The notes under the pieces are model-generated. The model searched no databases. It was not told the origin of the DNA and worked only from the letters and a program-made list of their open reading frames with translations. DNA of 64,000 nucleotides from Paenibacillus apiarius (GTDB lineage Bacteria; Bacillota; Bacilli; Paenibacillales; Paenibacillaceae): contig NZ_JAFFHZ010000001.1 in NCBI RefSeq assembly GCF_017052585.1, positions 1,364,001 to 1,428,000 of the forward strand, written 5' to 3'. Positions 1 to 64,000 of the stretch are shown piece by piece (position 1 is the first letter of the stretch; the number at the start of each line of letters is the position of its first letter). The position numbers and the translations under genes were made by a program.

Positions 1-649
1 CCTTCATCGCCGCCACGTTCGTTTCTGTAATGAACTTGGCCTTGTCCTCCTTCCACACCTGGAAGAAGAGCACTCCGGAAGCGAGCATTTGACCCGCGAA
101 TTGCCCGAGAACGAGCCCGATCGAACCCAACCCGGTTATACCGCCCGTCAATTGCATGCCAGTAACACCCGTCGAGCGAAAGATTTGCGAGATGGACTGC
201 CTTTTATATTTTTTGTTCCGCGTGCACCAATAACTAAAGCATTGATACCCTCCGATAGAAAATACAGTGAGCGGCAGCCATACCGTCCATACGGCATCCA
301 TGCGCGGAACGCCAAACCAATTGCCGATATACGGCCCTATAATCAGCATCAGAAGCCCGGTGCCAAGCGTTGTAAGCAGCAGCGCGATCATCGATACATT
401 AACGAGATTAACGCTATCTTTTTCCCGCTCGGGAACGACTATGGACATTTCATATTTCCAACACGCGGTCACAGAGAACAAACTGACGAATGCCGTATAT
501 ATGGAGAAAACTCCGAATTGCTCCGGCGTATACAATCGGCTTAGCAATGGGGCCGCTGCAATCGCAATGCCTTGTGACAATGCGGTTCCTGACATGAGAA
601 CGGCGGCATTTTTGAACAGCTTGCTTTTAGGAAGCGCCAAGATGGACAA
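1..649 (-). CDS. Polysaccharide flippase (Wzx-like), N-terminal part, cut by window edge
   Basis: Reading the minus strand gives one uninterrupted frame of about 216 residues that leaves the window at base 1. It is rich in membrane segments and holds the pattern of lipid-linked polysaccharide exporters: an early LYTPEQFG stretch, several hydrophobic helices, then SIGGYQCFSYWCTRN and further on GSIGLVLGQFAGQ. The family moves undecaprenyl-linked repeat units across the membrane. I chose the TTG at 649 because AGGTG lies seven bases upstream; an ATG at 715 in the same frame is an alternative without a ribosome site. It lies downstream of the CpsC/CpsD-like pair, in the same direction, so it probably belongs to that exopolysaccharide locus. 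The C-terminal half is not visible. Confidence 0.8.
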   Translation of the reverse strand, partial: MSILALPKSKLFKNAAVLMSGTALSQGIAIAAAPLLSRLYTPEQFGVFSIYTAFVSLFSVTACWKYEMSIVVPEREKDSVNLVNVSMIALLLTTLGTGLLMLIIGPYIGNWFGVPRMDAVWTVWLPLTVFSIGGYQCFSYWCTRNKKYKRQSISQIFRSTGVTGMQLTGGITGLGSIGLVLGQFAGQMLASGVLFFQVWKEDKAKFITETNVAAMK

Positions 650-926
650 TTTCCAACACCTACAATCCCGATATATTTGCATGAATCCGCAGAGCACTTG
701 CAGCACAAGGCACATTGTTAAATCGCTTTAACTTCATACGTTGTCCGACAAGCCGTCATCATGCAAACTGGGGCATTTAACCCCTCCTCACGCCACACCC
801 TCGACGATGAACGTCTAAGGCCCACGCTTGCCCACAGCATGGCCGAGTGCCTACAATGATAAAGGTATAGTAGGCATTACCTTATGATAGTCCGGCTAAT
901 GGACTGACCCAATTAATCACGAAGCA

Positions 927-1601
927 TTAACAATAGTCGTACCACTCCGATTTATATATTTTCTCCTGCCCGTTCAAGACGGTGCCCAGCAGATTTGCTT
1001 TCACGATTTCGAATTGCTGCTTCGCCTTTTTTACCGCCTGCGCTTTCGTCTTGCCAGCCAGGACGACGAGCACGGCCCCGTCACATTTATTTGCTATAAT
1101 TTTGGAGTCGACTACGGGCAAGACCGGCGGGCAATCAACCAGCACGACATCGAAGCTCTGCTGCAATTGCCGCAGGCAATCCGTCATTGGCTGGCTGGAG
1201 AGCAATTCGGCCGGATTATCCGGGATTGCGCCTGCCGGAAGCGTCCATAAATGCTCGATTTCCGTTTCCCGCAGCACTTGATCCAGAACGGTCGTTTCAT
1301 TTAGAAGCGATGACAGCCCCAAGCTTTTGCCAACATTGAACACTTGATGGATGGCAGGCCGCCGCAAATCCGCATCTACAATGACGGTCCGTCTTCCTTC
1401 CATTGCAAAGGAGACCGCCAAATTGATGACAGTTGTCGTCTTGCCTTCTCCTTGATTCGCCGATGTGACAGCAAGACTTTTCAGATTCCCTTCATTCAGC
1501 AACTGCCCAATATTGGTCCTTAACTGACGGTAATGCTCGGATACGTAAGATTGGGGGTCGTCTCTAGTAATGAATGCCGGTTTACGCATTTGTCGAAACA
1601 T
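927..1601 (-). CDS. Bacterial tyrosine kinase of the CpsD/CapB type
   Basis: Cytoplasmic autokinase that controls exopolysaccharide synthesis together with its membrane adaptor. Visible motifs: Walker A SANQGEGKTTT, Walker A' VIVDADLRRP and Walker B VVLVDCPPV, in that order. The C-terminal tail carries a small tyrosine cluster (YKSEWYDYC) of the kind that is autophosphorylated. The frame is open further upstream to 1655, but the ATG at 1601 is preferred: GGTGAG lies eight bases ahead, and the resulting 224-residue protein begins like other family members. It overlaps the end of the adaptor gene by 20 bases, implying translational coupling. Family assignment is firm; the polysaccharide made is unknown. 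Confidence 0.9.
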   Translation of the reverse strand: MFRQMRKPAFITRDDPQSYVSEHYRQLRTNIGQLLNEGNLKSLAVTSANQGEGKTTTVINLAVSFAMEGRRTVIVDADLRRPAIHQVFNVGKSLGLSSLLNETTVLDQVLRETEIEHLWTLPAGAIPDNPAELLSSQPMTDCLRQLQQSFDVVLVDCPPVLPVVDSKIIANKCDGAVLVVLAGKTKAQAVKKAKQQFEIVKANLLGTVLNGQEKIYKSEWYDYC

Positions 1602-2349
1602 TGGTACGCTCACCCGCCTTTTTGTGCGTGATGGAAGACTGACGATGTTTTGCAAAGTTGGAGGATTTTCCGTTTATTTTGGGAATGACGGCCAATGTCG
1701 GCAAAGACATCAGCTGCTGCAGCTCCTCTTCCTCGTGTATGGAATCATCAAAGCATCCTCGTACGAGGATGACCCCGATGCTTATCATGAACGAGAGTAT
1801 GAAGGCTATTAACGCATTGAGGATAACGTTCGGCTTCACCGGTCCTGGATCAAGCGCGGGATCGGCCGGATTTAATATCGTTACATTGTCCACATGCATC
1901 AAGCCGGGTATTTTTTTCATGAATTGCTCTGCAATGCCGTTGGCGATTTTACTGGCCAGCTCATAAGAAGAGGCTTCGGCGCTAATGGTCATCACTTGGG
2001 TCTTATTCGTCGAGCTTACCGTGACACTGTCGCGCAATTTTTTGCTGTTCATATTAAGATCGGGATATTTCGCCAGGACGTCTTTAATCATCCAGTCGGT
2101 TTTAATCAATTCTTTATATGTGGAAATTAATTGCATATTCGCTTCTAAATCATTCAGGTCAAGCGTGCTTTCCCCTTCGACGATCCTCGTTTTATTTACA
2201 ATCAGCTTCGTGGACGCTTCATAGACCGGAGGCACCATAGCCATGCTGCTGTACAGTGTTCCGCCGGTGCAAATCACTACAAAGAGCGCAATGATCCACA
2301 ACTTCTTCCTCAGCATGCGCAGCATCGTCTTCATGTCCAATTCCCTCAT
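1582..2349 (-). CDS. Chain-length determinant / kinase adaptor (Wzz, CpsC/CapA type)
   Basis: Membrane protein of about 255 residues with the standard Wzz layout: short cytoplasmic N-terminus, a membrane helix near residues 15-40 (WIIALFVVICTGG), a large outside domain, and a second helix (LIAFILSFMISIGVILV) preceded by the proline-rich PADPALDPGPVKPN. The basic C-terminal tail would contact the kinase encoded next. In Firmicutes, adaptor and kinase are separate proteins that together regulate polymer length. The ATG at 2349 is chosen over the upstream 2418 start because AGGAGG lies 11 bases ahead and the protein then starts just before the first helix. First gene of the visible exopolysaccharide run. 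Confidence 0.9.
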   Translation of the reverse strand: MRELDMKTMLRMLRKKLWIIALFVVICTGGTLYSSMAMVPPVYEASTKLIVNKTRIVEGESTLDLNDLEANMQLISTYKELIKTDWMIKDVLAKYPDLNMNSKKLRDSVTVSSTNKTQVMTISAEASSYELASKIANGIAEQFMKKIPGLMHVDNVTILNPADPALDPGPVKPNVILNALIAFILSFMISIGVILVRGCFDDSIHEEEELQQLMSLPTLAVIPKINGKSSNFAKHRQSSITHKKAGERTNVSTNA

Positions 2350-2700
2350 TGCCTTACTTTCCTCCTTATCGAAAAAACGTATCGACGATTTACTGCAATT
2401 CGGCATTATTTCTATCATGGTTTTCTTTGACGAGTTGATTGAACTGCAAAATTTTTATGTGGTAAAATAGACTGGAATTTGGTTGCAAATAATAGACCGG
2501 CATTAACTTGTACAACTCGTGAATGTTGAACTGAGCTGGACACAACGTCGCGATGGGTTCATTTATAGGAAGCCGCACATCGTTCTGTGTTTTTTAAGCT
2601 CACATGCTCCATAACTTCATCCTCTGCTTGATATAAAAGTGATGGTGCTGATCATTGCAGCATGGCATAATGAGACTTAATGTTACATCAATATTTTTTG

Positions 2701-2801
2701 GATACATTATGTATCAAATCACCTCTTTACTTTACGATACAATTTGTAACACGTCAATCCTTTTCTTCTATTTTTTTGTTATTTTAGATACGATTTGTTT
2801 C
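2701..2801 (+). promoter_or_regulatory. Three imperfect 15-bp palindromes, probable XRE operator array
   Basis: Within the 490-base gap between the exopolysaccharide genes and the XRE gene there are three related sites: GATACATTATGTATC at 2701-2715 (near perfect dyad), GATACAATTTGTAAC at 2736-2750 and GATACGATTTGTTTC at 2787-2801. The last ends 38 bases before the XRE start codon. Dyads of this size are typical operators of SinR/XRE dimers, so autoregulation is the simplest reading; the divergent exopolysaccharide genes could be a second target. I see no other gene in 2350-2839. Confidence 0.55.
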
Positions 2802-2839
2802 ATAGTAATTGGATTTGGATTCAAAAGGGGGTTATTCAA

Positions 2840-3211
2840 ATGAGCACCGGAATCCGCATTGCGGAGCTGCGCGAAGGAAAGGGATGGACTCAAGAAGAGT
2901 TGGCTGAATTGCTTGGAATTACGCGGGCTGCGTTATCTCATTATGAGAAAGATCGCCGTAAACCCGACTTTGAAACGTTGACGAAATTAGCGGATCAATT
3001 TGAGGTTTCCATCGATTATTTGGTCGGGCGTCTGTCCAGTCCGAACGGACAGGCGACGCAAGAGGTACTTATGTTTGCAGACGGGCTTGAACTGTCGGAT
3101 GAGGAGCTGCTCAAAAAGTTTCGGCTTACTGTGGATGGCCGTGAATTAACGGAGGACGAAGCGCGCCGATTCATCGCTTTCGTGCGAGCGGAACGCTCTA
3201 TGCGGCCATAG
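2840..3211 (+). CDS. XRE-family transcriptional regulator
   Basis: A 123-residue DNA-binding protein. The first 65 residues form a classic helix-turn-helix of the XRE/Cro class: IRIAELREGKGWTQEEL, then LLGITRAALSHYEKDRRKP, then a closing helix with SIDYLVGR. The C-terminal half (about 70-123) is acidic and resembles the short multimerisation tails of SinR/SlrR or phage-like repressors, but I cannot place it. Start: ATG at 2840 with AAGGGGG eight bases ahead; the longer frame from 2795 lacks a site. Three palindromes upstream suggest it represses its own transcription. A GC-rich hairpin follows. Confidence 0.85.
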   Translation: MSTGIRIAELREGKGWTQEELAELLGITRAALSHYEKDRRKPDFETLTKLADQFEVSIDYLVGRLSSPNGQATQEVLMFADGLELSDEELLKKFRLTVDGRELTEDEARRFIAFVRAERSMRP

Positions 3212-3232
3212 ATAAGTGCTGCAAATATAAAG

Positions 3233-3260
3233 CCCCCCCGCTATCAAAATAGAGCGGGGG
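3233..3260. terminator. GC-rich hairpin between convergent genes
   Basis: CCCCCGCT pairs with AGCGGGGG across a ten-base loop. There is no clear T run on the plus side and only a short one on the minus side, so it is at best a weak bidirectional terminator for the XRE gene and the facing AbrB-like gene. Confidence 0.5.
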
Positions 3261-3322
3261 TGAGGTCCATTGGCTTGATTCGGGAATGAACCCGATGATG
3301 AAGATATTTTTTTTCGCTGTTT

Positions 3323-3517
3323 TCATATCGACGCCTTGTACAGCTCATGCAATTGTTGTTGACCGGCGTTTGGGGAAGACTTCCTGATGATGACCTCCCC
3401 GGTCCGTTCACTGATTTCCACATCCAGCGTATCACCGAATTCCACATCCAGCTTGTCCAGCATATCCTTTGTAAAAACACCGTAACTGTTCCCGATTCGC
3501 ATAAGCTTACGCTTCAA
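3323..3517 (-). CDS. AbrB/MazE-like SpoVT-type DNA-binding protein
   Basis: Small 64-residue protein. Residues 1-47 (MKRKLMRIGNSYGVFTKD..., LDVEFGDTLDVEI, GEVIIRK) match the swapped-hairpin fold shared by AbrB-type regulators and MazE antitoxins: G-N-S followed by hydrophobic steps and G-D-x-L-x-V. The start is TTG at 3517, with AGGAG nine bases upstream. It overlaps the last ten bases of the GGDEF pseudogene. No toxin gene is adjacent, so a solitary regulator is more likely than an antitoxin, but this is not certain. Confidence 0.7.
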   Translation of the reverse strand: MKRKLMRIGNSYGVFTKDMLDKLDVEFGDTLDVEISERTGEVIIRKSSPNAGQQQLHELYKASI

Positions 3518-4608
3518 TTCGTTGCACTCCTTTCATTACTCGTTGGGGCTCCATCGGCAGCTTGCCATGAGATTCGCGGGGCATGGCCGGAGCATAGATG
3601 GCATATCCGTCAACGGCCATCATCTGCTTGTTCTGCTTCGCTTCGGCGATCAACCGGGCCGCCAGCTCCTTGTAGCGCCTCCGGTTCGGCAGTCCCGTCA
3701 AGTCATCGTGGTATGTCAAGTAATTATAGCGCCCCTCCGACTCGACCCTTTCCGTAATATCACGAAATTGCCCGAAAGCCCCGATTCGATTGCCATGCTC
3801 ATCCATGATGGGAAGAGCGTCGAATAGACATACCTGTTTTGCTCCGGTTGCCATGTGGCACACGACCATCTCAATCTCCTCGCAGGTCTTGCCGGTTCGG
3901 ATGACCTTCTCGATATAAGGCCCCATGGGTTTCATCTCCCATACCGGCTGCTGTATCAGATCGTTCCGGGATAGACCCGTCCATCGCTCTGCATATGAAT
4001 TGAATTCGGTAATTCGCCCGTATCGATCCGTAACGATAATGCCATTGCGCGTCGTATCCATCATAATATGGTTCAAAATGTTCAACTTGCGGTTCTGCCT
4101 GCGCAAGAGCAGCTCGCGTTCAATCGAGTCGGCCACGGTAACGAGCATCGCCATAAAATAGGGATGTGCATGCTCCATGGACGTCATCATCGACACCGTG
4201 CCGAGCAGGTTATTCTCGTCCGTGGCGCCAAAGGGAACGGAATAACAGGCTTTGTCGTGAAAGCAATGGTGAAAATGCTGCTCTCCAGCAAGCTGCACAG
4301 GCCTTCTATATGTCTTCGCAAGAGTGATGCTGTTCGTTCCGCATGCTTCTCCGGTGAATTGCACTCCCGCTTCGATGCCGAGCTGCCGCCAGCTGCTGCA
4401 TCGTCTCGTCCCCCGCCATGTCGAGCTCACAGCCGTTCTCATCCGAGATGACGATGACAATTGGGGTGCCGGCGAGCTGCGTAATTAATCTGCCCGTGAA
4501 AAAGCGAACGATAGTCAACATTTCTTCATATAAAATCCGTTTGTGCATTAGCTCCGACGGGCCTAGCGCGGATCTGAACCGAGGAAGCAATGCCGGCTTG
4601 AGCCTCAT
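3507..4608 (-). pseudogene. GAF-PAS-GGDEF sensor, frameshifted and truncated
   Basis: Two overlapping minus-strand frames belong to one gene. The first (from ATG 4608) encodes the N-terminus, ending with SDENGCELDMAGDETMQQLAA; homology-like content then continues in another frame from QLGIEAGVQFTGEACGTNS, so a frameshift lies near 4381-4400. Next come a GAF-like region (about 4390-4090), a PAS domain (RNGIIVTDRYGRITEFN to QFRDITERV) and the opening of a GGDEF domain (YHDDLTGLPNRRR). The GGDEF part stops about 30 residues later and joins unrelated-looking sequence, with no GGDEF active-site loop. It would therefore be an inactive diguanylate cyclase relic. A sequencing error could explain the frameshift but not the missing catalytic half. 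Confidence 0.75.
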
Positions 4609-4872
4609 GTCCCCAAAATCGATCTCATTGCCTTCCCTCCGCGTGTTGAATTCGAAGCATAACCTTCTTACCGCACCCAGGCTCACTGGCGATGTCGATT
4701 TCCGCTCCCGCATAATTAATACGCTTTAATTATTGAAGGGCTCTCGATTTTGATAGGAGCTCCTCTAGTCCCTCTCTCGTTCACCGATGGTCATTCAGCT
4801 GTGCCTTGTTTCGTTTATCTCAATGCCGCTATCCAAAATATGAAAATTGTGGTTGTTTTAATAGTCTATACG

Positions 4873-4901
4873 TTGAAAATCCTGCATTGTTCCGGTAGAA
4901 T
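4873..4901 (+). promoter_or_regulatory. Sigma-A type promoter of candidate small RNA
   Basis: TTGAAA at 4873-4878 and TAGAAT at 4896-4901 are separated by exactly 17 bases. No coding frame with a ribosome site follows; a hairpin terminator lies about 50 bases downstream. Confidence 0.5.
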
Positions 4902-4907
4902 GATTCG

Positions 4908-4968
4908 GGCACAGATCTTAAACATCCTCCGACGGACTGCCGTCCGTACGGAGGATGCTGTTTTGTTC
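4908..4968 (+). ncRNA. Candidate short transcript with strong terminator hairpin
   Basis: The predicted start (about 4908) and the end of the T run (about 4967) would give a transcript near 60 nt. It contains CATCCTCCG (4923-4931) pairing with CGGAGGATG (4949-4957) and, inside it, ACGGAC pairing with GTCCGT around a TGCC loop, with one bulged A. TGTTTTGTT follows. No plus-strand gene ends nearby, so the hairpin is not the terminator of a visible plus-strand gene. It could instead end the facing small ORF at 4977-5150 on the minus strand, where the T run is short. Confidence 0.4.
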
Positions 4969-4976
4969 CGCCCTTT

Positions 4977-5150
4977 TTATCTTATCGTATGTACAATCGC
5001 CATACGTCTTATATCCTCTGGGCATCGCTCTAATTCGATATCTAGCTGCTGCAGAACGTAAATGATGTCTAATGATATTTTGTCACAATTCGTATTCGCA
5101 TGGATGTATTCGGTCGTATGAATCGTTTCCGTGTGCCCACTCTCTATCAT
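4977..5150 (-). CDS. Small hypothetical protein, 57 residues
   Basis: Unrecognised. The ATG at 5150 has GAGGT seven bases ahead, and the predicted terminator hairpin starts 20 bases after the stop, which together favour a real small gene. The protein is mildly acidic, with one amphipathic stretch (DKISLDIIYVLQQLDIELERC) that could be a helix; there is no signal peptide or membrane segment. No function can be offered. It could still be a chance frame. Confidence 0.4.
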   Translation of the reverse strand: MIESGHTETIHTTEYIHANTNCDKISLDIIYVLQQLDIELERCPEDIRRMAIVHTIR

Positions 5151-5315
5151 AACCCGTACCTCACTTCGTTCAGATTGTCCGCAGATATCGTTAGAGCCCG
5201 TCATCATTATTTTGCGACACCATTATTATAGCCCAGCCGAATTAGGTATACTGTCGGATGCTGAAACGAAGCGCGCCTCTTTTTTCTTCTATTTTTGTCG
5301 AATCTCATATTACTT

Positions 5316-6635
5316 TTATGAATATGTGTCAAATGAATGCTTTTTCGTTTTCCGCTGATTTTGTGCTTTCGTTTGCACCCATGCATGAAGGACGAAAAAC
5401 ATGACCGCGATAGCGGCTATCCAAGTCGAAATGACGGCTACTCCATTCAACCCGCTCCGGTCGTACATAATCCCAAGCACATACGGACCAATCATGCGGC
5501 CGACGGAAGTGATGCCGCCAGCCACGCCCATGTAGAACGGCGCCTCCCGTCCGGCGCGGGCGGCAAGGAACGCGGGAACCGCTGGGGACACCAGCATTTC
5601 CCCGAGCGTAGCCAATACCATGCCAAGCACAAATCCTCCATATACCGGCACGAACCATATAACTAGATAGGCCAGTCCGTAAAATACGGCGCTCCATGTC
5701 AATTGTGCCGTTAGCGGCTTCGCGATCGTGCGTTTCAACCACGAAATGATAGGCTGCGCCATGAAGATAAGCACGCCGTTCAACGTCCATAACAAGCTAT
5801 ACATCGAGAAGCTCATATTGTTGTCGGCGATATGCGGAGCGACGCCCGTTCCCCAAAGGGAATTCGCAAGCCAGACAAACATGGAACCGATCGACATGAA
5901 CAAATATATCCGATACGCCGCCAGCTTCTGCCAGATGCTCCGCTCGGGCAGCACGCCGCTGTCGGGCAATTGCAGTTCCGGCGCCTCCCCCAGCTTCCGG
6001 TTCTGTCCCGCTCGTTCCTCAGCCGCCGGATGTGCCCCCGCCCGCCCTTCATCTTTCATTCCGCGCAGGAAGCGGTGAAAGAAAACGGCGAAGGCAGCTG
6101 AGGTCAAACCGTTCAACATAAAGGTGAGATTGAAGGAAATGTCGGCCAGCACGCCGCTCAATGCGGTTCCAAGCGCCACGCCGATATTGTTCGCCACATA
6201 AATAACGTTAAATAACTCTTCCCTTCGCTCGGCCCAGCGAAATCCAATAAAGGACTGGATGGCTGGCATCGACATGGAGTTGGTCAAGCCCAGCACGGTC
6301 ATCGTCGTCACATAAATCCACCAATCGGCATGTGCGGTAATGACAAGCGCGAATTGCAGAACGGACGTCGCTGCCAAGGCCCCGATGAGAAGCCGCCGCA
6401 CGCCAATGCGATAGTATAGTCCTCCGCCCAGCAATTGCCCGATGACCCCGCCCAGCATCTGCATGAAGATGACGAATCCGGCATCTGCCAGCGATCGGTT
6501 CAATTGCGTATGCACAAACAAGGTAGTGAGCGGCCACATGAGCGCGCCGCCTGTCGAATTAATCATGCTGGCCCATATAAAGACGTTCATTTCCCGCGTA
6601 TAATTGCGGAACATTCCTAAAGGCGAATGCCTCAT
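5316..6635 (-). CDS. Major facilitator superfamily transporter
   Basis: About 439 residues with twelve hydrophobic segments in two halves separated by a charged, alanine-rich loop near residues 205-245. After the second membrane segment the GVIGQLLGGGLYYRIGVRRLLIGA stretch follows the family's G-x3-D-R-x-G-R-R type loop, here with Y-R-I-G-V-R-R. It resembles drug or sugar efflux carriers of the YwoG/MdtG-like group, but the substrate cannot be told. The ATG at 6635 is preferred over an upstream start at 6716, which would lie inside the glutamate synthase terminator. It is transcribed on its own, downstream of that terminator. Confidence 0.85.
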   Translation of the reverse strand: MRHSPLGMFRNYTREMNVFIWASMINSTGGALMWPLTTLFVHTQLNRSLADAGFVIFMQMLGGVIGQLLGGGLYYRIGVRRLLIGALAATSVLQFALVITAHADWWIYVTTMTVLGLTNSMSMPAIQSFIGFRWAERREELFNVIYVANNIGVALGTALSGVLADISFNLTFMLNGLTSAAFAVFFHRFLRGMKDEGRAGAHPAAEERAGQNRKLGEAPELQLPDSGVLPERSIWQKLAAYRIYLFMSIGSMFVWLANSLWGTGVAPHIADNNMSFSMYSLLWTLNGVLIFMAQPIISWLKRTIAKPLTAQLTWSAVFYGLAYLVIWFVPVYGGFVLGMVLATLGEMLVSPAVPAFLAARAGREAPFYMGVAGGITSVGRMIGPYVLGIMYDRSGLNGVAVISTWIAAIAVMFFVLHAWVQTKAQNQRKTKKHSFDTYS

Positions 6636-6675
6636 TCTATCACCAACTGTCTCTCCCGAAGTCAAGGTCCAATTA

Positions 6676-6725
6676 AAAAAAGCCTTAGTCCGAGCTCGAA
6701 AATCTCCGAGCTGCAAACTAAGGCT
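6676..6725 (-). terminator. Rho-independent terminator of glutamate synthase gene
   Basis: On the minus strand AGCCTTAGT pairs with ACTAAGGCT and, inside, AGCTCG with CGAGCT; seven T follow. It begins 14 bases after the gltB stop codon. Confidence 0.9.
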
Positions 6726-6738
6726 ATCGTATCATAAA

Positions 6739-9700
6739 TCAGTTTCCGCCGACACGTGATAAATCTCGCATATTTGCTTCGAAAGCAGTCAGCAAGGCTG
6801 CCTCGCCAGTCATTCCTTTCGCTTCCACCTTCGCGATCTGCTCCATCATCCGTTTATAATCTTTCGGAATGACTCTGACCAATTGCCGTCTCGTCGTCTC
6901 CCAGTCGCGAAGCAGACGCTCGCCGAGCGTGCTGTCCGTATAGTGAACATGCCGCTCGATCATCGTCTTCACCACCAGGGCCTCATCTTCAGCCTCCACA
7001 TGCTCCAGCAGCACCATCTCAAGATTGCAGCGGTCTACAAAGGAACTGTCTCTGTCGAGCACGTAGGCGATTCCGCCAGACATCCCTGCGGCGAAGTTGC
7101 GGCCGGTCGTGCCCAGCACGACGACTCTTCCCCCGGTCATATATTCACAGCCGTGATCGCCAACCCCTTCCACGACGACATGGACACCGGAGTTACGTAC
7201 GGCGAAGCGTTCGCCGGCAATGCCGCGGATGTATGCTTCTCCGCTGGTCGCGCCATAGAAGGCCGTGTTCCCGATAATAATGTTCTCTTCCGGCACGAAG
7301 GTCGCTTGCCGTGACGGCTTGACGATAATCTTTCCGCCCGAGAGGCCTTTGCCGACATAGTCATTGCAGTCCCCCTCGACCGACAGCGTCATGCCGCCCG
7401 GCACGAACGCGCCGAAGCTCTGCCCGGCCGACCCGACGAATGTATAACGGATCGTATCCTCCGGCAAGCCGGCCGCTCCATAACGGCGAGTCACTTCGCT
7501 GCCGACAATGGTGCCGGTCGCGCGATTCACGTTGCAGATGGCGAACGTGCCTGCAACCGGTTCCTGGCGCGCAAGCGCAGGCTCGGCTAACGGAAGCAGC
7601 TCTTGCATGTCAAGCGTCTCCTCCAGGCCGTGATTCTGTTCGCGCACCCGAATGCGCGCAGAGCCTTCAGGCAGTTCCGGTTGATGCAGGATAGACGACA
7701 GATCGAGGTGCTTCGCCTTCCAATGATCGATGGCTTCCCTCACGTTCAGACATTCGGAGCGGCCTATCATCTCGTCGAGCGTGCGGAATCCAAGCTCCGC
7801 CATCAGCTCGCGCAGCTCTTCCGCGATGAAGCGCATGAAGTGGACGACGTGCTGCGGATCGCCCGCAAAGTTTTTGCGCAGCTCCGGATTCTGCGTCGCC
7901 ACCCCGACCGGGCATGTATCGAGCTGGCAGACTCGCATCATCACACAGCCGATGACGACAAGCGGCGCGGTCGAGAAGCCATATTCCTCCGCTCCGAGCA
8001 GGGCTGCAATCGCCAAGTCGCGGCCGGTCATCATCTTGCCGTCCGTCTCCAGCACGATCCGGTCGCGCAAGTTGTTCAGGATAAGCGTCTGGTGCGTCTC
8101 CGCAAGTCCGAGCTCCCACGGCAGCCCCGCATGGCGGATAGAGCCTTGCGGCGATGCCCCGGTGCCTCCATCGTATCCGCTGACCAGAATGACGTCGGCG
8201 CGTCCCTTCGCCACGCCTGCGGCGATCGTGCCGACGCCGACCTCGGACACGAGCTTGACATTGATGCGCGCTCGCGGATTCGCATTTTTCAAATCATATA
8301 TTAATTCCGCCAAATCTTCGATCGAATAAATATCATGATGCGGCGGCGGCGATATGAGCCCGACGCCCGGGGTCGAACCGCGCACCTCCGCGACCCAAGG
8401 ATATACTTTGCGTCCCGGCAGCTGTCCGCCTTCGCCCGGTTTCGCGCCCTGCGCCATCTTGATTTGGATTTCCTCCGCATTGACCAGATAGTTCGACGTG
8501 ACGCCAAAGCGTCCCGAGGCCACCTGCTTGATGGCGCTCCGTCTCCAGTCGCCGTTCGCATCCTTCACGAAGCGTGCCGGATCTTCTCCGCCTTCGCCCG
8601 AGTTCGATTTCCCGCCAAGGCGGTTCATCGCAATAGCCAAGCTCTCGTGCGCTTCCTTCGAGATGGATCCGAATGACATCGCGCCAGTCTTGAACCGCTT
8701 CACAATTGAATCCACCGGTTCGACCTCATCGATGGAGACCGCCGGGCCGGCAGGCTTCAATTCGAATAGGGAGCGAAGCGTCCGGTTCTGGCTGTACTCG
8801 CCTTGCACCAAGGCGGAATACTTCTTATATAACTTGTAATCGTTCGTGCGGCATGCCTGTTGAAGCGTATGAATCGTCTGCGGGTTGAAGAGGTGATCCT
8901 CCCCGCCCTTGCGCCATTGATATTCTCCGCCGGAATCGAGCTCCGGATCGCGCCCCGCTTGCTTCGCGAACGCCCGGACATGCTGGGTCAGCGCTTCCTG
9001 CGCAATCTCCTCCAAGCCGATGCCGCCGATACGCGACGGTGTCCACGTGAAGTATGCATCAATAAATTCCTGCTTCAAGCCGACGGCTTCGAAGATTTGC
9101 GCGCCGCGGTATGATTGCACGGTGGAGATGCCCATCTTGGACAAAATCTTCACGACGCCTTTCGTGGCGGCCTTGATGTAATTTTTCACCGCTTTCTCAT
9201 GCGTAACGCCGCCCAGCAAGCCTTGATGAATCATATCGTCCAGCGTCTCGAACGCCAAGTACGGGTTCACGACGCTGACGCCGTAGCCGAGCAGAAGCGC
9301 ATAATGGTGAACTTCGCGCGGCTCCCCGGATTCGAGAAGCAGGCTTACCTTCGTGCGCGTGCCTTGGCGAATCAGGTGGTGATGCAGGCACGCTACTGCA
9401 AGCAATGCCGGTATCGCCGCATTGTCCTCATCTACGCCGCGGTCGGACAAAATAATAATGTTATGTCCTTTGCCGATGACCCGGTCTGCGGCTTCGCACA
9501 TCGTCTGCAGCGCCGCGCGCATTCCCTCCGCTCCTTCCTCGGCCAGGAACAGAATCGGAATCGTGATCGACTTGAAGCCCGGGCGCCGGATATGGCGCAG
9601 CTTCGCGAACTCTTCGTTCGACAGCACCGGGGTCTCAAGCTTGATATGACGGCAGCTCTCCGGCTCCGGCAGGAGCAGATTGCGCTCCGGTCCGATCGTC

Positions 9701-11337
9701 GTTCCCGTCGCCGTCACGATTTCTTCGCGGATAGCATCGATCGGCGGATTCGTAACTTGAGCGAACAGTTGCTTGAAGTAGTTATACAGACGCTGCGGCC
9801 GATCGGACAAAATGGCGAGCGGCGCATCATATCCCATCGAACCGAGCGGCTCGACACCGCTTGCAGCCATCGGCTCCAAAATTTTGCGCAGCTCCTCGAA
9901 CGTATAACCGAACGCTTGCTGCTGCTGCTGCACGTTCTCGTGCTTCGGCTCTGGCGTCTCTGGCGCATCAGGCAGATCGGTCAGGTCAATCAGATGCTCA
10001 TCCAACCACTCCCGGTAAGGGTTCTCTGCTGCTATCCGGGCTTTCACTTCCTCATCGGCGATAATGCGCCCTTGCTCCGTGTCGACCACCAGCATCCGCC
10101 CAGGACGGAGGCGGTCTTTATACAGCACATGCTCCGGCGGAATATCCAATACCCCGGCTTCGGAGCTTAATATAATTAAATCATTCTTCGTCACATAATA
10201 GCGGGAAGGGCGCAGACCGTTGCGATCCAGCGTTGCGCATATCTGCACGCCGTCCGTAAACGCCATTGCCGCCGGACCGTCCCACGGCTCCATCAAGCAG
10301 CTATGATATTCATAGAATGCCTTCTTCGCCTCATCCATGCTGTCGTGATTCGACCATGGTTCCGGCACCATCATCATGGCGACATGCGGCAGCGGCCGTC
10401 CCGCCAAATAAAGAAATTCGAACGTGTTATCGAACATTGCCGTATCCGAACCGTCGTGGTCGATGACCGGCTTAATCTTCGCGAGGTCCTCGCCGAAGAT
10501 GCCGGACTGGAACAACGTCTGACGCGCATGCATCCAGTTCACATTGCCGCGCAGCGTATTGATTTCTCCGTTATGAATCATATAGCGGTAGGGGTGAGCC
10601 CGCTCCCAGCTCGGAAACGTGTTCGTGCTGAAGCGCGAATGGACAAGCGCAATTGCCGTGTCCAGATTCTCGTCCTGCAAATCCAAGTAAAATCGCCCGA
10701 CCTGCTCCGTGGTCAGCATGCCCTTATATACGATCTTCCGGCACGACATGCTCGGAATATAGAACGAATCGGCTCCATCTTCCTGCGTGTAACGAATTTC
10801 TTTCTCCGCCAGCTTGCGGATGATATACAGCTTGCGTTCGAATGCCAGCTCATCGTGAAGATCGGAGCTGCGGCCGATAAACAGTTGGCGGACATAAGGC
10901 TTCACCGCCTTGGCGGACTGGCCGAGCCCTTCTTCATTCGTCGGCACCGTGCGGAAGCCGATGAACGTCTGGCCTTCTGCTTCGACAATGCGGCGGAGCA
11001 CCATCTCATGACGCTCGCGGATGCGTTCGTCCCGGGACATGAACAGCATCCCGACGCCATATTCGCCGGATGGAGGAAGCTCGATATGTTGGGCCTTCAT
11101 TTCCTTTGCGAAGAAGCGGTGCGGAATCTGCAGCATAATGCCTGCGCCGTCACCGGTATTTGGTTCACTGCCTTGTCCGCCGCGGTGCTCCATGCTGACA
11201 AGCACGCTTAGCGCCTGGCGAACGATATCATGAGACTTACGTCCTTTGATATGTGCGACGAAACCCATTCCGCATGCGTCTTTTTCATACTGCGGATCAT
11301 ATAGACCTTGTTTTGGAGGTAAGCCGTTCTGTTTCAT
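6739..11337 (-). CDS. gltB: Glutamate synthase (NADPH) large subunit
   Basis: About 1532 residues, full length for the family. It transfers the glutamine amide to 2-oxoglutarate, giving two glutamates. Order seen: class II amidotransferase domain (mature N-terminal cysteine in EKDACGMGF), central domain (residues about 470-770), FMN-binding synthase domain ([13 protein letters not shown]..., [10 protein letters not shown]) with the 3Fe-4S cysteines in [15 protein letters not shown], and the C-terminal GXGXG beta-helix ([15 protein letters not shown]). Start: ATG at 11337 with AAAGG nine bases ahead; an in-frame TTG at 11346 is less likely. No small-subunit gene (gltD) is adjacent, so it must lie elsewhere. 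A long AT-rich upstream region suggests regulation, but no certain site was found. Confidence 0.97.
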
Positions 11338-12108
11338 GGAATGCAACCTTTCTATATAAATTGAACTATCCTGGCATCGTTATTTACGGACTTGAAATGA
11401 ATTTATAATTATTCATTTGTATTGTTTAATTATTTTAACACCACGCTTATATCATGGCAATTTAATATTTTTATGTATATGATAATTTTAATTATTTGGC
11501 CTATTCAGCCATTGTAAAGAGCTTATCCCGCTTCAACACATTACATTCACCAGACATCTATCGTTTATAAATTATGATTCTTTTTTTGCACTTTTCAACA
11601 TATTATTTAGATTTATCAGAAACGTAAGTTAAAATTTTCCCATACATATATGTATATTTATTCTTTTCCATGCATAAAAGAAGACTGTTTGATATTGAGC
11701 AATGGCGCGTTCAGACTGAAGGGACTCTACTCCCCTCCTCTTTGCTTCATTCTCCCTTTCCTTCAGAAGACGGGTGCGCTCCTTGGTTTATTTGTAATCG
11801 GCCGTTTCATGCTCGCAGCCTATTGTCCGCACAGAACGGAATGCGCCTTATCCCCGACGTCATTCTTCCTGACTATATGGGAGAATGGATCTAAGGACCA
11901 TGTTAAGACCCCTCTGCACCGGCATCATGTTTATCGTCTAGGAGCAAAAACTCTTACATTTCAAAAGGGAAGAGGGGTTGCATCTGATCTGAATGGAGGG
12001 GAGAGTGAGAAAAAGGAGCGAATGAAGCGAATAGACATTCCTTCCTCAATAAGGATAAAGCAAGGCCGTGACAGGAGAGGGCATCCTCCCCCGCATTTGC
12101 GTAAGAGA
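11338..12108. other. AT-rich intergenic region, no supported gene
   Basis: About 770 bases between the divergent-looking glutamate synthase start and the terminator of the Ig-repeat protein. Plus-strand frames here (for example 11650-12198) have no ribosome site, poor composition, and run into the next gene antisense. The first 300 bases are very AT rich and must hold the gltB promoter. TGTT-N10-AACA at 11423-11440 is dyad-like but does not match the TnrA/GlnR consensus. Confidence 0.6.
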
Positions 12109-12138
12109 AACCCGCACATCCTGACGGATATGCGGGTT
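12109..12138 (-). terminator. Terminator after Ig-repeat protein gene
   Basis: AACCCGCACATCC pairs with GGATATGCGGGTT (one mismatch) around a four-base loop; on the minus strand TCTCTT follows. It starts 18 bases past the stop codon. Confidence 0.75.
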
Positions 12139-12156
12139 CGCCTGTTCCATTCCTAT

Positions 12157-14355
12157 TTATTTCACGCTTACGCGCAGCGATGTGCTCTTGCCATCTAAAG
12201 TCAGCTTGACGGAGGTGCTGCCTTTCGTCACGCCTTGAACACTGGCGCGATCTACCTTAACCTTCGTATTCGAAGGCACAAAAGTGACCTTAGAAGTTAC
12301 ATCTACAACTTCTCCCGTGTCATAGATGGCTTGCACTTTCCAGCTTGCCTTCTGCCCGACGCCCAGCTTCACGCTCTTCGGAGTCGCCTCCAGCTTCAAC
12401 AAGCGCGGCTTGACATGAACCGGAACCTCAAGCGGCTGGCCTTGATATTCGCCAATCAGCTTCGTGCTTCCGATGGCTACTCCTTTGACGTTAGAGCCGC
12501 TAACTGTTGCCACCTTTTCATCTTCGATCTTCCATTTGATTTTCGATCCGAGAGTTATCGTCTTGCCGTTCTTATATTTCCCCGTCACCTTGACCGACTG
12601 AGACTTTTTTACATTCGTGGTAATCGTCTGCGGAACGATATCAAACGATACGATCTCCTCATCAATCGTCACCTTCAGCGACAGCTTCACATTCGAGAAA
12701 GTGCCGTTCAATGTAACTTTGCCAGCGATGAGCCCTTTGATCTTGCCGTCACGCACAAGCAGGTTCGGCGAGCTCGATTCCCACTTCATATCGGAAGTGA
12801 CACGCTCTTCCTCGCCATCGATGTAGATGACCGTCACTTCCGGAACCGGCTGCTCCCGTCCGGTCACGACGCTCAGCTCGGTCGTGTTGGCCTGCAGCAC
12901 GAGCGCTTTGCGCTGCACGGTCACTTCCGTCGCCAGCGTCTGGCCGCGCACGTTCGCCGTCAATGTGACGACGCCGCGGTTTTCTGCTTTCATTTTTCCG
13001 TCTTTGATGGAGACGATGTCCGAGTTGCCGGATGTCCAATCAGCCAGCCCCGAGACATCGATCGTATCGCCGTTTAACGTCACCCCGTTAATTTTCGGCA
13101 GATCCTGCACATCTTCCATATATATATTTTGCTTGCGGATTTCACCCTTGTCCTTATCCTCGTCGACATCGGCCCACTTCAGCTTCTCGATCGTCGGGTG
13201 AACCGTCACTTCAATGGACTTGGTCAAGCCTTTGTATTTCACTGTAATCGTGGACGAACCGGCGCCTTTCGCATACACTTTGCCCTGCTCCACAGTCGCG
13301 GCCATCACATTGCTCGACGTCCATTCGGCGAGACTCGTCACGTCCTGCTGATTGTCAGCGCTGTTCAGCACGAAGGTCTGAACCGTTAGCGGCCCGTCGC
13401 CCAGCATCATATGCTGCGCCTTGTCCGGCGTCAATCGCATCGCCTGATAAGAAGCCCGCACCACGACCGTGACCGATTGGGAAGCGCCGAGATAGCTGGC
13501 CGTTAGCGTCGCCGTTCCCACGCCAATCGGCTTGACGACACCGGACTTCACTTCTGCAACGTTCGTATCGCTTATGCTCCATTCGGCTTTATCCGTCACA
13601 TCTTCGAACGTGCCGTCTTTCTTCTTAACCTGCGCGGTCACCGTCTGGGAATCAGCGCCGTAATCGAATTCAACCAGCTTGTCCGGCGCGAGCGTCATTT
13701 CCTCATAAGGCAAATCGACCTTGAGCTTAATATTTTTGCTAAGCCCTTTATGCTTAACCGTGATTTCGGTTTCGCCCTTCGTTTTCAAGGTAAGAACGCC
13801 TTTATTGATGTCAGCTACGTCTGTTTTGGACGAGCTCCACGTAGCGTCATCTGTCACGTCATTATCCGTTCCGGTAGCTTGATCAATGGCAAACGCCTTC
13901 CATTTCAGCTTCATGCCCAGCTGCGCGTTCATCTCCTTGGGCACTTCTGCCCCGGATTCCGACATGCGCACGCTCAGCTGATCGAACTGATAGCTGGAGA
14001 CCACCGTCTTCTTTATCGTATAACCTTGATACTTAGCGGTAATTTCCGATGTTCCTTTGCCTGCGCCGCTTACCCAGCCCGCATCAACTTTGACTGCGCT
14101 TGGATTGGAAGTGCTCCATGTAGCCAAGCTCGTTACATCCTTCGTCTCTGTCTTGCCTTTAATCGTCGCTTTTACTTTCAATTGTACGGATTGTCCTTCG
14201 ACAACAACATGCACAGGGGAAACGTTGGATTCAAATTCAATGCCTGTCACCGTATCTTCCGCGACCGCTACCCCGTAAAACGGCAGCAAGCCGAACAAAA
14301 GCGTAAAAACAAGCGCTAGGCTGAACCGCGATGTTCTCTTACTAGTTGTGTGCAC
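12157..14355 (-). CDS. Secreted surface protein with about eight bacterial Ig-like (BIG2) repeats
   Basis: A 732-residue exported protein. A signal peptide covers about residues 1-32 (hydrophobic core LALVFTLLFGLLPFYG, cleavage probably after AVA). The rest is a string of roughly 80-90-residue Ig-like units, each marked by a W-x-S-x-(N/D) turn followed by G-x2-x-(A/G)-x-G-x-(A/S)-x-(I/L)-x-(A/V): WSTSNPSAV, WSSSKTDVA, WSISDTNVA, WTSSNVMAA, WTSGNSDIV, WESSSPNLL, WKIEDEKVA, FVPSNTKVK. No sortase motif, S-layer domain or enzyme domain is present, so it may be released or held by other means. GTG start at 14355, with GGAG eight bases ahead. Single gene with its own terminator. Confidence 0.85.
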   Translation of the reverse strand: MHTTSKRTSRFSLALVFTLLFGLLPFYGVAVAEDTVTGIEFESNVSPVHVVVEGQSVQLKVKATIKGKTETKDVTSLATWSTSNPSAVKVDAGWVSGAGKGTSEITAKYQGYTIKKTVVSSYQFDQLSVRMSESGAEVPKEMNAQLGMKLKWKAFAIDQATGTDNDVTDDATWSSSKTDVADINKGVLTLKTKGETEITVKHKGLSKNIKLKVDLPYEEMTLAPDKLVEFDYGADSQTVTAQVKKKDGTFEDVTDKAEWSISDTNVAEVKSGVVKPIGVGTATLTASYLGASQSVTVVVRASYQAMRLTPDKAQHMMLGDGPLTVQTFVLNSADNQQDVTSLAEWTSSNVMAATVEQGKVYAKGAGSSTITVKYKGLTKSIEVTVHPTIEKLKWADVDEDKDKGEIRKQNIYMEDVQDLPKINGVTLNGDTIDVSGLADWTSGNSDIVSIKDGKMKAENRGVVTLTANVRGQTLATEVTVQRKALVLQANTTELSVVTGREQPVPEVTVIYIDGEEERVTSDMKWESSSPNLLVRDGKIKGLIAGKVTLNGTFSNVKLSLKVTIDEEIVSFDIVPQTITTNVKKSQSVKVTGKYKNGKTITLGSKIKWKIEDEKVATVSGSNVKGVAIGSTKLIGEYQGQPLEVPVHVKPRLLKLEATPKSVKLGVGQKASWKVQAIYDTGEVVDVTSKVTFVPSNTKVKVDRASVQGVTKGSTSVKLTLDGKSTSLRVSVK

Positions 14356-14627
14356 CCTATCTTCTCCCTTCCCTTTACACTGCCTATAACATATTTCTAT
14401 ATAGATATAACGGTTATTGAAGCGAAAATTGTTACCTTATACACTCAACTTCCATGAAAGAAACATAAATTTGAGTCTATTTACCTATTTAGGGCATTGA
14501 ATCAATTATGGTAATGTTTCTTACGATATTGAAAGACAATTGTCACTGAACTCAATGGTTCCATCGTTCATGCTCCTGTATTGTTTAAGATGGATTTTCT
14601 CAAAACAGATGCAGAGGTGAACACACA

Positions 14628-15215
14628 ATGAAAAAAATGATAGGTTTGGCCGCGATCGTTATGCTCGCAATCGTTGCAGGGACAGGCTGTTCCTCCTTAT
14701 TTGGTGAAAAAGCAAACGGGATTATATTATATGGAACAGATGAACAACTCAGCCAGGCGACAGAGAAAGTGAAGCCAGATGTATCTGCCCAAGAAACATA
14801 TCCAATCAAGGTTGACGAACAAGACAGCGGGACTATGGTCGTCATCAGCAAATCAACCGCAGAGGGGTTGTTGAAATCCGGCCTGCTGCAGGAAGTGAAG
14901 GACAAAGCAACGAAGCCAATTAAGGAGCTTCCTGCCCTATCTGCCGACAAAGCCATCATTTTCGCCAAAACTCGGACTGCCGAAGCAACTGTAAAAGGCA
15001 ACAAGTTAACCGGTTCGTACAGCGGGGATGTCGTGATTGGCGAGAGCCGCTCCTATGCGGAAACCATTGTCGTGATGGATGACACAGCGTGGAAGAAGCT
15101 CAATGCCGATCATCTTGGAATGGCTGTCGTTACATTTAAAAAAGACCCTAAACATTTGCTCGGCGATGTCAGCAAAGAAGTCCGTGTCGCGCAAATGGTC
15201 AGAATCAGCAAATAG
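14628..15215 (+). CDS. Putative lipoprotein of unknown function
   Basis: 195 residues. Signal sequence with lipid-attachment cysteine at residue 21 (AIVAGTGC; glycine rather than leucine at -3). The mature part has no recognised domain; it alternates strand-like and helical stretches and ends with KEVRVAQMVRISK. AGAGGTGA precedes the ATG. It stands alone: the Ig-repeat protein is divergent and a bidirectional terminator follows. Likely anchored on the outer face of the membrane; no function is claimed. Confidence 0.75.
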   Translation: MKKMIGLAAIVMLAIVAGTGCSSLFGEKANGIILYGTDEQLSQATEKVKPDVSAQETYPIKVDEQDSGTMVVISKSTAEGLLKSGLLQEVKDKATKPIKELPALSADKAIIFAKTRTAEATVKGNKLTGSYSGDVVIGESRSYAETIVVMDDTAWKKLNADHLGMAVVTFKKDPKHLLGDVSKEVRVAQMVRISK

Positions 15216-15238
15216 CAGCAGCTATAAGCACAAATATA

Positions 15239-15287
15239 AACAACCTTCCACACTACCGGGAACTCGGTACGCAATTGGAAGGTTGTT
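15239..15287. terminator. Bidirectional terminator
   Basis: AACAACCTTCCA pairs perfectly with TGGAAGGTTGTT; CTTGCTT follows on the plus strand and TATTTGT on the minus. It separates the lipoprotein gene from the convergent TetR gene. Confidence 0.8.
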
Positions 15288-15301
15288 CTTGCTTAAGCCG
15301 C

Positions 15302-15880
15302 TTATTTGTCAGTGGCGAGCCCGTCCATGAAGTGGAGACGAAAATAGGACTTGATCGATTCCTTGTCCAAAGGTTCATGCAGCTTGTTCCACTCCGTGGA
15401 CAACGCTTTATACAGTTGAAGCATAACGAAGCTGATAATCTTCGGATCGGCCTCTTTCACCTCGCCCTTCTCCATGGCAAGACGAACTTGGCGTTCCACA
15501 TATTCAAGCAGTTCCTCTTCGAGCATAAGGAGCGCTTCCTTCGCCATCGGAGTGCCGAAGTCCCGGACCTCCTGCGAAAGCTTCATCGCCAGTTCATGCC
15601 GAGTGCGGAAATCCAACACCCGATCGAGCACGCGGTACAAATTATCGAAGAATGACTTGTCCGCTTGAATTTCACGATCGGCAATCTCCTTCATTTCACC
15701 AATGAGCTGTTGCAATATTTCACCGAACAATTCTTCTTTATTCGTAAAAAACGTATATATCGTGCCTTTGCCTACTTGGGCAATCTTGGCAACTTGATCC
15801 ATCGTCGTCGCTTTATAGCCGAACAAAGCAAAGGATTGCGCTGCCGCTTCAACAATCTGTTTTCGGCGGTCTATGGACAT
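15302..15880 (-). CDS. TetR-family transcriptional regulator
   Basis: 192 residues. The N-terminal 50 residues carry the TetR helix-turn-helix (RRKQIVEAAAQSFALFGYKATTMDQVAK, then GVGKGTIYTFFTNKEEL-like pattern); the remaining helical domain is the ligand-binding and dimer part and is not diagnostic. Start ATG 15880 with AGGAG-rich sequence ahead. A 25-bp dyad lies about 40 bases upstream, between this gene and the divergent glycosyltransferase, so self-repression and control of that gene are plausible. Confidence 0.88.
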   Translation of the reverse strand: MSIDRRKQIVEAAAQSFALFGYKATTMDQVAKIAQVGKGTIYTFFTNKEELFGEILQQLIGEMKEIADREIQADKSFFDNLYRVLDRVLDFRTRHELAMKLSQEVRDFGTPMAKEALLMLEEELLEYVERQVRLAMEKGEVKEADPKIISFVMLQLYKALSTEWNKLHEPLDKESIKSYFRLHFMDGLATDK

Positions 15881-15917
15881 CTCCTCTGGCTCCTTTCTTC
15901 GACAGAGTTCTGACTAA

Positions 15918-15942
15918 ATGACCATTTCGATATTTTGGTCAT
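15918..15942. promoter_or_regulatory. Probable TetR operator
   Basis: ATGACCA (15918-15924) and TGGTCAT (15936-15942) form a dyad with an 11-base centre, a usual size for TetR-family operators. It lies in the divergent gap between the regulator and the glycosyltransferase. Confidence 0.55.
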
Positions 15943-16090
15943 ACTGTCTTTACTCTGAAATGTAACATATAATAATCTGAATTTCAACCGAATTCACTGC
16001 CTGACGAAGGGAATTACTTACATGCATGGTTCGTCTTATTGGCTGATGCTTCCTGTAGACATTCCGGTTATAATGGAAATGGGTGAGAAC

Positions 16091-17200
16091 ATGCGAAAAA
16101 AAAGAATCCTTCTTTTGTCCGAAGGTTTCGGCACGGGCCATACGCAAGCAGCGTATGCTTTATCGGTTGGCATTAGACAACTTGCCCCCGATGTTCAGAC
16201 GCGAGTCATTGAACTGGGCAAGTTCCTGAATCCGACGGTAGGACCGTTAATCTTTGCCGCTTATCGCAAGACGGTGAGCACGCAGCCGAAATTGGTCGGA
16301 CTTTTGTATCGTAAAAAATATAAGAAATCGCTGAACCGTTTTACTCAATTGGCTTTACATCGCATATTCTACACACAAGCTTCTCATGTCGTTGAACAAT
16401 TGCGCCCAGATGCCGTCATCTGTACGCATCCGTTTCCCAATATCGTCGTATCGCGTCTTAAGCGTTCCGGCTTGGACATTCCTTTATATACATTGATAAC
16501 GGATTACGACGCCCACGGCACGTGGTTGAATCCCGAAGTGAACCAATACCTCGTCTCCGCTCCCGAGGTGCGCCAGAAGCTGCTTATGCGCGGGATCGCC
16601 TCCGATAGCATCGTAGTTACGGGAATTCCCGTCCATCCGAAGTTCTGGCAGCGCTGCCCCCAAGCCGAGGCACAGCATATCCTTGGCCTGAAGCCGCTCC
16701 CGACCGTGATGATTATGGGCGGAGGCTGGGGATTGGCGCTGGATGAAGAGCTGCTGCAATATATGTCGACTTGGCGCGAGCATGTGCAGCTCTTATTCTG
16801 CATGGGCAGCAATCAGAAAGCGATTCAGCGCATGGAGCAGGACCCGATGTACCGGCATCCGAACATACATATATTTGGATATACGCAAGAGGTGTCTACA
16901 CTAATGGATGCGTCCGATCTATTAGTGACGAAACCCGGGGGCATGACGTGCACGGAAGGAATGACCAAAGGCATACCGATGCTGTTCTATGCGCCGATAC
17001 CGGGGCAAGAGGAAGAAAATTGCGACTATTTTACAGAGCATGGATTTGGCGAGCGCATTGAATCGAGAGCAACGGTGGCGAAATGGTTCAATGATTTGCA
17101 GCTTCACTATGAGACGCTGCGCCAGAAGCGGCAATCGGGCCAGCTCTCTTTCAGAGAGCCTGACAAATGCGCCCAAACCGTATTGAAATTGCTGCAATAA
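16091..17200 (+). CDS. GT28 glycosyltransferase, UgtP/MGDG-synthase type
   Basis: About 369 residues. N-terminus RILLLSEGFGTGHTQAA gives the acceptor-side G-x-G-H-x2-A pattern of diacylglycerol glycosyltransferases; C-terminal half has GGGWGLALDEE, FGYTQEVSTLMDASDLLVTKPGGMTCTEGM, the nucleotide-sugar binding region. The family adds glucose or galactose from UDP-sugar to diacylglycerol at the inner face of the membrane, giving glycolipid and lipoteichoic acid anchors. ATG at 16091 preceded by GGGTGAG; upstream in-frame ATGs lack support. Divergent from a TetR gene across a shared operator-like dyad. Lipid acceptor is inferred from family only. Confidence 0.85.
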   Translation: MRKKRILLLSEGFGTGHTQAAYALSVGIRQLAPDVQTRVIELGKFLNPTVGPLIFAAYRKTVSTQPKLVGLLYRKKYKKSLNRFTQLALHRIFYTQASHVVEQLRPDAVICTHPFPNIVVSRLKRSGLDIPLYTLITDYDAHGTWLNPEVNQYLVSAPEVRQKLLMRGIASDSIVVTGIPVHPKFWQRCPQAEAQHILGLKPLPTVMIMGGGWGLALDEELLQYMSTWREHVQLLFCMGSNQKAIQRMEQDPMYRHPNIHIFGYTQEVSTLMDASDLLVTKPGGMTCTEGMTKGIPMLFYAPIPGQEEENCDYFTEHGFGERIESRATVAKWFNDLQLHYETLRQKRQSGQLSFREPDKCAQTVLKLLQ

Positions 17201-17243
17201 TCGAATCTTATTCACGTAACTGATGTAAAGGGATGGATGCATA

Positions 17244-17621
17244 ATGATGTTTTCAGTAATGGGATTTGCGGGCAATGTGCTGATCGCGCTCGGGCTGCTC
17301 GCCAAGACACTCAGTTGGATAACCAGCAAGGGGTTGTTTATAGCCGTCATTTTTTTCGGCTTTATTTTATTCGGCATCGCGGAGAGCAAATGGGGCCGCC
17401 GCCACGTTGTCGTGCGCTCCATCGACTATTTGCCGCTCATGGCATGCGTTATTCTGTACGCATTGGCACAGAATGAATCGGTGAAAGTCGCGGCGATCGT
17501 TCTCCTGCTGCCGTTAGGCGCCATAAGCTCTTGGATTGCGGTACGTCTGTCCAAGACGAAGAAGTACCGGTCCATACCGAGAATCGACGAAACGAAGAAC
17601 GATCCTCCGAAATTTCAATGA
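17244..17621 (+). CDS. Small integral membrane protein, unknown
   Basis: 125 residues with about four hydrophobic segments (near residues 5-22, 30-48, 62-78 and 82-102) and a basic, polar tail ending RIDETKNDPPKFQ. No family recognised. It starts 43 bases after the glycosyltransferase, same strand, and a terminator follows, so the two are probably co-transcribed. A role in membrane lipid or envelope is suggested only by this context. Confidence 0.65.
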   Translation: MMFSVMGFAGNVLIALGLLAKTLSWITSKGLFIAVIFFGFILFGIAESKWGRRHVVVRSIDYLPLMACVILYALAQNESVKVAAIVLLLPLGAISSWIAVRLSKTKKYRSIPRIDETKNDPPKFQ

Positions 17622-17631
17622 ATGGCGGAAT

Positions 17632-17681
17632 AGGCTGTATCCGTGAGCAGAACACGCTCATCGGGTGCAGCCTTCTTTTTT
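17632..17681 (+). terminator. Rho-independent terminator
   Basis: AGGCTG pairs with CAGCCT and inner CCGTGAGC with GCTCATCGG, followed by TCTTTTTT. Ends the glycosyltransferase-membrane protein unit. Confidence 0.9.
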
Positions 17682-17836
17682 GCATGCTGCTGACGACCGC
17701 ATATAAATGAAAGGAAGAGGCCGCCATGGGTCTCTTCCTTCGCACATCATATGAAATGATAAGAGAAAAATAATAGCTGGAGATTCATTGTATAGCTTGC
17801 TTGCATAGCGTTTCTTATTGGCTGAAAGCGTTCATT

Positions 17837-18823
17837 TTACAAGACGCTGCCGCCGAACAGGAAGCGGTATTCCCACGTCGTGTTTTTGATGTTATCGATA
17901 CGCACGCCGCCCGATTTTTTGGAATACGTATGCAAAATTTGGCCGTTGCCCAAGTAGACGCCGACATGCGTGATGCGCTGCTTGGACTTGTTAATGCCGC
18001 TATAATTGGATTTTTTCGACCCTTTATAGGTCATAAAGAACATTAAGTCTCCGCGTTTCAATTGGCTGATGCTAGTTTTGGCCGTGGAATGCGACTTAAT
18101 CCAGGCTCCTTGCTTACGGGAATCTGTCGGAAGCACGATGCCCAATGCTTCTTTATAGATATGTCTGACGAAGTCCGAGCAGTCGAACGTTTTCGTATTG
18201 TTGCGGTTCGAGCCGAACTCGTAAGGCGTTCCCTTATACTTTTTGCCCGTCTTAATCACTTTCTCGATTTTAGCCGACTTGCTGGTAGAAGAGGCAGCCA
18301 TAACGTAGGTGCCTTCGCCGGAAGCGGCTGCCGTTGAACCAGAAGGCGCTGTGGATGGGGTATCCTCCACCTGTATGTATTTGCTGTCGGCACTCATATA
18401 CCCGATGATGCCGTTTTGATCCTGTACCTTGTACCAATTGCTATTATGCTTGTCCAAAATGACAACCTGCTCGCCCTTCTTCGCCATGCGAATAATGGTC
18501 CCGGACAAGGACGGTTCGGTACGCAAGTTAACGCCGTAAACGACTTTCCCCGTTTTTTGATCGTTCGACTGCTTATCCGCAGGTGTTGCTTGCAATGCAG
18601 CCGGATCGATTAAGGTCGCTTCCGAATCAAGCAGGAAACCGCCATTATCATCATCGTTATCCGGATCGCTTTCTTCTATCAAATATTCTTCCAATTGCGG
18701 AATTTGGCTCGTTATTTCTTCATCGGTCATTGCCGCTGATGCAGGCGCCGCGTGCAGTGGTGTCATCATCATCTGACTTGCCATCGTAAACATTAGTAAA
18801 CCTAACAGTAATTTTTTCTTCAT
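17837..18823 (-). CDS. Secreted SH3-NlpC/P60 cell-wall hydrolase
   Basis: 328 residues. Signal peptide about 1-31 (LLLGLLMFTMASQMMM, ALA-like end PASAA). An acidic linker (DPDNDDDNGG) is followed by a bacterial SH3 domain at about 92-150 (VNLRTEPSLSGTII, GEQVVILDKHNSNWYKV) and a C-terminal NlpC/P60 domain at about 185-328. Catalytic residues are visible: Cys215 in FDCSDFV, His286 in THVGVYLG, and His298 as third polar residue. The family cuts D-glutamyl-meso-diaminopimelate links in peptidoglycan peptides. Alone on its strand; a promoter with a palindrome in its spacer lies upstream. Confidence 0.92.
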   Translation of the reverse strand: MKKKLLLGLLMFTMASQMMMTPLHAAPASAAMTDEEITSQIPQLEEYLIEESDPDNDDDNGGFLLDSEATLIDPAALQATPADKQSNDQKTGKVVYGVNLRTEPSLSGTIIRMAKKGEQVVILDKHNSNWYKVQDQNGIIGYMSADSKYIQVEDTPSTAPSGSTAAASGEGTYVMAASSTSKSAKIEKVIKTGKKYKGTPYEFGSNRNNTKTFDCSDFVRHIYKEALGIVLPTDSRKQGAWIKSHSTAKTSISQLKRGDLMFFMTYKGSKKSNYSGINKSKQRITHVGVYLGNGQILHTYSKKSGGVRIDNIKNTTWEYRFLFGGSVL

Positions 18824-18874
18824 GAGAAGCCTCCTTGTTGTTCGTACATTACTGTGACGTGCAACCGAATGTTG

Positions 18875-18903
18875 AGCTAATGTTCATATGAACAAGATGT
18901 CAA
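18875..18903 (-). promoter_or_regulatory. Promoter with palindromic spacer ahead of the NlpC/P60 gene
   Basis: On the minus strand TTGACA (18898-18903) and a weak TTAGCT (18875-18880) are 17 bases apart, and the perfect 14-bp palindrome TGTTCATATGAACA (18881-18894) fills the spacer. The remaining bases of the 323-base gap 18824-19146 show no gene. Confidence 0.4.
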
Positions 18904-19146
18904 ATACTAGATTATTTTAATCATAATTCTATATTTGTAACGACATCCCAATAACGCTCGCCCTTATTATATATAGACTTTCAACCAGGCTGCCATCGGA
19001 CTATTCTCTTAAAATTCGACAAAAATTTAACCAAAACTAGTCCTATCGAACCATTGAAACCCATATAAAAGAAAACATTTACACAATCCCCCATAGATTG
19101 ATGGTATATTATAGAAGTCATTGTTATTAAAAAGGAGCGTGTTCCT

Positions 19147-20187
19147 ATGGTTCGTATACATCGATTTTCTGTCCCTTGGCCGGTACTGGTTATGATGTTG
19201 GTCGCTGCGGCGGATGTTTCTATGCTGCTCACCTTCTCCTCAGCCACCGTTCCGGATCTGTTATCGTTCGGAGTGGCATTGGATTTTATGATCATCCTGC
19301 CCTTGTTGTATTTCTGGTTCCGCGTTCGCCGAGCCGACTCCCTGAAAAGAGCCGCCTTCGTCCGTTCGCTTGCAGCAGGACTGGCCGGATATGCGGCAAT
19401 GAGTCTGTTCGTCCCGCCTGTTGGCACAGAATTGCAGCGTATCCTCGACGCTTTGGCATTGGGGTGCGGAATCAGCATGGCTGCTTATGTGATCTATCAA
19501 ACGGTGCGGGTGCGGCGGGCGTACCGGATCTTGTCTGCCGATGGCGGGGCTCCTCTGGATGCGCTGCGATCGTCTTTCGCCGATGCGGTAAGCTCGCAGA
19601 AGACGGGCGCGCTGCTTGTGCACGAAGCTTCTGTCTATTACCACGCGCTGTTCAGTTGGCGAAAAAAATCGTATGTTCCTGAACGCGCCGCCGCTTTCGG
19701 CAGCTTGGAACAGTCCAGCATGCTCGTCATCGTCATCGGAACCATCCATGTGCTCGTCCTGGAAGGGATCGGGCTCCATTTTCTCATTCACCAATGGTCC
19801 GCGATCGCGGCATGGATTTTAACCTTGTCCAATGTATATTTCATTGTGGTCCTCATTGCGGATTATCGGCTGACAATGCTGAACCCGGTGCTGGTTACCG
19901 GGCAGAGCGTGCGAATCCGCCACGCCCACGACATCTGGGCCGATGTGGAACGCGAGGACATCAGCAGCGCTTGGATGACGAAAGAACCGCTGCCGAAGGA
20001 GCTGGTACCCGTTACGGCTGCTCCTGCCTTCGGCACGCCGAACGTCATCCTCCAGTTCCATCGTCCGGTCACGGTGACGGGCCGCTTCGGCATGAAGCGC
20101 AACGTGAAGCAGATCGCGCTGTGCTTGGATAAGCCGCATGATTTTGTGGCTGAGGTTATGGGTGATCGGGAGCCGGGTCGGCTGTAG
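19147..20187 (+). CDS. Conserved membrane protein of unknown function
   Basis: 346 residues with about six hydrophobic segments: two near the N-terminus (PWPVLVMMLVAAADVSMLL; FMIILPLLYFWF), two around residues 70-115, and two around 190-240 (MLVIVIGTIHVLVLEG; WILTLSNVYFIVVLIADY). The C-terminal 100 residues are soluble (VLVTGQSVRIRHAHDIWADV...), with a PHDFVAEV end. Similar Bacillales proteins have been mislabelled as carotene monooxygenases; nothing here shows an enzyme site. AAGGAG precedes the ATG. Monocistronic, with no informative neighbour. Confidence 0.7.
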   Translation: MVRIHRFSVPWPVLVMMLVAAADVSMLLTFSSATVPDLLSFGVALDFMIILPLLYFWFRVRRADSLKRAAFVRSLAAGLAGYAAMSLFVPPVGTELQRILDALALGCGISMAAYVIYQTVRVRRAYRILSADGGAPLDALRSSFADAVSSQKTGALLVHEASVYYHALFSWRKKSYVPERAAAFGSLEQSSMLVIVIGTIHVLVLEGIGLHFLIHQWSAIAAWILTLSNVYFIVVLIADYRLTMLNPVLVTGQSVRIRHAHDIWADVEREDISSAWMTKEPLPKELVPVTAAPAFGTPNVILQFHRPVTVTGRFGMKRNVKQIALCLDKPHDFVAEVMGDREPGRL

Positions 20188-20239
20188 CCATGCTTTACTG
20201 CTCTTGGCAGTACGGCTTCCCGGCTTGGATTGAGGGGTA

Positions 20240-20271
20240 ATAAAAGGCTGTCGAGAATGTCTCGGCAGCCT
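20240..20271 (-). terminator. Terminator of the ABC importer operon
   Basis: AGGCTG-CGAG pairs with CTCG-CAGCCT; on the minus strand TTTTATT follows. It starts 27 bases after the stop of the last operon gene. Confidence 0.85.
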
Positions 20272-20297
20272 GACGGGTAAATGGGTAACAAAATGAT

Positions 20298-20918
20298 TTA
20301 TTCAAGCATGATATCTTCTTCTATCCACGCGAGATAGCCATCCAGAAACGTTTCTGTTTTTGGAATGAAACCTTGTCCGAAATGATAGTCTGGATCCAAA
20401 GTCGTCATATATATATTTCCTTTGTACGACTGGCGATCGACGCAAATAATCGCTTCTCCCAGTTCATTGACAAGGATCGGCTCCGCCCTTGCGCCGCCTT
20501 CCAGCCGAAATACGCCGTGATAGTGCCACTTTGCATCATCGACCGCAATCTTTTGAAATAACGGATGTTCAGCATCAACCGGATATAACGGCAAATCTGC
20601 GCCTTGATTCACCCACCAGTAAAAATTAGTCGGGTAAAACTTCCAATTGACAGGAGAAAGCCACGGTTTCTCGATCTCCCCGAAGGTGATAAGATGTCCT
20701 CCCTGATTCAAGTATTGGCGGAATTGCTCCGAATGCCGGCACAGCATATCCTGATTCAAGCGGGTAGGCACAATCACGTAATCGTACTGCGGCAGTTCGG
20801 TTCGATGCAGATCTAACATGTAAATCCTATCGGTAAACCGCTGGCGGTACTTTCCGTCTTTTCTCGTAAAAAAATAATGCTGGTAGCTGACACCGCCGTA
20901 TAATATACCTGTCTTCAT
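20298..20918 (-). CDS. Amidotransferase-fold (ThuA-like) protein, last gene of importer operon
   Basis: 206 residues, unrecognised at family level but with the flavodoxin-like layout of class I amidotransferase relatives: YDYVIVPTRLNQDML, a helix, then YLNQGGHLITFGEIEKPWL. The usual catalytic cysteine at the nucleophile elbow is not seen, so it may bind rather than hydrolyse. It shares with the neighbouring 211-residue protein the ordered motifs VP-x-N/D, PWL, HPLF and VDR, so the pair are distant paralogues. Its ATG overlaps the stop of that gene (ATGA). Last gene before the terminator. A ligand-processing or binding role tied to the ABC importer is inference only. Confidence 0.75.
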   Translation of the reverse strand: MKTGILYGGVSYQHYFFTRKDGKYRQRFTDRIYMLDLHRTELPQYDYVIVPTRLNQDMLCRHSEQFRQYLNQGGHLITFGEIEKPWLSPVNWKFYPTNFYWWVNQGADLPLYPVDAEHPLFQKIAVDDAKWHYHGVFRLEGGARAEPILVNELGEAIICVDRQSYKGNIYMTTLDPDYHFGQGFIPKTETFLDGYLAWIEEDIMLE

Positions 20919-21550
20919 CGTCTTAACTCCTCATACTCTCTATCGATCCAAGCCAACAACTGCAGCCCCATTCTTCGAGCCGTTGTCGTGTCGGACAATC
21001 CGTATGCCAACAGATCGGTGCCTGCACCTGCTACAATCGTCCCGTTGGTCGTGTGTCGATCCACATAAACAACCGTCTGGCCGGCATTATCCCATAGCGC
21101 AATCTCCGCATGTGCAGGCGCTTCGAAGTAGCCCCGTGAGAAGAAGCCTTTTACACCACGGCGATAATTCAGATCGTACTCCGTTACGCCTCGAAAGAGC
21201 GGATGCTCATCATGGGCAAGTATGGTCCGCGCGTTGATGTCTAGCGAGCTTCGAATCCATAAGCCATTGCCGGGCAGCCATGGCAAAAATATTTGGGCAA
21301 AGGAAACGACAATTCGTCCCTGTTCCAGAAACTGCGCGATACAATCACGATGTTGATGCAAAAATTCCTCATCTATATTGTTAGGCACAACCATCGCACC
21401 GTATGGCGCCAGTCTATCCATCGTCATATCATACAAAAACATGCGCTCTAACCGATTCTCGTACAATTCATGCCGATACACTCGCGAGGAACTGTCCGAA
21501 TAGGAATCTAAGTAAGCAATCTTTATGGGCATCGTCATGGCGCTATACAT
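20915..21550 (-). CDS. Amidotransferase-fold (ThuA-like) protein, paralogue
   Basis: 211 residues: IKIAYLDSYSDSSSR at the start, then YGAMVVPNNIDEEFL, FLEQGRIVVSFAQIFLPWL, HPLFRGVTEYDL and VVYVDRHTTNGTI, in the same order as in the downstream gene. No nucleophile cysteine is visible. The start is not settled: GGGAGG lies only three bases before the ATG at 21550 but 15 before the ATG at 21538. It follows the ATPase gene by eight bases, so it belongs to the ABC importer operon. Function unknown. Confidence 0.75.
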   Translation of the reverse strand: MYSAMTMPIKIAYLDSYSDSSSRVYRHELYENRLERMFLYDMTMDRLAPYGAMVVPNNIDEEFLHQHRDCIAQFLEQGRIVVSFAQIFLPWLPGNGLWIRSSLDINARTILAHDEHPLFRGVTEYDLNYRRGVKGFFSRGYFEAPAHAEIALWDNAGQTVVYVDRHTTNGTIVAGAGTDLLAYGLSDTTTARRMGLQLLAWIDREYEELRR

Positions 21551-21558
21551 TAACCTCC

Positions 21559-22284
21559 CTAAACAAAGTCATCGTAACAAGCGGCTAATAGTGATTTGGT
21601 ATACGCGTTAGCGGGATGCTGCAATACCTCATCTGTCGTTCCCATCTCAAGCAGCATGCCGTTGTGCATGACAGCGGCACTATCCGCGAAGCCGCGAATC
21701 GTCTCAAGCCGATGCGTAATAAATAAGAAGGACATGTTATGCTCCCGCTTCAAGTCAGACAATAAGCTTAAAATGTCCCGTTCTGTCATCGGATCTAGTG
21801 CCGACGTGATTTCATCGGCAACAAGCAGTTCAGGCTCCAGCGCCAAGGCGCGCGCAATGGCAACACGCTGCTTCTGTCCGCCCGAGCATTCGGCAGGCAG
21901 TCTGTCTAAGAGGTCACGAGGCAGCCGAACTCGCTCCAGCAGTTCCTCGACTTTCCGTTGCGAGGCCAAGCTCGTCCATTTGTTCAACATAAGCGGCTCG
22001 GCAATAATATCTTTGATTTTCCAATATGGATTCAGGGAGCGATCCGGGTTTTGAAATACAATTTGCACTTTCGCCTGCGGCTGTATGGGAGCGCCCTTCC
22101 AAAAAACAGCCCCCTCCGTCGGCTGCTGCAAGCCGACAATCAGCTCGGCCAGCGTCGATTTGCCAGACCCGCTTTCTCCTATCAGCGCAAATACCTCATG
22201 CTCGGAAATCGAGAAGGACACATTCTGAACCGCAAATGGCTTGGACAGCCCAAAACGCTTTGAAATATGCTTCAGCTCGAGCAT
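21559..22284 (-). CDS. ABC importer ATP-binding protein (DppF/NikE/CntF type)
   Basis: 241 residues. Walker A GESGSGKS, Q-loop VFQNPDRSLNP, signature CSGGQKQR, Walker B LLVADEIT, H-loop FITHR. The NPxxSLNP pattern is that of the second ATPase of dipeptide, nickel and opine-metallophore importers. ATG at 22284 with AGGAG eight bases ahead. It pairs with the ATPase domain fused to the permease encoded upstream, giving the usual two distinct ATPases. Confidence 0.92.
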   Translation of the reverse strand: MLELKHISKRFGLSKPFAVQNVSFSISEHEVFALIGESGSGKSTLAELIVGLQQPTEGAVFWKGAPIQPQAKVQIVFQNPDRSLNPYWKIKDIIAEPLMLNKWTSLASQRKVEELLERVRLPRDLLDRLPAECSGGQKQRVAIARALALEPELLVADEITSALDPMTERDILSLLSDLKREHNMSFLFITHRLETIRGFADSAAVMHNGMLLEMGTTDEVLQHPANAYTKSLLAACYDDFV

Positions 22285-22356
22285 CGCTTGCACTCCTTAT
22301 CTCATTCAAATCGTGGTTGTTCAAAAGTCCGCTTTTGATTACGGACTTATATGTCT

Positions 22357-24069
22357 TCACTTTGTCGATGGTATAAGCGCCTGCAGCTCACGACTGTAGC
22401 TCGTTGCAGGCTGAAGCAGCCACTGCTCCGCAGGCGCGTGCTCCAGCAGTTGACCATCTTTGATAATCATCATGTCGTCAGCCACCCGCAGCGCCGCTTG
22501 CAGATCATGTGTGATCAGCAGCAGTGTCATCCCATACTCTCTAACCTTTGTGATGAGCAAATTAAGGATTTCCCGCTTTACGACAGGATCGAGCGCGCCT
22601 GTCGGCTCGTCAGCAATCAGCAGACTTGGCTTATTAATAAGCGCCAGCGCTATTAATGCGCGGCCGAGCATACCTCCGCTTAATTCATGCGGATAGCTGT
22701 CCAGCAATCGCTCAGAAAGCTGCACCTCCCGCAATGCCTGCCCGGCGGCAAGCCGTTTCTCCGATGCAGTGACGCTTGACGCGTCCGCCCCCTGCATCGC
22801 CTCCATAAATTGTTGTCCTACGGTCAATAGCGGATTAAAGCTGAGTCGAGGGTCCTGAACAATAAATGCAGCGTCGACCCAGCGGTTTATACTCTGTTCG
22901 GCAGAGCCGCCATTCGGACCGACACTGCGAATATTTACTGCCCCGCTCATGACATCATCCGGCAGCATGCCGTATATAGCCCGCGCCAAAGTCGTTTTTC
23001 CTGAACCCGATTCGCCAATAATAGCCGTGACGCTTCCTGCAGCGATAGAAAAAGACATCGGCTGCAAAATCATAAGTCCATTGTGCACCACGCTTAAATC
23101 GTGAACCGCAACCGCGTTATCCGCTCCAGCATGAGTCGCAGTACAATGTACAGCACGTTGAGATTGCTCGGCTGCCTTGACACTGGAATGCGTGCCTGGG
23201 ACAGACGCATCCATTTCGCCGGAAGCCAGCAGCAGCTTGACCCTGCTGCTGGGGCTGTAGGAACGCAGCCATCTGTTCCCTTGCTGATGTTCGCCTTCGC
23301 TTAATAGAGCAAGTCCAATCGTTACGAGCAGGAGCGCCAGCATCGGCGGTACAATCGTCCACTGCCAAGCTGTTGTTATCCACGTTTCGGTTTGATGGAA
23401 AGCTTGCTCCAGCATTTTGCCCCAGGTCGGTTGGTTCGGATCGCCAAGACCAAGGAAAGACAAGCTCGCCTCCATCGTTACCGCCTGACGGAACGATAGA
23501 ATGAACTTCGTTCGCAAAAGTGGAACGATAAAGGGCATCAGGTGCTTTCGCAAAATATAGCTTGGCTTTCCATGAAACAACTGTGACGCTTTCACGAATT
23601 CCCGCTCACGCAGCGACAACACGGAGGCTCGAATGAGCCTCATATATCCGGGCCAGGTAAGCAAGCCAAGCGCTACAATCAACTGCCAGACGCCGCCTGA
23701 TGTAAAGGCGGCTACAATAAGCACAAGCAGCAAAGAAGGCAGCACAAGCAGCACATTCGCCAATCCGTTTATCAATGGATCAAGCCTTTTGAAATAACCT
23801 GCCACAAGCCCAAGAACACCGCTTAGCGTGGTGCTAATAATGGCAACGCCCAGCCCGATTAGGAGCGTCGTACGCGCCCCATAACTGAGCTGGCTGAACA
23901 CATCCTGGCCTAGCGCATTGGTGCCGAGCCAATTCACACTCGATGGAGCGAGCAGTCGTTCGCCATCAAGCGCAAAGGGCTCTACACCTGCGAGCAGAGG
24001 CCCTGCAAGAGCTAATGCGACAAAACATGCTACTATAACGCTGCCTGCTTTTTTTGATCGGTTCATCAT
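22357..24069 (-). CDS. Fused ABC importer permease and ATPase (DppC-DppD type)
   Basis: 570 residues joining two proteins that are normally separate. Residues about 1-265 are a DppC/NikC-type permease with six membrane segments and the EAA-like loop (VKASQLFHGKPSYILRKHLMPFIVP, then MEASLSFLGLG). A linker of about 50 residues (265-315) leads into an ATPase domain: Walker A GESGSGKTT, Q-loop VQDPRLSFNP, signature LSGGMLGRA (LSGGM-Q-R more usual), Walker B LLIADEPT and ITHD. The frame is continuous with no sign of a shift. The stop of the upstream permease overlaps its ATG. The fusion fixes the permease-ATPase partnership. Confidence 0.9.
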   Translation of the reverse strand: MMNRSKKAGSVIVACFVALALAGPLLAGVEPFALDGERLLAPSSVNWLGTNALGQDVFSQLSYGARTTLLIGLGVAIISTTLSGVLGLVAGYFKRLDPLINGLANVLLVLPSLLLVLIVAAFTSGGVWQLIVALGLLTWPGYMRLIRASVLSLREREFVKASQLFHGKPSYILRKHLMPFIVPLLRTKFILSFRQAVTMEASLSFLGLGDPNQPTWGKMLEQAFHQTETWITTAWQWTIVPPMLALLLVTIGLALLSEGEHQQGNRWLRSYSPSSRVKLLLASGEMDASVPGTHSSVKAAEQSQRAVHCTATHAGADNAVAVHDLSVVHNGLMILQPMSFSIAAGSVTAIIGESGSGKTTLARAIYGMLPDDVMSGAVNIRSVGPNGGSAEQSINRWVDAAFIVQDPRLSFNPLLTVGQQFMEAMQGADASSVTASEKRLAAGQALREVQLSERLLDSYPHELSGGMLGRALIALALINKPSLLIADEPTGALDPVVKREILNLLITKVREYGMTLLLITHDLQAALRVADDMMIIKDGQLLEHAPAEQWLLQPATSYSRELQALIPSTK

Positions 24070-25055
24070 GCTCCCCCTTGCTTTCCTGTCTGAATTCGAG
24101 GGTCAAGCAGCGGGTATATCCTATCTGCGGCCATGTTGAGCAGCAATACAAAAGCGGTCATCAGCACAAAAAGTCCGTGCAGCAGCGGATAATCCCGCGC
24201 CAAAATCGCTTCCTGCAACAAATTGCCGATGCCCGGGTACGAAAATACCGTTTCTACGAGTACCGATCCGGCCAGCAGCCCGCCAAGCCGGACAACAACC
24301 ATCGTTATAATAGGGAGAATGGCGTTTCGCAGAACGTGTCTATACAAAATAGTGCCGCTGCCCACACCTTTGGCCAATGCAAATTCAATAAACGGCTCGC
24401 GCAGCACCCGAATAGCTTCATTGCGCATCAGTAAATAGATGCTGGCCGTATTCGCCACCGTCAAGGTCACGACAGGCAGAACTGCATGCCAAGACACGTC
24501 TATCGCCAGGTCCCACCAACCATTAGGTGTATAAAAAGGCGTCTCCGCGCCACCGAGAGGAAACCAATCCCATTTCACCGAAAATCCGAGCACGAACAAC
24601 ATCCCTGTCAAAAAATCCGGGATTGTGCTGACACTAATCATGGTGAGAAACCATCCGCGGTCATGATTCCCTGCATGCCGCCATGCAGATAGCAATCCTG
24701 CAGCTATGCCGATCACGATTGACAACACGGTTGCCACGCCAACGATGAGCAGCGTCCACGGGAGACGATTCATAATCACTTCATAGACTGGCATTTTATA
24801 GGTGAACGACTGCCCAAAATCGAAGGTGAATATCCCCTTCACGTAGTCCGCAAGCTGCATCCATGCCGATTCATCGAGATGATAGTAGTCCCTCATCGCT
24901 GCTTTTTGCGCATCCGAGATAAAAACAGGGCCGTCTTCCCCGCCCTCCAAAAAATCAATAGGCCCCCCCGGCAGCAGCCGGGGGAGAACAAAATTCAAAA
25001 GCAGCACAAATAACAACACATATAAATAGGTGACAGTATGCTTACTTCTTCGCAT
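24066..25055 (-). CDS. ABC importer permease (DppB/NikB type)
   Basis: 329 residues with six membrane segments and a soluble loop after the first. The N-terminal part VLPRLLPGGPIDFLEGG and the cytoplasmic loop ALAKGVGSGTILYRHVLRNAILPI are typical of this class. Overlaps the binding-protein gene upstream by 14 bases and the fused gene downstream by four, showing tight coupling. Forms a heterodimer with the permease half of the fused protein. Confidence 0.92.
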   Translation of the reverse strand: MRRSKHTVTYLYVLLFVLLLNFVLPRLLPGGPIDFLEGGEDGPVFISDAQKAAMRDYYHLDESAWMQLADYVKGIFTFDFGQSFTYKMPVYEVIMNRLPWTLLIVGVATVLSIVIGIAAGLLSAWRHAGNHDRGWFLTMISVSTIPDFLTGMLFVLGFSVKWDWFPLGGAETPFYTPNGWWDLAIDVSWHAVLPVVTLTVANTASIYLLMRNEAIRVLREPFIEFALAKGVGSGTILYRHVLRNAILPIITMVVVRLGGLLAGSVLVETVFSYPGIGNLLQEAILARDYPLLHGLFVLMTAFVLLLNMAADRIYPLLDPRIQTGKQGGA

Positions 25056-26661
25056 CGATAAATGCCGCCTTGTTGTCCCATAGCGGTATGCCGTCCGCTA
25101 TACCGCCATAGGTGTTGAACCAACGGTCAAACTCAGCTGCCTTGTAAAGGAAATAAAATGGACGATGATACAAGACGAGCGTCGGCAATTCCTCTGATAA
25201 AACAATTTGCATTTCGCCAACAATCTCTTTTCGTTTCGCTGTATCCAGCTCTTGCAGTTGCTCCTGGGCCAACTGCTGGAACTGTCGATTGTCGAATGAG
25301 CTGCCTCTGGCTGCAAATGAATTGCTTGCTTTTCCTAAAAACCACAGCCGTAAAAAGTCGGGGTCGCCGCTCAGCCCGATATGCCCGGTTAACGCCATAT
25401 CGTATTTGTTCTCACCCATTGCAGAGGTGAACGTCGCCCCATCCACCTGTTGAATGTTCAATTCGATGCCAACCTTTTTCAGCATCTCCTTCATCATTTG
25501 CGCTTCTTTGGAAGTAGAGGAGACTATCAAGCTTAGCTTCAAGTCTTGGCGCACGCCGCTGCCGTCTTTGCGGTAACCAAGCTCGTCGAGCATTTGTTCA
25601 GCTTTGGCCGTGTCATATTCATAGGTCTTAACCTTATCGTTGTACCAAGGCGAATCCGGTGGAATAATCCCGCCGCTGCCCGGAATAGGTGTCCCCCCAA
25701 CAATTTTGCTAGCCATTTCCGTACGATCAAGCGCATATGCCAATGCCTGGCGCAACCGCTTATCCTTTAATTGCGGATGGCTATGGTTAAATACGACGCG
25801 GACCGCACTGCCTGCCGGTTCGCTCTTCATGACTTGAAAGCCTTCCTTCTGAAGTTGCTCCGCTTCCCGATAGTTCAAAGTCGACGCTGCATTAATTTCA
25901 TTCTTCTGCAGGGACAGCACTTTGTTTTTCGTATCCATGTATGCAACATCTTGTACGTTCACGTTTCCCTTGAAATAGCTGCCATTAGCGATGAACAAGT
26001 ATTGCCCCGACTTATCATCATACTGTTTTAGCGTAAATGGACCTGTGCCAACCAGTGCTGACGGATCGCGATAAGCGATCGGATCGCTTACGTTTTCCCA
26101 TACATGCTTCGGAATAATGGGCATAATCCCCACTAGGTCGCTTAAAAATGGAGCATATTTGTTATTCAACTGAAACTCAACCGTGCCGTCTCCCGTTTTG
26201 GACACGGATTTGATTTGGCTAATGTCGCCAGTCCATGGGAACGGGTGTGTCTTGAAGTATTCAAATGTAAACACGACATCATCCGCGGAAAACGCCGTCC
26301 CGTCATGCCACTTCACATCCTGCTCCAGCGTGAACGTATACCGCAATCCATCCTCGGATACCTTCCACGATGCAGCGAGCCATGGAATGACTCCCGTGCC
26401 GTCTTTCCAGGTTAAGGTGTCGAACAAAAAGCTATTGCGCAAATAACCGCCAGGTCCTGACGGCTTGAAAGCAAACGGCGATGGGTAGCCGCTTTCCTGC
26501 CATCCGATTCGGATGGCAGGCTGCTCCTGTGCTGGTACTGTTGAGGATTGCGGAGCCTTTGCATGTTCTGCCGGTGTAGATGTATGCGATGAACTGCATC
26601 CTGCAAGCAAAATGAATGCCATGAATAGTAAAGCTAAGTATGATGTCGTGCGAAATTGCAT
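25042..26661 (-). CDS. Substrate-binding lipoprotein, family 5 (DppA/NikA/CntA type)
   Basis: 539 residues. Lipobox LLAGC with cysteine 22, then the SBP_bac_5 fold: SWKVSEDGLRYTFTLEQDVKWHDGTAFSADDVVFTFE is the family hallmark, and AYALDRTEMA is conserved in the second lobe. ATG at 26661 with AGGAG ten bases ahead; the longer frame to 26784 runs through a Fur-like box and is rejected. First gene of the operon 26661-20298. The family binds peptides, nickel chelates or opine metallophores; the Fur-type boxes point to a metal ligand, but that is inferred. Confidence 0.92.
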   Translation of the reverse strand: MQFRTTSYLALLFMAFILLAGCSSSHTSTPAEHAKAPQSSTVPAQEQPAIRIGWQESGYPSPFAFKPSGPGGYLRNSFLFDTLTWKDGTGVIPWLAASWKVSEDGLRYTFTLEQDVKWHDGTAFSADDVVFTFEYFKTHPFPWTGDISQIKSVSKTGDGTVEFQLNNKYAPFLSDLVGIMPIIPKHVWENVSDPIAYRDPSALVGTGPFTLKQYDDKSGQYLFIANGSYFKGNVNVQDVAYMDTKNKVLSLQKNEINAASTLNYREAEQLQKEGFQVMKSEPAGSAVRVVFNHSHPQLKDKRLRQALAYALDRTEMASKIVGGTPIPGSGGIIPPDSPWYNDKVKTYEYDTAKAEQMLDELGYRKDGSGVRQDLKLSLIVSSTSKEAQMMKEMLKKVGIELNIQQVDGATFTSAMGENKYDMALTGHIGLSGDPDFLRLWFLGKASNSFAARGSSFDNRQFQQLAQEQLQELDTAKRKEIVGEMQIVLSEELPTLVLYHRPFYFLYKAAEFDRWFNTYGGIADGIPLWDNKAAFIDAKK

Positions 26662-26723
26662 GAAAATAACACTCCTTTTTCTCGATTCAAGCGGTAACGT
26701 ACAAAATTTAAGATAAATTAATT

Positions 26724-26742
26724 GAGAATGAAAATCAATATC
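26724..26742. promoter_or_regulatory. Fur-type box ahead of importer operon
   Basis: GAGAATGAAAATCAATATC matches 16 of 19 positions of the classical Fur box GATAATGATAATCATTATC. It lies 63 bases upstream of the binding-protein start. Zur and PerR boxes are related, so the exact metal is open. Confidence 0.6.
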
Positions 26743-26852
26743 AAAAGATGAAGTGATAGTTGGAATAATAGCGGCACAACCCATTTGATTCCGTTTTCAT
26801 ATTAAAATCTAATAGATGTATCAAAAAGAGCGATAGATTTATTGTTATGATT

Positions 26853-26871
26853 GATATTGATAATCAATCTC
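26853..26871. promoter_or_regulatory. Second Fur-type box, next to LysR gene
   Basis: GATATTGATAATCAATCTC matches 16 of 19 positions of the Fur consensus, including the central TGATAATCA. It lies 53 bases before the LysR start codon, in the same divergent gap as the first box. Confidence 0.6.
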
Positions 26872-26923
26872 ATATTTAGTATACTCTCTACTATTCTCAT
26901 TCCCCCTAGGAGGCTGCACACTC

Positions 26924-27829
26924 ATGAAGGTTCTCGATAAAATGGAAACTTTTTTGACGTTGGCTGAATGCGGGTCTTTTTCCGAAACGGCGAAGCGCCT
27001 CTTCTGCTCTCAACCGACGGTAACCAGCCACATTCAGCAGTTGGAGGAGCAATTCGAGGCAACGCTGTTAATGCGCTCGGGAAAATCGGTGCGTTTGACG
27101 CCACAGGGGGAAGTATTGCACGAGTACGCCAAAAAAATGGTCGCCCTATTTGAGGAGGCTTCGCAGAGCATCAAGAACGCGGGTCTTTCGAGCCCTGTGC
27201 TCGCGCTGTATGCCAGCAACTATATGGGGGTCTACGTGCTGCCGGATATTTTGCGGCGGTTTCACCACAGCTATCCACAGCAGCATTTTGAGCTCCATAC
27301 GTATGGTTATACAGATTTGATTGACATGCTTATGGAAGAAAAAATCACTATGGCCTTCCTGCCTATCTATGAGGAAGACAAATATGTCCAGACTCAATAT
27401 GATTCCATTGTGCTGTTTAAAGACGAGTTCGTGCTCGTGCTTCCGCCGGATCATGCTTGGGCGGAGCGAAAGATGCTGTATGCCCGCGATATCGCTCGCA
27501 TAACGCTGCTGCTGCCGCAAAACAGCTATTTGCAGGATTGCATTTTATCTCCTATCTATGAGTTGGGGATTCGGCCAGACACAATCCATATGAGCAGCTT
27601 CGAGGTTATCAAGGAATCCATTAAGGCCGGATTGGGCGTTGCCTTTATCCCCTACTATGCCGTACGCGGCTCACTAGATAAAGGCGAGCTCATAGCGAAG
27701 CCCGTATACCGATTGCGTATCGAACGAAACAACGGATTTATTCACAGGAAGCACAAGCCGCTCACCCAAATCGAGACCGCTTTTTGCGAATGTGCTCAAG
27801 GCACTTTACTGTTGAATGGCAACGCTTAA
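26924..27829 (+). CDS. LysR-family transcriptional regulator
   Basis: 301 residues. N-terminal winged helix (METFLTLAECGSFSETAKRLFCSQPTVTSHIQQLE) and a C-terminal periplasmic-binding-like effector domain of about 200 residues. AGGAGG precedes the ATG. Divergent from the ABC importer operon, which it most likely controls in response to the transported ligand, with a metal regulator as a second layer (two Fur-type boxes between). An FmdE-like gene follows 48 bases downstream. Confidence 0.92.
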   Translation: MKVLDKMETFLTLAECGSFSETAKRLFCSQPTVTSHIQQLEEQFEATLLMRSGKSVRLTPQGEVLHEYAKKMVALFEEASQSIKNAGLSSPVLALYASNYMGVYVLPDILRRFHHSYPQQHFELHTYGYTDLIDMLMEEKITMAFLPIYEEDKYVQTQYDSIVLFKDEFVLVLPPDHAWAERKMLYARDIARITLLLPQNSYLQDCILSPIYELGIRPDTIHMSSFEVIKESIKAGLGVAFIPYYAVRGSLDKGELIAKPVYRLRIERNNGFIHRKHKPLTQIETAFCECAQGTLLLNGNA

Positions 27830-27877
27830 TCATTCTTGCCGCGTCTTTTGGATGTGCGCGTTTTGGAGGTTGAACCG

Positions 27878-28402
27878 ATGTCTGTTATTCGAATTATGGA
27901 CAACAAGGATGTAATTGAAATCAGCTTTGAAGATATTAAAAAATACCATGGCGGACTGGCCCTCATGGCTATCGCTGTTGCTTTCCGCGTGCAGCAAGCC
28001 GCTATACATGAATTGTTCGGCTCGGAACCGCCGCAGCGGAACATGCTCAGCATCCTGTCCGGCCATGCGGGTCCCGGGTTCCGCGATGCGTTCGAATTCG
28101 TTACTCGCGCTGTCACACGCGGGGTTTACAAGGTAAATGTCCATTACCCGGCGGCGCAATACGACCCGCATCGCGCCCAGTCCTACGCCTTTGTCCTCTC
28201 GGCCGGGGAAGGCGCCGCTGTTGAAGTGGTGTTGAAGGACAACTTCCTTCCGCTTGAGTTCTACGACTACTTGGCAAAAGGCCGCAACAAAGCGATGACC
28301 ACACAGGATGTGGAGCAATTTGACAAGCTGAAGCTGGAGCTTTCGCAGCAAGCGTTGGCGTTGCCACAGGAAGAGTTGCTCACTGTGAAGCGGCTCTCGT
28401 AA
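27878..28402 (+). CDS. FmdE-like domain protein
   Basis: 174 residues. It contains KYHGGLALMAIAVAFRVQQAA and, after a short gap, SGHAGPGFRDAFEFVTR, which match in position and pattern the HGH...PG and GPG-x-RDA blocks of proteins related to subunit E of formylmethanofuran dehydrogenase. No C-terminal zinc finger is present, and the first H-G-H is H-G-G here. GGAGG lies eight bases before the ATG at 27878. Co-directional with the LysR gene, so part of the same regulon. Metal binding is plausible for the fold but unproven. Confidence 0.6.
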   Translation: MSVIRIMDNKDVIEISFEDIKKYHGGLALMAIAVAFRVQQAAIHELFGSEPPQRNMLSILSGHAGPGFRDAFEFVTRAVTRGVYKVNVHYPAAQYDPHRAQSYAFVLSAGEGAAVEVVLKDNFLPLEFYDYLAKGRNKAMTTQDVEQFDKLKLELSQQALALPQEELLTVKRLS

Positions 28403-28488
28403 TTCAATGTCTGGCATGTCTGGCATCCATTGCTGAACCTGCGGAAGTCGCAGCTTGTCATGCTTGTCATGTGCCAGTCAACCACAGC

Positions 28489-28546
28489 AAAAAAGCGTGC
28501 AAGAAGCTCTGACAACAACTCAGAAGCCTCCTGCACGCTTTTCATT
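28489..28546. terminator. Bidirectional terminator
   Basis: AAAAGCGTGCA pairs with TGCACGCTTTT around a structured centre, with A-rich and T-rich flanks; serves the FmdE-like gene and the convergent CDF gene. Confidence 0.85.
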
Positions 28547-28570
28547 TTCATTTCTATGATGATGCGGTTC

Positions 28571-29491
28571 TCAATGTGCCGCTCGTCCTTGAAGACTTGC
28601 CGACTCAGACGCCGCTCCCGTATCCATCGGCTCCACATGCACGTGCACATGCGTAATATTGTGCTTGCGCTTCATGCTTTGCTCGATATCATCGCAGATT
28701 TGATGGCCTTCGATAAGACTCAGCTTCGGATCGACCTGCACGACTACGTCCACGAGGACCAGACTTCCATGCAGACGCGCCTTCACTTCGCGAATAGCCC
28801 GCACTCCGTCCGTGCCCGCCACCGTCTTGCGCAGCCGCTCCAGATGCGCCTCATCGAAGCCGTCGGTCAACGTATGCGTCGTCTCGCGGAATATATCCCA
28901 CGCCGTTTTGCAAATCAACACGCCAACCGACAAGGCCGCTAACGGATCCAGCCAAGGCAGCCCGATCTGGGAGCCAAAGATGCCGATCGCCGCCCCGAGA
29001 CTAACGAGCGCGTCGGAACGATTATCCTGCGCCGCCGCCATTAGAGCCTGATTGCGGATGCGATTCGCCAGCCGCTTATTATACTGGTACACGACGAACA
29101 TGACCGCTCCGCACACGACCGCCACCCATCCGGTAATCGGATTGGGCGTTACTGACTCTCCGTTAAATATAGAGCCGATGGTGGACAAAATAACCTGGAT
29201 GCCGACAGTTGCCATAATAAATGAGGCAATGAGCGCAGCAATCGTCTCCGCGCGCAAGTGACCGTACGGATGATCGCGATCCGGCGGCTTCTGAGAGATT
29301 CTTAATCCGATAAGCACCGCCATAGAAGCAACGATATCGGTCAAATTATTCCAACCATCCGCTTGCAGCGCCTTCGACTGGTAATAGAATCCAATGGTCA
29401 GCTTTAATGCAGATAAGGCAATATAGGCAGCAATGCTAATCCATGCTCCCTTTTCCCCTTGCTTCATGTCCGCATATACGTCTGCGCTCAT
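28571..29491 (-). CDS. Cation diffusion facilitator, Mn-type exporter
   Basis: About 306 residues with six membrane segments and a C-terminal cytoplasmic domain (residues about 205-290). Membrane metal site reads ADGWNNLTD in segment 2 and DNRSD in segment 5, the N/D-type set found in Bacillus MneP/MneS manganese exporters, rather than the H-x3-D of zinc carriers. DHPYGHLRAE loop is typical. The histidine-rich ITHVHVHVEP lies near the C-terminus. ATG at 29491 with GGGGAGG seven bases ahead. Exports Mn2+ (possibly Fe2+) using the proton gradient. Proximity to the Fur-type importer cluster fits metal homeostasis. Confidence 0.88.
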   Translation of the reverse strand: MSADVYADMKQGEKGAWISIAAYIALSALKLTIGFYYQSKALQADGWNNLTDIVASMAVLIGLRISQKPPDRDHPYGHLRAETIAALIASFIMATVGIQVILSTIGSIFNGESVTPNPITGWVAVVCGAVMFVVYQYNKRLANRIRNQALMAAAQDNRSDALVSLGAAIGIFGSQIGLPWLDPLAALSVGVLICKTAWDIFRETTHTLTDGFDEAHLERLRKTVAGTDGVRAIREVKARLHGSLVLVDVVVQVDPKLSLIEGHQICDDIEQSMKRKHNITHVHVHVEPMDTGAASESASLQGRAAH

Positions 29492-29810
29492 GTTATACCC
29501 TCCCCGCACCATTTACCCGAAAACGATATAGGATATAAAAAAGTCTTCTTTCCATCACGATTCACAATTGCTGAAAAAATAACTTTTTTATGTTCATGGT
29601 TTCATTTGCATTTTTCGGATCCCTATCTTAACAGACCGATTCCGTGTGGGTCTAGAGAAACAGTGTTGACCCTTGAAACAACTCTTGAACCGGCAAAAAC
29701 CTGTTGCTTCCGGTTAGAAAAGTTGAGTCTGCTAAGAAAAGTTGCTAGGGGGCAACAACGCCCCATCTAGATAGGATGTGCGCTGGGGAGGACAAGTATA
29801 CCCGAGGTAA
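29492..29810. other. Non-coding gap between CDF gene and tail cluster
   Basis: About 320 bases, no supported gene. Several small hairpins are visible: GGGTC...GACCC (about 29647-29672), ACCGG...CCGGT (about 29691-29716) and GGGGGCAACAACGCCCC (about 29749-29765). The last lies downstream of the amidase gene and may help stop its transcription. No yybP-ykoY manganese riboswitch pattern was found upstream of the CDF gene. Confidence 0.4.
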
Positions 29811-30512
29811 CTAGATAACGTAGGTCTTCAACTGCTGTGCGTCCCATTTGACCTTGCGCCCGCAGCCTGTGGCCAGCTCGCGGACAGGGGCGTACACTTT
29901 GCCGTCAATGAGGTAGCCCGTCATCGCTATGGATGAAGTTGAAGCAGCATTCCCTTGCAGCTCGATGTGAACTTGGCGGACGGGAACGCTGTGCGGTTCG
30001 TTCGGGCGTGCTCCGGCTTCATGCTCCCGCAGACACTGCTCAACGAGCGCCATGAACTGCTGCCACTGCGGCAGCAAGCGGGATGGGCATGCTTTCCCGC
30101 TCCAGTGACGGTGCGGCACGATGCGATCCAGCGGGATACCGTGCTTCTGCGACAGCATCGCAAGCAATTGCGCCGCATTGCGCCACGCCTTGGGCTCGTC
30201 CATCCCGGCGTACATGCATATCTCGACGCCAATGGATAACGCATTGCCGGGACCCGCTCCATCGCCCGCATGCCATCCCTGCTCGTCATCGCGCAAATGC
30301 TGGTACACGGAGCAATCATCCACCGTGTAATGCCAGCTTGTCTGCGCTCCGCCGCTGCCGTTCAAAATATAGCGCGCATGCGCCTCCGCCGTCGCCCCCG
30401 GATCCGTGTTGTCCGTATTATGCACCGTCATGTACATCGGCTTCATCGGACGGCTTGGCTTGTTCGGCCTCCCATCAGGCAGAAGGCGCTGTTTAACCTC
30501 GATGCTCATCAT
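29811..30512 (-). CDS. Endolysin: N-acetylmuramoyl-L-alanine amidase (Amidase_2)
   Basis: 233 residues. Residues about 20-160 form the zinc amidase: His31 in MTVHNTDNT, His134 in PHRHW and Cys142 in GKACPS are the expected zinc ligands, with WHAGDG between. The C-terminal 40 residues (YLIDGKVYAPVRELATGCGRKVKWD) resemble the stalk-type repeat of Paenibacillus wall proteins and may bind the wall. It overlaps the holin gene by 20 bases. Last gene of the tail cluster; its product would open the producer's wall to release particles. Confidence 0.9.
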   Translation of the reverse strand: MMSIEVKQRLLPDGRPNKPSRPMKPMYMTVHNTDNTDPGATAEAHARYILNGSGGAQTSWHYTVDDCSVYQHLRDDEQGWHAGDGAGPGNALSIGVEICMYAGMDEPKAWRNAAQLLAMLSQKHGIPLDRIVPHRHWSGKACPSRLLPQWQQFMALVEQCLREHEAGARPNEPHSVPVRQVHIELQGNAASTSSIAMTGYLIDGKVYAPVRELATGCGRKVKWDAQQLKTYVI

Positions 30513-30915
30513 TCATTCCTCCTTTGCCTTTCAACACCTCGACCGCTTGACGAATTGCCGGCGGCAGCGGCACGCCCATCCGCCCTCCGTTTTCGATAAT
30601 CGATAGCAACTCGTTGGCAATATAGAAAAAAAGAGTCGCGTCTCGCAGCAAATGCTGATCCCCCAATACGGTGTCGATCTGATGCGCAATCGCGACAATC
30701 AAGAAAATAAACACCTTGCGCGCAATGCCGATAAGGCCAACGCTGCTGCGCAGTTTGCCCTCCGCTCCTGCGGCCATCACGCCGGTGGCGTAATCTACTA
30801 CCGCGATAATGACCAATACTTGCAGCAGCAATGGCCATCCGCCGAACAGCAAGGATGCGGTTCCCGCTGCCATCGCTACGCCTGCTTTGAGCAGCACGTC
30901 GATTCGTTCCATCAT
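30493..30915 (-). CDS. Phage-type holin (TcdE/Holin_4 family)
   Basis: 140 residues with three or four hydrophobic segments (AGVAMAAGTASLLFGGWPLLLQVLVIIAVVDY; GIARKVFIFLIVAIAHQID; TLFFYIANELLSII) and a polar tail. The YATGVMAA motif after the second segment is typical of this family. AGGAGG precedes the start. It would make membrane lesions letting the amidase reach the wall. Separated from the fibre gene by two terminator-like hairpins, so it may need read-through or its own promoter. Confidence 0.88.
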   Translation of the reverse strand: MMERIDVLLKAGVAMAAGTASLLFGGWPLLLQVLVIIAVVDYATGVMAAGAEGKLRSSVGLIGIARKVFIFLIVAIAHQIDTVLGDQHLLRDATLFFYIANELLSIIENGGRMGVPLPPAIRQAVEVLKGKGGMNDEHRG

Positions 30916-30940
30916 GTTTCCTCCTTTCGAGAATAAAAGT

Positions 30941-30962
30941 GCCCCCGGCCGCGGCCGAGGGC
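30941..30962 (-). terminator. GC-rich hairpin before holin gene
   Basis: GCCCTCGGCC pairs with GGCCGGGGGC (one mismatch), followed on the minus strand by ACTTTTATT. It sits 25 bases upstream of the holin start, within its leader. Confidence 0.6.
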
Positions 30963-30964
30963 AT

Positions 30965-30993
30965 AAAAATAGCGCCTTCTATTAGGTGGCGCT
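30965..30993 (-). terminator. Terminator after coiled-coil ORF
   Basis: AGCGCC pairs with GGCGCT, followed on the minus strand by ATTTTTAT. It starts right at the stop codon of the preceding small ORF. Confidence 0.75.
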
Positions 30994-31196
30994 TACTCTA
31001 TTTTTTCCAGCATTGCTTGTACGTCGTTTCTCCATCTCAGAGGCACAGCATCGAGCGTTCTAAGTCCCTTTTTAATCAATTCGCAATATACTATGATTCC
31101 ATTTTCGGCTAGGATGTCTTTCAGGAGAGTGTTGTCCTGCTTGAGTTGTCCGTTTTCGGCTTCCAGTTCCCGGACTCTACTTTCTACGGTGTCTAT
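30993..31196 (-). pseudogene. Small coiled-coil protein, start codon apparently lost
   Basis: An open frame of 67 codons reads as a charged coiled coil (VESRVRELEAENGQLKQDN, TLLKDILAENG) followed by VPLRWRNDVQAMLEKIE. Small proteins of this build often sit between tail fibre and holin genes in Paenibacillus phages. A stop codon lies immediately upstream, and the frame holds no ATG, GTG or TTG near a ribosome site at its beginning, so it looks like a truncated remnant or uses an unusual start (ATA or CTG). Confidence 0.4.
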
Positions 31197-31250
31197 ACTT
31201 TAATAGTCGTAATAAAATTTTGCCGTTTCCAGTCCAATTTTAGTACCAGA

Positions 31251-31277
31251 AGCAACCCGGGACGTGATCCGGTTGCT
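31251..31277 (-). terminator. Hairpin after tail fibre gene
   Basis: AGCAACC pairs with GGTTGCT around a 13-base loop; T run is weak (CTTCTGG on the minus strand). Located 52 bases past the fibre stop codon. Confidence 0.4.
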
Positions 31278-31328
31278 TTAGGCAACACCTTTATATCCTA
31301 CGTAAATCCTACGTACATCGTTAAACTC

Positions 31329-32513
31329 CTAATATAAAAATGTGGAACCACTCAAGGTGATACTTGCAACATCATTCGCGCGATACGCGTATGCCTCGCC
31401 CGCAATACGTATTTCTCCGTTTATGTTAAACCCGTCTGGTATAGGTATATTTCTAGAGGCTGGGCTCGAAGTACTCCCATACGAGGCATATTTGACGATA
31501 AATTGGCGAGATTGACTCACTAATTCAACACTGACTATTGACTGTGAACCAGCATCTGGGTTACCCGTCATCAGCGGCAAACGTATGCCTGTATCATCGA
31601 ACGCAACCAAAGCCGCGTGGGCACTGTCACTGGCATAAATTGATGAGTTTCGGTTTCCTGCATCAGCGAAATAGGCATTTTTTGCTGATGCAGGTAGTGT
31701 GAAAAACATAACCGTTTGCGTCCCCTGTCCAGTCTCACCGTATGCACTATTTGACACATCGATCCGACCACCTGTCGATATCTGCCCAATCTTCCCCGCC
31801 AATTGGTCGAACGTATCATTCGCGGATGCCGGGACTCCCTTGGCGTTGATGGCACCCGCGATTTTGTTTTTCGCTTCAACGCCAGAGTGCTTTAGTTCGT
31901 TGTAATCATCGATATTCAACACTTTTTTCCATGGTCCCCACGAATTGTTGTAAAAGTTACGCGTAAACACCCTGTTATCACTTGGATTAAAGACATACCA
32001 AGTTTGGTTTACACCCGCATGTTTGCTTACTTTTACATAACAGGACTGATCATCAGGTCTATTTGCAAAAGTACTAACCTCTGCGTTAGCAGGATTGTAA
32101 TATTCGCCTTCGTCCCTAACGTTGTTCATATCCGTGTTCGCAGGGAGATATATTGCTTTTTTCACAAACGAAGTGTTGACATAGTTTTTTGCATTCGCCT
32201 CCGCTTGATTTGCCTTTGCCTGTGCCCCCGCAGGCGTCTCTGCCCCAATGTACTCCGGCGTTATCTTGGACAGGTCGATGTCTGCGACTTTCTGATCAGC
32301 GTATGACTTAGCCTCGGACAAAGCGGAAGTAACATCCGTTTTCTCTGCAGCATTATTCTGCAGCTCCTCAAGCGCCTCGTACGTCGTGTTCATGTGCCAG
32401 TTCATCCAGGCCGCCGGCGGCTTGTCCATGACGTTGTAGCCTTCGGTGATTTTGGATTCTGGCGGGCGGATGCCCTGCTTCTTCCATTCGGGAAGCGGTT
32501 TTTGAAATGCCAT
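31329..32513 (-). CDS. Tail fibre / receptor-binding protein
   Basis: 394 residues. The first 25 residues (MAFQKPLPEWKKQGIRPP, KITEGY) are the usual baseplate-attachment end. A short helical part (about 50-100) is followed by a pyocin-knob-like region (DEGEYYNPANAEVSTFANRP, NNSWGPWKKVLNIDDY, about 135-215), the KIAGAINAKGVPASANDTFDQL phage fibre segment, and a C-terminal beta-rich domain (about 260-394) that should recognise the target cell. ATG at 32513 with GGAGGG eight bases ahead. No separate fibre chaperone gene is seen. The C-terminal domain would set killing range. Confidence 0.88.
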   Translation of the reverse strand: MAFQKPLPEWKKQGIRPPESKITEGYNVMDKPPAAWMNWHMNTTYEALEELQNNAAEKTDVTSALSEAKSYADQKVADIDLSKITPEYIGAETPAGAQAKANQAEANAKNYVNTSFVKKAIYLPANTDMNNVRDEGEYYNPANAEVSTFANRPDDQSCYVKVSKHAGVNQTWYVFNPSDNRVFTRNFYNNSWGPWKKVLNIDDYNELKHSGVEAKNKIAGAINAKGVPASANDTFDQLAGKIGQISTGGRIDVSNSAYGETGQGTQTVMFFTLPASAKNAYFADAGNRNSSIYASDSAHAALVAFDDTGIRLPLMTGNPDAGSQSIVSVELVSQSRQFIVKYASYGSTSSPASRNIPIPDGFNINGEIRIAGEAYAYRANDVASITLSGSTFLY

Positions 32514-32612
32514 TGTGTAATCCCTCCTCATATATTCGTAACCGCAGCTTGCCATTGGATTGCCACCCTCCCTCCCAATACAGCAAGGATTCCGGTGACA
32601 ACGTAACGGTCA

Positions 32613-32794
32613 GCTGCAAAAATGCAGTTCATTGCAGCGTGGAACTCCACTTTCCATGAATAAGCTGCAAAAGTGCAGTTAAATGACGTCGTTTCGGGGC
32701 AGTTGCCGGTTTTACGCAGATTCAGATGTACTTTTGCATCTCATGGCCCCAATATCGTCCATTTCAGCAAATTCAAATGTACTTTTGCACTTCA
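32613..32794. repeat. Four copies of a short inverted/direct repeat
   Basis: GCTGCAAAAATGCAGTTCATT (split here for length: 32613-32633) and a near copy with GTGCAGTT at 32664-32684 point one way; TTCAGATGTACTTTTGCATC (32721-32740) and TTCAAATGTACTTTTGCAC (32772-32790) point the other way with the complementary TTTTGCA core. The 374-base gap between fibre and baseplate genes holds no coding frame, so these repeats are its main content. They look like a small palindromic or MITE-like element. Confidence 0.6.
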
Positions 32795-32887
32795 CGCAGC
32801 CTAACACCAGCGAGGCTAAACGGCAGGCATAGGTTCCCCAGTCCTGCCTTGCCTAGCCCCAGCCATCATACGCCATTCCCAGCACAC

Positions 32888-33526
32888 CTAGACCGGTATC
32901 GCGTAATCGTTCCCCGGCACGTACATATCCCCGAGCGTGCCGCCCACGGTCATCGCCTCGTCGGCGAGGCCATGCTCGTCTTGCTCCAGTGCGTCGTACG
33001 CCGACGACAACGAGAAGGTGCCGGTCAGCTCGACCTGGCCGACGCGCACCCCGGCGGCGACGAGGCGCTCCACGAGCGAGACGAACTGCGACGGGCTCAA
33101 GCCCACGCCGCTCAGCTTCTCGTACGGCACCTCGCTCACGTGAATCGCCGCCGGCTCGGGGCTGACCGGGTCGTTGTACCGCTCCGACAGGCCGAACTCG
33201 CCCGGCTCCGCGTTCAGGGCCAGCGCCAGCACCTCGATGACCGAATCGAGGTTGCCGCTCGCGTTCATGCGCGCCAGCTTGGAGCGCAGCAGCAGACGGT
33301 ACACCTCGTCCGTCGCCTGGCCGCGCGGCTGCCCGAGATTGCCGCCGATCATGTCGAGGGTCGCTCCCTCCGCCTGTTCGATGCTCTTCCAAGCGGACAT
33401 GCGCTGCACCGTCGCGCCAATCTCATTCAACTGCTGCAGCCATACGTCAGCCAAAATAGAAAAACGGCTGCCTTCCTTCGCGATAACGTCTGGCAGCATG
33501 TCCATCAGATCGTTCAGCTTAAACAT
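32888..33526 (-). CDS. Baseplate wedge / tail protein I-like
   Basis: 212 residues. The N-terminal half has the family core SIEQAEGATLDMIGGNLGQPRGQATDEVYRLLLRSKLAR, the C-terminal half VAAGVRVGQVELTGTFSLSS. It matches the YmfQ/gpI/DUF2612-like proteins that link baseplate wedge to fibre. Overlaps the baseplate J gene by eight bases, in the same order as in PBSX and Mu-like tails. Confidence 0.8.
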   Translation of the reverse strand: MFKLNDLMDMLPDVIAKEGSRFSILADVWLQQLNEIGATVQRMSAWKSIEQAEGATLDMIGGNLGQPRGQATDEVYRLLLRSKLARMNASGNLDSVIEVLALALNAEPGEFGLSERYNDPVSPEPAAIHVSEVPYEKLSGVGLSPSQFVSLVERLVAAGVRVGQVELTGTFSLSSAYDALEQDEHGLADEAMTVGGTLGDMYVPGNDYAIPV

Positions 33527-34703
33527 GAGTCACCGCCACCTTGATCCGCTCCGGCGCCACCCGCGCCACGTGATACAGCGGAATATCCACATTGCCGCTC
33601 ACATATTCGCCATCCGCCAGCTTCACCTTCAAGTCCATCACTTCCTCGACGCCGATCACATTTTGCACCGCCGTCAGCAAACGGCTGTACACGATGCGCG
33701 AGCCTTGCGCCAGCCCCGTGTAATCCTGCTGGTCGGCGCCAATGCCGCCGATATACTGCGCAATCGCCGTCACGATATCGTCCGCGCCGCGCGCCGGGAA
33801 CGTCGGATTGGCCGACACGGCGGCCTCCACATGCACGTCCAGCATCGTCATGCGGCTGAACCGCACCTCATGCTCGCTCCCGCTCACATCGCGCACCTGC
33901 ACGCTTTCCGTGCCGTCCGTGCCAATGCCCGCCGCCTTCTTGTCGAAGATCGCCTTCGCAATCTGCTCCGGCTGCCCGCCGTACACATATGCGCGGATCG
34001 ATTTCGGCGGAATGCCCTCCGCATTCGTATCCATCGTGTTATTTACGCGCACCGAAGCCGACTTCACATCCGGCAGCTGCAACAGCGCCGATGCGATCGC
34101 ATCGATCGTCGCCGCATGGCTGCCATCGCGCGCCGCACGCAAGCGATCGCGGAACTCCACGTCATTTTCGCGCTCGCGACCGTCGATCATGCCGCAGGCA
34201 TTCGTTACGCCCGTCAGCTCCTTCACCGGATTCATCAGCTCCGTGATGGCTCCCGCCGGAACGTTGCCAGAGATACCGGCCACCGCCGCCGTCACATTCA
34301 CCGTGCCGCGGCCCGCATCATCCAGCGTGCACGCCATCGTCGTCGCGAACCAGACGCCCGCCTTCGTGCCAACCTGCAGCCCCGCCTGAACCGTATGACC
34401 CGGCGTCCCGCTCAGTTCGATCGAACCGTGGGCCGGCTGCTCCAGCTTGCGCCGCAGCCCGTAGAACACCGCCAGCGCATCCAGCTGCACGCCGGTCGCA
34501 TATTGAATGTACGACTCGTGATACACCTGCTCCACGTCCTCCCACAGCACCGACAAATGCCACGCGAACACCTGCAGCATCATGCCCAGCGGCGACGTTT
34601 CCGACGTGTTGATATCCTGCCCGAGCCGTTTGCCCAGCTCCGACACCATTTCCTCATAAATATCGTTATACGTTTTGCGCTTCAAACCCGCTTCCGTCAG
34701 CAT
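33519..34703 (-). CDS. Baseplate J-like protein (wedge)
   Basis: 394 residues, normal length. N-terminal TSPLGMMLQVFAWHLSVLWEDVEQVYHESYIQYATGVQLDALA is the classic gpJ/XkdT start. The middle has GTKAGVWFATT and AGISGNVPAGAITEL, then NACGMIDGRERENDVEFRDRL. Several copies form the ring of wedges around the hub. Its start overlaps the gp25-like gene by 38 bases. Confidence 0.93.
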   Translation of the reverse strand: MLTEAGLKRKTYNDIYEEMVSELGKRLGQDINTSETSPLGMMLQVFAWHLSVLWEDVEQVYHESYIQYATGVQLDALAVFYGLRRKLEQPAHGSIELSGTPGHTVQAGLQVGTKAGVWFATTMACTLDDAGRGTVNVTAAVAGISGNVPAGAITELMNPVKELTGVTNACGMIDGRERENDVEFRDRLRAARDGSHAATIDAIASALLQLPDVKSASVRVNNTMDTNAEGIPPKSIRAYVYGGQPEQIAKAIFDKKAAGIGTDGTESVQVRDVSGSEHEVRFSRMTMLDVHVEAAVSANPTFPARGADDIVTAIAQYIGGIGADQQDYTGLAQGSRIVYSRLLTAVQNVIGVEEVMDLKVKLADGEYVSGNVDIPLYHVARVAPERIKVAVTHV

Positions 34704-35043
34704 AATTCAACTCAACCTCCTCTCCATCCGCGCTCATCATGACGAGGCGCATAGACACCGTCCGCGCACGCTCATCCCAGTCAATTTCCAGTTCCTCCAC
34801 CGACTGAATGCGGGGCTCCTCGGCCAGACAACGCATGACCGCCTCCCGGATGCTATCCTCGTCCACCTGCTTGCCCATCATTTGATCATGATCCAACCCC
34901 ATGTCAGGCGCAAAAAAATACTCGCCCAAACGAGTTCCCATCCGTATCCGCACCGACTGCGCCAGCTCTTCGCGCCCGTCAATCCAAGCGATTTGCCCGT
35001 CAGACACCTGAATATCCCCGTCGTTCAAAGCCCAAGCTTTCAT
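34666..35043 (-). CDS. Baseplate gp25/gpW-like (DUF2634) protein
   Basis: 125 residues: AWIDGREELAQSVRIRMGTRLGEYFFAPDMGLDH and IREAVMRCLAEEPRIQSVEELEIDW match the lysozyme-like gp25 wedge family. ATG at 35043 overlaps the stop of the upstream gene (ATGA). In contractile tails this protein starts sheath assembly at the baseplate. Confidence 0.88.
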   Translation of the reverse strand: MKAWALNDGDIQVSDGQIAWIDGREELAQSVRIRMGTRLGEYFFAPDMGLDHDQMMGKQVDEDSIREAVMRCLAEEPRIQSVEELEIDWDERARTVSMRLVMMSADGEEVELNYADGSGFEAQNV

Positions 35044-35312
35044 TCGCCTGCCACCTTTCCCACGATAACGCCCCCGCCGCCATTCGCCTCCGTAAAGACG
35101 ACCAGAACGCGGCTTCCAGCTTCCAAGACAACCTCGGATGCCTGCTGCACAACGGGCAGCTGATAGCGAATCACCCCTGCTTCCCCGTCCAGCTCCACAT
35201 CGGCGTCGGCCGCTCCCATGCGAATTACGGTGCCGAGCTGCGCGCCCGTCATGCCGGACAACCTGTGATCTATCCATGCCTCCAAAGCGCCGACTGCGCG
35301 ATTGGCTCCCAT
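35040..35312 (-). CDS. Short OB-fold-like baseplate/spike protein (DUF2577-like)
   Basis: 90 residues, glycine and valine rich: GAQLGTVIRMGAADADVELDGEAGVIRYQLP and AGSRVLVVFTEANGGGGVIVGKV. The strand pattern and position suggest the small OB-fold protein next to hub and gp25 (XkdR/DUF2577 place). No PAAR protein is present elsewhere in the cluster, so this may be part of the spike. Family call from context more than motif. Confidence 0.65.
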   Translation of the reverse strand: MGANRAVGALEAWIDHRLSGMTGAQLGTVIRMGAADADVELDGEAGVIRYQLPVVQQASEVVLEAGSRVLVVFTEANGGGGVIVGKVAGE

Positions 35313-35383
35313 GGCGTCCCCTCCTTTCCCTCTCTAAAAAACGAACTTGCCCGCAAAACGACCGCGTAATCACTCCGCTGGCC

Positions 35384-36178
35384 TCATTCCTTGACCAGAT
35401 CCACTTCCGTGATGAACTGCTCGCCCGAAATCGTATGCTTGCCCTGCTTCACCTTATACACGCCCTCGAAATCCTCGCTAACGAGCCTAACCTGGGCGCC
35501 CGCATGCAGACGATGATTGAGCAGTGATGTCGCGCGGACTCCCTTCGTCTTCCCCTCTTCAAAGGACTGGGGACTGTCGATCAGCCCGCTCTCCGGGGAC
35601 AGCGCCACAAACGTGCGGCTCGTCGCAACCATATTGGCCGCTTGAAAATACAGCTTGCCCTGCATCGTATACGTGCCCAAGCCGCATGCCGCCGCGGCGC
35701 GCCGAATCGCATTCAACGGATCGCCCTTGACCACGAACCCCTTCGCATAGGTGTGGTCGGCGGGCAGCCGCAGCTCGCCGTGCGGAATCTGGGCCCGGTT
35801 CAACAGGTCCCTAATAATCTCGCTCGCCTTGCTGCCCGGCCGGTACGTATGCACCATGTCATACACTGATACCTTCAAGTCATCCTTCACTTGAATCGTC
35901 GTTACCCGGTCCATCTGCTCCCGCTTCGTGCGCACTTCCACGATGTTGCCCTGCAGCACCGTGCCGAGATCCGTTCCATAACCTGCATTCACGATGACGC
36001 GCATGCCTGTTTTTAGATTGGCGAGCGTATGCTTGGACAGATTATAGAGCTCAACCGTCGATTCATTCGGCTCTTTGTCGTCATCGAAATCGGCCACGAC
36101 CCGGAGCGATAAATCCTCATATGTGAAGCGGTAGCCGCCAATAAGCACTTCGCAATTGCGTTTATACAAATATTCCAT
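35384..36178 (-). CDS. Baseplate hub protein (XkdQ/gpD-like)
   Basis: 264 residues: EDLSLRVVADFDDDKEPNESTVELYNLS, IQVKDDLKVSVYDMVHTYRPGSKASEIIRDLLNRA, ALSPESGLIDSPQ. These are typical of late-control/hub proteins forming the centre of the baseplate. Overlaps the upstream plug gene by 17 bases. Expected as a trimer capping the tube. Confidence 0.85.
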   Translation of the reverse strand: MEYLYKRNCEVLIGGYRFTYEDLSLRVVADFDDDKEPNESTVELYNLSKHTLANLKTGMRVIVNAGYGTDLGTVLQGNIVEVRTKREQMDRVTTIQVKDDLKVSVYDMVHTYRPGSKASEIIRDLLNRAQIPHGELRLPADHTYAKGFVVKGDPLNAIRRAAAACGLGTYTMQGKLYFQAANMVATSRTFVALSPESGLIDSPQSFEEGKTKGVRATSLLNHRLHAGAQVRLVSEDFEGVYKVKQGKHTISGEQFITEVDLVKE

Positions 36179-36482
36179 CGTCTTCTCCCAGATGCACGGA
36201 CACGGACTGACCGAGCGTATCCCAAGTGACGTGCTCTTCCGGATTTTCTCCGTATGGCACGATCAACTCCAGCGGAAAGTCGGGCGTTTCCATGCTCTCG
36301 AACAACGGCACTCCCCACACCAGCTTGACGCCAAGCGCAAGGGGAAGGTCCCCTTCCAGCAAATCAACCGTAAAATAATCATGCCGCGCGTTGTAACGCA
36401 CCTCGAACGTATACGTCCGTTCCCCTAAATCCATGTCGAACGAATAAGGGACAAGCTCCTTGTCAATGACAATGACCGCCAT
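36162..36482 (-). CDS. Baseplate plug / small tail protein
   Basis: 106 residues, acidic, strand-rich: ERTYTFEVRYNARHDYFTVDLLEGD, LALGVKLVWGVPLFES. This pattern (short structural protein giving Y-x-F-x-V-x-YN and G-x-P-L) fits the phage baseplate plug family found just ahead of the hub gene. GGAGG precedes the start. Confidence 0.75.
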   Translation of the reverse strand: MAVIVIDKELVPYSFDMDLGERTYTFEVRYNARHDYFTVDLLEGDLPLALGVKLVWGVPLFESMETPDFPLELIVPYGENPEEHVTWDTLGQSVSVHLGEDDGIFV

Positions 36483-36532
36483 CCATCTTCCTCCTCTCTG
36501 CCAAAAAGGCGCCTTCCTTGTCTCCCGCCGCG

Positions 36533-37303
36533 TCAGGCCACCCGGATATCCATGCCCGCCTTAAGCGTGGCGTAAGAGCTGATATTGTCATTCATGCCCC
36601 GCAACACGTCGACCGGGATACGGAACTTGGCCGCAATCGAGTACCAGGAATCTCCCGGCAGAACCGTATAGGTCCGGTACGCATACTTCAGATTCGGATT
36701 CACCTTCTTCTGCTTCTCCGTCGCATTTTGCCCAATGGACAGCATCATGCCAATCGGCGGCGGCACACTGGGATCCAAGTGAGAATTCCATTCGCGGAGC
36801 TGCCTCACGCCAATGCCGTAGTAGCGGGCAATAGATTCCCATCTCTGTCCCGCTCGCACAATATGCGACCAGGGCTTCGGACGGTATGACGTGTTCCGTT
36901 TGCCCGAACGGACCTTCGGCTTCACCGCCGCTTTGCGCTTCGGAGGAAGCTTCGTATACCGGATCGTCACGACATTAATCTGCTTGAGCGTCAGCGAGAA
37001 GCTCATACCGTTGCCGATCGAGCTGTCATGCGCCGTCCGCAGGCTCGTAATGACGCAGTTCAGCAGCATGTTGCGCCCGGTATATTGCAGCAGCGTGCCC
37101 GCGTTCATCGCCTTCACGAGGCGATGGCGGTAATTCGACGCCTGGGGCCCGAGAATGAGCCCCTCCAGATGCAGGCTGACCGTATCCTTTTGAATGTGAT
37201 CCGTTATCGTGCCGCCCTTTTCAATGTTGTGGCTGCTAACCTGAACCGCGTATTCCGGCTCCTCCGACGTGACGAACAGGTCGATTCCGCCCAAGCGGCT
37301 CAA
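36533..37303 (-). CDS. LysM-containing baseplate protein (XkdP-like)
   Basis: About 256 residues. Residues 1-130 (SRLGGIDLFVTSEEPEYAVQV, LEGLILGPQASNYRHRLVKAMNAGT) are a baseplate hub-associated domain of the DUF6046/Dit-like kind. Two LysM modules follow: HIVRAGQRWESIARYYGI and YTVLPGDSWYSIAAKFRI. It likely sits near the tube tip and touches peptidoglycan. Start unclear: TTG at 37303 or ATT at 37315; there is no ATG, and the frame open to 37432 overlaps the tape measure gene. Confidence 0.82.
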   Translation of the reverse strand: MSRLGGIDLFVTSEEPEYAVQVSSHNIEKGGTITDHIQKDTVSLHLEGLILGPQASNYRHRLVKAMNAGTLLQYTGRNMLLNCVITSLRTAHDSSIGNGMSFSLTLKQINVVTIRYTKLPPKRKAAVKPKVRSGKRNTSYRPKPWSHIVRAGQRWESIARYYGIGVRQLREWNSHLDPSVPPPIGMMLSIGQNATEKQKKVNPNLKYAYRTYTVLPGDSWYSIAAKFRIPVDVLRGMNDNISSYATLKAGMDIRVA

Positions 37304-37310
37304 TTTCGTC

Positions 37311-39083
37311 TTAATAGGACATCGCCCCTTCCTTCGTAGTTTGCGGCTGCGGCATTTTGCTCGAAATGCTGCGCTCGAACGAACGGAACGAGGCGTCGAA
37401 CTGATCGCGCGCGATGCGCTTGATTTCCTCAATCATGCGCATATCGATATAACCGTTCACATTGAGGTTCATGACGACGTTGCTGTTCGCATTCACATCC
37501 ATCGACCCGCCACCGCCCGGCAGCGGACCCGGAATGTTCAGCGGCGGAGCCGTCGTGATGCCGTTCCCCGTTCCGGTCATATCCGAATAAGGCCGAGGCG
37601 ATACCGGAGCCGGAGCGGACACGGAAGATAGGGGCCCTCCGCTCTGGGTGCTCTGGGCGCGCAGCGCGGCCGTCGGCGGCTCCATCTTCGGAATAATCCG
37701 ATTGGTTGACGGCGCCTGTTCAGAAGCCTCTTCCTCCTGCTCATCCTTCGGCAGCAAAAATTTCTCTGCAGCCCACAGACCGGCATCCAGCGCCAGACCT
37801 CCCAGAAAACCCGCTGGATTGAACCGCAATATCTTCGTTGCTTTACTGACCACCTTCGCCCCTTTGATGAGCTTGCCGAACCAGCTCGTCTTCTTCGCGG
37901 CGGATGCCGCCTTCTGCACGGTCGCGGTCGTCTTGGCCGTCGCCTGGGCCGAGGCGGCTGCCTGCTGCACCGGATTCGGCACCGGGTTCATTGCCGTGCG
38001 CACGGATTGCGCGGTATGCGCCATATCCATCGTCGTCTGTGCGGCCGCAGCGGCATCGGCAAGCACCGCAACCGGCGCTGGCGCATCCGAACCGGCTGCG
38101 GCCGTCCCCATCGCGGTTCCCGATGCGGCTCCCGCGAGCGGGTCTCCCGCAGCTGATGGCGCTCCAGCTCCGGCAGCCTCGGACGGCTCGCCGCTCTGCC
38201 TGTCTGCAGAGCCTCCAATCAAACTTAAGCCCCCAGCAAGCATTCCGAGACCTATTCCCCTGCCAAGCTTGCCTTTGCTGATCCTCGGCATCCTCTTTGC
38301 CTTGCCGTGCGTTTGTGTTCTCGTCTTCCCAATCGGGCTGACCTCCGCGTGAGCCGCCTTGCCCATCTCTCCGGCACTGGCGTTAGGCGCAGGAGCGCCC
38401 ATGGCGCCTGTTCCGGTGCCGGTTGCCGCTTCGGCAAACGGCTTCATCGAGGAAGGCGATTTATTGCGGCCTCTCCATCCGCGCCGGCGATAAGTGTCGG
38501 TTCGCCGCGGCGTTTCCCTTTGGCTGTCGTCCCCCGGGGACGCAGAGGCGCCCTTCTTCGCGCTTCCTTTTCCGGAACGCTTGCCTCTGTCATCCTTGCC
38601 CGAATCGAACAGGCCGCCCTTCCCGCCGGAGCCAGTCGTTCCCGCGCAGCAGCAGCATTTGCAGCCGCCTTTGTCTCCTTTGAACTTGTCCTTCACCCAC
38701 TTCACATTGTCTGCGAATTCCTTGAACGACTTGAACATGTCATTCATATCCTGCGTCAACGTCACGGGCGCCGACTTCATAAATGGATCGTTCCATTTGG
38801 CGGGCTTGTCCTTCTCTCCCGAGCTTTGCCCGACGACAACCTTGACGGAAGCTTGGGCTTGGGCGATGTTCGAGCTATTGGCGCTGGCCAGAGAAGCTGA
38901 GCCCGCCTGTCGGGACATATTGCTTGCCAACAGCGAGCTTGCCAGCTTGCCCTGCCGTTTCAACTGCTCCGTCTGATCCCGCATCGCATCCTTCAGAATG
39001 GTGATGATCGGCTTCAAATCGCCCAACCTGCCGTTCATCGATCTCAGCTCGCGGTGAATGGCTGTAGACACCTGTGCATCCAT
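37311..39083 (-). CDS. Tail tape measure protein
   Basis: 590 residues, short for the family, which implies a short tail. N-terminal helical part (MDAQVSTAIHRELRSMNGRLGDLKPIITILKDA), a long Ala/Gly/Pro-rich and basic middle (about 150-400), a hydrophobic patch (FNPAGFLGGLALDAGLWA, about 420-440) and the C-terminal SNVVMNLNVNGYIDMRMIEEIKRIARDQF seen in many tape measures. Residues 141-146 form an odd CKCCCC cluster flanked by glycines. GGAGG lies before the ATG, overlapping the chaperone extension frame. It sets tube length and occupies the tube lumen. Confidence 0.85.
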   Translation of the reverse strand: MDAQVSTAIHRELRSMNGRLGDLKPIITILKDAMRDQTEQLKRQGKLASSLLASNMSRQAGSASLASANSSNIAQAQASVKVVVGQSSGEKDKPAKWNDPFMKSAPVTLTQDMNDMFKSFKEFADNVKWVKDKFKGDKGGCKCCCCAGTTGSGGKGGLFDSGKDDRGKRSGKGSAKKGASASPGDDSQRETPRRTDTYRRRGWRGRNKSPSSMKPFAEAATGTGTGAMGAPAPNASAGEMGKAAHAEVSPIGKTRTQTHGKAKRMPRISKGKLGRGIGLGMLAGGLSLIGGSADRQSGEPSEAAGAGAPSAAGDPLAGAASGTAMGTAAAGSDAPAPVAVLADAAAAAQTTMDMAHTAQSVRTAMNPVPNPVQQAAASAQATAKTTATVQKAASAAKKTSWFGKLIKGAKVVSKATKILRFNPAGFLGGLALDAGLWAAEKFLLPKDEQEEEASEQAPSTNRIIPKMEPPTAALRAQSTQSGGPLSSVSAPAPVSPRPYSDMTGTGNGITTAPPLNIPGPLPGGGGSMDVNANSNVVMNLNVNGYIDMRMIEEIKRIARDQFDASFRSFERSISSKMPQPQTTKEGAMSY

Positions 39084-39086
39084 TTC

Positions 39087-39290
39087 TTATTTCCCTCCTT
39101 TCCCGAACATCCACTCCATGGCGGAGGCGGCCTCGCATAGCTCCTCGATGCTCATGGCGTCCGCCTCCGCATACGTAATGCCGCCCCGGCTATTCAACAC
39201 GACATGCCAAAATAATTGCCGGAGCGGATTCGTGGAAATGGAACGTTTATACGATGGATGATTCGGGCTCCAAGGGTGTATCGACCATCC
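39087..39290 (-). CDS. Tail assembly chaperone extension (gpT-like), reached by frameshift
   Basis: A 67-codon frame, in +1 (equivalently -2) register to the chaperone gene, overlaps its 3' end and runs to four bases before the tape measure ATG. It reads STNPLRQLFWHVVLNSRGG, ITYAEADAMSIEELCEAAS, AMEWMFGKGGK, matching in place and style the C-terminal extension of gpGT-type chaperones. No good start codon with ribosome site lies at its beginning, so a programmed frameshift between 39250 and 39290 (candidates: CCC-TTG or CCC-GAA) is the best explanation. Confidence 0.6.
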   Translation of the reverse strand, partial: GWSIHPWSPNHPSYKRSISTNPLRQLFWHVVLNSRGGITYAEADAMSIEELCEAASAMEWMFGKGGK

Positions 39291-39531
39291 CTAAAAACCG
39301 CGCGCATTCCAGCCAGAGCGGAGTCAAGAGGTCGGATTTGTCTTCGAGCGCCTCCCAGCTGAGGCGCGGGGATACGATCACATGCTGGAGGAAGAAATCC
39401 ATCGAAGACTCCAGCTTCCAGCCGCCGTCCGCCTTCAGGGCAACGTCGTACAACCGCATCAAGGCACGCGCGCCCGGATGCTGCAGGACGTAATCCTCGC
39501 CCTCCAGCGTTACTGTCGTTTGCTTGCTCAC
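39247..39531 (-). CDS. Tail assembly chaperone (gpG/XkdN-like)
   Basis: 94 residues: TLEGEDYVLQHPGARALMRLYDVAL, FFLQHVIVSPRLSWEALEDK. Size, acidity and place between tube and tape measure genes fit the chaperone that coats the tape measure during assembly. Ends with a TAA at 39247, while an extension frame lies in another register. Confidence 0.75.
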   Translation of the reverse strand: MSKQTTVTLEGEDYVLQHPGARALMRLYDVALKADGGWKLESSMDFFLQHVIVSPRLSWEALEDKSDLLTPLWLECARFLGMVDTPLEPESSIV

Positions 39532-39562
39532 ATTGATTCACCCTTTCCCAGTCGTATTTTCG

Positions 39563-39967
39563 TTACATCACCTGATGTGTGTAGTCCAGCACTTGAATCT
39601 CGTATTCGCGATCCTCAAGCTCCGCTCCGTATGCCGCTGCCGGCAGCTTCTTCACGATAGCCTGCGTGCCGCCAATCCGCTCGCGCGGTTCATTGTGGGA
39701 TACGACCCAGATGTCGAATATCTTCTTTTCGCGTGCGAGACGATGGAACAGCTCCAACTGCGGAGATGTTGACATGAGCGTTAATTTCACCGTGCCGAGC
39801 GGATTGTTTTTGTGCGCAATGGCAACTTCGCCACGAGCGCCAACGTGCGCCACGGACTGCTCTTCATCCTTCTCGCAGGAGACGAACGTGTTCTCTCCGA
39901 ATCCCGTAATATACTTGCCGTCCACGATAACGGACACTTGCTTTGCATCATAAATGCCGATACTCAT
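39563..39967 (-). CDS. Tail tube protein (DUF3277-like)
   Basis: 134 residues: KQVSVIVDGKYITGFGENTFVSCEKDEEQSVAHVGARGEVA, NNPLGTVKLTLMSTSPQLELFHRLA. This is the pattern of small contractile-tail tube proteins of the DUF3277 group that travel with DUF3383-type sheaths. Start ATG 39967 after AGGAAAAGGAAGG-like purines. Rings of six build the tube. Confidence 0.85.
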   Translation of the reverse strand: MSIGIYDAKQVSVIVDGKYITGFGENTFVSCEKDEEQSVAHVGARGEVAIAHKNNPLGTVKLTLMSTSPQLELFHRLAREKKIFDIWVVSHNEPRERIGGTQAIVKKLPAAAYGAELEDREYEIQVLDYTHQVM

Positions 39968-40083
39968 TGCTATCGCACCTTCCTTTTCCTGTACGGATAT
40001 AATTCAATGCATTCCAACAGCTTGGCTTGTCCAAGCCGTATATTATGAATAATGTCGTAAAGTGTCTTCCATACCGCTTCCGG

Positions 40084-41082
40084 TTAGAAGCGGATGACAC
40101 CCTTAATACGCACCTGATGGACCGCGCCGGCAATCTCGAACCAGAACGAACCGCCCCGATAGTCACGGTTGGCGCGATCGCTTGGATCCACCTCATTGCG
40201 CAGCAGGAAAGAAGTGCCGAACAACGGCTCGCTGCTGTCATCCGCCGCGATGATGCCCATGCGGAACGCTTCCTGCAGCACATTGACGACCGTGCTCTCA
40301 ATCTGCGCGATGCCTGCGTTCGTATACGGCACCTTGTCAGACTGATTGAGCAGCTGCTGAATTTGCGCCTCCATGCGGGCGCGGACATAGTCGCGCGACA
40401 TGATGACGTCGATATATTCGCCGGATACGGTCTTGCCTTCCGACGTGCGGGCTTCGCCTTGCTTGTTCACATATGTGAACGCTCCGCCGTCATGAATTTC
40501 CATCAGCTCGCTTGCCGTCAGCTTGAGCGGCGCGATGCCGGTGCACGCCTTGAACTTCCAGGTAACGGAGCCAACATCCGCGGAGCCGACCGCGCCCACG
40601 AGCGCCGCATCAGGATACGCGTCCATATCCGTATGATAGAATGCCGCGGTGCGCGTATATCCTTTCGCCTTCAACGCCTGCAGCTTCGTCTTGTCTGCAA
40701 CCCGAGTGACAAACAAGCGATAGTCCTCCTTCTCCAGCTCGGCCGCAAGGGCTTCTACCGTCGCAGGACCATTGTCGGCGGACAGCAAATAGTACCATCC
40801 CATATCCAACACGGCACGCAGGCGGTCCACCGCCGCTTCCTGCTCGTCGTGAGCCGTAATGGCAATGCGGGCCGGAGAGCGATCTCCTTGACCGAAGAGG
40901 GCCTGCGCCATTTTGTATTCCGGCGTCGCCTCGGCGAAGTCGGCCTTCACCGTTTCCAGATCGCCGTATTCCTTGTAGGCGGAACCGCCCTCTTTTTTCC
41001 CGAGAATCAGTGGCATGGCGAAGGACAATCGTCCCGTCGGCTTCTGCAAATCAATCGTTACTTGCACGTCTTGCAATGTCAT
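40084..41082 (-). CDS. Contractile tail sheath protein (short, DUF3383-like)
   Basis: 332 residues, shorter than the roughly 460-residue PBSX XkdK sheath. Core: FAMPLILGKKEGGSAYKEY at the N-terminus, FYHTDMDAYPDAALVGAVGSADVGSVTWKFK in the middle, and a C-terminal SRDYVRARMEAQIQQLLN, VPYTNAGIAQIE, RIKGVIRF that forms the inner core domain. GAAGGG lies just before the ATG. Contraction of this sheath drives the tube through the target envelope. It shows that the particle is contractile and not siphophage-like. Confidence 0.9.
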   Translation of the reverse strand: MTLQDVQVTIDLQKPTGRLSFAMPLILGKKEGGSAYKEYGDLETVKADFAEATPEYKMAQALFGQGDRSPARIAITAHDEQEAAVDRLRAVLDMGWYYLLSADNGPATVEALAAELEKEDYRLFVTRVADKTKLQALKAKGYTRTAAFYHTDMDAYPDAALVGAVGSADVGSVTWKFKACTGIAPLKLTASELMEIHDGGAFTYVNKQGEARTSEGKTVSGEYIDVIMSRDYVRARMEAQIQQLLNQSDKVPYTNAGIAQIESTVVNVLQEAFRMGIIAADDSSEPLFGTSFLLRNEVDPSDRANRDYRGGSFWFEIAGAVHQVRIKGVIRF

Positions 41083-41089
41083 CTTCCCT

Positions 41090-41551
41090 TCACTCCTTTG
41101 ATTTCATTGGATTCAAATGAATCGTTGCTACGGACGGCACCGTCCGTTCGAAGCGGTCCTTCATGCGGAGCTTGATTTGAAGGCCAAGCCCCGCATGCGG
41201 CTCCGTCTTCCATTGCGCCGGACTGATATGCACCATCGCGGCCGGAATGCTCTCGAGGCAATCCAGTCCGTCGGTCCACAGCCAGCCCAGCATGTCCCGG
41301 CATCGTTCAACCATCTCCATCCGATCGCCCGCTCGGATAAGAAGCAGCCACTCCATTTCCACCACCTTGTCCACAGCGCCCTGATGCTCCTGATGATTCG
41401 GCGTGCAATCGATGTACGGTGAAGCGACATCATAGGCAATGAGCGGCAGCGAGCTGTCCGTCTGGAGCGCATCCACGCTTATGACAGGCAGCTGCAACGC
41501 CTGACCCAGCGGCATGATCCACTGTTGAACGATATTCCGATAAGCAATCAA
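41090..41551 (-). CDS. Neck / tail terminator protein (LIC_12616-like)
   Basis: 153 residues: QWIMPLGQALQLPVISVDALQTDSSLPLIAYDV, VVEMEWLLLIRAGDRMEMVERCRDMLGWLW. It matches the small neck-type proteins that cap the top of contractile tails. TTG start at 41551 with AGGAGG eight bases ahead. First gene of the leftward tail operon. In a headless particle it would close the end of the sheath and tube. Confidence 0.78.
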   Translation of the reverse strand: MIAYRNIVQQWIMPLGQALQLPVISVDALQTDSSLPLIAYDVASPYIDCTPNHQEHQGAVDKVVEMEWLLLIRAGDRMEMVERCRDMLGWLWTDGLDCLESIPAAMVHISPAQWKTEPHAGLGLQIKLRMKDRFERTVPSVATIHLNPMKSKE

Positions 41552-41693
41552 ATTCCATCACCTCCTTGGAATCATCCTGAAACATCCTTCTGCCAACTGC
41601 CTGTTCAGACGGCCCGCTTCCTTGAAGCCTTGCAGGCACTGTCACTGATGCGGCTTCTGTGTTCACGATGTCCACGTTACTAGTATAGAACGG

Positions 41694-41788
41694 AGAACGT
41701 ATGTTTGGTTTAAAGGAAAGGTTTAGTTTCTTTTTGATTTCTTTTTATATTATTATAAGAACACATGTTCTTGTATTTGTGGTATAAT
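41694..41788. promoter_or_regulatory. Two LexA-like SOS boxes with divergent promoter elements
   Basis: AGAACGTATGTTTG (41694-41707) agrees at 13 of 14 positions with the Bacillus LexA/DinR consensus CGAACRNRYGTTYG; AGAACACATGTTCT (41758-41771) at 12 of 14 and is a full palindrome. TATAAT with an extended TG is at 41783-41788 on the plus strand (toward the ArpU-like gene), and TATAAT is at 41752-41757 on the minus strand (toward the tail operon), touching the second box. The -35 regions are weak in both directions. SOS induction of the cluster is inferred. Confidence 0.6.
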
Positions 41789-41852
41789 GGGTATACCTGC
41801 CACGGTGTTCAATTAAAACAACCTCAAGTCGTTGTTGTTTTCTATAAGTGCA

Positions 41853-42176
41853 TGTTCAAAGAGGCCGCTTTTCAGCACCATAGAAGGTTGTGCATACGCA
41901 GACGCTTGGAGGGAGCATTCGCGAAGGGAATGCGGATCGCTGTTCATATTAAGGAAGCAATTCTTTCCGCTGGCATTGCTTGCCCTACACGAGCGCCAGC
42001 ATGAAGCGCAGGCAACGATCGCCGAAGCATGTGCTCTATATGAGTGAACCCAAGCTTCGATTCCGCATGGCCTTTTAAGAGTTTGATGGGCAAGAAGAGA
42101 TATTTTAAACAACTATTACTTAGAGTATTTGCTCAAAAAAACCTTTCAGTATTGAAAATGGGAGACTTTTTGAACA
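41853..42176. repeat. MITE-like element with about 35-bp imperfect terminal inverted repeats
   Basis: Left end TGTTCAAAGAGGCCGCTTTT, then CAGCACCATAGAAGGTT; the reverse complement of the right end reads TGTTCAAAAAGTCTCCCATT, then TTCAATACTGAAAGGTT. The ends align over about 35 bases with some mismatches. Interior (about 250 bases) holds no supported gene. No clear target duplication. It separates the SOS promoter from the ArpU-like gene. Confidence 0.5.
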
Positions 42177-42210
42177 TCTCCAAGAGTCGAAATAAAGGAG
42201 GACTTGCTTG

Positions 42211-42678
42211 ATGATACCAATGGAATATATGGAGATCCCTAAAATGGAAACGATGGATGCCAAACAAACGAAAGCCCGCATCGAGGAAGTATTTGCTAAA
42301 TACAGAATGTGCAAAGTAATGAAGTTTACGGTGCGCGAAGCTAAGATTACGACGAATTATGAAACGAGAGAGAATGGGACCACGAACCGGATTGGTGATC
42401 CGACGGCTGCGGTTGCCGTATACAACACAGACAAAGCAAGCGAATGTCTCGCCTTCTGCGAGCTGGTCGAATCGATTGTGAACGAGCTGGAGCCGGACGA
42501 GCAGCTCCTTATCCGCGAACGCTATATGAAAGCAGCGCGCATGACCGATATGAAAGTGTACAGCTTCAGCTTCGATCCTCCGATTAGCGCCGTCACCTAC
42601 GGACATATTCGCAAGCGGGCCTTCGCGAAGCTGCTGCACGCTTTTCAATACGCATTCCGTCCTGCGCGCACCACGTAA
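42211..42678 (+). CDS. ArpU/Xpf-like late activator of the tail cluster
   Basis: 155 residues. The C-terminal half carries a sigma-factor-like region: LVESIVNELEPDEQLLIRERYMKAARMTDMKVYSFSF, then ISAVTYGHIRKRAFAKLLHAF, i.e. a degenerate helix-turn-helix as in ArpU-family and PBSX Xpf positive control factors. GGAGG lies eight bases before the ATG at 42211. It is divergent from the tail operon and followed by a terminator. It likely turns on the structural and lysis genes after LexA is removed; target promoters are not identified. Confidence 0.72.
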   Translation: MIPMEYMEIPKMETMDAKQTKARIEEVFAKYRMCKVMKFTVREAKITTNYETRENGTTNRIGDPTAAVAVYNTDKASECLAFCELVESIVNELEPDEQLLIRERYMKAARMTDMKVYSFSFDPPISAVTYGHIRKRAFAKLLHAFQYAFRPARTT

Positions 42679-42710
42679 ACGCCCCTTTCCGCACCGGCAT
42701 TGACGACCAT

Positions 42711-42768
42711 AGCGCCTATCCTTATGCCAGCCGGCTTCAATCCGGTTGGAGGGGATAGGCGTTTCGCG
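42711..42768 (+). terminator. Terminator after ArpU-like gene
   Basis: GCGCCTATCC pairs with GGATAGGCG and inner CCGG with CCGG, followed by TTTCGCGTT. Confidence 0.75.
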
Positions 42769-42794
42769 TTCCGTTTTATTGAAGTGCTCACGAT

Positions 42795-42981
42795 TCTCCC
42801 GCTGGTTCAGATACGGTGAGAAAGACGTTGTACAGCAAAAAAACTCCGTGGATCCTACATTCTATACCCGAAACTCGTAACGCGAGAGAGGTTGACGATC
42901 ATTTTGCCGTGTCGTGTTTCGGCGGAGATTGGATTCTGTCCAACGCTTTGACGGTTTGAGAGCGATTGTATGGAGAACCAC
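42795..42981. repeat. 187-bp direct repeat, copy 1
   Basis: Begins TCTCCCGCTGGTTCAGATAC and contains AAGACGTTGTACAGCAAAAA, GAGAGAGGTTG, GTGTCGTGTTTCGGCGGAGA and CTGTCCAACG. The second copy lies 445 bases to the right with about one change in eight bases; weaker similarity extends about 15 bases further. No supported coding frame. Confidence 0.8.
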
Positions 42982-43239
42982 TGGAAAAGGTCCAGCTGAA
43001 TCGTGCTTAAACGGCGGCGTACAACGAGAATCCCGGTTTTGGCCGGATGATTTCCAATGAAAAGGCGGCTTGCGCTCAAAACTCGATAGAAGACTGTATA
43101 TTTTCCAATAGATCAAATGGTGACTGGAGTGAGCATAGCAAGGGGAAAAGGTGGAAGAGAGTAGAGTTTAGTTTATGGTGTATGCTGTTTGTCTGCATTC
43201 ATCAGATTGAATGTTCTCTCCTTTTATCCTTTGCTTCAC

Positions 43240-43426
43240 TCTCCCGCTGGTTCAGATACGGCGAGAAAGACGTTGTACAGCAAAAAAACTCCGTGGCTCC
43301 TACATTTTGTCCCCGAATCCCGTTCACACGAGAGAGGTTGTCGATCATTTTCCCGTGTCGTGTTTCGGCGGAGATTGGATCTGTCCAACGTTTTGACAGT
43401 TTGGTAGTGATTATGTAGAGACCCAC
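43240..43426. repeat. 187-bp direct repeat, copy 2
   Basis: Same order of blocks as copy 1, with CTCCGTGGCTCCTACATTTT in place of CTCCGTGGATCCTACATTCT and small changes throughout. The 258 bases between copies differ from the repeat and hold no gene that I can support. The whole gap 42769-43582 is non-coding. Confidence 0.8.
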
Positions 43427-43582
43427 GGAAAAGACCAGGCTGCCGAGAAACCTCTATTTTTTCAATATGCCCGTATGCGTGAGAAAGGGCTGCTGCTGCC
43501 GTTCTGACTGAGCGGGAGAGTGACACAAAGGGGCGAAAAGGCATGCCCTCCCCTCTTGGGAAAGGTTCCATTCCATGAGTCA

Positions 43583-43624
43583 AAAAAAGTCCAGACCCGC
43601 TCTTGTAAAGAGAAGGTCTGGACT
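43583..43624 (-). terminator. Terminator of ABC-F gene
   Basis: AGTCCAGACC pairs with GGTCTGGACT and inner CTCTT with AAGAG; seven T follow on the minus strand. It starts 12 bases past the stop codon. Confidence 0.92.
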
Positions 43625-43636
43625 CCTGTTCATAGC

Positions 43637-45253
43637 CTACGCGTACATCTGCTCGCGCAATGTCTTAATTTCGTCGCTATTCAAATATTCGTCAAACGTC
43701 GTCACGCGATCGATGATGCCATTCGGCGTAACCTCGATGATGCGGTTCGCGATCGTCTGTACGAACTGGTGGTCATGCGATGTGAACAGAATCGTTCCGT
43801 CGCAGTCGATGAGACCGTTGTTCAATGCCGTAATGGACTCAAGGTCCAAGTGGTTCGTAGGCTCATCCAAAAGAAGCACGTTCGCGCCGGTCATCATCAT
43901 TTTCGACAGCATGCAGCGCACCTTCTCGCCCCCGGACAACACGCTTGCCTTCTTCAGCGCTTCTTCGCCTGAGAACAGCATGCGGCCCAAAAATCCGCGC
44001 AGGAATGTTTCATCCTGATCCTTCGAGTATTGGCGCAGCCAGTCAACAAGGCTCAACTCCACACCGTCAAAGTAGGCTGAGTTGTCTTTCGGGAAATAGG
44101 CCTGCGATGTCGTAACGCCCCAAGAGTACGTGCCCGCATCCGCTTCCAGCTCGCCCATAAGAATTTGGAACAGCGTCGTCTTCGCCGTGCTGTTCGGTCC
44201 GACGAACGCAATTTTGTCCCCTTTGTTGACAACCAGGTGGAGATTGTCGAATACCTTCTCGCCTTCCACCGTCTTCGTCAAGCCTTCGATAGTGAGCAGC
44301 TGCTTGCCTGCTTCACGCTCCGCCTTGAAGTTGATGAATGGATATTTGCGGCTCGATGGGCGAATATCGTCAAGCGTAATCTTGTCGAGCATCTTCTTGC
44401 GGGAAGTCGCTTGCTTCGACTTGGATGCGTTCGCGCTAAAGCGCTGAATGAACGCTTGCAGCTCTTTAATCTTCTCTTCCTTCTTCTTGTTCTGGTCGCG
44501 CATCATTTGCTGAGCCAGTTGGCTTGACTCGTACCAGAAGTCGTAGTTGCCCACATAGAGCTGAATCTTGCCGAAGTCGATGTCCGCGATGTGCGTGCAT
44601 ACTTTGTTCAAGAAATGGCGGTCATGGGATACGACGATAACGGTGCCTTCATAATCCATCAAGAAGTTCTCCAACCAATTGATGGACTCCAGATCCAAGT
44701 GGTTCGTCGGCTCGTCTAGGAGCAGGATGTTCGGGCGGCCGAACAGCGCTTGAGCAAGCAGGACGCGAACCTTCTGGTTGCCTTCCAGCTCCGCCATCTT
44801 GTTGTCGTGCAGATGTTTTGGAATTCCAAGGCCAATCAGCATCTCTGCTGCATTCGCCTCCGCTTCCCAGCCGTCCAATTCCGCAAATTCTCCTTCGAGT
44901 TCGCCGGCGCGCATGCCGTCTTCCTCGCTGAAATCCGCTTTGGCATAGAGAGCGTCTTTTTCCTTCATAATATCGTACAGGCGTTGATGGCCTCTAATGA
45001 CCGTCTCCAACACCGGGAATTCATCATATTCATAATGGTTCTGCTTCAAGACCGACAGACGGTCTCCCGGTGTAATGTGCACCTCTCCATTGGTCGACTC
45101 GATCTCGCCGGACAATATTTTAAGAAATGTCGATTTCCCCGCACCGTTCGCGCCGATTAGGCCATAGCAGTTCCCGGGCGTAAACTTGATGTTCACGTCC
45201 TCGAACAGCGCGCGTTTGCCGTAGCGGAGCGTAACGCCGGTTGTACTAATCAT
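43637..45253 (-). CDS. ykpA: ABC-F family ATPase (YkpA/YbiT type)
   Basis: 538 residues, two ATPase domains in one chain without membrane segments. First domain: Walker A GANGAGKST, Walker B LLLDEPTNHLDL; linker with the ABC-F arm (KKKEEKIKELQAFIQRFSANASKSKQA); second domain: GPNSTAKTT in place of the usual G-K-S/T loop, signature LSGGEKVR, LLLDEPTNHLDL. ABC-F proteins act on ribosomes, relieving stalls or tuning translation. The opening GVTLRYGKRALFEDVNIKFTPGNCYGLIG is very close to the YkpA subgroup. ATG at 45253; the frame from 45304 lacks support. Monocistronic with strong terminator. Confidence 0.92.
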   Translation of the reverse strand: MISTTGVTLRYGKRALFEDVNIKFTPGNCYGLIGANGAGKSTFLKILSGEIESTNGEVHITPGDRLSVLKQNHYEYDEFPVLETVIRGHQRLYDIMKEKDALYAKADFSEEDGMRAGELEGEFAELDGWEAEANAAEMLIGLGIPKHLHDNKMAELEGNQKVRVLLAQALFGRPNILLLDEPTNHLDLESINWLENFLMDYEGTVIVVSHDRHFLNKVCTHIADIDFGKIQLYVGNYDFWYESSQLAQQMMRDQNKKKEEKIKELQAFIQRFSANASKSKQATSRKKMLDKITLDDIRPSSRKYPFINFKAEREAGKQLLTIEGLTKTVEGEKVFDNLHLVVNKGDKIAFVGPNSTAKTTLFQILMGELEADAGTYSWGVTTSQAYFPKDNSAYFDGVELSLVDWLRQYSKDQDETFLRGFLGRMLFSGEEALKKASVLSGGEKVRCMLSKMMMTGANVLLLDEPTNHLDLESITALNNGLIDCDGTILFTSHDHQFVQTIANRIIEVTPNGIIDRVTTFDEYLNSDEIKTLREQMYA

Positions 45254-45680
45254 GGCATTCCCGTCCTTTAACTTTAATGGTTTCAAACGGTTATTATAGC
45301 ACACTTATCGGCATTTTGCGATTGTTCCGGCATTTATTGCACGGGATTCGGCGATTTTTGTCCATATATTTAGATGCGCGCCTGTTAACACGCCTCTATT
45401 TTGTCTAGATCCTCGGCTTCCTGCCTACCATTTAGTGGGTTATCCGTATATAATGTGATCATCTGATTTAGAAAGCGAGGGATGTCATATGGCAACAGCA
45501 TATAACGTTCGGGAGGAACTGCTCGGCGCCTAGCGCATCCGTAATGACGCAACTCGACGCTAGTGTCGTTGAACTGTATTCTGTTCCCGAACTTGACCGT
45601 GGCGCAACGTCGTTGGAAGGTGACAACCATGCAAGTTCATTCGAAGCGGCCTCAAGCCGTGAACAAGGGAGAATACAGAT
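45254..45680. other. rsgA upstream region with a possible 14-codon leader ORF
   Basis: About 430 bases. TATAAT-like sequence at about 45451-45456 is followed by an ATG (45489) with GAGGG ahead, and a 14-codon frame ending at 45533. Further downstream, small dyads such as GACGCTAGTGTC lie before the rsgA ribosome site. No larger gene seen. Confidence 0.3.
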
Positions 45681-46952
45681 TTGAATCCATTAAAAAAACA
45701 GCACAATCTCAAGCAAGCTCAAAACCAATCGCAAGCAACCGACATCGTCAATAACGAAACCACTCCATATACGGAAGCCGCACAAGCCGCAGAGGCCGAA
45801 CAGGCCGGCAGCGGCTTCCCGCAAGCGCAAGACGGCGGCCGTGCCGTGAAGGAGATCACCGCGCTCGGCTGGGATGACGCGTGGTCCGATACGTGGACGG
45901 CCTGGCTCGACGGGCTTAGCGAAGCGGTTGTCCGCCGATTTGCCGGCGAGCTCGTGCCAGCGCGCGTATCGCTTGCGCACAAGCATATGTACCGCGTCAT
46001 CAGCGCGGACGGCGAGTGGCTCGCCGAGCTGTCCGGCCAAGCGCGCGCGGGCATGCTGGCGCTAAGCGACTGGCCGTGCGTCGGCGACTGGGTCGCCATT
46101 GCGCCGCGCCCGGCAGAGGGACGCGCGACGATCGCCGGCGTCCTGCCGCGCCGCAGCTTGTTCGCGCGCAAGGTCGCCGGCAACCGGCGGGACGCGCAGG
46201 TCGTCGCCGCGAACGCCGATGTGGCGCTGCTCGTCACAGCGATGACGAGCGACTTCGAGCCGCGGCGGCTGGAACGCTACGCCGCGCTCGCGTGGGACAG
46301 CGGCGCCATGCCGGCCGTCGTGCTGACGAAGGCCGACGCCGCCGAGGACCCGGCAGCCTTCGTGGCCGAGGCGATGCGCACCGTCCCCGGCGCCGATGTC
46401 TTCGCGGTGTCGGCGCTTACGGGCGCAGGCCTCGAACGGCTGCAGGCGCTGCTGGCTCCCGGGACGACCGTCGTCCTCGTCGGCTCGTCCGGCGTCGGCA
46501 AGTCCACGCTCGCCAATGCCCTTGCAGGCGGAGAGCGCATGGCAACGCAGGCGGTGCGCGAGAACGACGGCAGAGGCCGTCACACGACGACGCACCGCGA
46601 GCTGCTGCCGCTATCCGGCGGAGCGTGGCTCATCGACACGCCCGGCATGCGCGAAGTCGGCATGATCGCCGTGGACGGGGGCAGCGGCCTGGAGCACGCC
46701 TTCGAGGATATTGAAGCGTTGGCGTCAGCTTGCCGCTTCTCGAACTGCTCCCACCAGCACGAGCCCGGCTGCGCCGTGCAGGAAGCCATCGCTTCCGGAG
46801 AGCTGGAAGCAGAGCGTCTGCGGGGCTATCATAAGCTGCAGCGGGAAATCGCTTATATGCGCCGCTCGGAAGCGGCCCAACTGAAGCGCCAACACGCGAA
46901 CAGCGCCAAAAAGACGGCGAAGACGCCCAACTCTTCCGGCAAGCGGAGTTAA
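45681..46952 (+). CDS. rsgA: Ribosome small subunit-dependent GTPase A
   Basis: 423 residues, longer than usual because of a Gln/Ala-rich N-terminal stretch of about 55 residues. Then the OB domain (RVSLAHKHMYRVIS), the circularly permuted GTPase (G4 VLTKADAAE before G1 GSSGVGKSTLANAL and G3 DTPGMRE) and the C-terminal zinc finger CRFSNCSHQHEPGC. It checks late 30S assembly and releases RbfA-like factors. TTG start at 45681 with GGGAG ahead. G+C is clearly higher than in its neighbours, especially across 45900-46600. Large-form RsgA of this kind exists as a second paralogue in some Paenibacillus, so it may not be the only copy. Confidence 0.9.
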   Translation: MNPLKKQHNLKQAQNQSQATDIVNNETTPYTEAAQAAEAEQAGSGFPQAQDGGRAVKEITALGWDDAWSDTWTAWLDGLSEAVVRRFAGELVPARVSLAHKHMYRVISADGEWLAELSGQARAGMLALSDWPCVGDWVAIAPRPAEGRATIAGVLPRRSLFARKVAGNRRDAQVVAANADVALLVTAMTSDFEPRRLERYAALAWDSGAMPAVVLTKADAAEDPAAFVAEAMRTVPGADVFAVSALTGAGLERLQALLAPGTTVVLVGSSGVGKSTLANALAGGERMATQAVRENDGRGRHTTTHRELLPLSGGAWLIDTPGMREVGMIAVDGGSGLEHAFEDIEALASACRFSNCSHQHEPGCAVQEAIASGELEAERLRGYHKLQREIAYMRRSEAAQLKRQHANSAKKTAKTPNSSGKRS

Positions 46953-47007
46953 ATCAACTCATCCAAGAGGAATGGCATTCACGCTGAAAGATACCCTCTT
47001 CACCGGC

Positions 47008-47050
47008 GGTTCAGGGATGCTCCCGCGAGCGTTCCTGAACCTTTTCTTTT
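47008..47050 (+). terminator. Terminator of rsgA
   Basis: GGTTCAGG pairs with CCTGAACC and inner GCTC with GAGC, followed by TTTTCTTTTC. Confidence 0.88.
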
Positions 47051-47164
47051 CTGGAATACCGCTTCCGCCGGTTGAAACGAAAACAATCCTTCCAGGTTAT
47101 CGCTTGTGCTCGATTATATTCCTTTCCTCTTCTGCTCACACAGGACTAGCCTTTTTAGATGAAA

Positions 47165-47194
47165 AAAGAAAAAACAGCCTCCTATTAAAGGCTG
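47165..47194 (-). terminator. Terminator of metallo-hydrolase gene
   Basis: CAGCCT pairs with AGGCTG around an eight-base loop; TTTTTTCTTTTTTC follows on the minus strand. Confidence 0.88.
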
Positions 47195-47246
47195 CTTCTT
47201 GAATCGCAATCGTATGTTGCATCCACTTATATATGCTATCCTGCAT

Positions 47247-48284
47247 TTACTGTCTAAAGTTAGCGCGGCGCATATTGTCCGGCACTTCCCTGTTCGCTGC
47301 GTTCGCCCCGGAAGGACTCCATGTTTCGCCATGGGACAGGAGCCGCACCTTATCCCGGTCTATATTTCGTCTGCGCCGTTCGGCCTCCAAACGGTCGAGC
47401 GCTTCCTTCGGCGTATCGTCCGCCAGCTTGAAAGCTCCGTAATGCATTGGAATCATCACCTTTGCCTTCACGTCCTCGAACGCCTGCAGCGCTTCTTCCG
47501 GCGTAATATGCTGCGGCGACATGAACCATTCCGGCTCATACGCTCCGATCGGCAGCAAGGCGACATCGATATCGAAGCGGCTGCCAATCAATTCGAACCC
47601 CCGGAAATACCCGCTGTCCCCCGCAAAATAAATCGTGTCCTCCACCGCAGCGGCATTGTCGGCCCGACCCTTAAGATCGCGCGGCTTCTCCGTCTGCAGC
47701 CGTTCTATCACATAACCGCCCCAATGGGAGCGATTCATATCCGTCAGCGTTCTGCGCGTCCAGTGCTGCGCCGGAACGAAAGTAAAGCGCACCGAGCCGA
47801 GAACGATATCGTTCCACCAATCCATCTCCATCGTCTGCGAAAACCCTTTGCGCACCATTTTACTTCTCAGCCCTCCCGGAACGATTAACACCGTCTTCGG
47901 GTTCATCAGCCGGCGAATCGAGCCGAGATGCAAATGATCATAGTGCGAGTGCGAGATGAGGATGACATCCACCGGCGGGATACGGTCAATCGGAATGCCG
48001 GGCGGGGCCAACCGTTTCTCCATCGCCATGCTTTCGGCCCACACCGGATCCGTAACGATATTTAAACCACCCGTCTGGAGCAGAAAGGTCGAATGACCTA
48101 TCCAAGTGATAGTCGTCTCTGTCCGGTTGGCGCCCAGCCGGTCAAGATCCGGCTCCGCTTGCGGAACCACATAGGAATAATCCTTCTGCTTAAGCCGCAC
48201 TTTTCGCTCGGCACGCCAGCGCCGAAACTGCTTCCAGGCCTTTTCCGTCGTCACATCGTCCATATTGACGTAATAGCGCTTCAT
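47247..48284 (-). CDS. Metallo-beta-lactamase-fold hydrolase (NAPE-PLD/UlaG-like)
   Basis: 345 residues. The metal motif SHSHYDHLHLGS, preceded by TWIGHSTFLLQTGGLNIVTDPVWAES, followed by FAGDSGYFRGF and PMHYGAFKLAD, gives the full set of metal ligands of the N-acyl-phosphatidylethanolamine phospholipase D-like branch. Bacterial members are cytoplasmic and usually of unknown substrate. AGGTGG precedes the ATG. Stands alone between terminators. Confidence 0.85.
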   Translation of the reverse strand: MKRYYVNMDDVTTEKAWKQFRRWRAERKVRLKQKDYSYVVPQAEPDLDRLGANRTETTITWIGHSTFLLQTGGLNIVTDPVWAESMAMEKRLAPPGIPIDRIPPVDVILISHSHYDHLHLGSIRRLMNPKTVLIVPGGLRSKMVRKGFSQTMEMDWWNDIVLGSVRFTFVPAQHWTRRTLTDMNRSHWGGYVIERLQTEKPRDLKGRADNAAAVEDTIYFAGDSGYFRGFELIGSRFDIDVALLPIGAYEPEWFMSPQHITPEEALQAFEDVKAKVMIPMHYGAFKLADDTPKEALDRLEAERRRRNIDRDKVRLLSHGETWSPSGANAANREVPDNMRRANFRQ

Positions 48285-48664
48285 AGCACCACCTCATTTG
48301 CAAAAAGTTCGGATCGAATGACAAGGGTTAGATTTCATTCCCTTGCAGATGCGATGAAGTCAATGTCTTGTTCTAGCATACCAGAGTCAGACTTCCTCCA
48401 ACAACTGACCAGCCATCGCTTCACAGCAAAGCGCAGCAGCGCTTGATTCCGTCATGGCAAGAGGCGCTGCGGCTAATCTCCATCGTATTCAACTGGCAGC
48501 TTCTTGTTGAGATCCATTGCACACTTCGTGTCTTTATATTTATAACTCATTTTTGTTCGTTCCAACCGTCTCTCCGTCAAATTGCACCCCGCTTCGATTC
48601 ATTGTTCCTGCAGGTTCATTGCGGTACAATATAGTCAAAACAACACATACAGGAGGTGCCGTCA
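48285..48664 (+). promoter_or_regulatory. Intergenic gap with cvfC promoter
   Basis: TTGTTC (48602-48607) and TACAAT (48625-48630) are exactly 17 bases apart and 35 bases ahead of the cvfC start codon. The rest of this 380-base gap shows no supported gene. Confidence 0.6.
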
Positions 48665-49807
48665 ATGAACTTAATCACAATTGAACCAACGCCCAGCCCG
48701 AATTCGATGAAGCTTCATCTGGATGAGACGCTGCCGGCGGGCATTCGTCGAACATATACGGAGGAGAACCGGCGCTCCGCTCCCGCCATTATCGGACGCC
48801 TGCTTGATATCGAGGGTGTAAAGAGCGTCTTTCATACTGCTGATTTTATTGCGTTGGACCGATTCTCCAATGCGGACTGGGCGCGTATCTTAGCAGATGT
48901 GCGCGATATCTTCGGCGAACCGCAAGCCGCTGAAGGCCAAGAGGGCGACCTTGCGGCATGGACATCCTTCGGGGAAGCCCAAGTGTATGTGCAGTATTTC
49001 CGCGGCATTCCGATGCAAATTCGCGTGCAAGCCGATGGCAAGGAAGAGCGCATCGGCCTATCCGAGCGCTTCGTGCGCGCCGTGACGGAAGTTGCCAGCG
49101 CCACCTTGATCAAAGAGCGCAAGCTGAGCGATTACGGGATTCGCTATGGCGAGCTGCCCGATATCGCTCGTGAAGTGGAACAGGAGCTGGAAGCAGCCTA
49201 TCCCGACGATCGGCTCGCTTCTTTAGTGCAGCAAGGCATTGCCGCTGGCACAACGGACGCGCCATTCGTCGAAGAACGCCGCGAATTGACAGATGAGGAA
49301 TTGGATGCACGCCTGCAGCATGAAGATTGGCGCGTACGTTACGCCGCTTTGGAACGGATGGAGCCTGTTCAGGAACGTTTGCCGTTCATCGCGCAAGCAC
49401 TTCAAGACGGGCAAAGCCAGATTCGGCGCCTGGCCGTCGTCTACTTGGGCGAATTGAAGACGGCGGAATGCATGCCGCTGCTGTTCCAAGCCTTGAAGGA
49501 TTCCTCGGTTAGCGTGCGCCGCACAGCGGGAGACACGTTGTCCGATATCGGCGATCCGGCCGCTATTGGCCCGATGATGGAAGCGATTAAGGACAAGAAC
49601 AAGCTCGTCCGTTGGCGTGCAGCCCGCTTCTTGTACGAAGCCGGAGACGATCGGGCGTTGCCTGTGCTTGAAGCGGCCGCTCAAGATACGGAGTTCGAAG
49701 TCGCATTGCAGGCGCGGATTGCGATGGAACGCATCCGTTCCGGAGAAGATGCCGTCGGCACCGTATGGCAGCAGATGGCCCGCCTGCGCGAGCAGCAGCC
49801 TGAATAA
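48665..49807 (+). CDS. cvfC: Conserved virulence factor C-like HEAT-repeat protein (YpgR family)
   Basis: 380 residues. N-terminal Nfu-type scaffold domain (EPTPSPNSMKLHLDETLPAG, LLDIEGVKSVFHTADFIALDR, about 1-85); middle domain of unknown role; C-terminal HEAT-like repeats (LQHEDWRVRYAALERM, LKDSSVSVRRTAGDTLSDIGDPAAI, IKDKNKLVRWRAARFLYEAGDD). The order matches Staphylococcus CvfC and Bacillus YpgR. AGGAGGTG lies six bases before the ATG at 48665. Possibly linked to iron-sulfur metabolism through the Nfu-like part, but the molecular role is unknown. No operon partner. Confidence 0.85.
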   Translation: MNLITIEPTPSPNSMKLHLDETLPAGIRRTYTEENRRSAPAIIGRLLDIEGVKSVFHTADFIALDRFSNADWARILADVRDIFGEPQAAEGQEGDLAAWTSFGEAQVYVQYFRGIPMQIRVQADGKEERIGLSERFVRAVTEVASATLIKERKLSDYGIRYGELPDIAREVEQELEAAYPDDRLASLVQQGIAAGTTDAPFVEERRELTDEELDARLQHEDWRVRYAALERMEPVQERLPFIAQALQDGQSQIRRLAVVYLGELKTAECMPLLFQALKDSSVSVRRTAGDTLSDIGDPAAIGPMMEAIKDKNKLVRWRAARFLYEAGDDRALPVLEAAAQDTEFEVALQARIAMERIRSGEDAVGTVWQQMARLREQQPE

Positions 49808-50049
49808 AAAACAACAGCCCGTCTTAAGAAACAAAATGTTCCAGCCTGTCCATTCGTAATAGAATGTAGACTCTCTTCTATATTCCCCCCCAGAGCAACA
49901 CGCTGCGGGGCGCGAGTGCGTGCAGGCTTTTTCTTTTTTGTTCTTAGCCGGGTGCACGGTCAAGGCCATGGAGGCCGCTGGCAACACCGCCGGTCGTGCC
50001 AGCCCTGTGGTCGGCGGTAAACTAAGCAATTGAATAAGCAGCTCTTGAA

Positions 50050-50081
50050 GACGGTTTCCAAATCGGAAGCTGTCTTTTTTT
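50050..50081 (+). terminator. Terminator upstream of GntR operon
   Basis: GACGGTTTCC pairs with GGAAGCTGTC (two G-U pairs), followed by seven T. It can end transcription from cvfC, 240 bases upstream, just before the GntR promoter. Confidence 0.75.
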
Positions 50082-50090
50082 CGTGCACCT

Positions 50091-50133
50091 ATTGTATTAA
50101 GTGTATCAAGTGATATAATACACCTTATACAAT
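50091..50133 (+). promoter_or_regulatory. GntR operon promoter inside nested inverted repeats
   Basis: TTGTAT (50092-50097) and TATAAT (50114-50119), spacer 16. The outer arms ATTGTATTAAG and CTTATACAAT and the inner arms GTGTAT and ATACAC form nested dyads over 43 bases. This is the expected self-operator of a YtrA-type repressor. Confidence 0.65.
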
Positions 50134-50157
50134 ATTTTTACGCGAGGAGGGAGCTCT

Positions 50158-50550
50158 TTGAATGAAGTTGACATCGGTGGATTCCGCTTTGTGCTTGACT
50201 TAAGCAAGCCGTTATATGAGCAAGTGTTGAATCAGATTCGAAGTTCGATTGCGAGGGGGGAGATTGCGTTGGGTGAGAAGATTCCTTCGGTACGGGAACT
50301 GGCGCAAGCATTGAAGGTAACGCCGAACACGGTGATGCGCGCTTATCAGGAGCTGGAGCGGGAACGATTGACCGAGACGCGACGGGGTCAAGGCACGTTC
50401 ATCACGACGAATGCGGACACCGTGGAGACAATCCGCAATAACTTGGCGGAAGAAGCGGTGCAAGAATTTTTTGAAAAGATGCACAGCATAGGATTTACAT
50501 GGGATGATATTCAGCAACTGATTCAGCAAAAAGGAGGACGCTCCTCATGA
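50158..50550 (+). CDS. GntR-family repressor, YtrA subfamily
   Basis: 130 residues: winged helix at the N-terminus (PLYEQVLNQIRSSIARGEIALGEKIPSVRELAQALKVTPNTVMRAYQELERERL) and a short C-terminal dimer segment of about 50 residues, the mark of YtrA-type GntR proteins that control ABC exporters. TTG start with GAGGAGGG six bases ahead. Stop overlaps the next ATG. It probably represses the whole 50158-54233 operon and responds to cell-wall stress agents, as in related systems. Confidence 0.88.
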   Translation: MNEVDIGGFRFVLDLSKPLYEQVLNQIRSSIARGEIALGEKIPSVRELAQALKVTPNTVMRAYQELERERLTETRRGQGTFITTNADTVETIRNNLAEEAVQEFFEKMHSIGFTWDDIQQLIQQKGGRSS

Positions 50551-51245
50551 ACGAAATCGCAATCCGGGCCGATCATATCGTGAAGCGGTACGGACAGAAG
50601 CGGGCATTGGACGATTTCACCATACATTTGCCGCAAGAACGCGTCATTGGGATACTCGGAGCGAATGGCGCCGGCAAATCGACATTCTTCCGGATGGTAA
50701 CCGGATTGATAAAGCCGGACCAAGGAACTATCGATGTGCTCGGACACGCGCCAGGCTGGCAGACGAATCGGGACATTGCTTATTTGCCCGACCGGGCCCG
50801 CTGGTATGAAGGCCATACGGTCATGCTGGCTCTGGACTGGGCGGAACAACTGCTTCCCGGGTTCGAGCGCCAACGCGCAGAAGCGCTTATTTCCTTTATG
50901 GGGCTGGACCCCGAGATGAAGGTTCACGGCATGTCACGCGGCCAGGAAGCAAGGCTGATGCTTACGATTTGCATGGCACGCAGCGTGCCTTTATTAGTGC
51001 TCGACGAGCCCTTCTCTGGCATTGATCTGCTGACGCGCGAGCGGATTATCGAAGCGATTATAGATAATTTGAGCGATAAGCGGCAGACCGTGCTTATCAG
51101 CACCCATGAGATTCACGAGTCAGAGAGTCTGTTTGATTATGTTGTCTTTATGGACAACGGGCAAGCGCTGCTGCACGGAGATGTCGAGACGCTGCGCGCG
51201 GAGCGGGGTTCGATGGAGTCTATCTACCGCACACTGTACCGTTAA
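50547..51245 (+). CDS. ABC exporter ATP-binding protein (YtrB-like)
   Basis: 232 residues: Walker A GANGAGKST, degenerate signature MSRGQEARL, Walker B LLVLDEPFSGID, switch histidine in LISTHEIHE. Short form with the M-S-R-G-Q loop typical of YtrB/BcrA-like proteins encoded next to YtrA regulators. Works with the membrane protein encoded next. Confidence 0.9.
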   Translation: MNEIAIRADHIVKRYGQKRALDDFTIHLPQERVIGILGANGAGKSTFFRMVTGLIKPDQGTIDVLGHAPGWQTNRDIAYLPDRARWYEGHTVMLALDWAEQLLPGFERQRAEALISFMGLDPEMKVHGMSRGQEARLMLTICMARSVPLLVLDEPFSGIDLLTRERIIEAIIDNLSDKRQTVLISTHEIHESESLFDYVVFMDNGQALLHGDVETLRAERGSMESIYRTLYR

Positions 51246-51265
51246 GGATCGGGGAGGAATTGCTT

Positions 51266-52012
51266 ATGGATACAAATGCATTGCTTTATTTAGTCAAAGA
51301 TGAACTGAAACGGCGCAAGAGCAAAAAGGATCACGCCAAATGGCGGCTTTTCTATCTCGCCGCAGGGATTGTGCTGCTCCTTGCCGTCACCGCTTTTTTT
51401 GCCAATAAGGTCAAGCCAATGGGGTTGATGTTCATCACCTTCGGCTTGCCTTATATGTCATTCATGCTGGCTTATAGCTTGGTCAAAAAAGAGTGGAAAA
51501 ACGGTACATTGGGCTGGTGGCTGTCACTGCCTTATTCGCGCAGCACGCTCATACTGTCCAAGTATGCGGCTAGTCTCTGTGTCGTCTTTCTCATTTTCAC
51601 CGCCGCTTGGCTCATTACGCTCTTCTTCTACGTTTACGCGACTATCTGGCAAGGATCGTTTGAAGTCGCCGGCTTATTATCGTTTATGTCAGGTTCGTCC
51701 GTGTGGTATTTGTTCGTGTTCGCTGTCATTCCGTTCATGAACGCATTCGGTCTCTTTACTTCCATCGCTGGACAGTCGCGTCTGAAGCCGCTAACCCCGC
51801 TGCTCTGGATGATATATGGCTTATCCGGGAACGCGATATTTTGGTTAACGCAAACACCGGAGAGAGGTCATTTCTTGAACACACATTTAGACAGAGGCTC
51901 GATTCCGTTCGGACCGTACGAGTTTGCGATCGCGGTGCCCGTTTCTATTGGTTTGGCCGCGATCCTGCTGTACTGCTCTGCCATAATGTTAAAAAAACAG
52001 GTTGTCCTTTAA
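51266..52012 (+). CDS. ABC exporter membrane protein
   Basis: 248 residues with six hydrophobic segments (for example LAAGIVLLLAVTAFFA, LMFITFGLPYMSFMLAYSLV, VVFLIFTAAWLITLFFYVY). KKEWKNGTLGWWLSLPYSRSTLILSKY is the ABC-2-type cytoplasmic loop before segment 3. GGGGAGG lies eight bases before the ATG at 51266. Forms the channel for the YtrB-like ATPase. Confidence 0.85.
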   Translation: MDTNALLYLVKDELKRRKSKKDHAKWRLFYLAAGIVLLLAVTAFFANKVKPMGLMFITFGLPYMSFMLAYSLVKKEWKNGTLGWWLSLPYSRSTLILSKYAASLCVVFLIFTAAWLITLFFYVYATIWQGSFEVAGLLSFMSGSSVWYLFVFAVIPFMNAFGLFTSIAGQSRLKPLTPLLWMIYGLSGNAIFWLTQTPERGHFLNTHLDRGSIPFGPYEFAIAVPVSIGLAAILLYCSAIMLKKQVVL

Positions 52013-52065
52013 GTTAAAAAATTCAAAAATCAAGGGGACTTCGGGATCAAACGGAGGTTATTGAT

Positions 52066-52989
52066 ATGGAATATGCACTTCAGGTGTCTCAACTGCAAAA
52101 ATCTTATGGGCAAAAGACCGCATTAAACGGCGTGTCCTTTCAAGTCCGGGCAGGAACCTGCTTCGGATTGCTCGGCCCGAACGGAGCAGGCAAATCTACG
52201 ACGATGAAAATATTAGCCGGCATTATTGCCCCTGACAGCGGCAGCGTTCACGTATTCGGCATCGATGCGGTCCAGCGCGCGGGGGATGTGCGCAAGGTCA
52301 TCGGCTACGTCCCGCAAAACATTACGCTGTATGAGAAGCTGACCGCTTATGACAATCTGCTCTTTTTCGGGGAAATGTACGGCTTGCAAGGAGCCGCATT
52401 GAAACAGAGAATATCGGAGGTGCTGGAACTGGTCGGTCTGCAAGACCGGGCCCGTGATGCGCTGTCTACATTCTCCGGCGGCATGATGCGCCGGGTCAAT
52501 ATGGCAGCGGCGCTGCTGCACCGCCCGAAGCTCATCATTCTCGACGAGCCGACCGTCGGCATCGACCCCCAGTCCCGCAATCATATATTCGAAATGATTC
52601 GGCAGTTGAATCAAGAAGGCGTGACCATCTTATATTCTACGCACTACATGGAGGAAGTCGAAGTGATGTGCGAGGATGTGGCCATTATCGACCACGGTTC
52701 CGTTATCGTTCATGGCGGATTGCATGAGCTGCTGGCGCAATACGGAACGCAATCGGTATACGTGGAAACGGACGGCGCCGCGGTGCCGGATCTGGCATCC
52801 GTGCCGGGCACATCAGCTTCTCATGGAAGCGGTTGGAAGATCGAAACTGACGACGTGCTGCGTACGATGCGCAGCGTGTCAGATGCATGCCTGCAGTCGC
52901 ACTGTGCCGTCACCCGGCTGGAAGTCGTCCGCCCTTCACTTGAAACGGTGTTCTTGAATATAACGGGCACGTCGCTGCGGGATGCTTAA
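52066..52989 (+). CDS. ABC-2 exporter ATP-binding protein
   Basis: 307 residues: GPNGAGKST, YVPQNITLYEKLTAYDNLLFFGEMYGL, signature FSGGMMRR, LIILDEPTVGIDPQSRN, STHYMEEVE, then a C-terminal regulatory part of about 80 residues as in drug-resistance type ABC-2 ATPases. GGAGG precedes the ATG. Second ATPase-permease pair of the GntR operon, 53 bases after the first permease. Confidence 0.92.
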   Translation: MEYALQVSQLQKSYGQKTALNGVSFQVRAGTCFGLLGPNGAGKSTTMKILAGIIAPDSGSVHVFGIDAVQRAGDVRKVIGYVPQNITLYEKLTAYDNLLFFGEMYGLQGAALKQRISEVLELVGLQDRARDALSTFSGGMMRRVNMAAALLHRPKLIILDEPTVGIDPQSRNHIFEMIRQLNQEGVTILYSTHYMEEVEVMCEDVAIIDHGSVIVHGGLHELLAQYGTQSVYVETDGAAVPDLASVPGTSASHGSGWKIETDDVLRTMRSVSDACLQSHCAVTRLEVVRPSLETVFLNITGTSLRDA

Positions 52990-53078
52990 GGATAACCAAA
53001 CTGCTGGTTCGAGTTCGCAAAGTGAACTTTTATGCATCAAGAAGGTGGCAAACAACCGAAGTTTAGGAGGATTGTACA

Positions 53079-54233
53079 GTGATTAAAAGCATGGCTCGCA
53101 AAGAAATCCGATTGTTGTTGAAAGAAAAAGGCACCTTCTTCTGGCTGCTCGTTCTGCCGATTCTATTCATCGTCTTGTTCGCATCTGTCTTCGGCAGCGC
53201 CGGAAGTTCGACGATCAAAGTACAATATCTTGACATGGATCATACCGCGGCGTCCAAGGAACTGCTGCAGTCGATCGAACGTATGGACGGATTCGAATTG
53301 AAGACCGACTCCACGCTCTCGCTGGAGGAACAGCTCGCCAGCATCCGCGACGGCAAGCTGTCCGCGCTGCTCGTCCTGCCGCAAGGATTCGAAGCGAGCT
53401 TGAAAGCAGACGCCAACGGGCCGGCTGAAGTAACGCTGTACCGGGATGAGACGGTTAACTCTACTGTCGCTCCGATCCAAGCCGTGCTGCACAACATCGC
53501 CAGTGGATACCGGGATGCGAGCATCGCGCACGCGCTGGCATCCTCAGGCATGAATGAGGCGAAGCTGAAGCAGGTTCTCACGCCGCCGATTCACATTGCG
53601 GAGAAGACAGAAAATGCAGTGCCCTTCGATATGATCAGTCAAGTCGTGCCGGGCTACACGGTCATGTTCGTCTTCTTCATCATCATCTCGATGACTCGCC
53701 GCTTTATCTCCGACAAGGAGACCGGAATGACCGCCAGGCTCTCCAGCACGCCGATGCGTCCGCTAAGCTATCTCATCGGCATGTGGATTCCATATCTGCT
53801 CGTCGTACTCTTTCAATGCGCCGTCCTGCTTTCCTTCGGGCACTTCGTATACGGTCTGGAGCTCGGTGACATGTTGTCCGTCGTCGTCATCATCCTGGCG
53901 CTGTCCCTCTGCGTAACCGGGTTGGGGCTTGCACTGTCGGTCTTTGCAAAGAGCGAGAACCAAGGCGTCGCATTTACCCAGCTAATCGCCATGGGAGGAG
54001 CCGTCATCGGCGGGCTGTGGTTCCCGACGGAAATGATGCCGAAATTCATGCAAATTATCGGACAATTCACCCCGCAATACTGGGCGCAGCAAGGTTTGAA
54101 AAGTGTCATTTTGCATGGCGCTCACGTACAGGATATATGGCCTAACGTACTTATATTGCTGGCATTTGCTTGCGTTACCCTGTTTATCGCAGTGCTCCAA
54201 TTTCCCCGGTTTATGCGGCAGGCCGCTCATTAA
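53079..54233 (+). CDS. ABC-2 exporter permease
   Basis: 384 residues. One helix near the N-terminus (FFWLLVLPILFIVLFASVFG), a large outside domain (about 40-185), then five helices (TVMFVFFIIISMTRRFISDKETG; YLIGMWIPYLLVVLFQCAVLLSF; VVIILALSLCVTGLGLALSVFA). GTG start with AGGAGG eight bases ahead. Architecture as in linearmycin or lipid-like drug exporters (LnrM/N, YhaP). Substrate unknown; the shared operon with a YtrA regulator suggests defence against envelope-active compounds. Confidence 0.9.
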   Translation: MIKSMARKEIRLLLKEKGTFFWLLVLPILFIVLFASVFGSAGSSTIKVQYLDMDHTAASKELLQSIERMDGFELKTDSTLSLEEQLASIRDGKLSALLVLPQGFEASLKADANGPAEVTLYRDETVNSTVAPIQAVLHNIASGYRDASIAHALASSGMNEAKLKQVLTPPIHIAEKTENAVPFDMISQVVPGYTVMFVFFIIISMTRRFISDKETGMTARLSSTPMRPLSYLIGMWIPYLLVVLFQCAVLLSFGHFVYGLELGDMLSVVVIILALSLCVTGLGLALSVFAKSENQGVAFTQLIAMGGAVIGGLWFPTEMMPKFMQIIGQFTPQYWAQQGLKSVILHGAHVQDIWPNVLILLAFACVTLFIAVLQFPRFMRQAAH

Positions 54234-54244
54234 CCCCGCCAACA

Positions 54245-54280
54245 GCAATCCCCTCTTCCAGGATCGAAAGAGGGGATTGC
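54245..54280. terminator. Strong hairpin between convergent operons
   Basis: GCAATCCCCTCTT pairs perfectly with AAGAGGGGATTGC around a ten-base loop; T runs are poor on both sides. It separates the exporter operon from the convergent oligopeptide operon. Confidence 0.75.
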
Positions 54281-54284
54281 CCAT

Positions 54285-55286
54285 TTACTGTATCAGAACC
54301 TTCATTTCACTATATTCCAGCGGAAAATGGCAAGCCACTTGTCTGCCGGACGACACCGTTTGCATTTCAGGATCTATCTTCCGGCACTGCTCCTGCGCAT
54401 ATGCGCACCGCGGATGGAAGCGGCAGCCTGACGGCGGATTGGCCGGCGACGGCACATCTCCCTGCAGAACGATGCGTTCCTTCTTCCGATGCGGATTCGG
54501 TCTTGGGATTGCGGACAACAGCGCTGCCGTATAGGGATGCAGCGGATTCGCGAACAACTCCTCCGTGCGCGCTACCTCAACCAATTTACCCAAGTACATA
54601 ACTCCTACCCGATCGGATATATGCCGGACCACATTCAATCCATGGGCAATGAACAAGAACGTCAGCCCAAGTTCCTTCTGGAGCTTCATAAGCAGGTTCA
54701 ACACTTGGGATTGAACCGAGACGTCCAAGGCGGACACGGCTTCGTCCGCTACGATGAATTGCGGATTCAGGGCGATTGCCCGGGCAATACCGATGCGCTG
54801 CCGCTGACCGCCGGAGAATTCATGCGGATAACGGTTGCGTCTGGATGCATCCAGTCCGACCAGCTCCATCAATTCAACGACCTTCTTGTCCATCTCCTTG
54901 GCCGACATGCGCCGATGAACACGCAGCGGCTCTCCGATAATATCCTGTACGTGAAAGCGCGGGTTCAGAGATCCGAACGGATCCTGAAATATAATTTGCA
55001 TATCCTGCCGCAGCCGCCGCAGCTGCTGTGAATTCATCGCTTGCACATTTTTCCCGTCAAAGTAAACTTCTCCATCCGTTGCCTTCTGCAAATGGAGAAC
55101 CACTCTGCCAAGCGTCGACTTGCCGCAGCCGGATTCGCCCACCAATCCGAACGTCTCTCCCTTATATATACCCAACGAAATATCGTCAACCGCCTTCACA
55201 TGACCGACGACCCGATTGAATAGCCCAGTTTTAATGGGAAAGTACTTCTTCAAATGGCGAATATCGACAAAATAGGGTTGACTCAT
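54285..55286 (-). CDS. Oligopeptide ABC importer ATPase (OppF/DppF type)
   Basis: 333 residues: KYFPIKTGLFNRVVGHVKAVDDISL, Walker A GESGCGKSTLGR, IFQDPFGSLNPR, signature FSGGQRQRIGIA, FIVADEAVSALDVSVQ, and the C-terminal PSGCRFHPRCAYAQEQC that binds a 4Fe-4S-like or metal site in this family. Overlaps the oppD-like gene by four bases. Last gene of the operon. Confidence 0.95.
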   Translation of the reverse strand: MSQPYFVDIRHLKKYFPIKTGLFNRVVGHVKAVDDISLGIYKGETFGLVGESGCGKSTLGRVVLHLQKATDGEVYFDGKNVQAMNSQQLRRLRQDMQIIFQDPFGSLNPRFHVQDIIGEPLRVHRRMSAKEMDKKVVELMELVGLDASRRNRYPHEFSGGQRQRIGIARAIALNPQFIVADEAVSALDVSVQSQVLNLLMKLQKELGLTFLFIAHGLNVVRHISDRVGVMYLGKLVEVARTEELFANPLHPYTAALLSAIPRPNPHRKKERIVLQGDVPSPANPPSGCRFHPRCAYAQEQCRKIDPEMQTVSSGRQVACHFPLEYSEMKVLIQ

Positions 55287-56305
55287 ACGCGCTTCACCTC
55301 GGATTCCTTGTCGTCTGCACAGAAGCTCCCACCGGACTCATACAACCAGCAGGACACTTGATGATCCGGTCTGAATTCATGGAGGGAAGGCTCCACTTGC
55401 AGACACTTCGCCTCCGCTTTCGCGCAGCGCGGATGGAACCGGCAGCCTGACGGCAATTGATTGATTCCGGGAATGGTGCCGGGTATCGTATAAAGCTCTT
55501 CTCCACGCGCGCCTTCCAATCCGGGAATGGACTTCAGCAGCCCGATGGTGTACGGATGGCTCGGATGATCGAATATCTCTCCGACCGTGCCCTCCTCGAC
55601 GATCTTGCCGGCATACATGACCGCAATGCGGTCGGCCATCTCGGCGGCTACGCCCATATCGTGGGTGATTAGCACAATGGCCATGCCCAGTTCCTGCTGC
55701 AATCGCTGCAGCAGATCAAGAATTTGGGCCTGAACGGTGACGTCCAAGGCCGTAGTCGGTTCGTCGGCGATAAGAAGCTCGGGCTTGCATACGAGCGCCA
55801 TCGCGATGACGACTCTCTGCCGCATGCCGCCGGACAACTCGTGCGGATACTGCTTGGCCCTTAATTCCGGGTCGGGAATGCCGACCATGCGGAGCATATC
55901 GACAGCCTGCCGCCACGCCTCTTTGCGGCTCATCCCGCGATGCAGCCGCAAGCTCTCCGCGATCTGATCGCCGACCGAGAACACCGGATTGAGCGCAGAC
56001 ATCGGATCCTGGAAGATCATCGCAATCCGGTTGCCGCGAATGCGGATCATTTCTTTTTGACTCATAGAAGCCAATTCTTTGCCGCTAAAACCAATGCTGC
56101 CTTCAAAAATCGCACCGCCGGCATAGTCTACCAACCGCATGATGGAGAGGGACGCAACGCTTTTGCCGCTGCCGGACTCTCCCACGATGCAAAGGGTTTT
56201 CCCTTTCTCAACGGAAAGCGTAATCCGGTCAGTCGCTTTGGCGATTCCTTGCTCCGTCACAAAGCCCGAAGTCAGATTCCGGATTTCGAGAAGTTTTTCC
56301 GCCAT
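55283..56305 (-). CDS. Oligopeptide ABC importer ATPase (OppD/DppD type)
   Basis: 340 residues: GESGSGKS, IFQDPMSALNPV, signature LSGGMRQRVVIAMAL, LLIADEPTTALDVTVQ, LITHDMGV, and the C-terminal cysteine motif LPSGCRFHPRCAKAEAKC. Overlaps the permease gene by 34 bases. Forms the ATPase heterodimer with the protein encoded next. Confidence 0.95.
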   Translation of the reverse strand: MAEKLLEIRNLTSGFVTEQGIAKATDRITLSVEKGKTLCIVGESGSGKSVASLSIMRLVDYAGGAIFEGSIGFSGKELASMSQKEMIRIRGNRIAMIFQDPMSALNPVFSVGDQIAESLRLHRGMSRKEAWRQAVDMLRMVGIPDPELRAKQYPHELSGGMRQRVVIAMALVCKPELLIADEPTTALDVTVQAQILDLLQRLQQELGMAIVLITHDMGVAAEMADRIAVMYAGKIVEEGTVGEIFDHPSHPYTIGLLKSIPGLEGARGEELYTIPGTIPGINQLPSGCRFHPRCAKAEAKCLQVEPSLHEFRPDHQVSCWLYESGGSFCADDKESEVKRV

Positions 56306-57267
56306 TCCTGCAACCTCCTCCGGGGTATTCTCACTTTTTTGCTTGGGTCGAAAGCGTCCCGTATGCCATCACCGATGAAGTTGACAGCCAGCACGACAAT
56401 CAGGATGCATAATCCCGGATAGATCGCCTGCAACGGATCGACCAGCATGAATTCCTGCGCGCTGCTAAGCATCAGCCCCCAGCTCGTTTCGGGCGCCTGC
56501 ACCCCCAAGCCGAGATAAGACAATGCCGATTCGGCAAGAATGGCGCCGCCCACCATCAGCGTCGCGCTGACGATAATCGGCGCGGTCGTGTTGCGAAGCA
56601 GATGCCTCCCGATAATTCCCCAGCTTGACACGCCAATCGCCTTCGCGGCTTCCACGTATTGCATTTCCCTCAGCTGCAGGAAGTTGCCCCGCACGAGACG
56701 GGCCGTCCCCATCCAACTGGTGGAAGCCATAATGAATATCATGTAGCTGAATTTGGAGCCGAAAATGGACAGCACGAGAATGTTGAGAAACAACGTCGGC
56801 ACTGAATACATGACGTCTACCAGACGCATGAAAAGCGTGTCGACCCATCCTCCGAAGTAACCGGACATCGCGCCAATAAACGAACCGATGACGACGGTAA
56901 TAATGGCGACGGAGAAACCGACGAGAAGCGAGACTTGACTGCTGTAAATCAACCGCGACAGCACATCCCTGCCCAATTCATCCGTTCCGAACAAGTGCTT
57001 TTCACTGCCGGCAGGCAAGTTCGCATTCATCAAGTCGATGGCAGCCGGATCGAATGGGGCGATGACACGGGCAAATAAAGCGATAATAATAAAGAACAGC
57101 AGGACGACAAGCCCGGCTACGGCAAACGGATTGCTCATGAATTTCTTGAATGCCGTCTTCCAAAGCCCGCTTGGCTTATCCGGTACTTTCTCCACCGCCG
57201 GCTCTAACTTCGGTTCGGAGCCGGGGGCTAGCTTGTGTCGCTTCCCTTGCAGCTTCGGTACACTCAT
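56272..57267 (-). CDS. Oligopeptide ABC importer permease (OppC/DppC type)
   Basis: 331 residues: a charged, proline-rich N-terminal tail of about 40 residues, then six helices with LFGTDELGRDVLSRLIYSS and EAAKAIGVSSWGIIGRHLLRNTTAPIIV (EAA loop). Overlaps both flanking genes by a few bases. Confidence 0.94.
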   Translation of the reverse strand: MSVPKLQGKRHKLAPGSEPKLEPAVEKVPDKPSGLWKTAFKKFMSNPFAVAGLVVLLFFIIIALFARVIAPFDPAAIDLMNANLPAGSEKHLFGTDELGRDVLSRLIYSSQVSLLVGFSVAIITVVIGSFIGAMSGYFGGWVDTLFMRLVDVMYSVPTLFLNILVLSIFGSKFSYMIFIMASTSWMGTARLVRGNFLQLREMQYVEAAKAIGVSSWGIIGRHLLRNTTAPIIVSATLMVGGAILAESALSYLGLGVQAPETSWGLMLSSAQEFMLVDPLQAIYPGLCILIVVLAVNFIGDGIRDAFDPSKKVRIPRRRLQEWRKNFSKSGI

Positions 57268-58235
57268 GCCGATGCCCCTCCCTTGCGCGCCAATTGAACC
57301 CGGGGATCGATGAGCGCATACAGAATGTCAGCAAGCAGGTTGCCGATGACGACGATAACGGCCGTAATGAGCGTAATGGCCATCAATACCGAGTATTCCC
57401 GCGCCAAGGCCATTTCTACGAAGAGACGCCCCATGCCCGGCCAGTTGAACACATTTTCCGTTATGGCCGCGCCGGACACGAGAATGGCCAAATCCGAGCC
57501 GAGAATGGTAACAATCGGTATCATCGCATTGCGCAAGGCGTGCCGATAAATAACCCGTTTTTCTTTCATTCCCTTCGCTCTGGCCGTCCGGATATAATCC
57601 TGATTGAGCACCTCCAGCATACTGGAGCGGGAATACTTTACATACGAAGCCAAGAAACCCAATGTAAGCACCGTAACAGGCAAAATCAAATGCATGAATA
57701 AATCTCCGATCTCGCCTTCCCTGCCCATCGTATACATATCGGACAGCGGAAGCAGATCAAGCTTCAGCGCGAACAGCTCCTGCAGCAATATCCCGAACCA
57801 GAACGTAGGCATGGCGAAGCCAAGATAGGAAATGAATGAAGCGGTCTGATCGGAAAGACCGTATTCAGCGGTACTGTTGTATATGCCCCATGGAATCGCT
57901 ATCAAGAGCGAGAACAGCCAAGCAACGCTCATGAGAACGAGCGTATTTTGCATAGTCGGCCATAAGATCTCCCCTACGGGGAGGTTGTTCTTGAACGTGT
58001 GCCCCAAGTCGCCCTGCAGCAAATTGCCCATCCAACGCATATATTGGATATAAACCGGCTGGTCCAAGCCGAGATTCTTCGCTTGAATCTGCGCCGCTTC
58101 CTGTGATAATCCCGGTGACAGAAACACTTGCGTAGGCCCGCCTGGAGCCGCATGAATAAGCGCAAACGTAACTATGGATACGAGAAAGAGCACCAGAATA
58201 GACTGCAGTATGCGCCGGATCAAATATTCGGTCAT
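57264..58235 (-). CDS. Oligopeptide ABC importer permease (OppB/DppB type)
   Basis: 323 residues, six helices; N-terminal LIRRILQSILVLFLVSIVTFALIHAAPGGP and EAA loop TARAKGMKEKRVIYRHALRNAMIPIV. Preceded by GGAGG and by a 13-bp hairpin that separates it from the binding-protein gene. Confidence 0.94.
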   Translation of the reverse strand: MTEYLIRRILQSILVLFLVSIVTFALIHAAPGGPTQVFLSPGLSQEAAQIQAKNLGLDQPVYIQYMRWMGNLLQGDLGHTFKNNLPVGEILWPTMQNTLVLMSVAWLFSLLIAIPWGIYNSTAEYGLSDQTASFISYLGFAMPTFWFGILLQELFALKLDLLPLSDMYTMGREGEIGDLFMHLILPVTVLTLGFLASYVKYSRSSMLEVLNQDYIRTARAKGMKEKRVIYRHALRNAMIPIVTILGSDLAILVSGAAITENVFNWPGMGRLFVEMALAREYSVLMAITLITAVIVVIGNLLADILYALIDPRVQLARKGGASA

Positions 58236-58254
58236 ATGTTATCCTCCTAAGCTT

Positions 58255-58286
58255 GAAGGGGAAGGGGCAAGCTCCCCTTCCCCTTC
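58255..58286 (-). promoter_or_regulatory. Perfect 13-bp intercistronic hairpin
   Basis: GAAGGGGAAGGGG pairs without mismatch with CCCCTTCCCCTTC around a six-base loop, between the binding-protein gene and the permease genes. No T run follows, so it more likely blocks 3' exonucleases or partly attenuates, giving more binding protein than permease. Confidence 0.7.
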
Positions 58287-58315
58287 ACCGGTGTTGTTTA
58301 GCTGTAACCGTTACG

Positions 58316-60046
58316 TCATTCGACCCACCAATTAATCATGCGGTACATGTATCCATAAGCAAGTGACGGCTCCGGCTTATCTTCCTCGGCAAAGTTCACT
58401 CGCGGCCCGATTCCTTGCGGCGTTCCGTACTGGTACAAGAATACGTAAGGAAGTTCGGTGGAAATTTCTTTCCCCACTTCCTCGTAAATTTTCTTGCGCT
58501 CGCCCTGATCGACGACCGAATAGCCTTTCACCCACAAATTATCCAGCTTCTCATTCTTATACCAGCCGCTGTTCTGACCGGCAGGAGGATAATATTTCGA
58601 AGAGAACGTGCTCTCCCCGTCTGGATCTGGCGTAGTCAACGACCATGCCATCAAGACTGCTTGGTATTTGCCAGTGTTTAGATGCTGATCGACCCAAGCG
58701 GCGAAATCGATGCCCTTGGTGGTGACTTCAATGCCGACATCCTTCAAATTTTGCTGCACGATGGAAGAGATCTGCTCGCGGCGGCTATTGCCGGCGTTAT
58801 ACTGCAGCTCGAAGGAAAAACGTTTCCCGTCCTTGGTCAGTATGTTGTCGGTTCCAGGCGTCCAACCGTCTTCTGCCAGCAGTTGCTTCGCCTTCTCCAC
58901 ATTAAACTCATAGTTGACGGCCGCTTCACCCGGATCTGCCCAGGAGCCAGGCAGGAACGGAGCGTTCATGAGCTGGCCTGTTCCTTTCAACACATTGTCT
59001 ACCATGCCTTGACGGTTCAAGGCATAGGCAATCGCCTGTCTCGTCTTCTGTCCCTCGAACGGGCTGAAGTTATCCTTGAAATTCTTCGGCTCGAAATTGA
59101 AGCCCAAATACTCGTACATCGGCCCTGGCGCAAGAACGACACGGAGACTGTCCCGTTTTTGCACCGCTGCCAATTGCGTGACAGGGATGGCTGATATCGT
59201 ATCGACATCGCCTTTAATAAGCGCCTGAACCTCGGTATTTTGATCGGCATATATTTTATAGATGACTTTTGCGATATGAGGCTTCTTGGCTCCCCAGTAG
59301 TTCGGATCTGCGTCTACGGTTATATGCTGCTTTTGCTTCCATTCGGACCACTTCCATGGGCCGTTGGTGACGGTCTTGGCCGGATCCGTTCCATATTCAT
59401 GCTGCTTCAATTCCTTGGGTGGCACATCTTTGAGTATATGACTAGGAGCGAGTGTGAGTGTAAGGGAGTATATGAACGGTGCGTAAACTTGTTTCAATTG
59501 AATCTTAGCGGTTTGTTCGTCGACCTTCTCGACGGAGTCTACTTTGTCGTATGCGCTTATTCCCGGCGAGCCGACTTCGGGATTGCGGACTGTATTAAGT
59601 GTAAAGATGATGTCATCGGCCGTAACCGCAGTGCCGTCCGTCCACTTGGCCTCTGGCTTCAGCTTCACGGTGTACGTCTTGCCATCCTCGCTTATTTGCG
59701 GCGGCTCGGCCGCAAGCGACCATGGTTCCGCTACGACGTTGCCCTGCCGATCGAGATCATACAACTGCGCGAGTATAAGCTTGGATACGTCTCCCGAAGA
59801 GGTGTCGCTCTGAAACACGGGGTTGACGGTCACGATATCGGAGAAGGTGCCCATGGTAAGGGTGCCTCCGTCTTTCGGCGTCTTTGTTGTGTTTTCCTTC
59901 GCTGGTTCCGTCTGTGATGTATTCTCTGACGGTGTCGGTTCTTCCTTGGGTGGATTCGTCGCGGTGTTAGAACCACCGCACGCTGATAACAGCGTTCCAA
60001 TAAGCACCATAATCAGCAATAAAGACATCCTCTTCTTTTTTACCAC
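58316..60046 (-). CDS. Oligopeptide-binding lipoprotein, family 5
   Basis: 576 residues. Lipobox LLSAC with cysteine 23, a Ser/Thr/Pro/Glu-rich linker, then the SBP_bac_5 fold (DGKTYTVKLKPEAKWTDGTAVTADDIIFTL; IAYALNRQGMV). GTG start at 60046 with AGGGG seven bases ahead. First gene of the operon that runs to 54285; the complete set (binding protein, two permeases, two ATPases) is present. Peptides are the likely ligand, though nickel or sugar ligands exist in the family. Confidence 0.94.
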   Translation of the reverse strand: MVKKKRMSLLLIMVLIGTLLSACGGSNTATNPPKEEPTPSENTSQTEPAKENTTKTPKDGGTLTMGTFSDIVTVNPVFQSDTSSGDVSKLILAQLYDLDRQGNVVAEPWSLAAEPPQISEDGKTYTVKLKPEAKWTDGTAVTADDIIFTLNTVRNPEVGSPGISAYDKVDSVEKVDEQTAKIQLKQVYAPFIYSLTLTLAPSHILKDVPPKELKQHEYGTDPAKTVTNGPWKWSEWKQKQHITVDADPNYWGAKKPHIAKVIYKIYADQNTEVQALIKGDVDTISAIPVTQLAAVQKRDSLRVVLAPGPMYEYLGFNFEPKNFKDNFSPFEGQKTRQAIAYALNRQGMVDNVLKGTGQLMNAPFLPGSWADPGEAAVNYEFNVEKAKQLLAEDGWTPGTDNILTKDGKRFSFELQYNAGNSRREQISSIVQQNLKDVGIEVTTKGIDFAAWVDQHLNTGKYQAVLMAWSLTTPDPDGESTFSSKYYPPAGQNSGWYKNEKLDNLWVKGYSVVDQGERKKIYEEVGKEISTELPYVFLYQYGTPQGIGPRVNFAEEDKPEPSLAYGYMYRMINWWVE

Positions 60047-60405
60047 ATTGTATCCCCTTTCATCTTTGCGAATATTTTGTGAAGGATATATTTACCTGTA
60101 TATTTTACCATCACGGCATATGTAATTGTAGTAAAATGATGGGAATTACTCTTGACAACATTAAATATTATCTAAAGATTGGATAAAGATTTCACGGCCG
60201 GGCATTAGAAAACTTCCGTAAGAGGATGTTCTGGGAGAACAAGGCTAAGAGCCGCTGCATAGAAGCCTGCAACTTATTCTCGTGTGAATAGAAAGGGAGG
60301 CCCCCCTTCTGAATGAAGGGAAGAGTGAAGAAAGAAACGGAACAGGCACACCTTCTGCGGGGATGTGGGCGGGACGCTTCAAAAGAATCATTCCTTGCTC
60401 CCATA
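60047..60405. other. Intergenic gap upstream of oligopeptide operon
   Basis: About 360 bases with no supported gene. AT-rich near 60080-60190, where the operon promoter should be (TTGTCA and TTTACT, 17 bases apart on the minus strand, is a weak candidate). The short frames here have no ribosome site. Confidence 0.5.
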
Positions 60406-60431
60406 CAAAAAAGCGGCCATAGAGTGCCGCT
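60406..60431 (-). terminator. Terminator of ABC half-transporter gene
   Basis: AGCGGC pairs with GCCGCT around an eight-base loop; TTTTTTG follows on the minus strand. Six bases past the stop codon. Confidence 0.9.
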
Positions 60432-60436
60432 CTTCA

Positions 60437-62320
60437 TCAGAACCCTCTCAAGGAAGGCTTCGCATTCATATACTGCTGCATTCTCAATTCTTCTTCGCCC
60501 GTAAGCTCCTCTGAATCCGGATCCTTGAACTGCGTATGGTATAACGCAGCATACAAGCCGTCTTGCTGCAGCAGCTGGTCGTGGCGTCCCCGCTCCACGA
60601 TGCGGCCATCGTCGAGCACGAGAATTTGCTCGGCCGCCAGAATGGTCGACAAACGGTGCGCAATGACGACCGTCGTCCGTCCATGCATCAATTCCGCCAA
60701 CGCGACCTGCACATATGCTTCGGACTCCGAATCGAGATGCGAGGTTGCTTCGTCCAGAATTAAGACTCGCGGATTTTTCAGAACGGCTCGCGCAATCGAC
60801 AGACGCTGACGCTCTCCGCCGGACAACCGATGGCCCCGTTCCCCCACGATGGTGTCATAGCCTTGCGGCAAGCTCATGATCATGTCATGAATATAGGCTT
60901 TACGGCAAGCTTCTTCCAATTCCTCCTGTGACGCCCCTTCCTTCGCGAAGCGAAGATTATCGGCCACGGAAGCATGGAACAGAAAGGATTCCTGCGTTAC
61001 ATAAGCTACCTGCGCCCTGAGCGATGCCATCGTTACTTCCCGCACGTCATGGCCATCGATGAGCACGGCCACTGCCGTTACGTCATATAAGCGGCCGATC
61101 AGATTGATAAGCGTCGACTTCCCGGCTCCGCTCGGTCCGACCAGCGCCACCACTTCGCCCGGCGAAGCCTGGAACGTGACAGCCTGCAGCACGTCCCCGC
61201 TCCCATCGTAGCCGAAGCTCACATGCCGGAACTGGATTTCCCCTTCCACGGCGGACAACGCCATGGCCTCCGGTTGATCCGCCACATCCGGCTCCATATC
61301 CAAATAGTCGAATATGCGCTGAAATACCCCCAAAGCGGTCACCACTTCCACATGCAAGTTCAACAAGGTGCCGAAAGGCTGATACAACCGGGACAAATAA
61401 GCCGCAAAGGCCACAATCGCCCCGATCGTCATTGAACCGTTAATAACCTCGTATCCGCCATACATATAAATGACGGCCGTCCCGAGCGGACCGAGCGTCG
61501 AGACGAACATGAAGAACCAGCGGCCTACCAAGTTAAGCCGGATTTCCAGGTTCTGCACCTGACGATTCTGCTCCGCGAATCTCGCTTCCTGGGCTTGTTC
61601 GCGGCCGAAGATGCGCGTGAGCATCGCTCCCGATACGCCGAACACTTCGCCAAGCTGCGAGGACATGTCGGCGCGGACCTTTTGCGTATTGACACGGAGC
61701 TGCTTGCGGTAACGCGATACTTTGCGTACGGGAATCATCGATAATGGCAATATAAATATCGCAATTAATGCTAGCTTCCAATCGAGCGTGAACAAAATGC
61801 CGATCGTCGTCAATACAATGACGATTTGCGTCAGCGACGAGACCGCGACATTCGTGACCACATTCTGAATCGCCGCGACGTCATCGGTGACGCGCTGAAT
61901 CACTTCGCCTGAACGCGAGGCCGTAAAAAAGCCTACGGATTGCCGCTGCAGATTGCGAAATAATCCTTGCCGCAGATCCGCCATGATGCTTTGTGTCACC
62001 TGCGTGTTCAAATGGCTCTGCAAGACACCGAGCATGCCGCTTGCAATCGGCAGCCCGACGAGCCATACTGCCAGAGTAAGCAATTGATGCATATTTTTAT
62101 CCGGAATTGCTTCATCGATAATACGTTGCATCACAAGCGGCGGCAGCAGACCGATGACAGCAGCCGTTAACGCTAACAGTATAATCAACGCCAACCGGGG
62201 CCAATAGTTGCGGAACAACGCCCATATCCGCTTAAGCGATACATCCTTTACCTCAGCTCGTTTCGTCGCCCCTTGCGGTTCATTGATTCGCATCGTATTG
62301 CCATTCCAAGCTTGACGCAT
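60437..62320 (-). CDS. ABC half-transporter with fused ATPase (multidrug/lipid exporter type)
   Basis: 627 residues. Six-helix exporter domain (about 30-325: LALIILLALTAAVIGLLPPLVMQRIIDEAIP; SGEVIQRVTDDVAAIQ) followed by an ATPase domain: GPSGAGKSTLINLIGRLYD, YVTQESFLFHASVADNLRFA, signature LSGGERQRLSIARAVL, VLILDEATSHLDSES, IAHRLST. ATG at 62320 with AAGGAG eight bases ahead; an ATG six bases earlier is too close to it. Works as a homodimer or with a partner not encoded here. Substrate not predictable. Confidence 0.92.
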   Translation of the reverse strand: MRQAWNGNTMRINEPQGATKRAEVKDVSLKRIWALFRNYWPRLALIILLALTAAVIGLLPPLVMQRIIDEAIPDKNMHQLLTLAVWLVGLPIASGMLGVLQSHLNTQVTQSIMADLRQGLFRNLQRQSVGFFTASRSGEVIQRVTDDVAAIQNVVTNVAVSSLTQIVIVLTTIGILFTLDWKLALIAIFILPLSMIPVRKVSRYRKQLRVNTQKVRADMSSQLGEVFGVSGAMLTRIFGREQAQEARFAEQNRQVQNLEIRLNLVGRWFFMFVSTLGPLGTAVIYMYGGYEVINGSMTIGAIVAFAAYLSRLYQPFGTLLNLHVEVVTALGVFQRIFDYLDMEPDVADQPEAMALSAVEGEIQFRHVSFGYDGSGDVLQAVTFQASPGEVVALVGPSGAGKSTLINLIGRLYDVTAVAVLIDGHDVREVTMASLRAQVAYVTQESFLFHASVADNLRFAKEGASQEELEEACRKAYIHDMIMSLPQGYDTIVGERGHRLSGGERQRLSIARAVLKNPRVLILDEATSHLDSESEAYVQVALAELMHGRTTVVIAHRLSTILAAEQILVLDDGRIVERGRHDQLLQQDGLYAALYHTQFKDPDSEELTGEEELRMQQYMNAKPSLRGF

Positions 62321-62379
62321 AGGCATTTCTCCTTATCATGGATGTTTCGATATTGTCATACGTTTTGAAATATTTGGTA

Positions 62380-62408
62380 TTGATCAGACCGACAGCATTC
62401 TCTATACT
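62380..62408 (+). promoter_or_regulatory. Promoter of lysine riboswitch transcript
   Basis: TTGATC (62380-62385) and TATACT (62403-62408), spacer 17, placing the transcript start near 62415, about 45 bases before the first riboswitch helix. Confidence 0.6.
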
Positions 62409-62459
62409 TAACAGATATATTGTAACAATGATGCATGTCATCTTCATAGTGCAAAAAAT

Positions 62460-62677
62460 CCTCATCCTATCCACGATGAGGTAGAGGTTGCGATTGTTAT
62501 GAGTATCTTCGTCAAGGCGGGAAGCGCCGATGAAGCGAAGAGAAAGGAACCGTCGCCGAAGTTCACGCCGCCCGCTTCCGGGGCGTGGGTTGGGGCTGCT
62601 GCCGAAAGGCGCTGCACTGTCATGCGGAGATTACCCATCCTCGCATGATGCGCTATCTTTGGAAGGGTATGATGAGG
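62460..62677 (+). ncRNA. Lysine riboswitch (L box)
   Basis: P1 closes with CCTCATCCTATCC (62460-62472) against GGGTATGATGAGG (62665-62677). Inside are L-box signature blocks in order: GATGAGGTAGAGGTTGCG, a TGAGTAT turn, AAAGGAACCGTCGCCGAAG, GGTTGGGGCTGC, and CACTGTCATGCGGAGA. The element lies directly ahead of a terminator and a lysine-type permease gene, as expected. With lysine bound, the terminator should form and stop transcription. Confidence 0.88.
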
Positions 62678-62686
62678 GGACGGTCT

Positions 62687-62722
62687 AACCGTTTGAACGT
62701 TATACGCTTCAACGGTTTTTTT
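62687..62722 (+). terminator. Riboswitch expression-platform terminator
   Basis: AACCGTTTGAA pairs with TTCAACGGTT (one bulge), followed by a run of T. It sits ten bases after the riboswitch and about 60 bases before the permease start codon. Confidence 0.85.
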
Positions 62723-62781
62723 GTTGTTCTCTCCTCCTTTCCGGCTATACTAAAGATACCTAAGGAGTGAAATCGGACATC

Positions 62782-64000
62782 ATGAGTCAAAAACAAGATC
62801 AACAGCAGCTGCGCAGAAGTCTGAAGACGCGCCACCTGACAATGATCGCGCTTGGGGGTTCCATCGGAACAGGATTGTTCCTCGCGAGCGGCGGGGCGAT
62901 AGCCCAGGCAGGCCCGGGAGGAGCGCTCGCCGCATATATTTCCGTGGGCATTATGGTGTACTTCCTGATGACGAGTCTGGGGGAATTGGCTACGTATATG
63001 CCCGATTCCGGCTCGTTCAGCACATATGCCAGCCGGTACGTCGATCCGGCGTTCGGGTTCGCGCTCGGTTGGAACTTTTGGTTCAACTGGGCGATTACGA
63101 TCGCGTCAGAGCTGGTTGCAGCCACGCTTATTATTAAATATTGGTTTCCTGACAGCAACTCGTTTATATGGAGCTTGTTGTTCTTGAGCATCATTTTCCT
63201 ATTGAATTATTTGTCCGTCAAAGGGTACGGAGAATCGGAATATTGGTTTGCGATTATTAAAATTACGACCGTTATCGTCTTCCTTGTGGTCGGCATTTTG
63301 ATGATCTTCGGCATTTTGGGCAGCGAGCGCATTGGCTTTGAAAATTTCCACGTCGGTGACGCGCCGTTCCACGGCGGATTTTTCGCCATTCTCGGCGTCT
63401 TTATGGCGGCCGGTTATTCGTTCCAAGGGACGGAGTTAGTCGGTGTCGCCGCCGGAGAGAGCGAGAATCCGCGCGAGAGCGTGCCGCGTGCCATCCGTCA
63501 GGTATTTTGGCGCATTTTGCTCTTTTACATCTTGGCGATTTTCGTAATTGCGATAATTATTCCCTATACGCATCCGAGCTTGCTGGCAAGCGATTTGAAC
63601 GATATTAACACTAGCCCGTTCACGCTTGTATTCGAGAAAGCGGGCTTTGCCTTCGCAGCAGCGGTTATGAATGCCGTCATTCTCTCGTCGGTGCTCTCGG
63701 CGGGCAACTCCGGCATGTACGCATCCACGCGTGTGCTGTGGGTGCTTGCAAAGGAAGGCAAGGCGCCGAAATTCCTGGCGAAGCTGAACAAGCGCGGCAT
63801 TCCGATCAATGCGCTGCTCTTGACGACTGCCGTCGGTATGCTCGCCTTTCTCGCCAGCTTCTTCGGAGACGGCGTTGTCTACCTGTGGCTTCTGAACGCA
63901 TCCGGCATGTGCGGCTTCATCGCCTGGCTTGGCATTGCGGTCAGCCATTACCGGTTCCGGCGCGCCTTCGTCAAGCAAGGCCACGATTTGAAGGAGCTGC
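62782..64000 (+). CDS. lysP: Lysine permease (APC superfamily), 3' end outside window
   Basis: First 406 residues of an amino-acid permease of the AAT group. TRHLTMIALGGSIGTGLFLASG is the helix 1 signature; LGELATYMPDSGSFSTYASRYVDPAFGFALGWNFWFNWAI, GTELVGVAAGESENPRESVPRAI and NSGMYASTRVLW follow in the normal order. About ten membrane segments are visible. GGAGTGA lies 11 bases before the ATG. The lysine riboswitch upstream supports lysine as substrate; sequence alone would also allow arginine or other cationic amino acids. Truncated by the window end. Confidence 0.88.
   Translation, partial: MSQKQDQQQLRRSLKTRHLTMIALGGSIGTGLFLASGGAIAQAGPGGALAAYISVGIMVYFLMTSLGELATYMPDSGSFSTYASRYVDPAFGFALGWNFWFNWAITIASELVAATLIIKYWFPDSNSFIWSLLFLSIIFLLNYLSVKGYGESEYWFAIIKITTVIVFLVVGILMIFGILGSERIGFENFHVGDAPFHGGFFAILGVFMAAGYSFQGTELVGVAAGESENPRESVPRAIRQVFWRILLFYILAIFVIAIIIPYTHPSLLASDLNDINTSPFTLVFEKAGFAFAAAVMNAVILSSVLSAGNSGMYASTRVLWVLAKEGKAPKFLAKLNKRGIPINALLLTTAVGMLAFLASFFGDGVVYLWLLNASGMCGFIAWLGIAVSHYRFRRAFVKQGHDLKEL

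Follow-up and report, generated by a model that had tools for sequence, protein, structure and literature searches.

The locus raises the question of what two small related proteins encoded at the end of an ABC importer operon do, and what the importer brings in for them. The window, by which we mean the whole 64,000-nucleotide stretch of Paenibacillus apiarius DNA that was analysed, encodes protein A (P0002; 20915..21550, minus strand, 211 aa) and its paralogue B (P0001; 20298..20918, minus strand, 206 aa), with coordinates, strand and lengths exactly those of the initial annotation. The gene order bears out its claim that the two close an importer operon. Transcription would run leftwards from a substrate-binding lipoprotein (SBP) of the SBP_bac_5 type (25042..26784) through an OppB/NikB-type permease (24066..25055), an OppC/NikC-type permease fused to an ABC ATPase (22357..24069) and an Opp/Nik-type importer ATPase (21559..22293) to A and B as the last two genes. 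The two genes overlap by four nucleotides (ATGA), in which A stops and B starts, so the pair looks translationally coupled, as had been suggested. The true start of the SBP is probably the Met at 26661 rather than the listed 26784, judging from a ribosome-binding site and an LLAGC lipobox. A LysR-type regulator gene (26924..27829, plus strand) is divergent from the operon. Further to the right, a phage-tail-like block (~29800-41100) with baseplate, sheath and amidase-like genes is probably a prophage or tailocin, to judge from the list of open reading frames alone.

A and B contain the motifs VPTRLN/VPNNID, PWL, HPLF and VDR in the same order. The initial annotation had listed these four motifs correctly, but its view that the proteins share little else does not hold: they are 26% identical over 180 residues (BLASTP, E 2e-16), and their family profiles align end to end over 188 columns (probability 99.6, E 2.4e-24). 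Neither protein reaches the cut-off of any Pfam or NCBIfam model, and sequence searches of the PDB gave no convincing relative for A, B or the third protein, C, described below. No signal peptide is seen in A or B, and both are predicted to be cytosolic.

Relatives were sought in plasmids, in the host order and in 84,980 genomes. The genome scan reported 365 relatives and 80 loci were kept, a set weighted towards Alphaproteobacteria by the use of a Rhizobium protein as the first query row. The hosts are soil bacteria (Paenibacillales, Alpha- and Betaproteobacteria) and an archaeon, the haloarchaeon Natribaculum. A lies beside B in all 80 kept loci and is fused to it in 31; 39 fused A/B reading frames, in both orders, were found among all loci examined. 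B is present in 28 of 392 Paenibacillales genomes, each time with its A or as a B-A fusion, and the constant pairing that had been proposed as a check is thus seen both in the kept loci and in every positive genome of the order. One genome (locus L161; G621:C75:280500-300400) has three A-B pairs within ~5 kb, beside two Opp-type importers. In a combined tree A and B form two separate clades (support 0.989), and the A and B distances correlate (mirror-tree r 0.91); as read from the sequences, their history is a single old duplication followed by joint inheritance. Obligate pairing together with natural fusions in both orders makes a physical A-B heterodimer likely, where previously it had been offered only as a possibility.

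Structural modelling was done with a homologous natural A-B fusion rather than with the window's own A and B. The AlphaFold model (pLDDT 80, pTM 0.84) has two domains, and its high pTM suggests a defined packing of A against B. In fold searches of the PDB, the B domain of the fusion gives Z scores of 12 to 14 with GATase1-like proteins, among them 3rht (13.8) and the ThuA-like protein 4jqs (12.7). A is assigned to the same fold through its profile link to B, and the class I glutamine amidotransferase (GATase1) fold is predicted for both proteins. The fold of the B domain is also that of the active class I GATases (PF00117) and of the ThuA and DUF4159 branches. The active enzymes have their nucleophilic Cys in the elbow that follows the fourth strand, whereas no conserved Cys, Ser or Thr occupies the predicted elbow in 49 sequences of B and 48 of A; the residues in these columns are mainly Gly or Glu in B and Asn, Gly or His in A, with Phe/Ala/Gln in the window's A. 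Both the amidotransferase fold and the missing nucleophile had been called from the sequence, and both reappear with the fusion model and the family alignments. PF00117 matches neither protein. B scores 15.2 against DUF4159 (PF13709; cut-off 25.9), which A does not match, while ThuA (PF06283) matches six of 49 B members (best 4.7e-4) and some B members also match DUF4159 weakly. Kinship to the host genome's own GATases was rejected since profile alignment gave no match, placing the relation at the level of fold only. A-B also differs from the GATase superfamily in being an obligate pair tied to importers.

Residue conservation is unequal between the two proteins. B has invariant W101, H132, H134, D175 and H179 and near-invariant N98, W102, H118, W131 and D161 (49 sequences); A has only D60 and H116 invariant and R139 near-invariant (48 sequences). 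This suggests an asymmetric pair with a single functional site. The initial annotation took the loss of the Cys to suggest a binding or structural role; a role purely of this kind finds no support, given the His, Asp and Trp residues that B retains. The lowest model confidence falls on several loops that hold conserved residues, including the most conserved ones, and the geometry of the site is predicted loosely. Low loop confidence is common where a ligand or partner is missing from a model.

Clustering of the gene neighbourhoods reveals a third member, C, as a ~171-aa gene close after B, present in 66 of the 80 loci. In the window it is the open reading frame following the LysR gene (27878..28402, plus strand, 174 aa), and it matches the Achromobacter gene at E 2e-30. 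The three solved FmdE structures are the best matches to the AlphaFold2 model of C (pLDDT 87), with Z scores of 13.3, 11.3 and 11.1; the next, unrelated protein scores 4.0. C thus shares the alpha+beta core fold of the FmdE family (PF02663), although the window protein scores 17.9 bits against a cut-off of 22.9 and 11 of 30 members match, at best with 2.9e-5. Unlike FmdE proteins, C has lost the FHGHxC metal motif except for its invariant first His (H24), with the second Cys absent; it has no zinc finger, and it travels with A-B. Most FmdE genes adjoin metal-ion transporters, and one FmdE structure binds Zn/Ni (PMC2954224). Many Paenibacillales loci have the gene order C-A-B-SBP-permease-permease/ATPase-ATPase, and in the window C lies with the LysR gene on the divergent side. 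Some of the 80 A-B loci have no C or no detected importer.

While A and B are constant, the class of importer varies (Opp, FecBCD, SsuABC, Fbp-like). FecBCD is the commonest type in the 80 loci, which also include Opp types and, in a few cases, SsuABC. The Paenibacillales have mostly Opp-type importers, in which the permease-ATPase fusion is kept across the order, and FecBCD in some loci. The Natribaculum pair (L017:7787-15392) lies between an Fbp-like SBP_bac_8 protein and a 562-aa BPD-type permease; downstream are genes for a transposase and a nitric oxide synthase. That A-B is kept while importers change suggests that the pair follows something else, most simply the ligand. Cupriavidus, Achromobacter and a few Alphaproteobacteria have genes for TonB-dependent receptors within the operon or adjoining it; the receptors are nearest to heme/hemoglobin models, at scores below those cut-offs, and their FRAP/NPNL heme-receptor motifs are mixed. 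The binding proteins of the module fit several ligand classes. Few other genes are operon-linked, which fits micronutrient uptake rather than a catabolic system. In five Paenibacillales loci (L143, L147, L161, L163 and L167; e.g. L163:10366-13981) an FtsE-like ATPase, an FtsX-like permease and a secreted coiled-coil protein adjoin A-B, and four of the five also have a secreted surface protein. In most of these loci the mature form of each of the two secreted proteins is predicted to begin with His (HLTGAF after AYA, HIVNE after ALA), a possible metal ligand.

The regulatory sequences point to iron. At a threshold of three mismatches in 19, the window contains two Fur-consensus sites, both between the SBP and LysR genes; 0.01 are expected, and none of 100 shuffles reaches two. 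The first, GAGAATGAAAATCAATATC (26724..26742, plus strand, 3/19 mismatches), is upstream of the importer-A-B operon, and the second, GATATTGATAATCAATCTC (26853..26871, plus strand, 3/19 mismatches), overlaps the predicted LysR-C promoter (TTGATA-17-TATACT, 26857-26885). Across 37 Paenibacillales loci, scanned with up to four mismatches, 70 sites fall in the 35 kb upstream of module genes and 17 in the 726 kb elsewhere, an 85-fold higher density, and 34 of the 37 loci are positive. The host genome contains 121 palindromes of the Fur type, several perfect ones adjoining FecCD-type importers; the reversed pattern occurs 17 times. At the threshold applied, none of the four betaproteobacterial loci has a Fur box. 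The IRO box recognised by RirA is TGA-(N9)-TCA (PMC6386902). A set of 63 dereplicated alphaproteobacterial loci contains 38 copies of this pattern where shuffles give 4.7 (8-fold), and 31 of the loci have it; enrichment is confined to spacing 9, other spacings being near background. Of all 64 triplets, TGA scores best. Iron control of the module therefore appears to be exerted by a different, unrelated regulator in each of two phyla, and the statistics of the sequences carry these predicted operators as they do the pairing. Zur, NikR, Mnt and Mur-like operators were sought upstream of the module and are at or near background. Riboswitch control was rejected, as Rfam searches of the window and 14 loci found no element consistently upstream; the sole cobalamin riboswitch there precedes methionine synthase. 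Elsewhere in the window Rfam identifies a lysine riboswitch (62474-62663, plus strand) and an epsC RNA element (770-882, minus strand). The pair and its importer operon were part of the picture in the initial annotation, which missed C, the exchange of importers and control by Fur or RirA.

We propose that A-B works in the cytosol, probably together with C, as a factor that takes an imported ferric chelate and frees its iron or passes it on, a reading to which we give an even chance. Under iron starvation Fur, or RirA in the Alphaproteobacteria, would release the importer-A-B promoter and, in the window, the LysR-C promoter as well. The importer would then bring in a ferric siderophore, xenosiderophore or heme-like chelate, which in hosts with an outer membrane would first pass through a TonB receptor. 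In the cytosol the chelate would be handed to the A-B(-C) heterodimer, the invariant His/Asp/Trp set of B may bind either the iron or its ligand, and A-B(-C) would release the iron or pass it on. An SsuABC-type importer is unusual for iron, and its presence in a few loci counts against a ferric chelate as the substrate.

The same residues could serve chemistry on the ligand. Siderophore esterases free iron by breaking down the ligand, and A-B(-C) might likewise act enzymatically on the imported chelator or heme, modifying or cleaving it at the His/Asp site of B, with the iron freed by the breakdown. The invariance of the B residues, the poorly modelled conserved loops, as expected for a site normally filled by a ligand, and the persistence of A-B through changes of importer, which would follow the ligand rather than the transporter, all agree with this; we nonetheless consider it rather doubtful, given that A, B and C belong to no recognised hydrolase or oxygenase family and that no further catabolic gene is clearly operon-linked. 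It is less probable still that A-B acts on no ligand and is instead a regulatory or structural partner of the importer, gating the ATPase or forming an intracellular lid. Proteins with a GATase fold and no nucleophile can be scaffolds, an idea already contained in the initial annotation, and the genetic linkage to importers is tight; but at least three unrelated importer architectures are found beside A-B, C adds a third soluble partner, and a scaffold has no use for the invariant polar set of B.

The least probable reading, and in our view a very unlikely one, is a module for nickel, cobalt, zinc, copper or a metal cofactor in which iron control is secondary. It draws on the Opp/Nik type of the window importer, on the Zn/Ni found in an FmdE structure (PMC2954224), and on the secreted proteins with a predicted N-terminal His that follow A-B in most of the five Paenibacillales loci mentioned above. 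Against it, the Fur and IRO boxes stand out among the operators from Zur-, NikR- and Mnt-type boxes, and the scores with the NikA and CntA models fall far short of the cut-offs. The staphylopine Cnt and nickel Nik importers of Opp type are of the same superfamily as the window's importer, which lies far below the cut-offs of the Nik and NCBIfam CntA/CntC/CntD/CntF models (CntA 142.7 vs 800 bits); no opine-synthesis genes were recognised in the module operons.

Returning to the release of iron from an imported chelate, such intracellular release is to our knowledge understood in few bacterial systems, and a widespread, iron-controlled module of three unnamed proteins is a testable candidate for a new route. 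If this is correct, hundreds of proteins now called hypothetical could be annotated as iron-uptake proteins. A, B and C are without a name in the model libraries searched, we found no description of the A-B-C module in the literature searched, and none of the three has a Pfam match to the ferric-siderophore reductase domains FhuF and SIP. Tentatively, and with the balance of probability against it, A-B-C may represent a new class of cytosolic iron-release factor, a GATase-fold heterodimer with an FmdE-fold partner that would dismantle ferric chelates with no flavin or Fe-S reductase and no esterase and that is plugged into several unrelated importers in bacteria and an archaeon. Among the closest known systems are the Fur- or RirA-regulated ABC uptake systems for ferric siderophores or heme, which likewise have Fur or IRO operators, FecBCD importers and, in some operons, a TonB receptor. 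They carry a reductase, an esterase or a heme-degrading enzyme where this module carries A-B and C, and unlike them the module has an exchangeable class of importer. The frame of iron-chelate ABC uptake is thus known, and its inside half is new.
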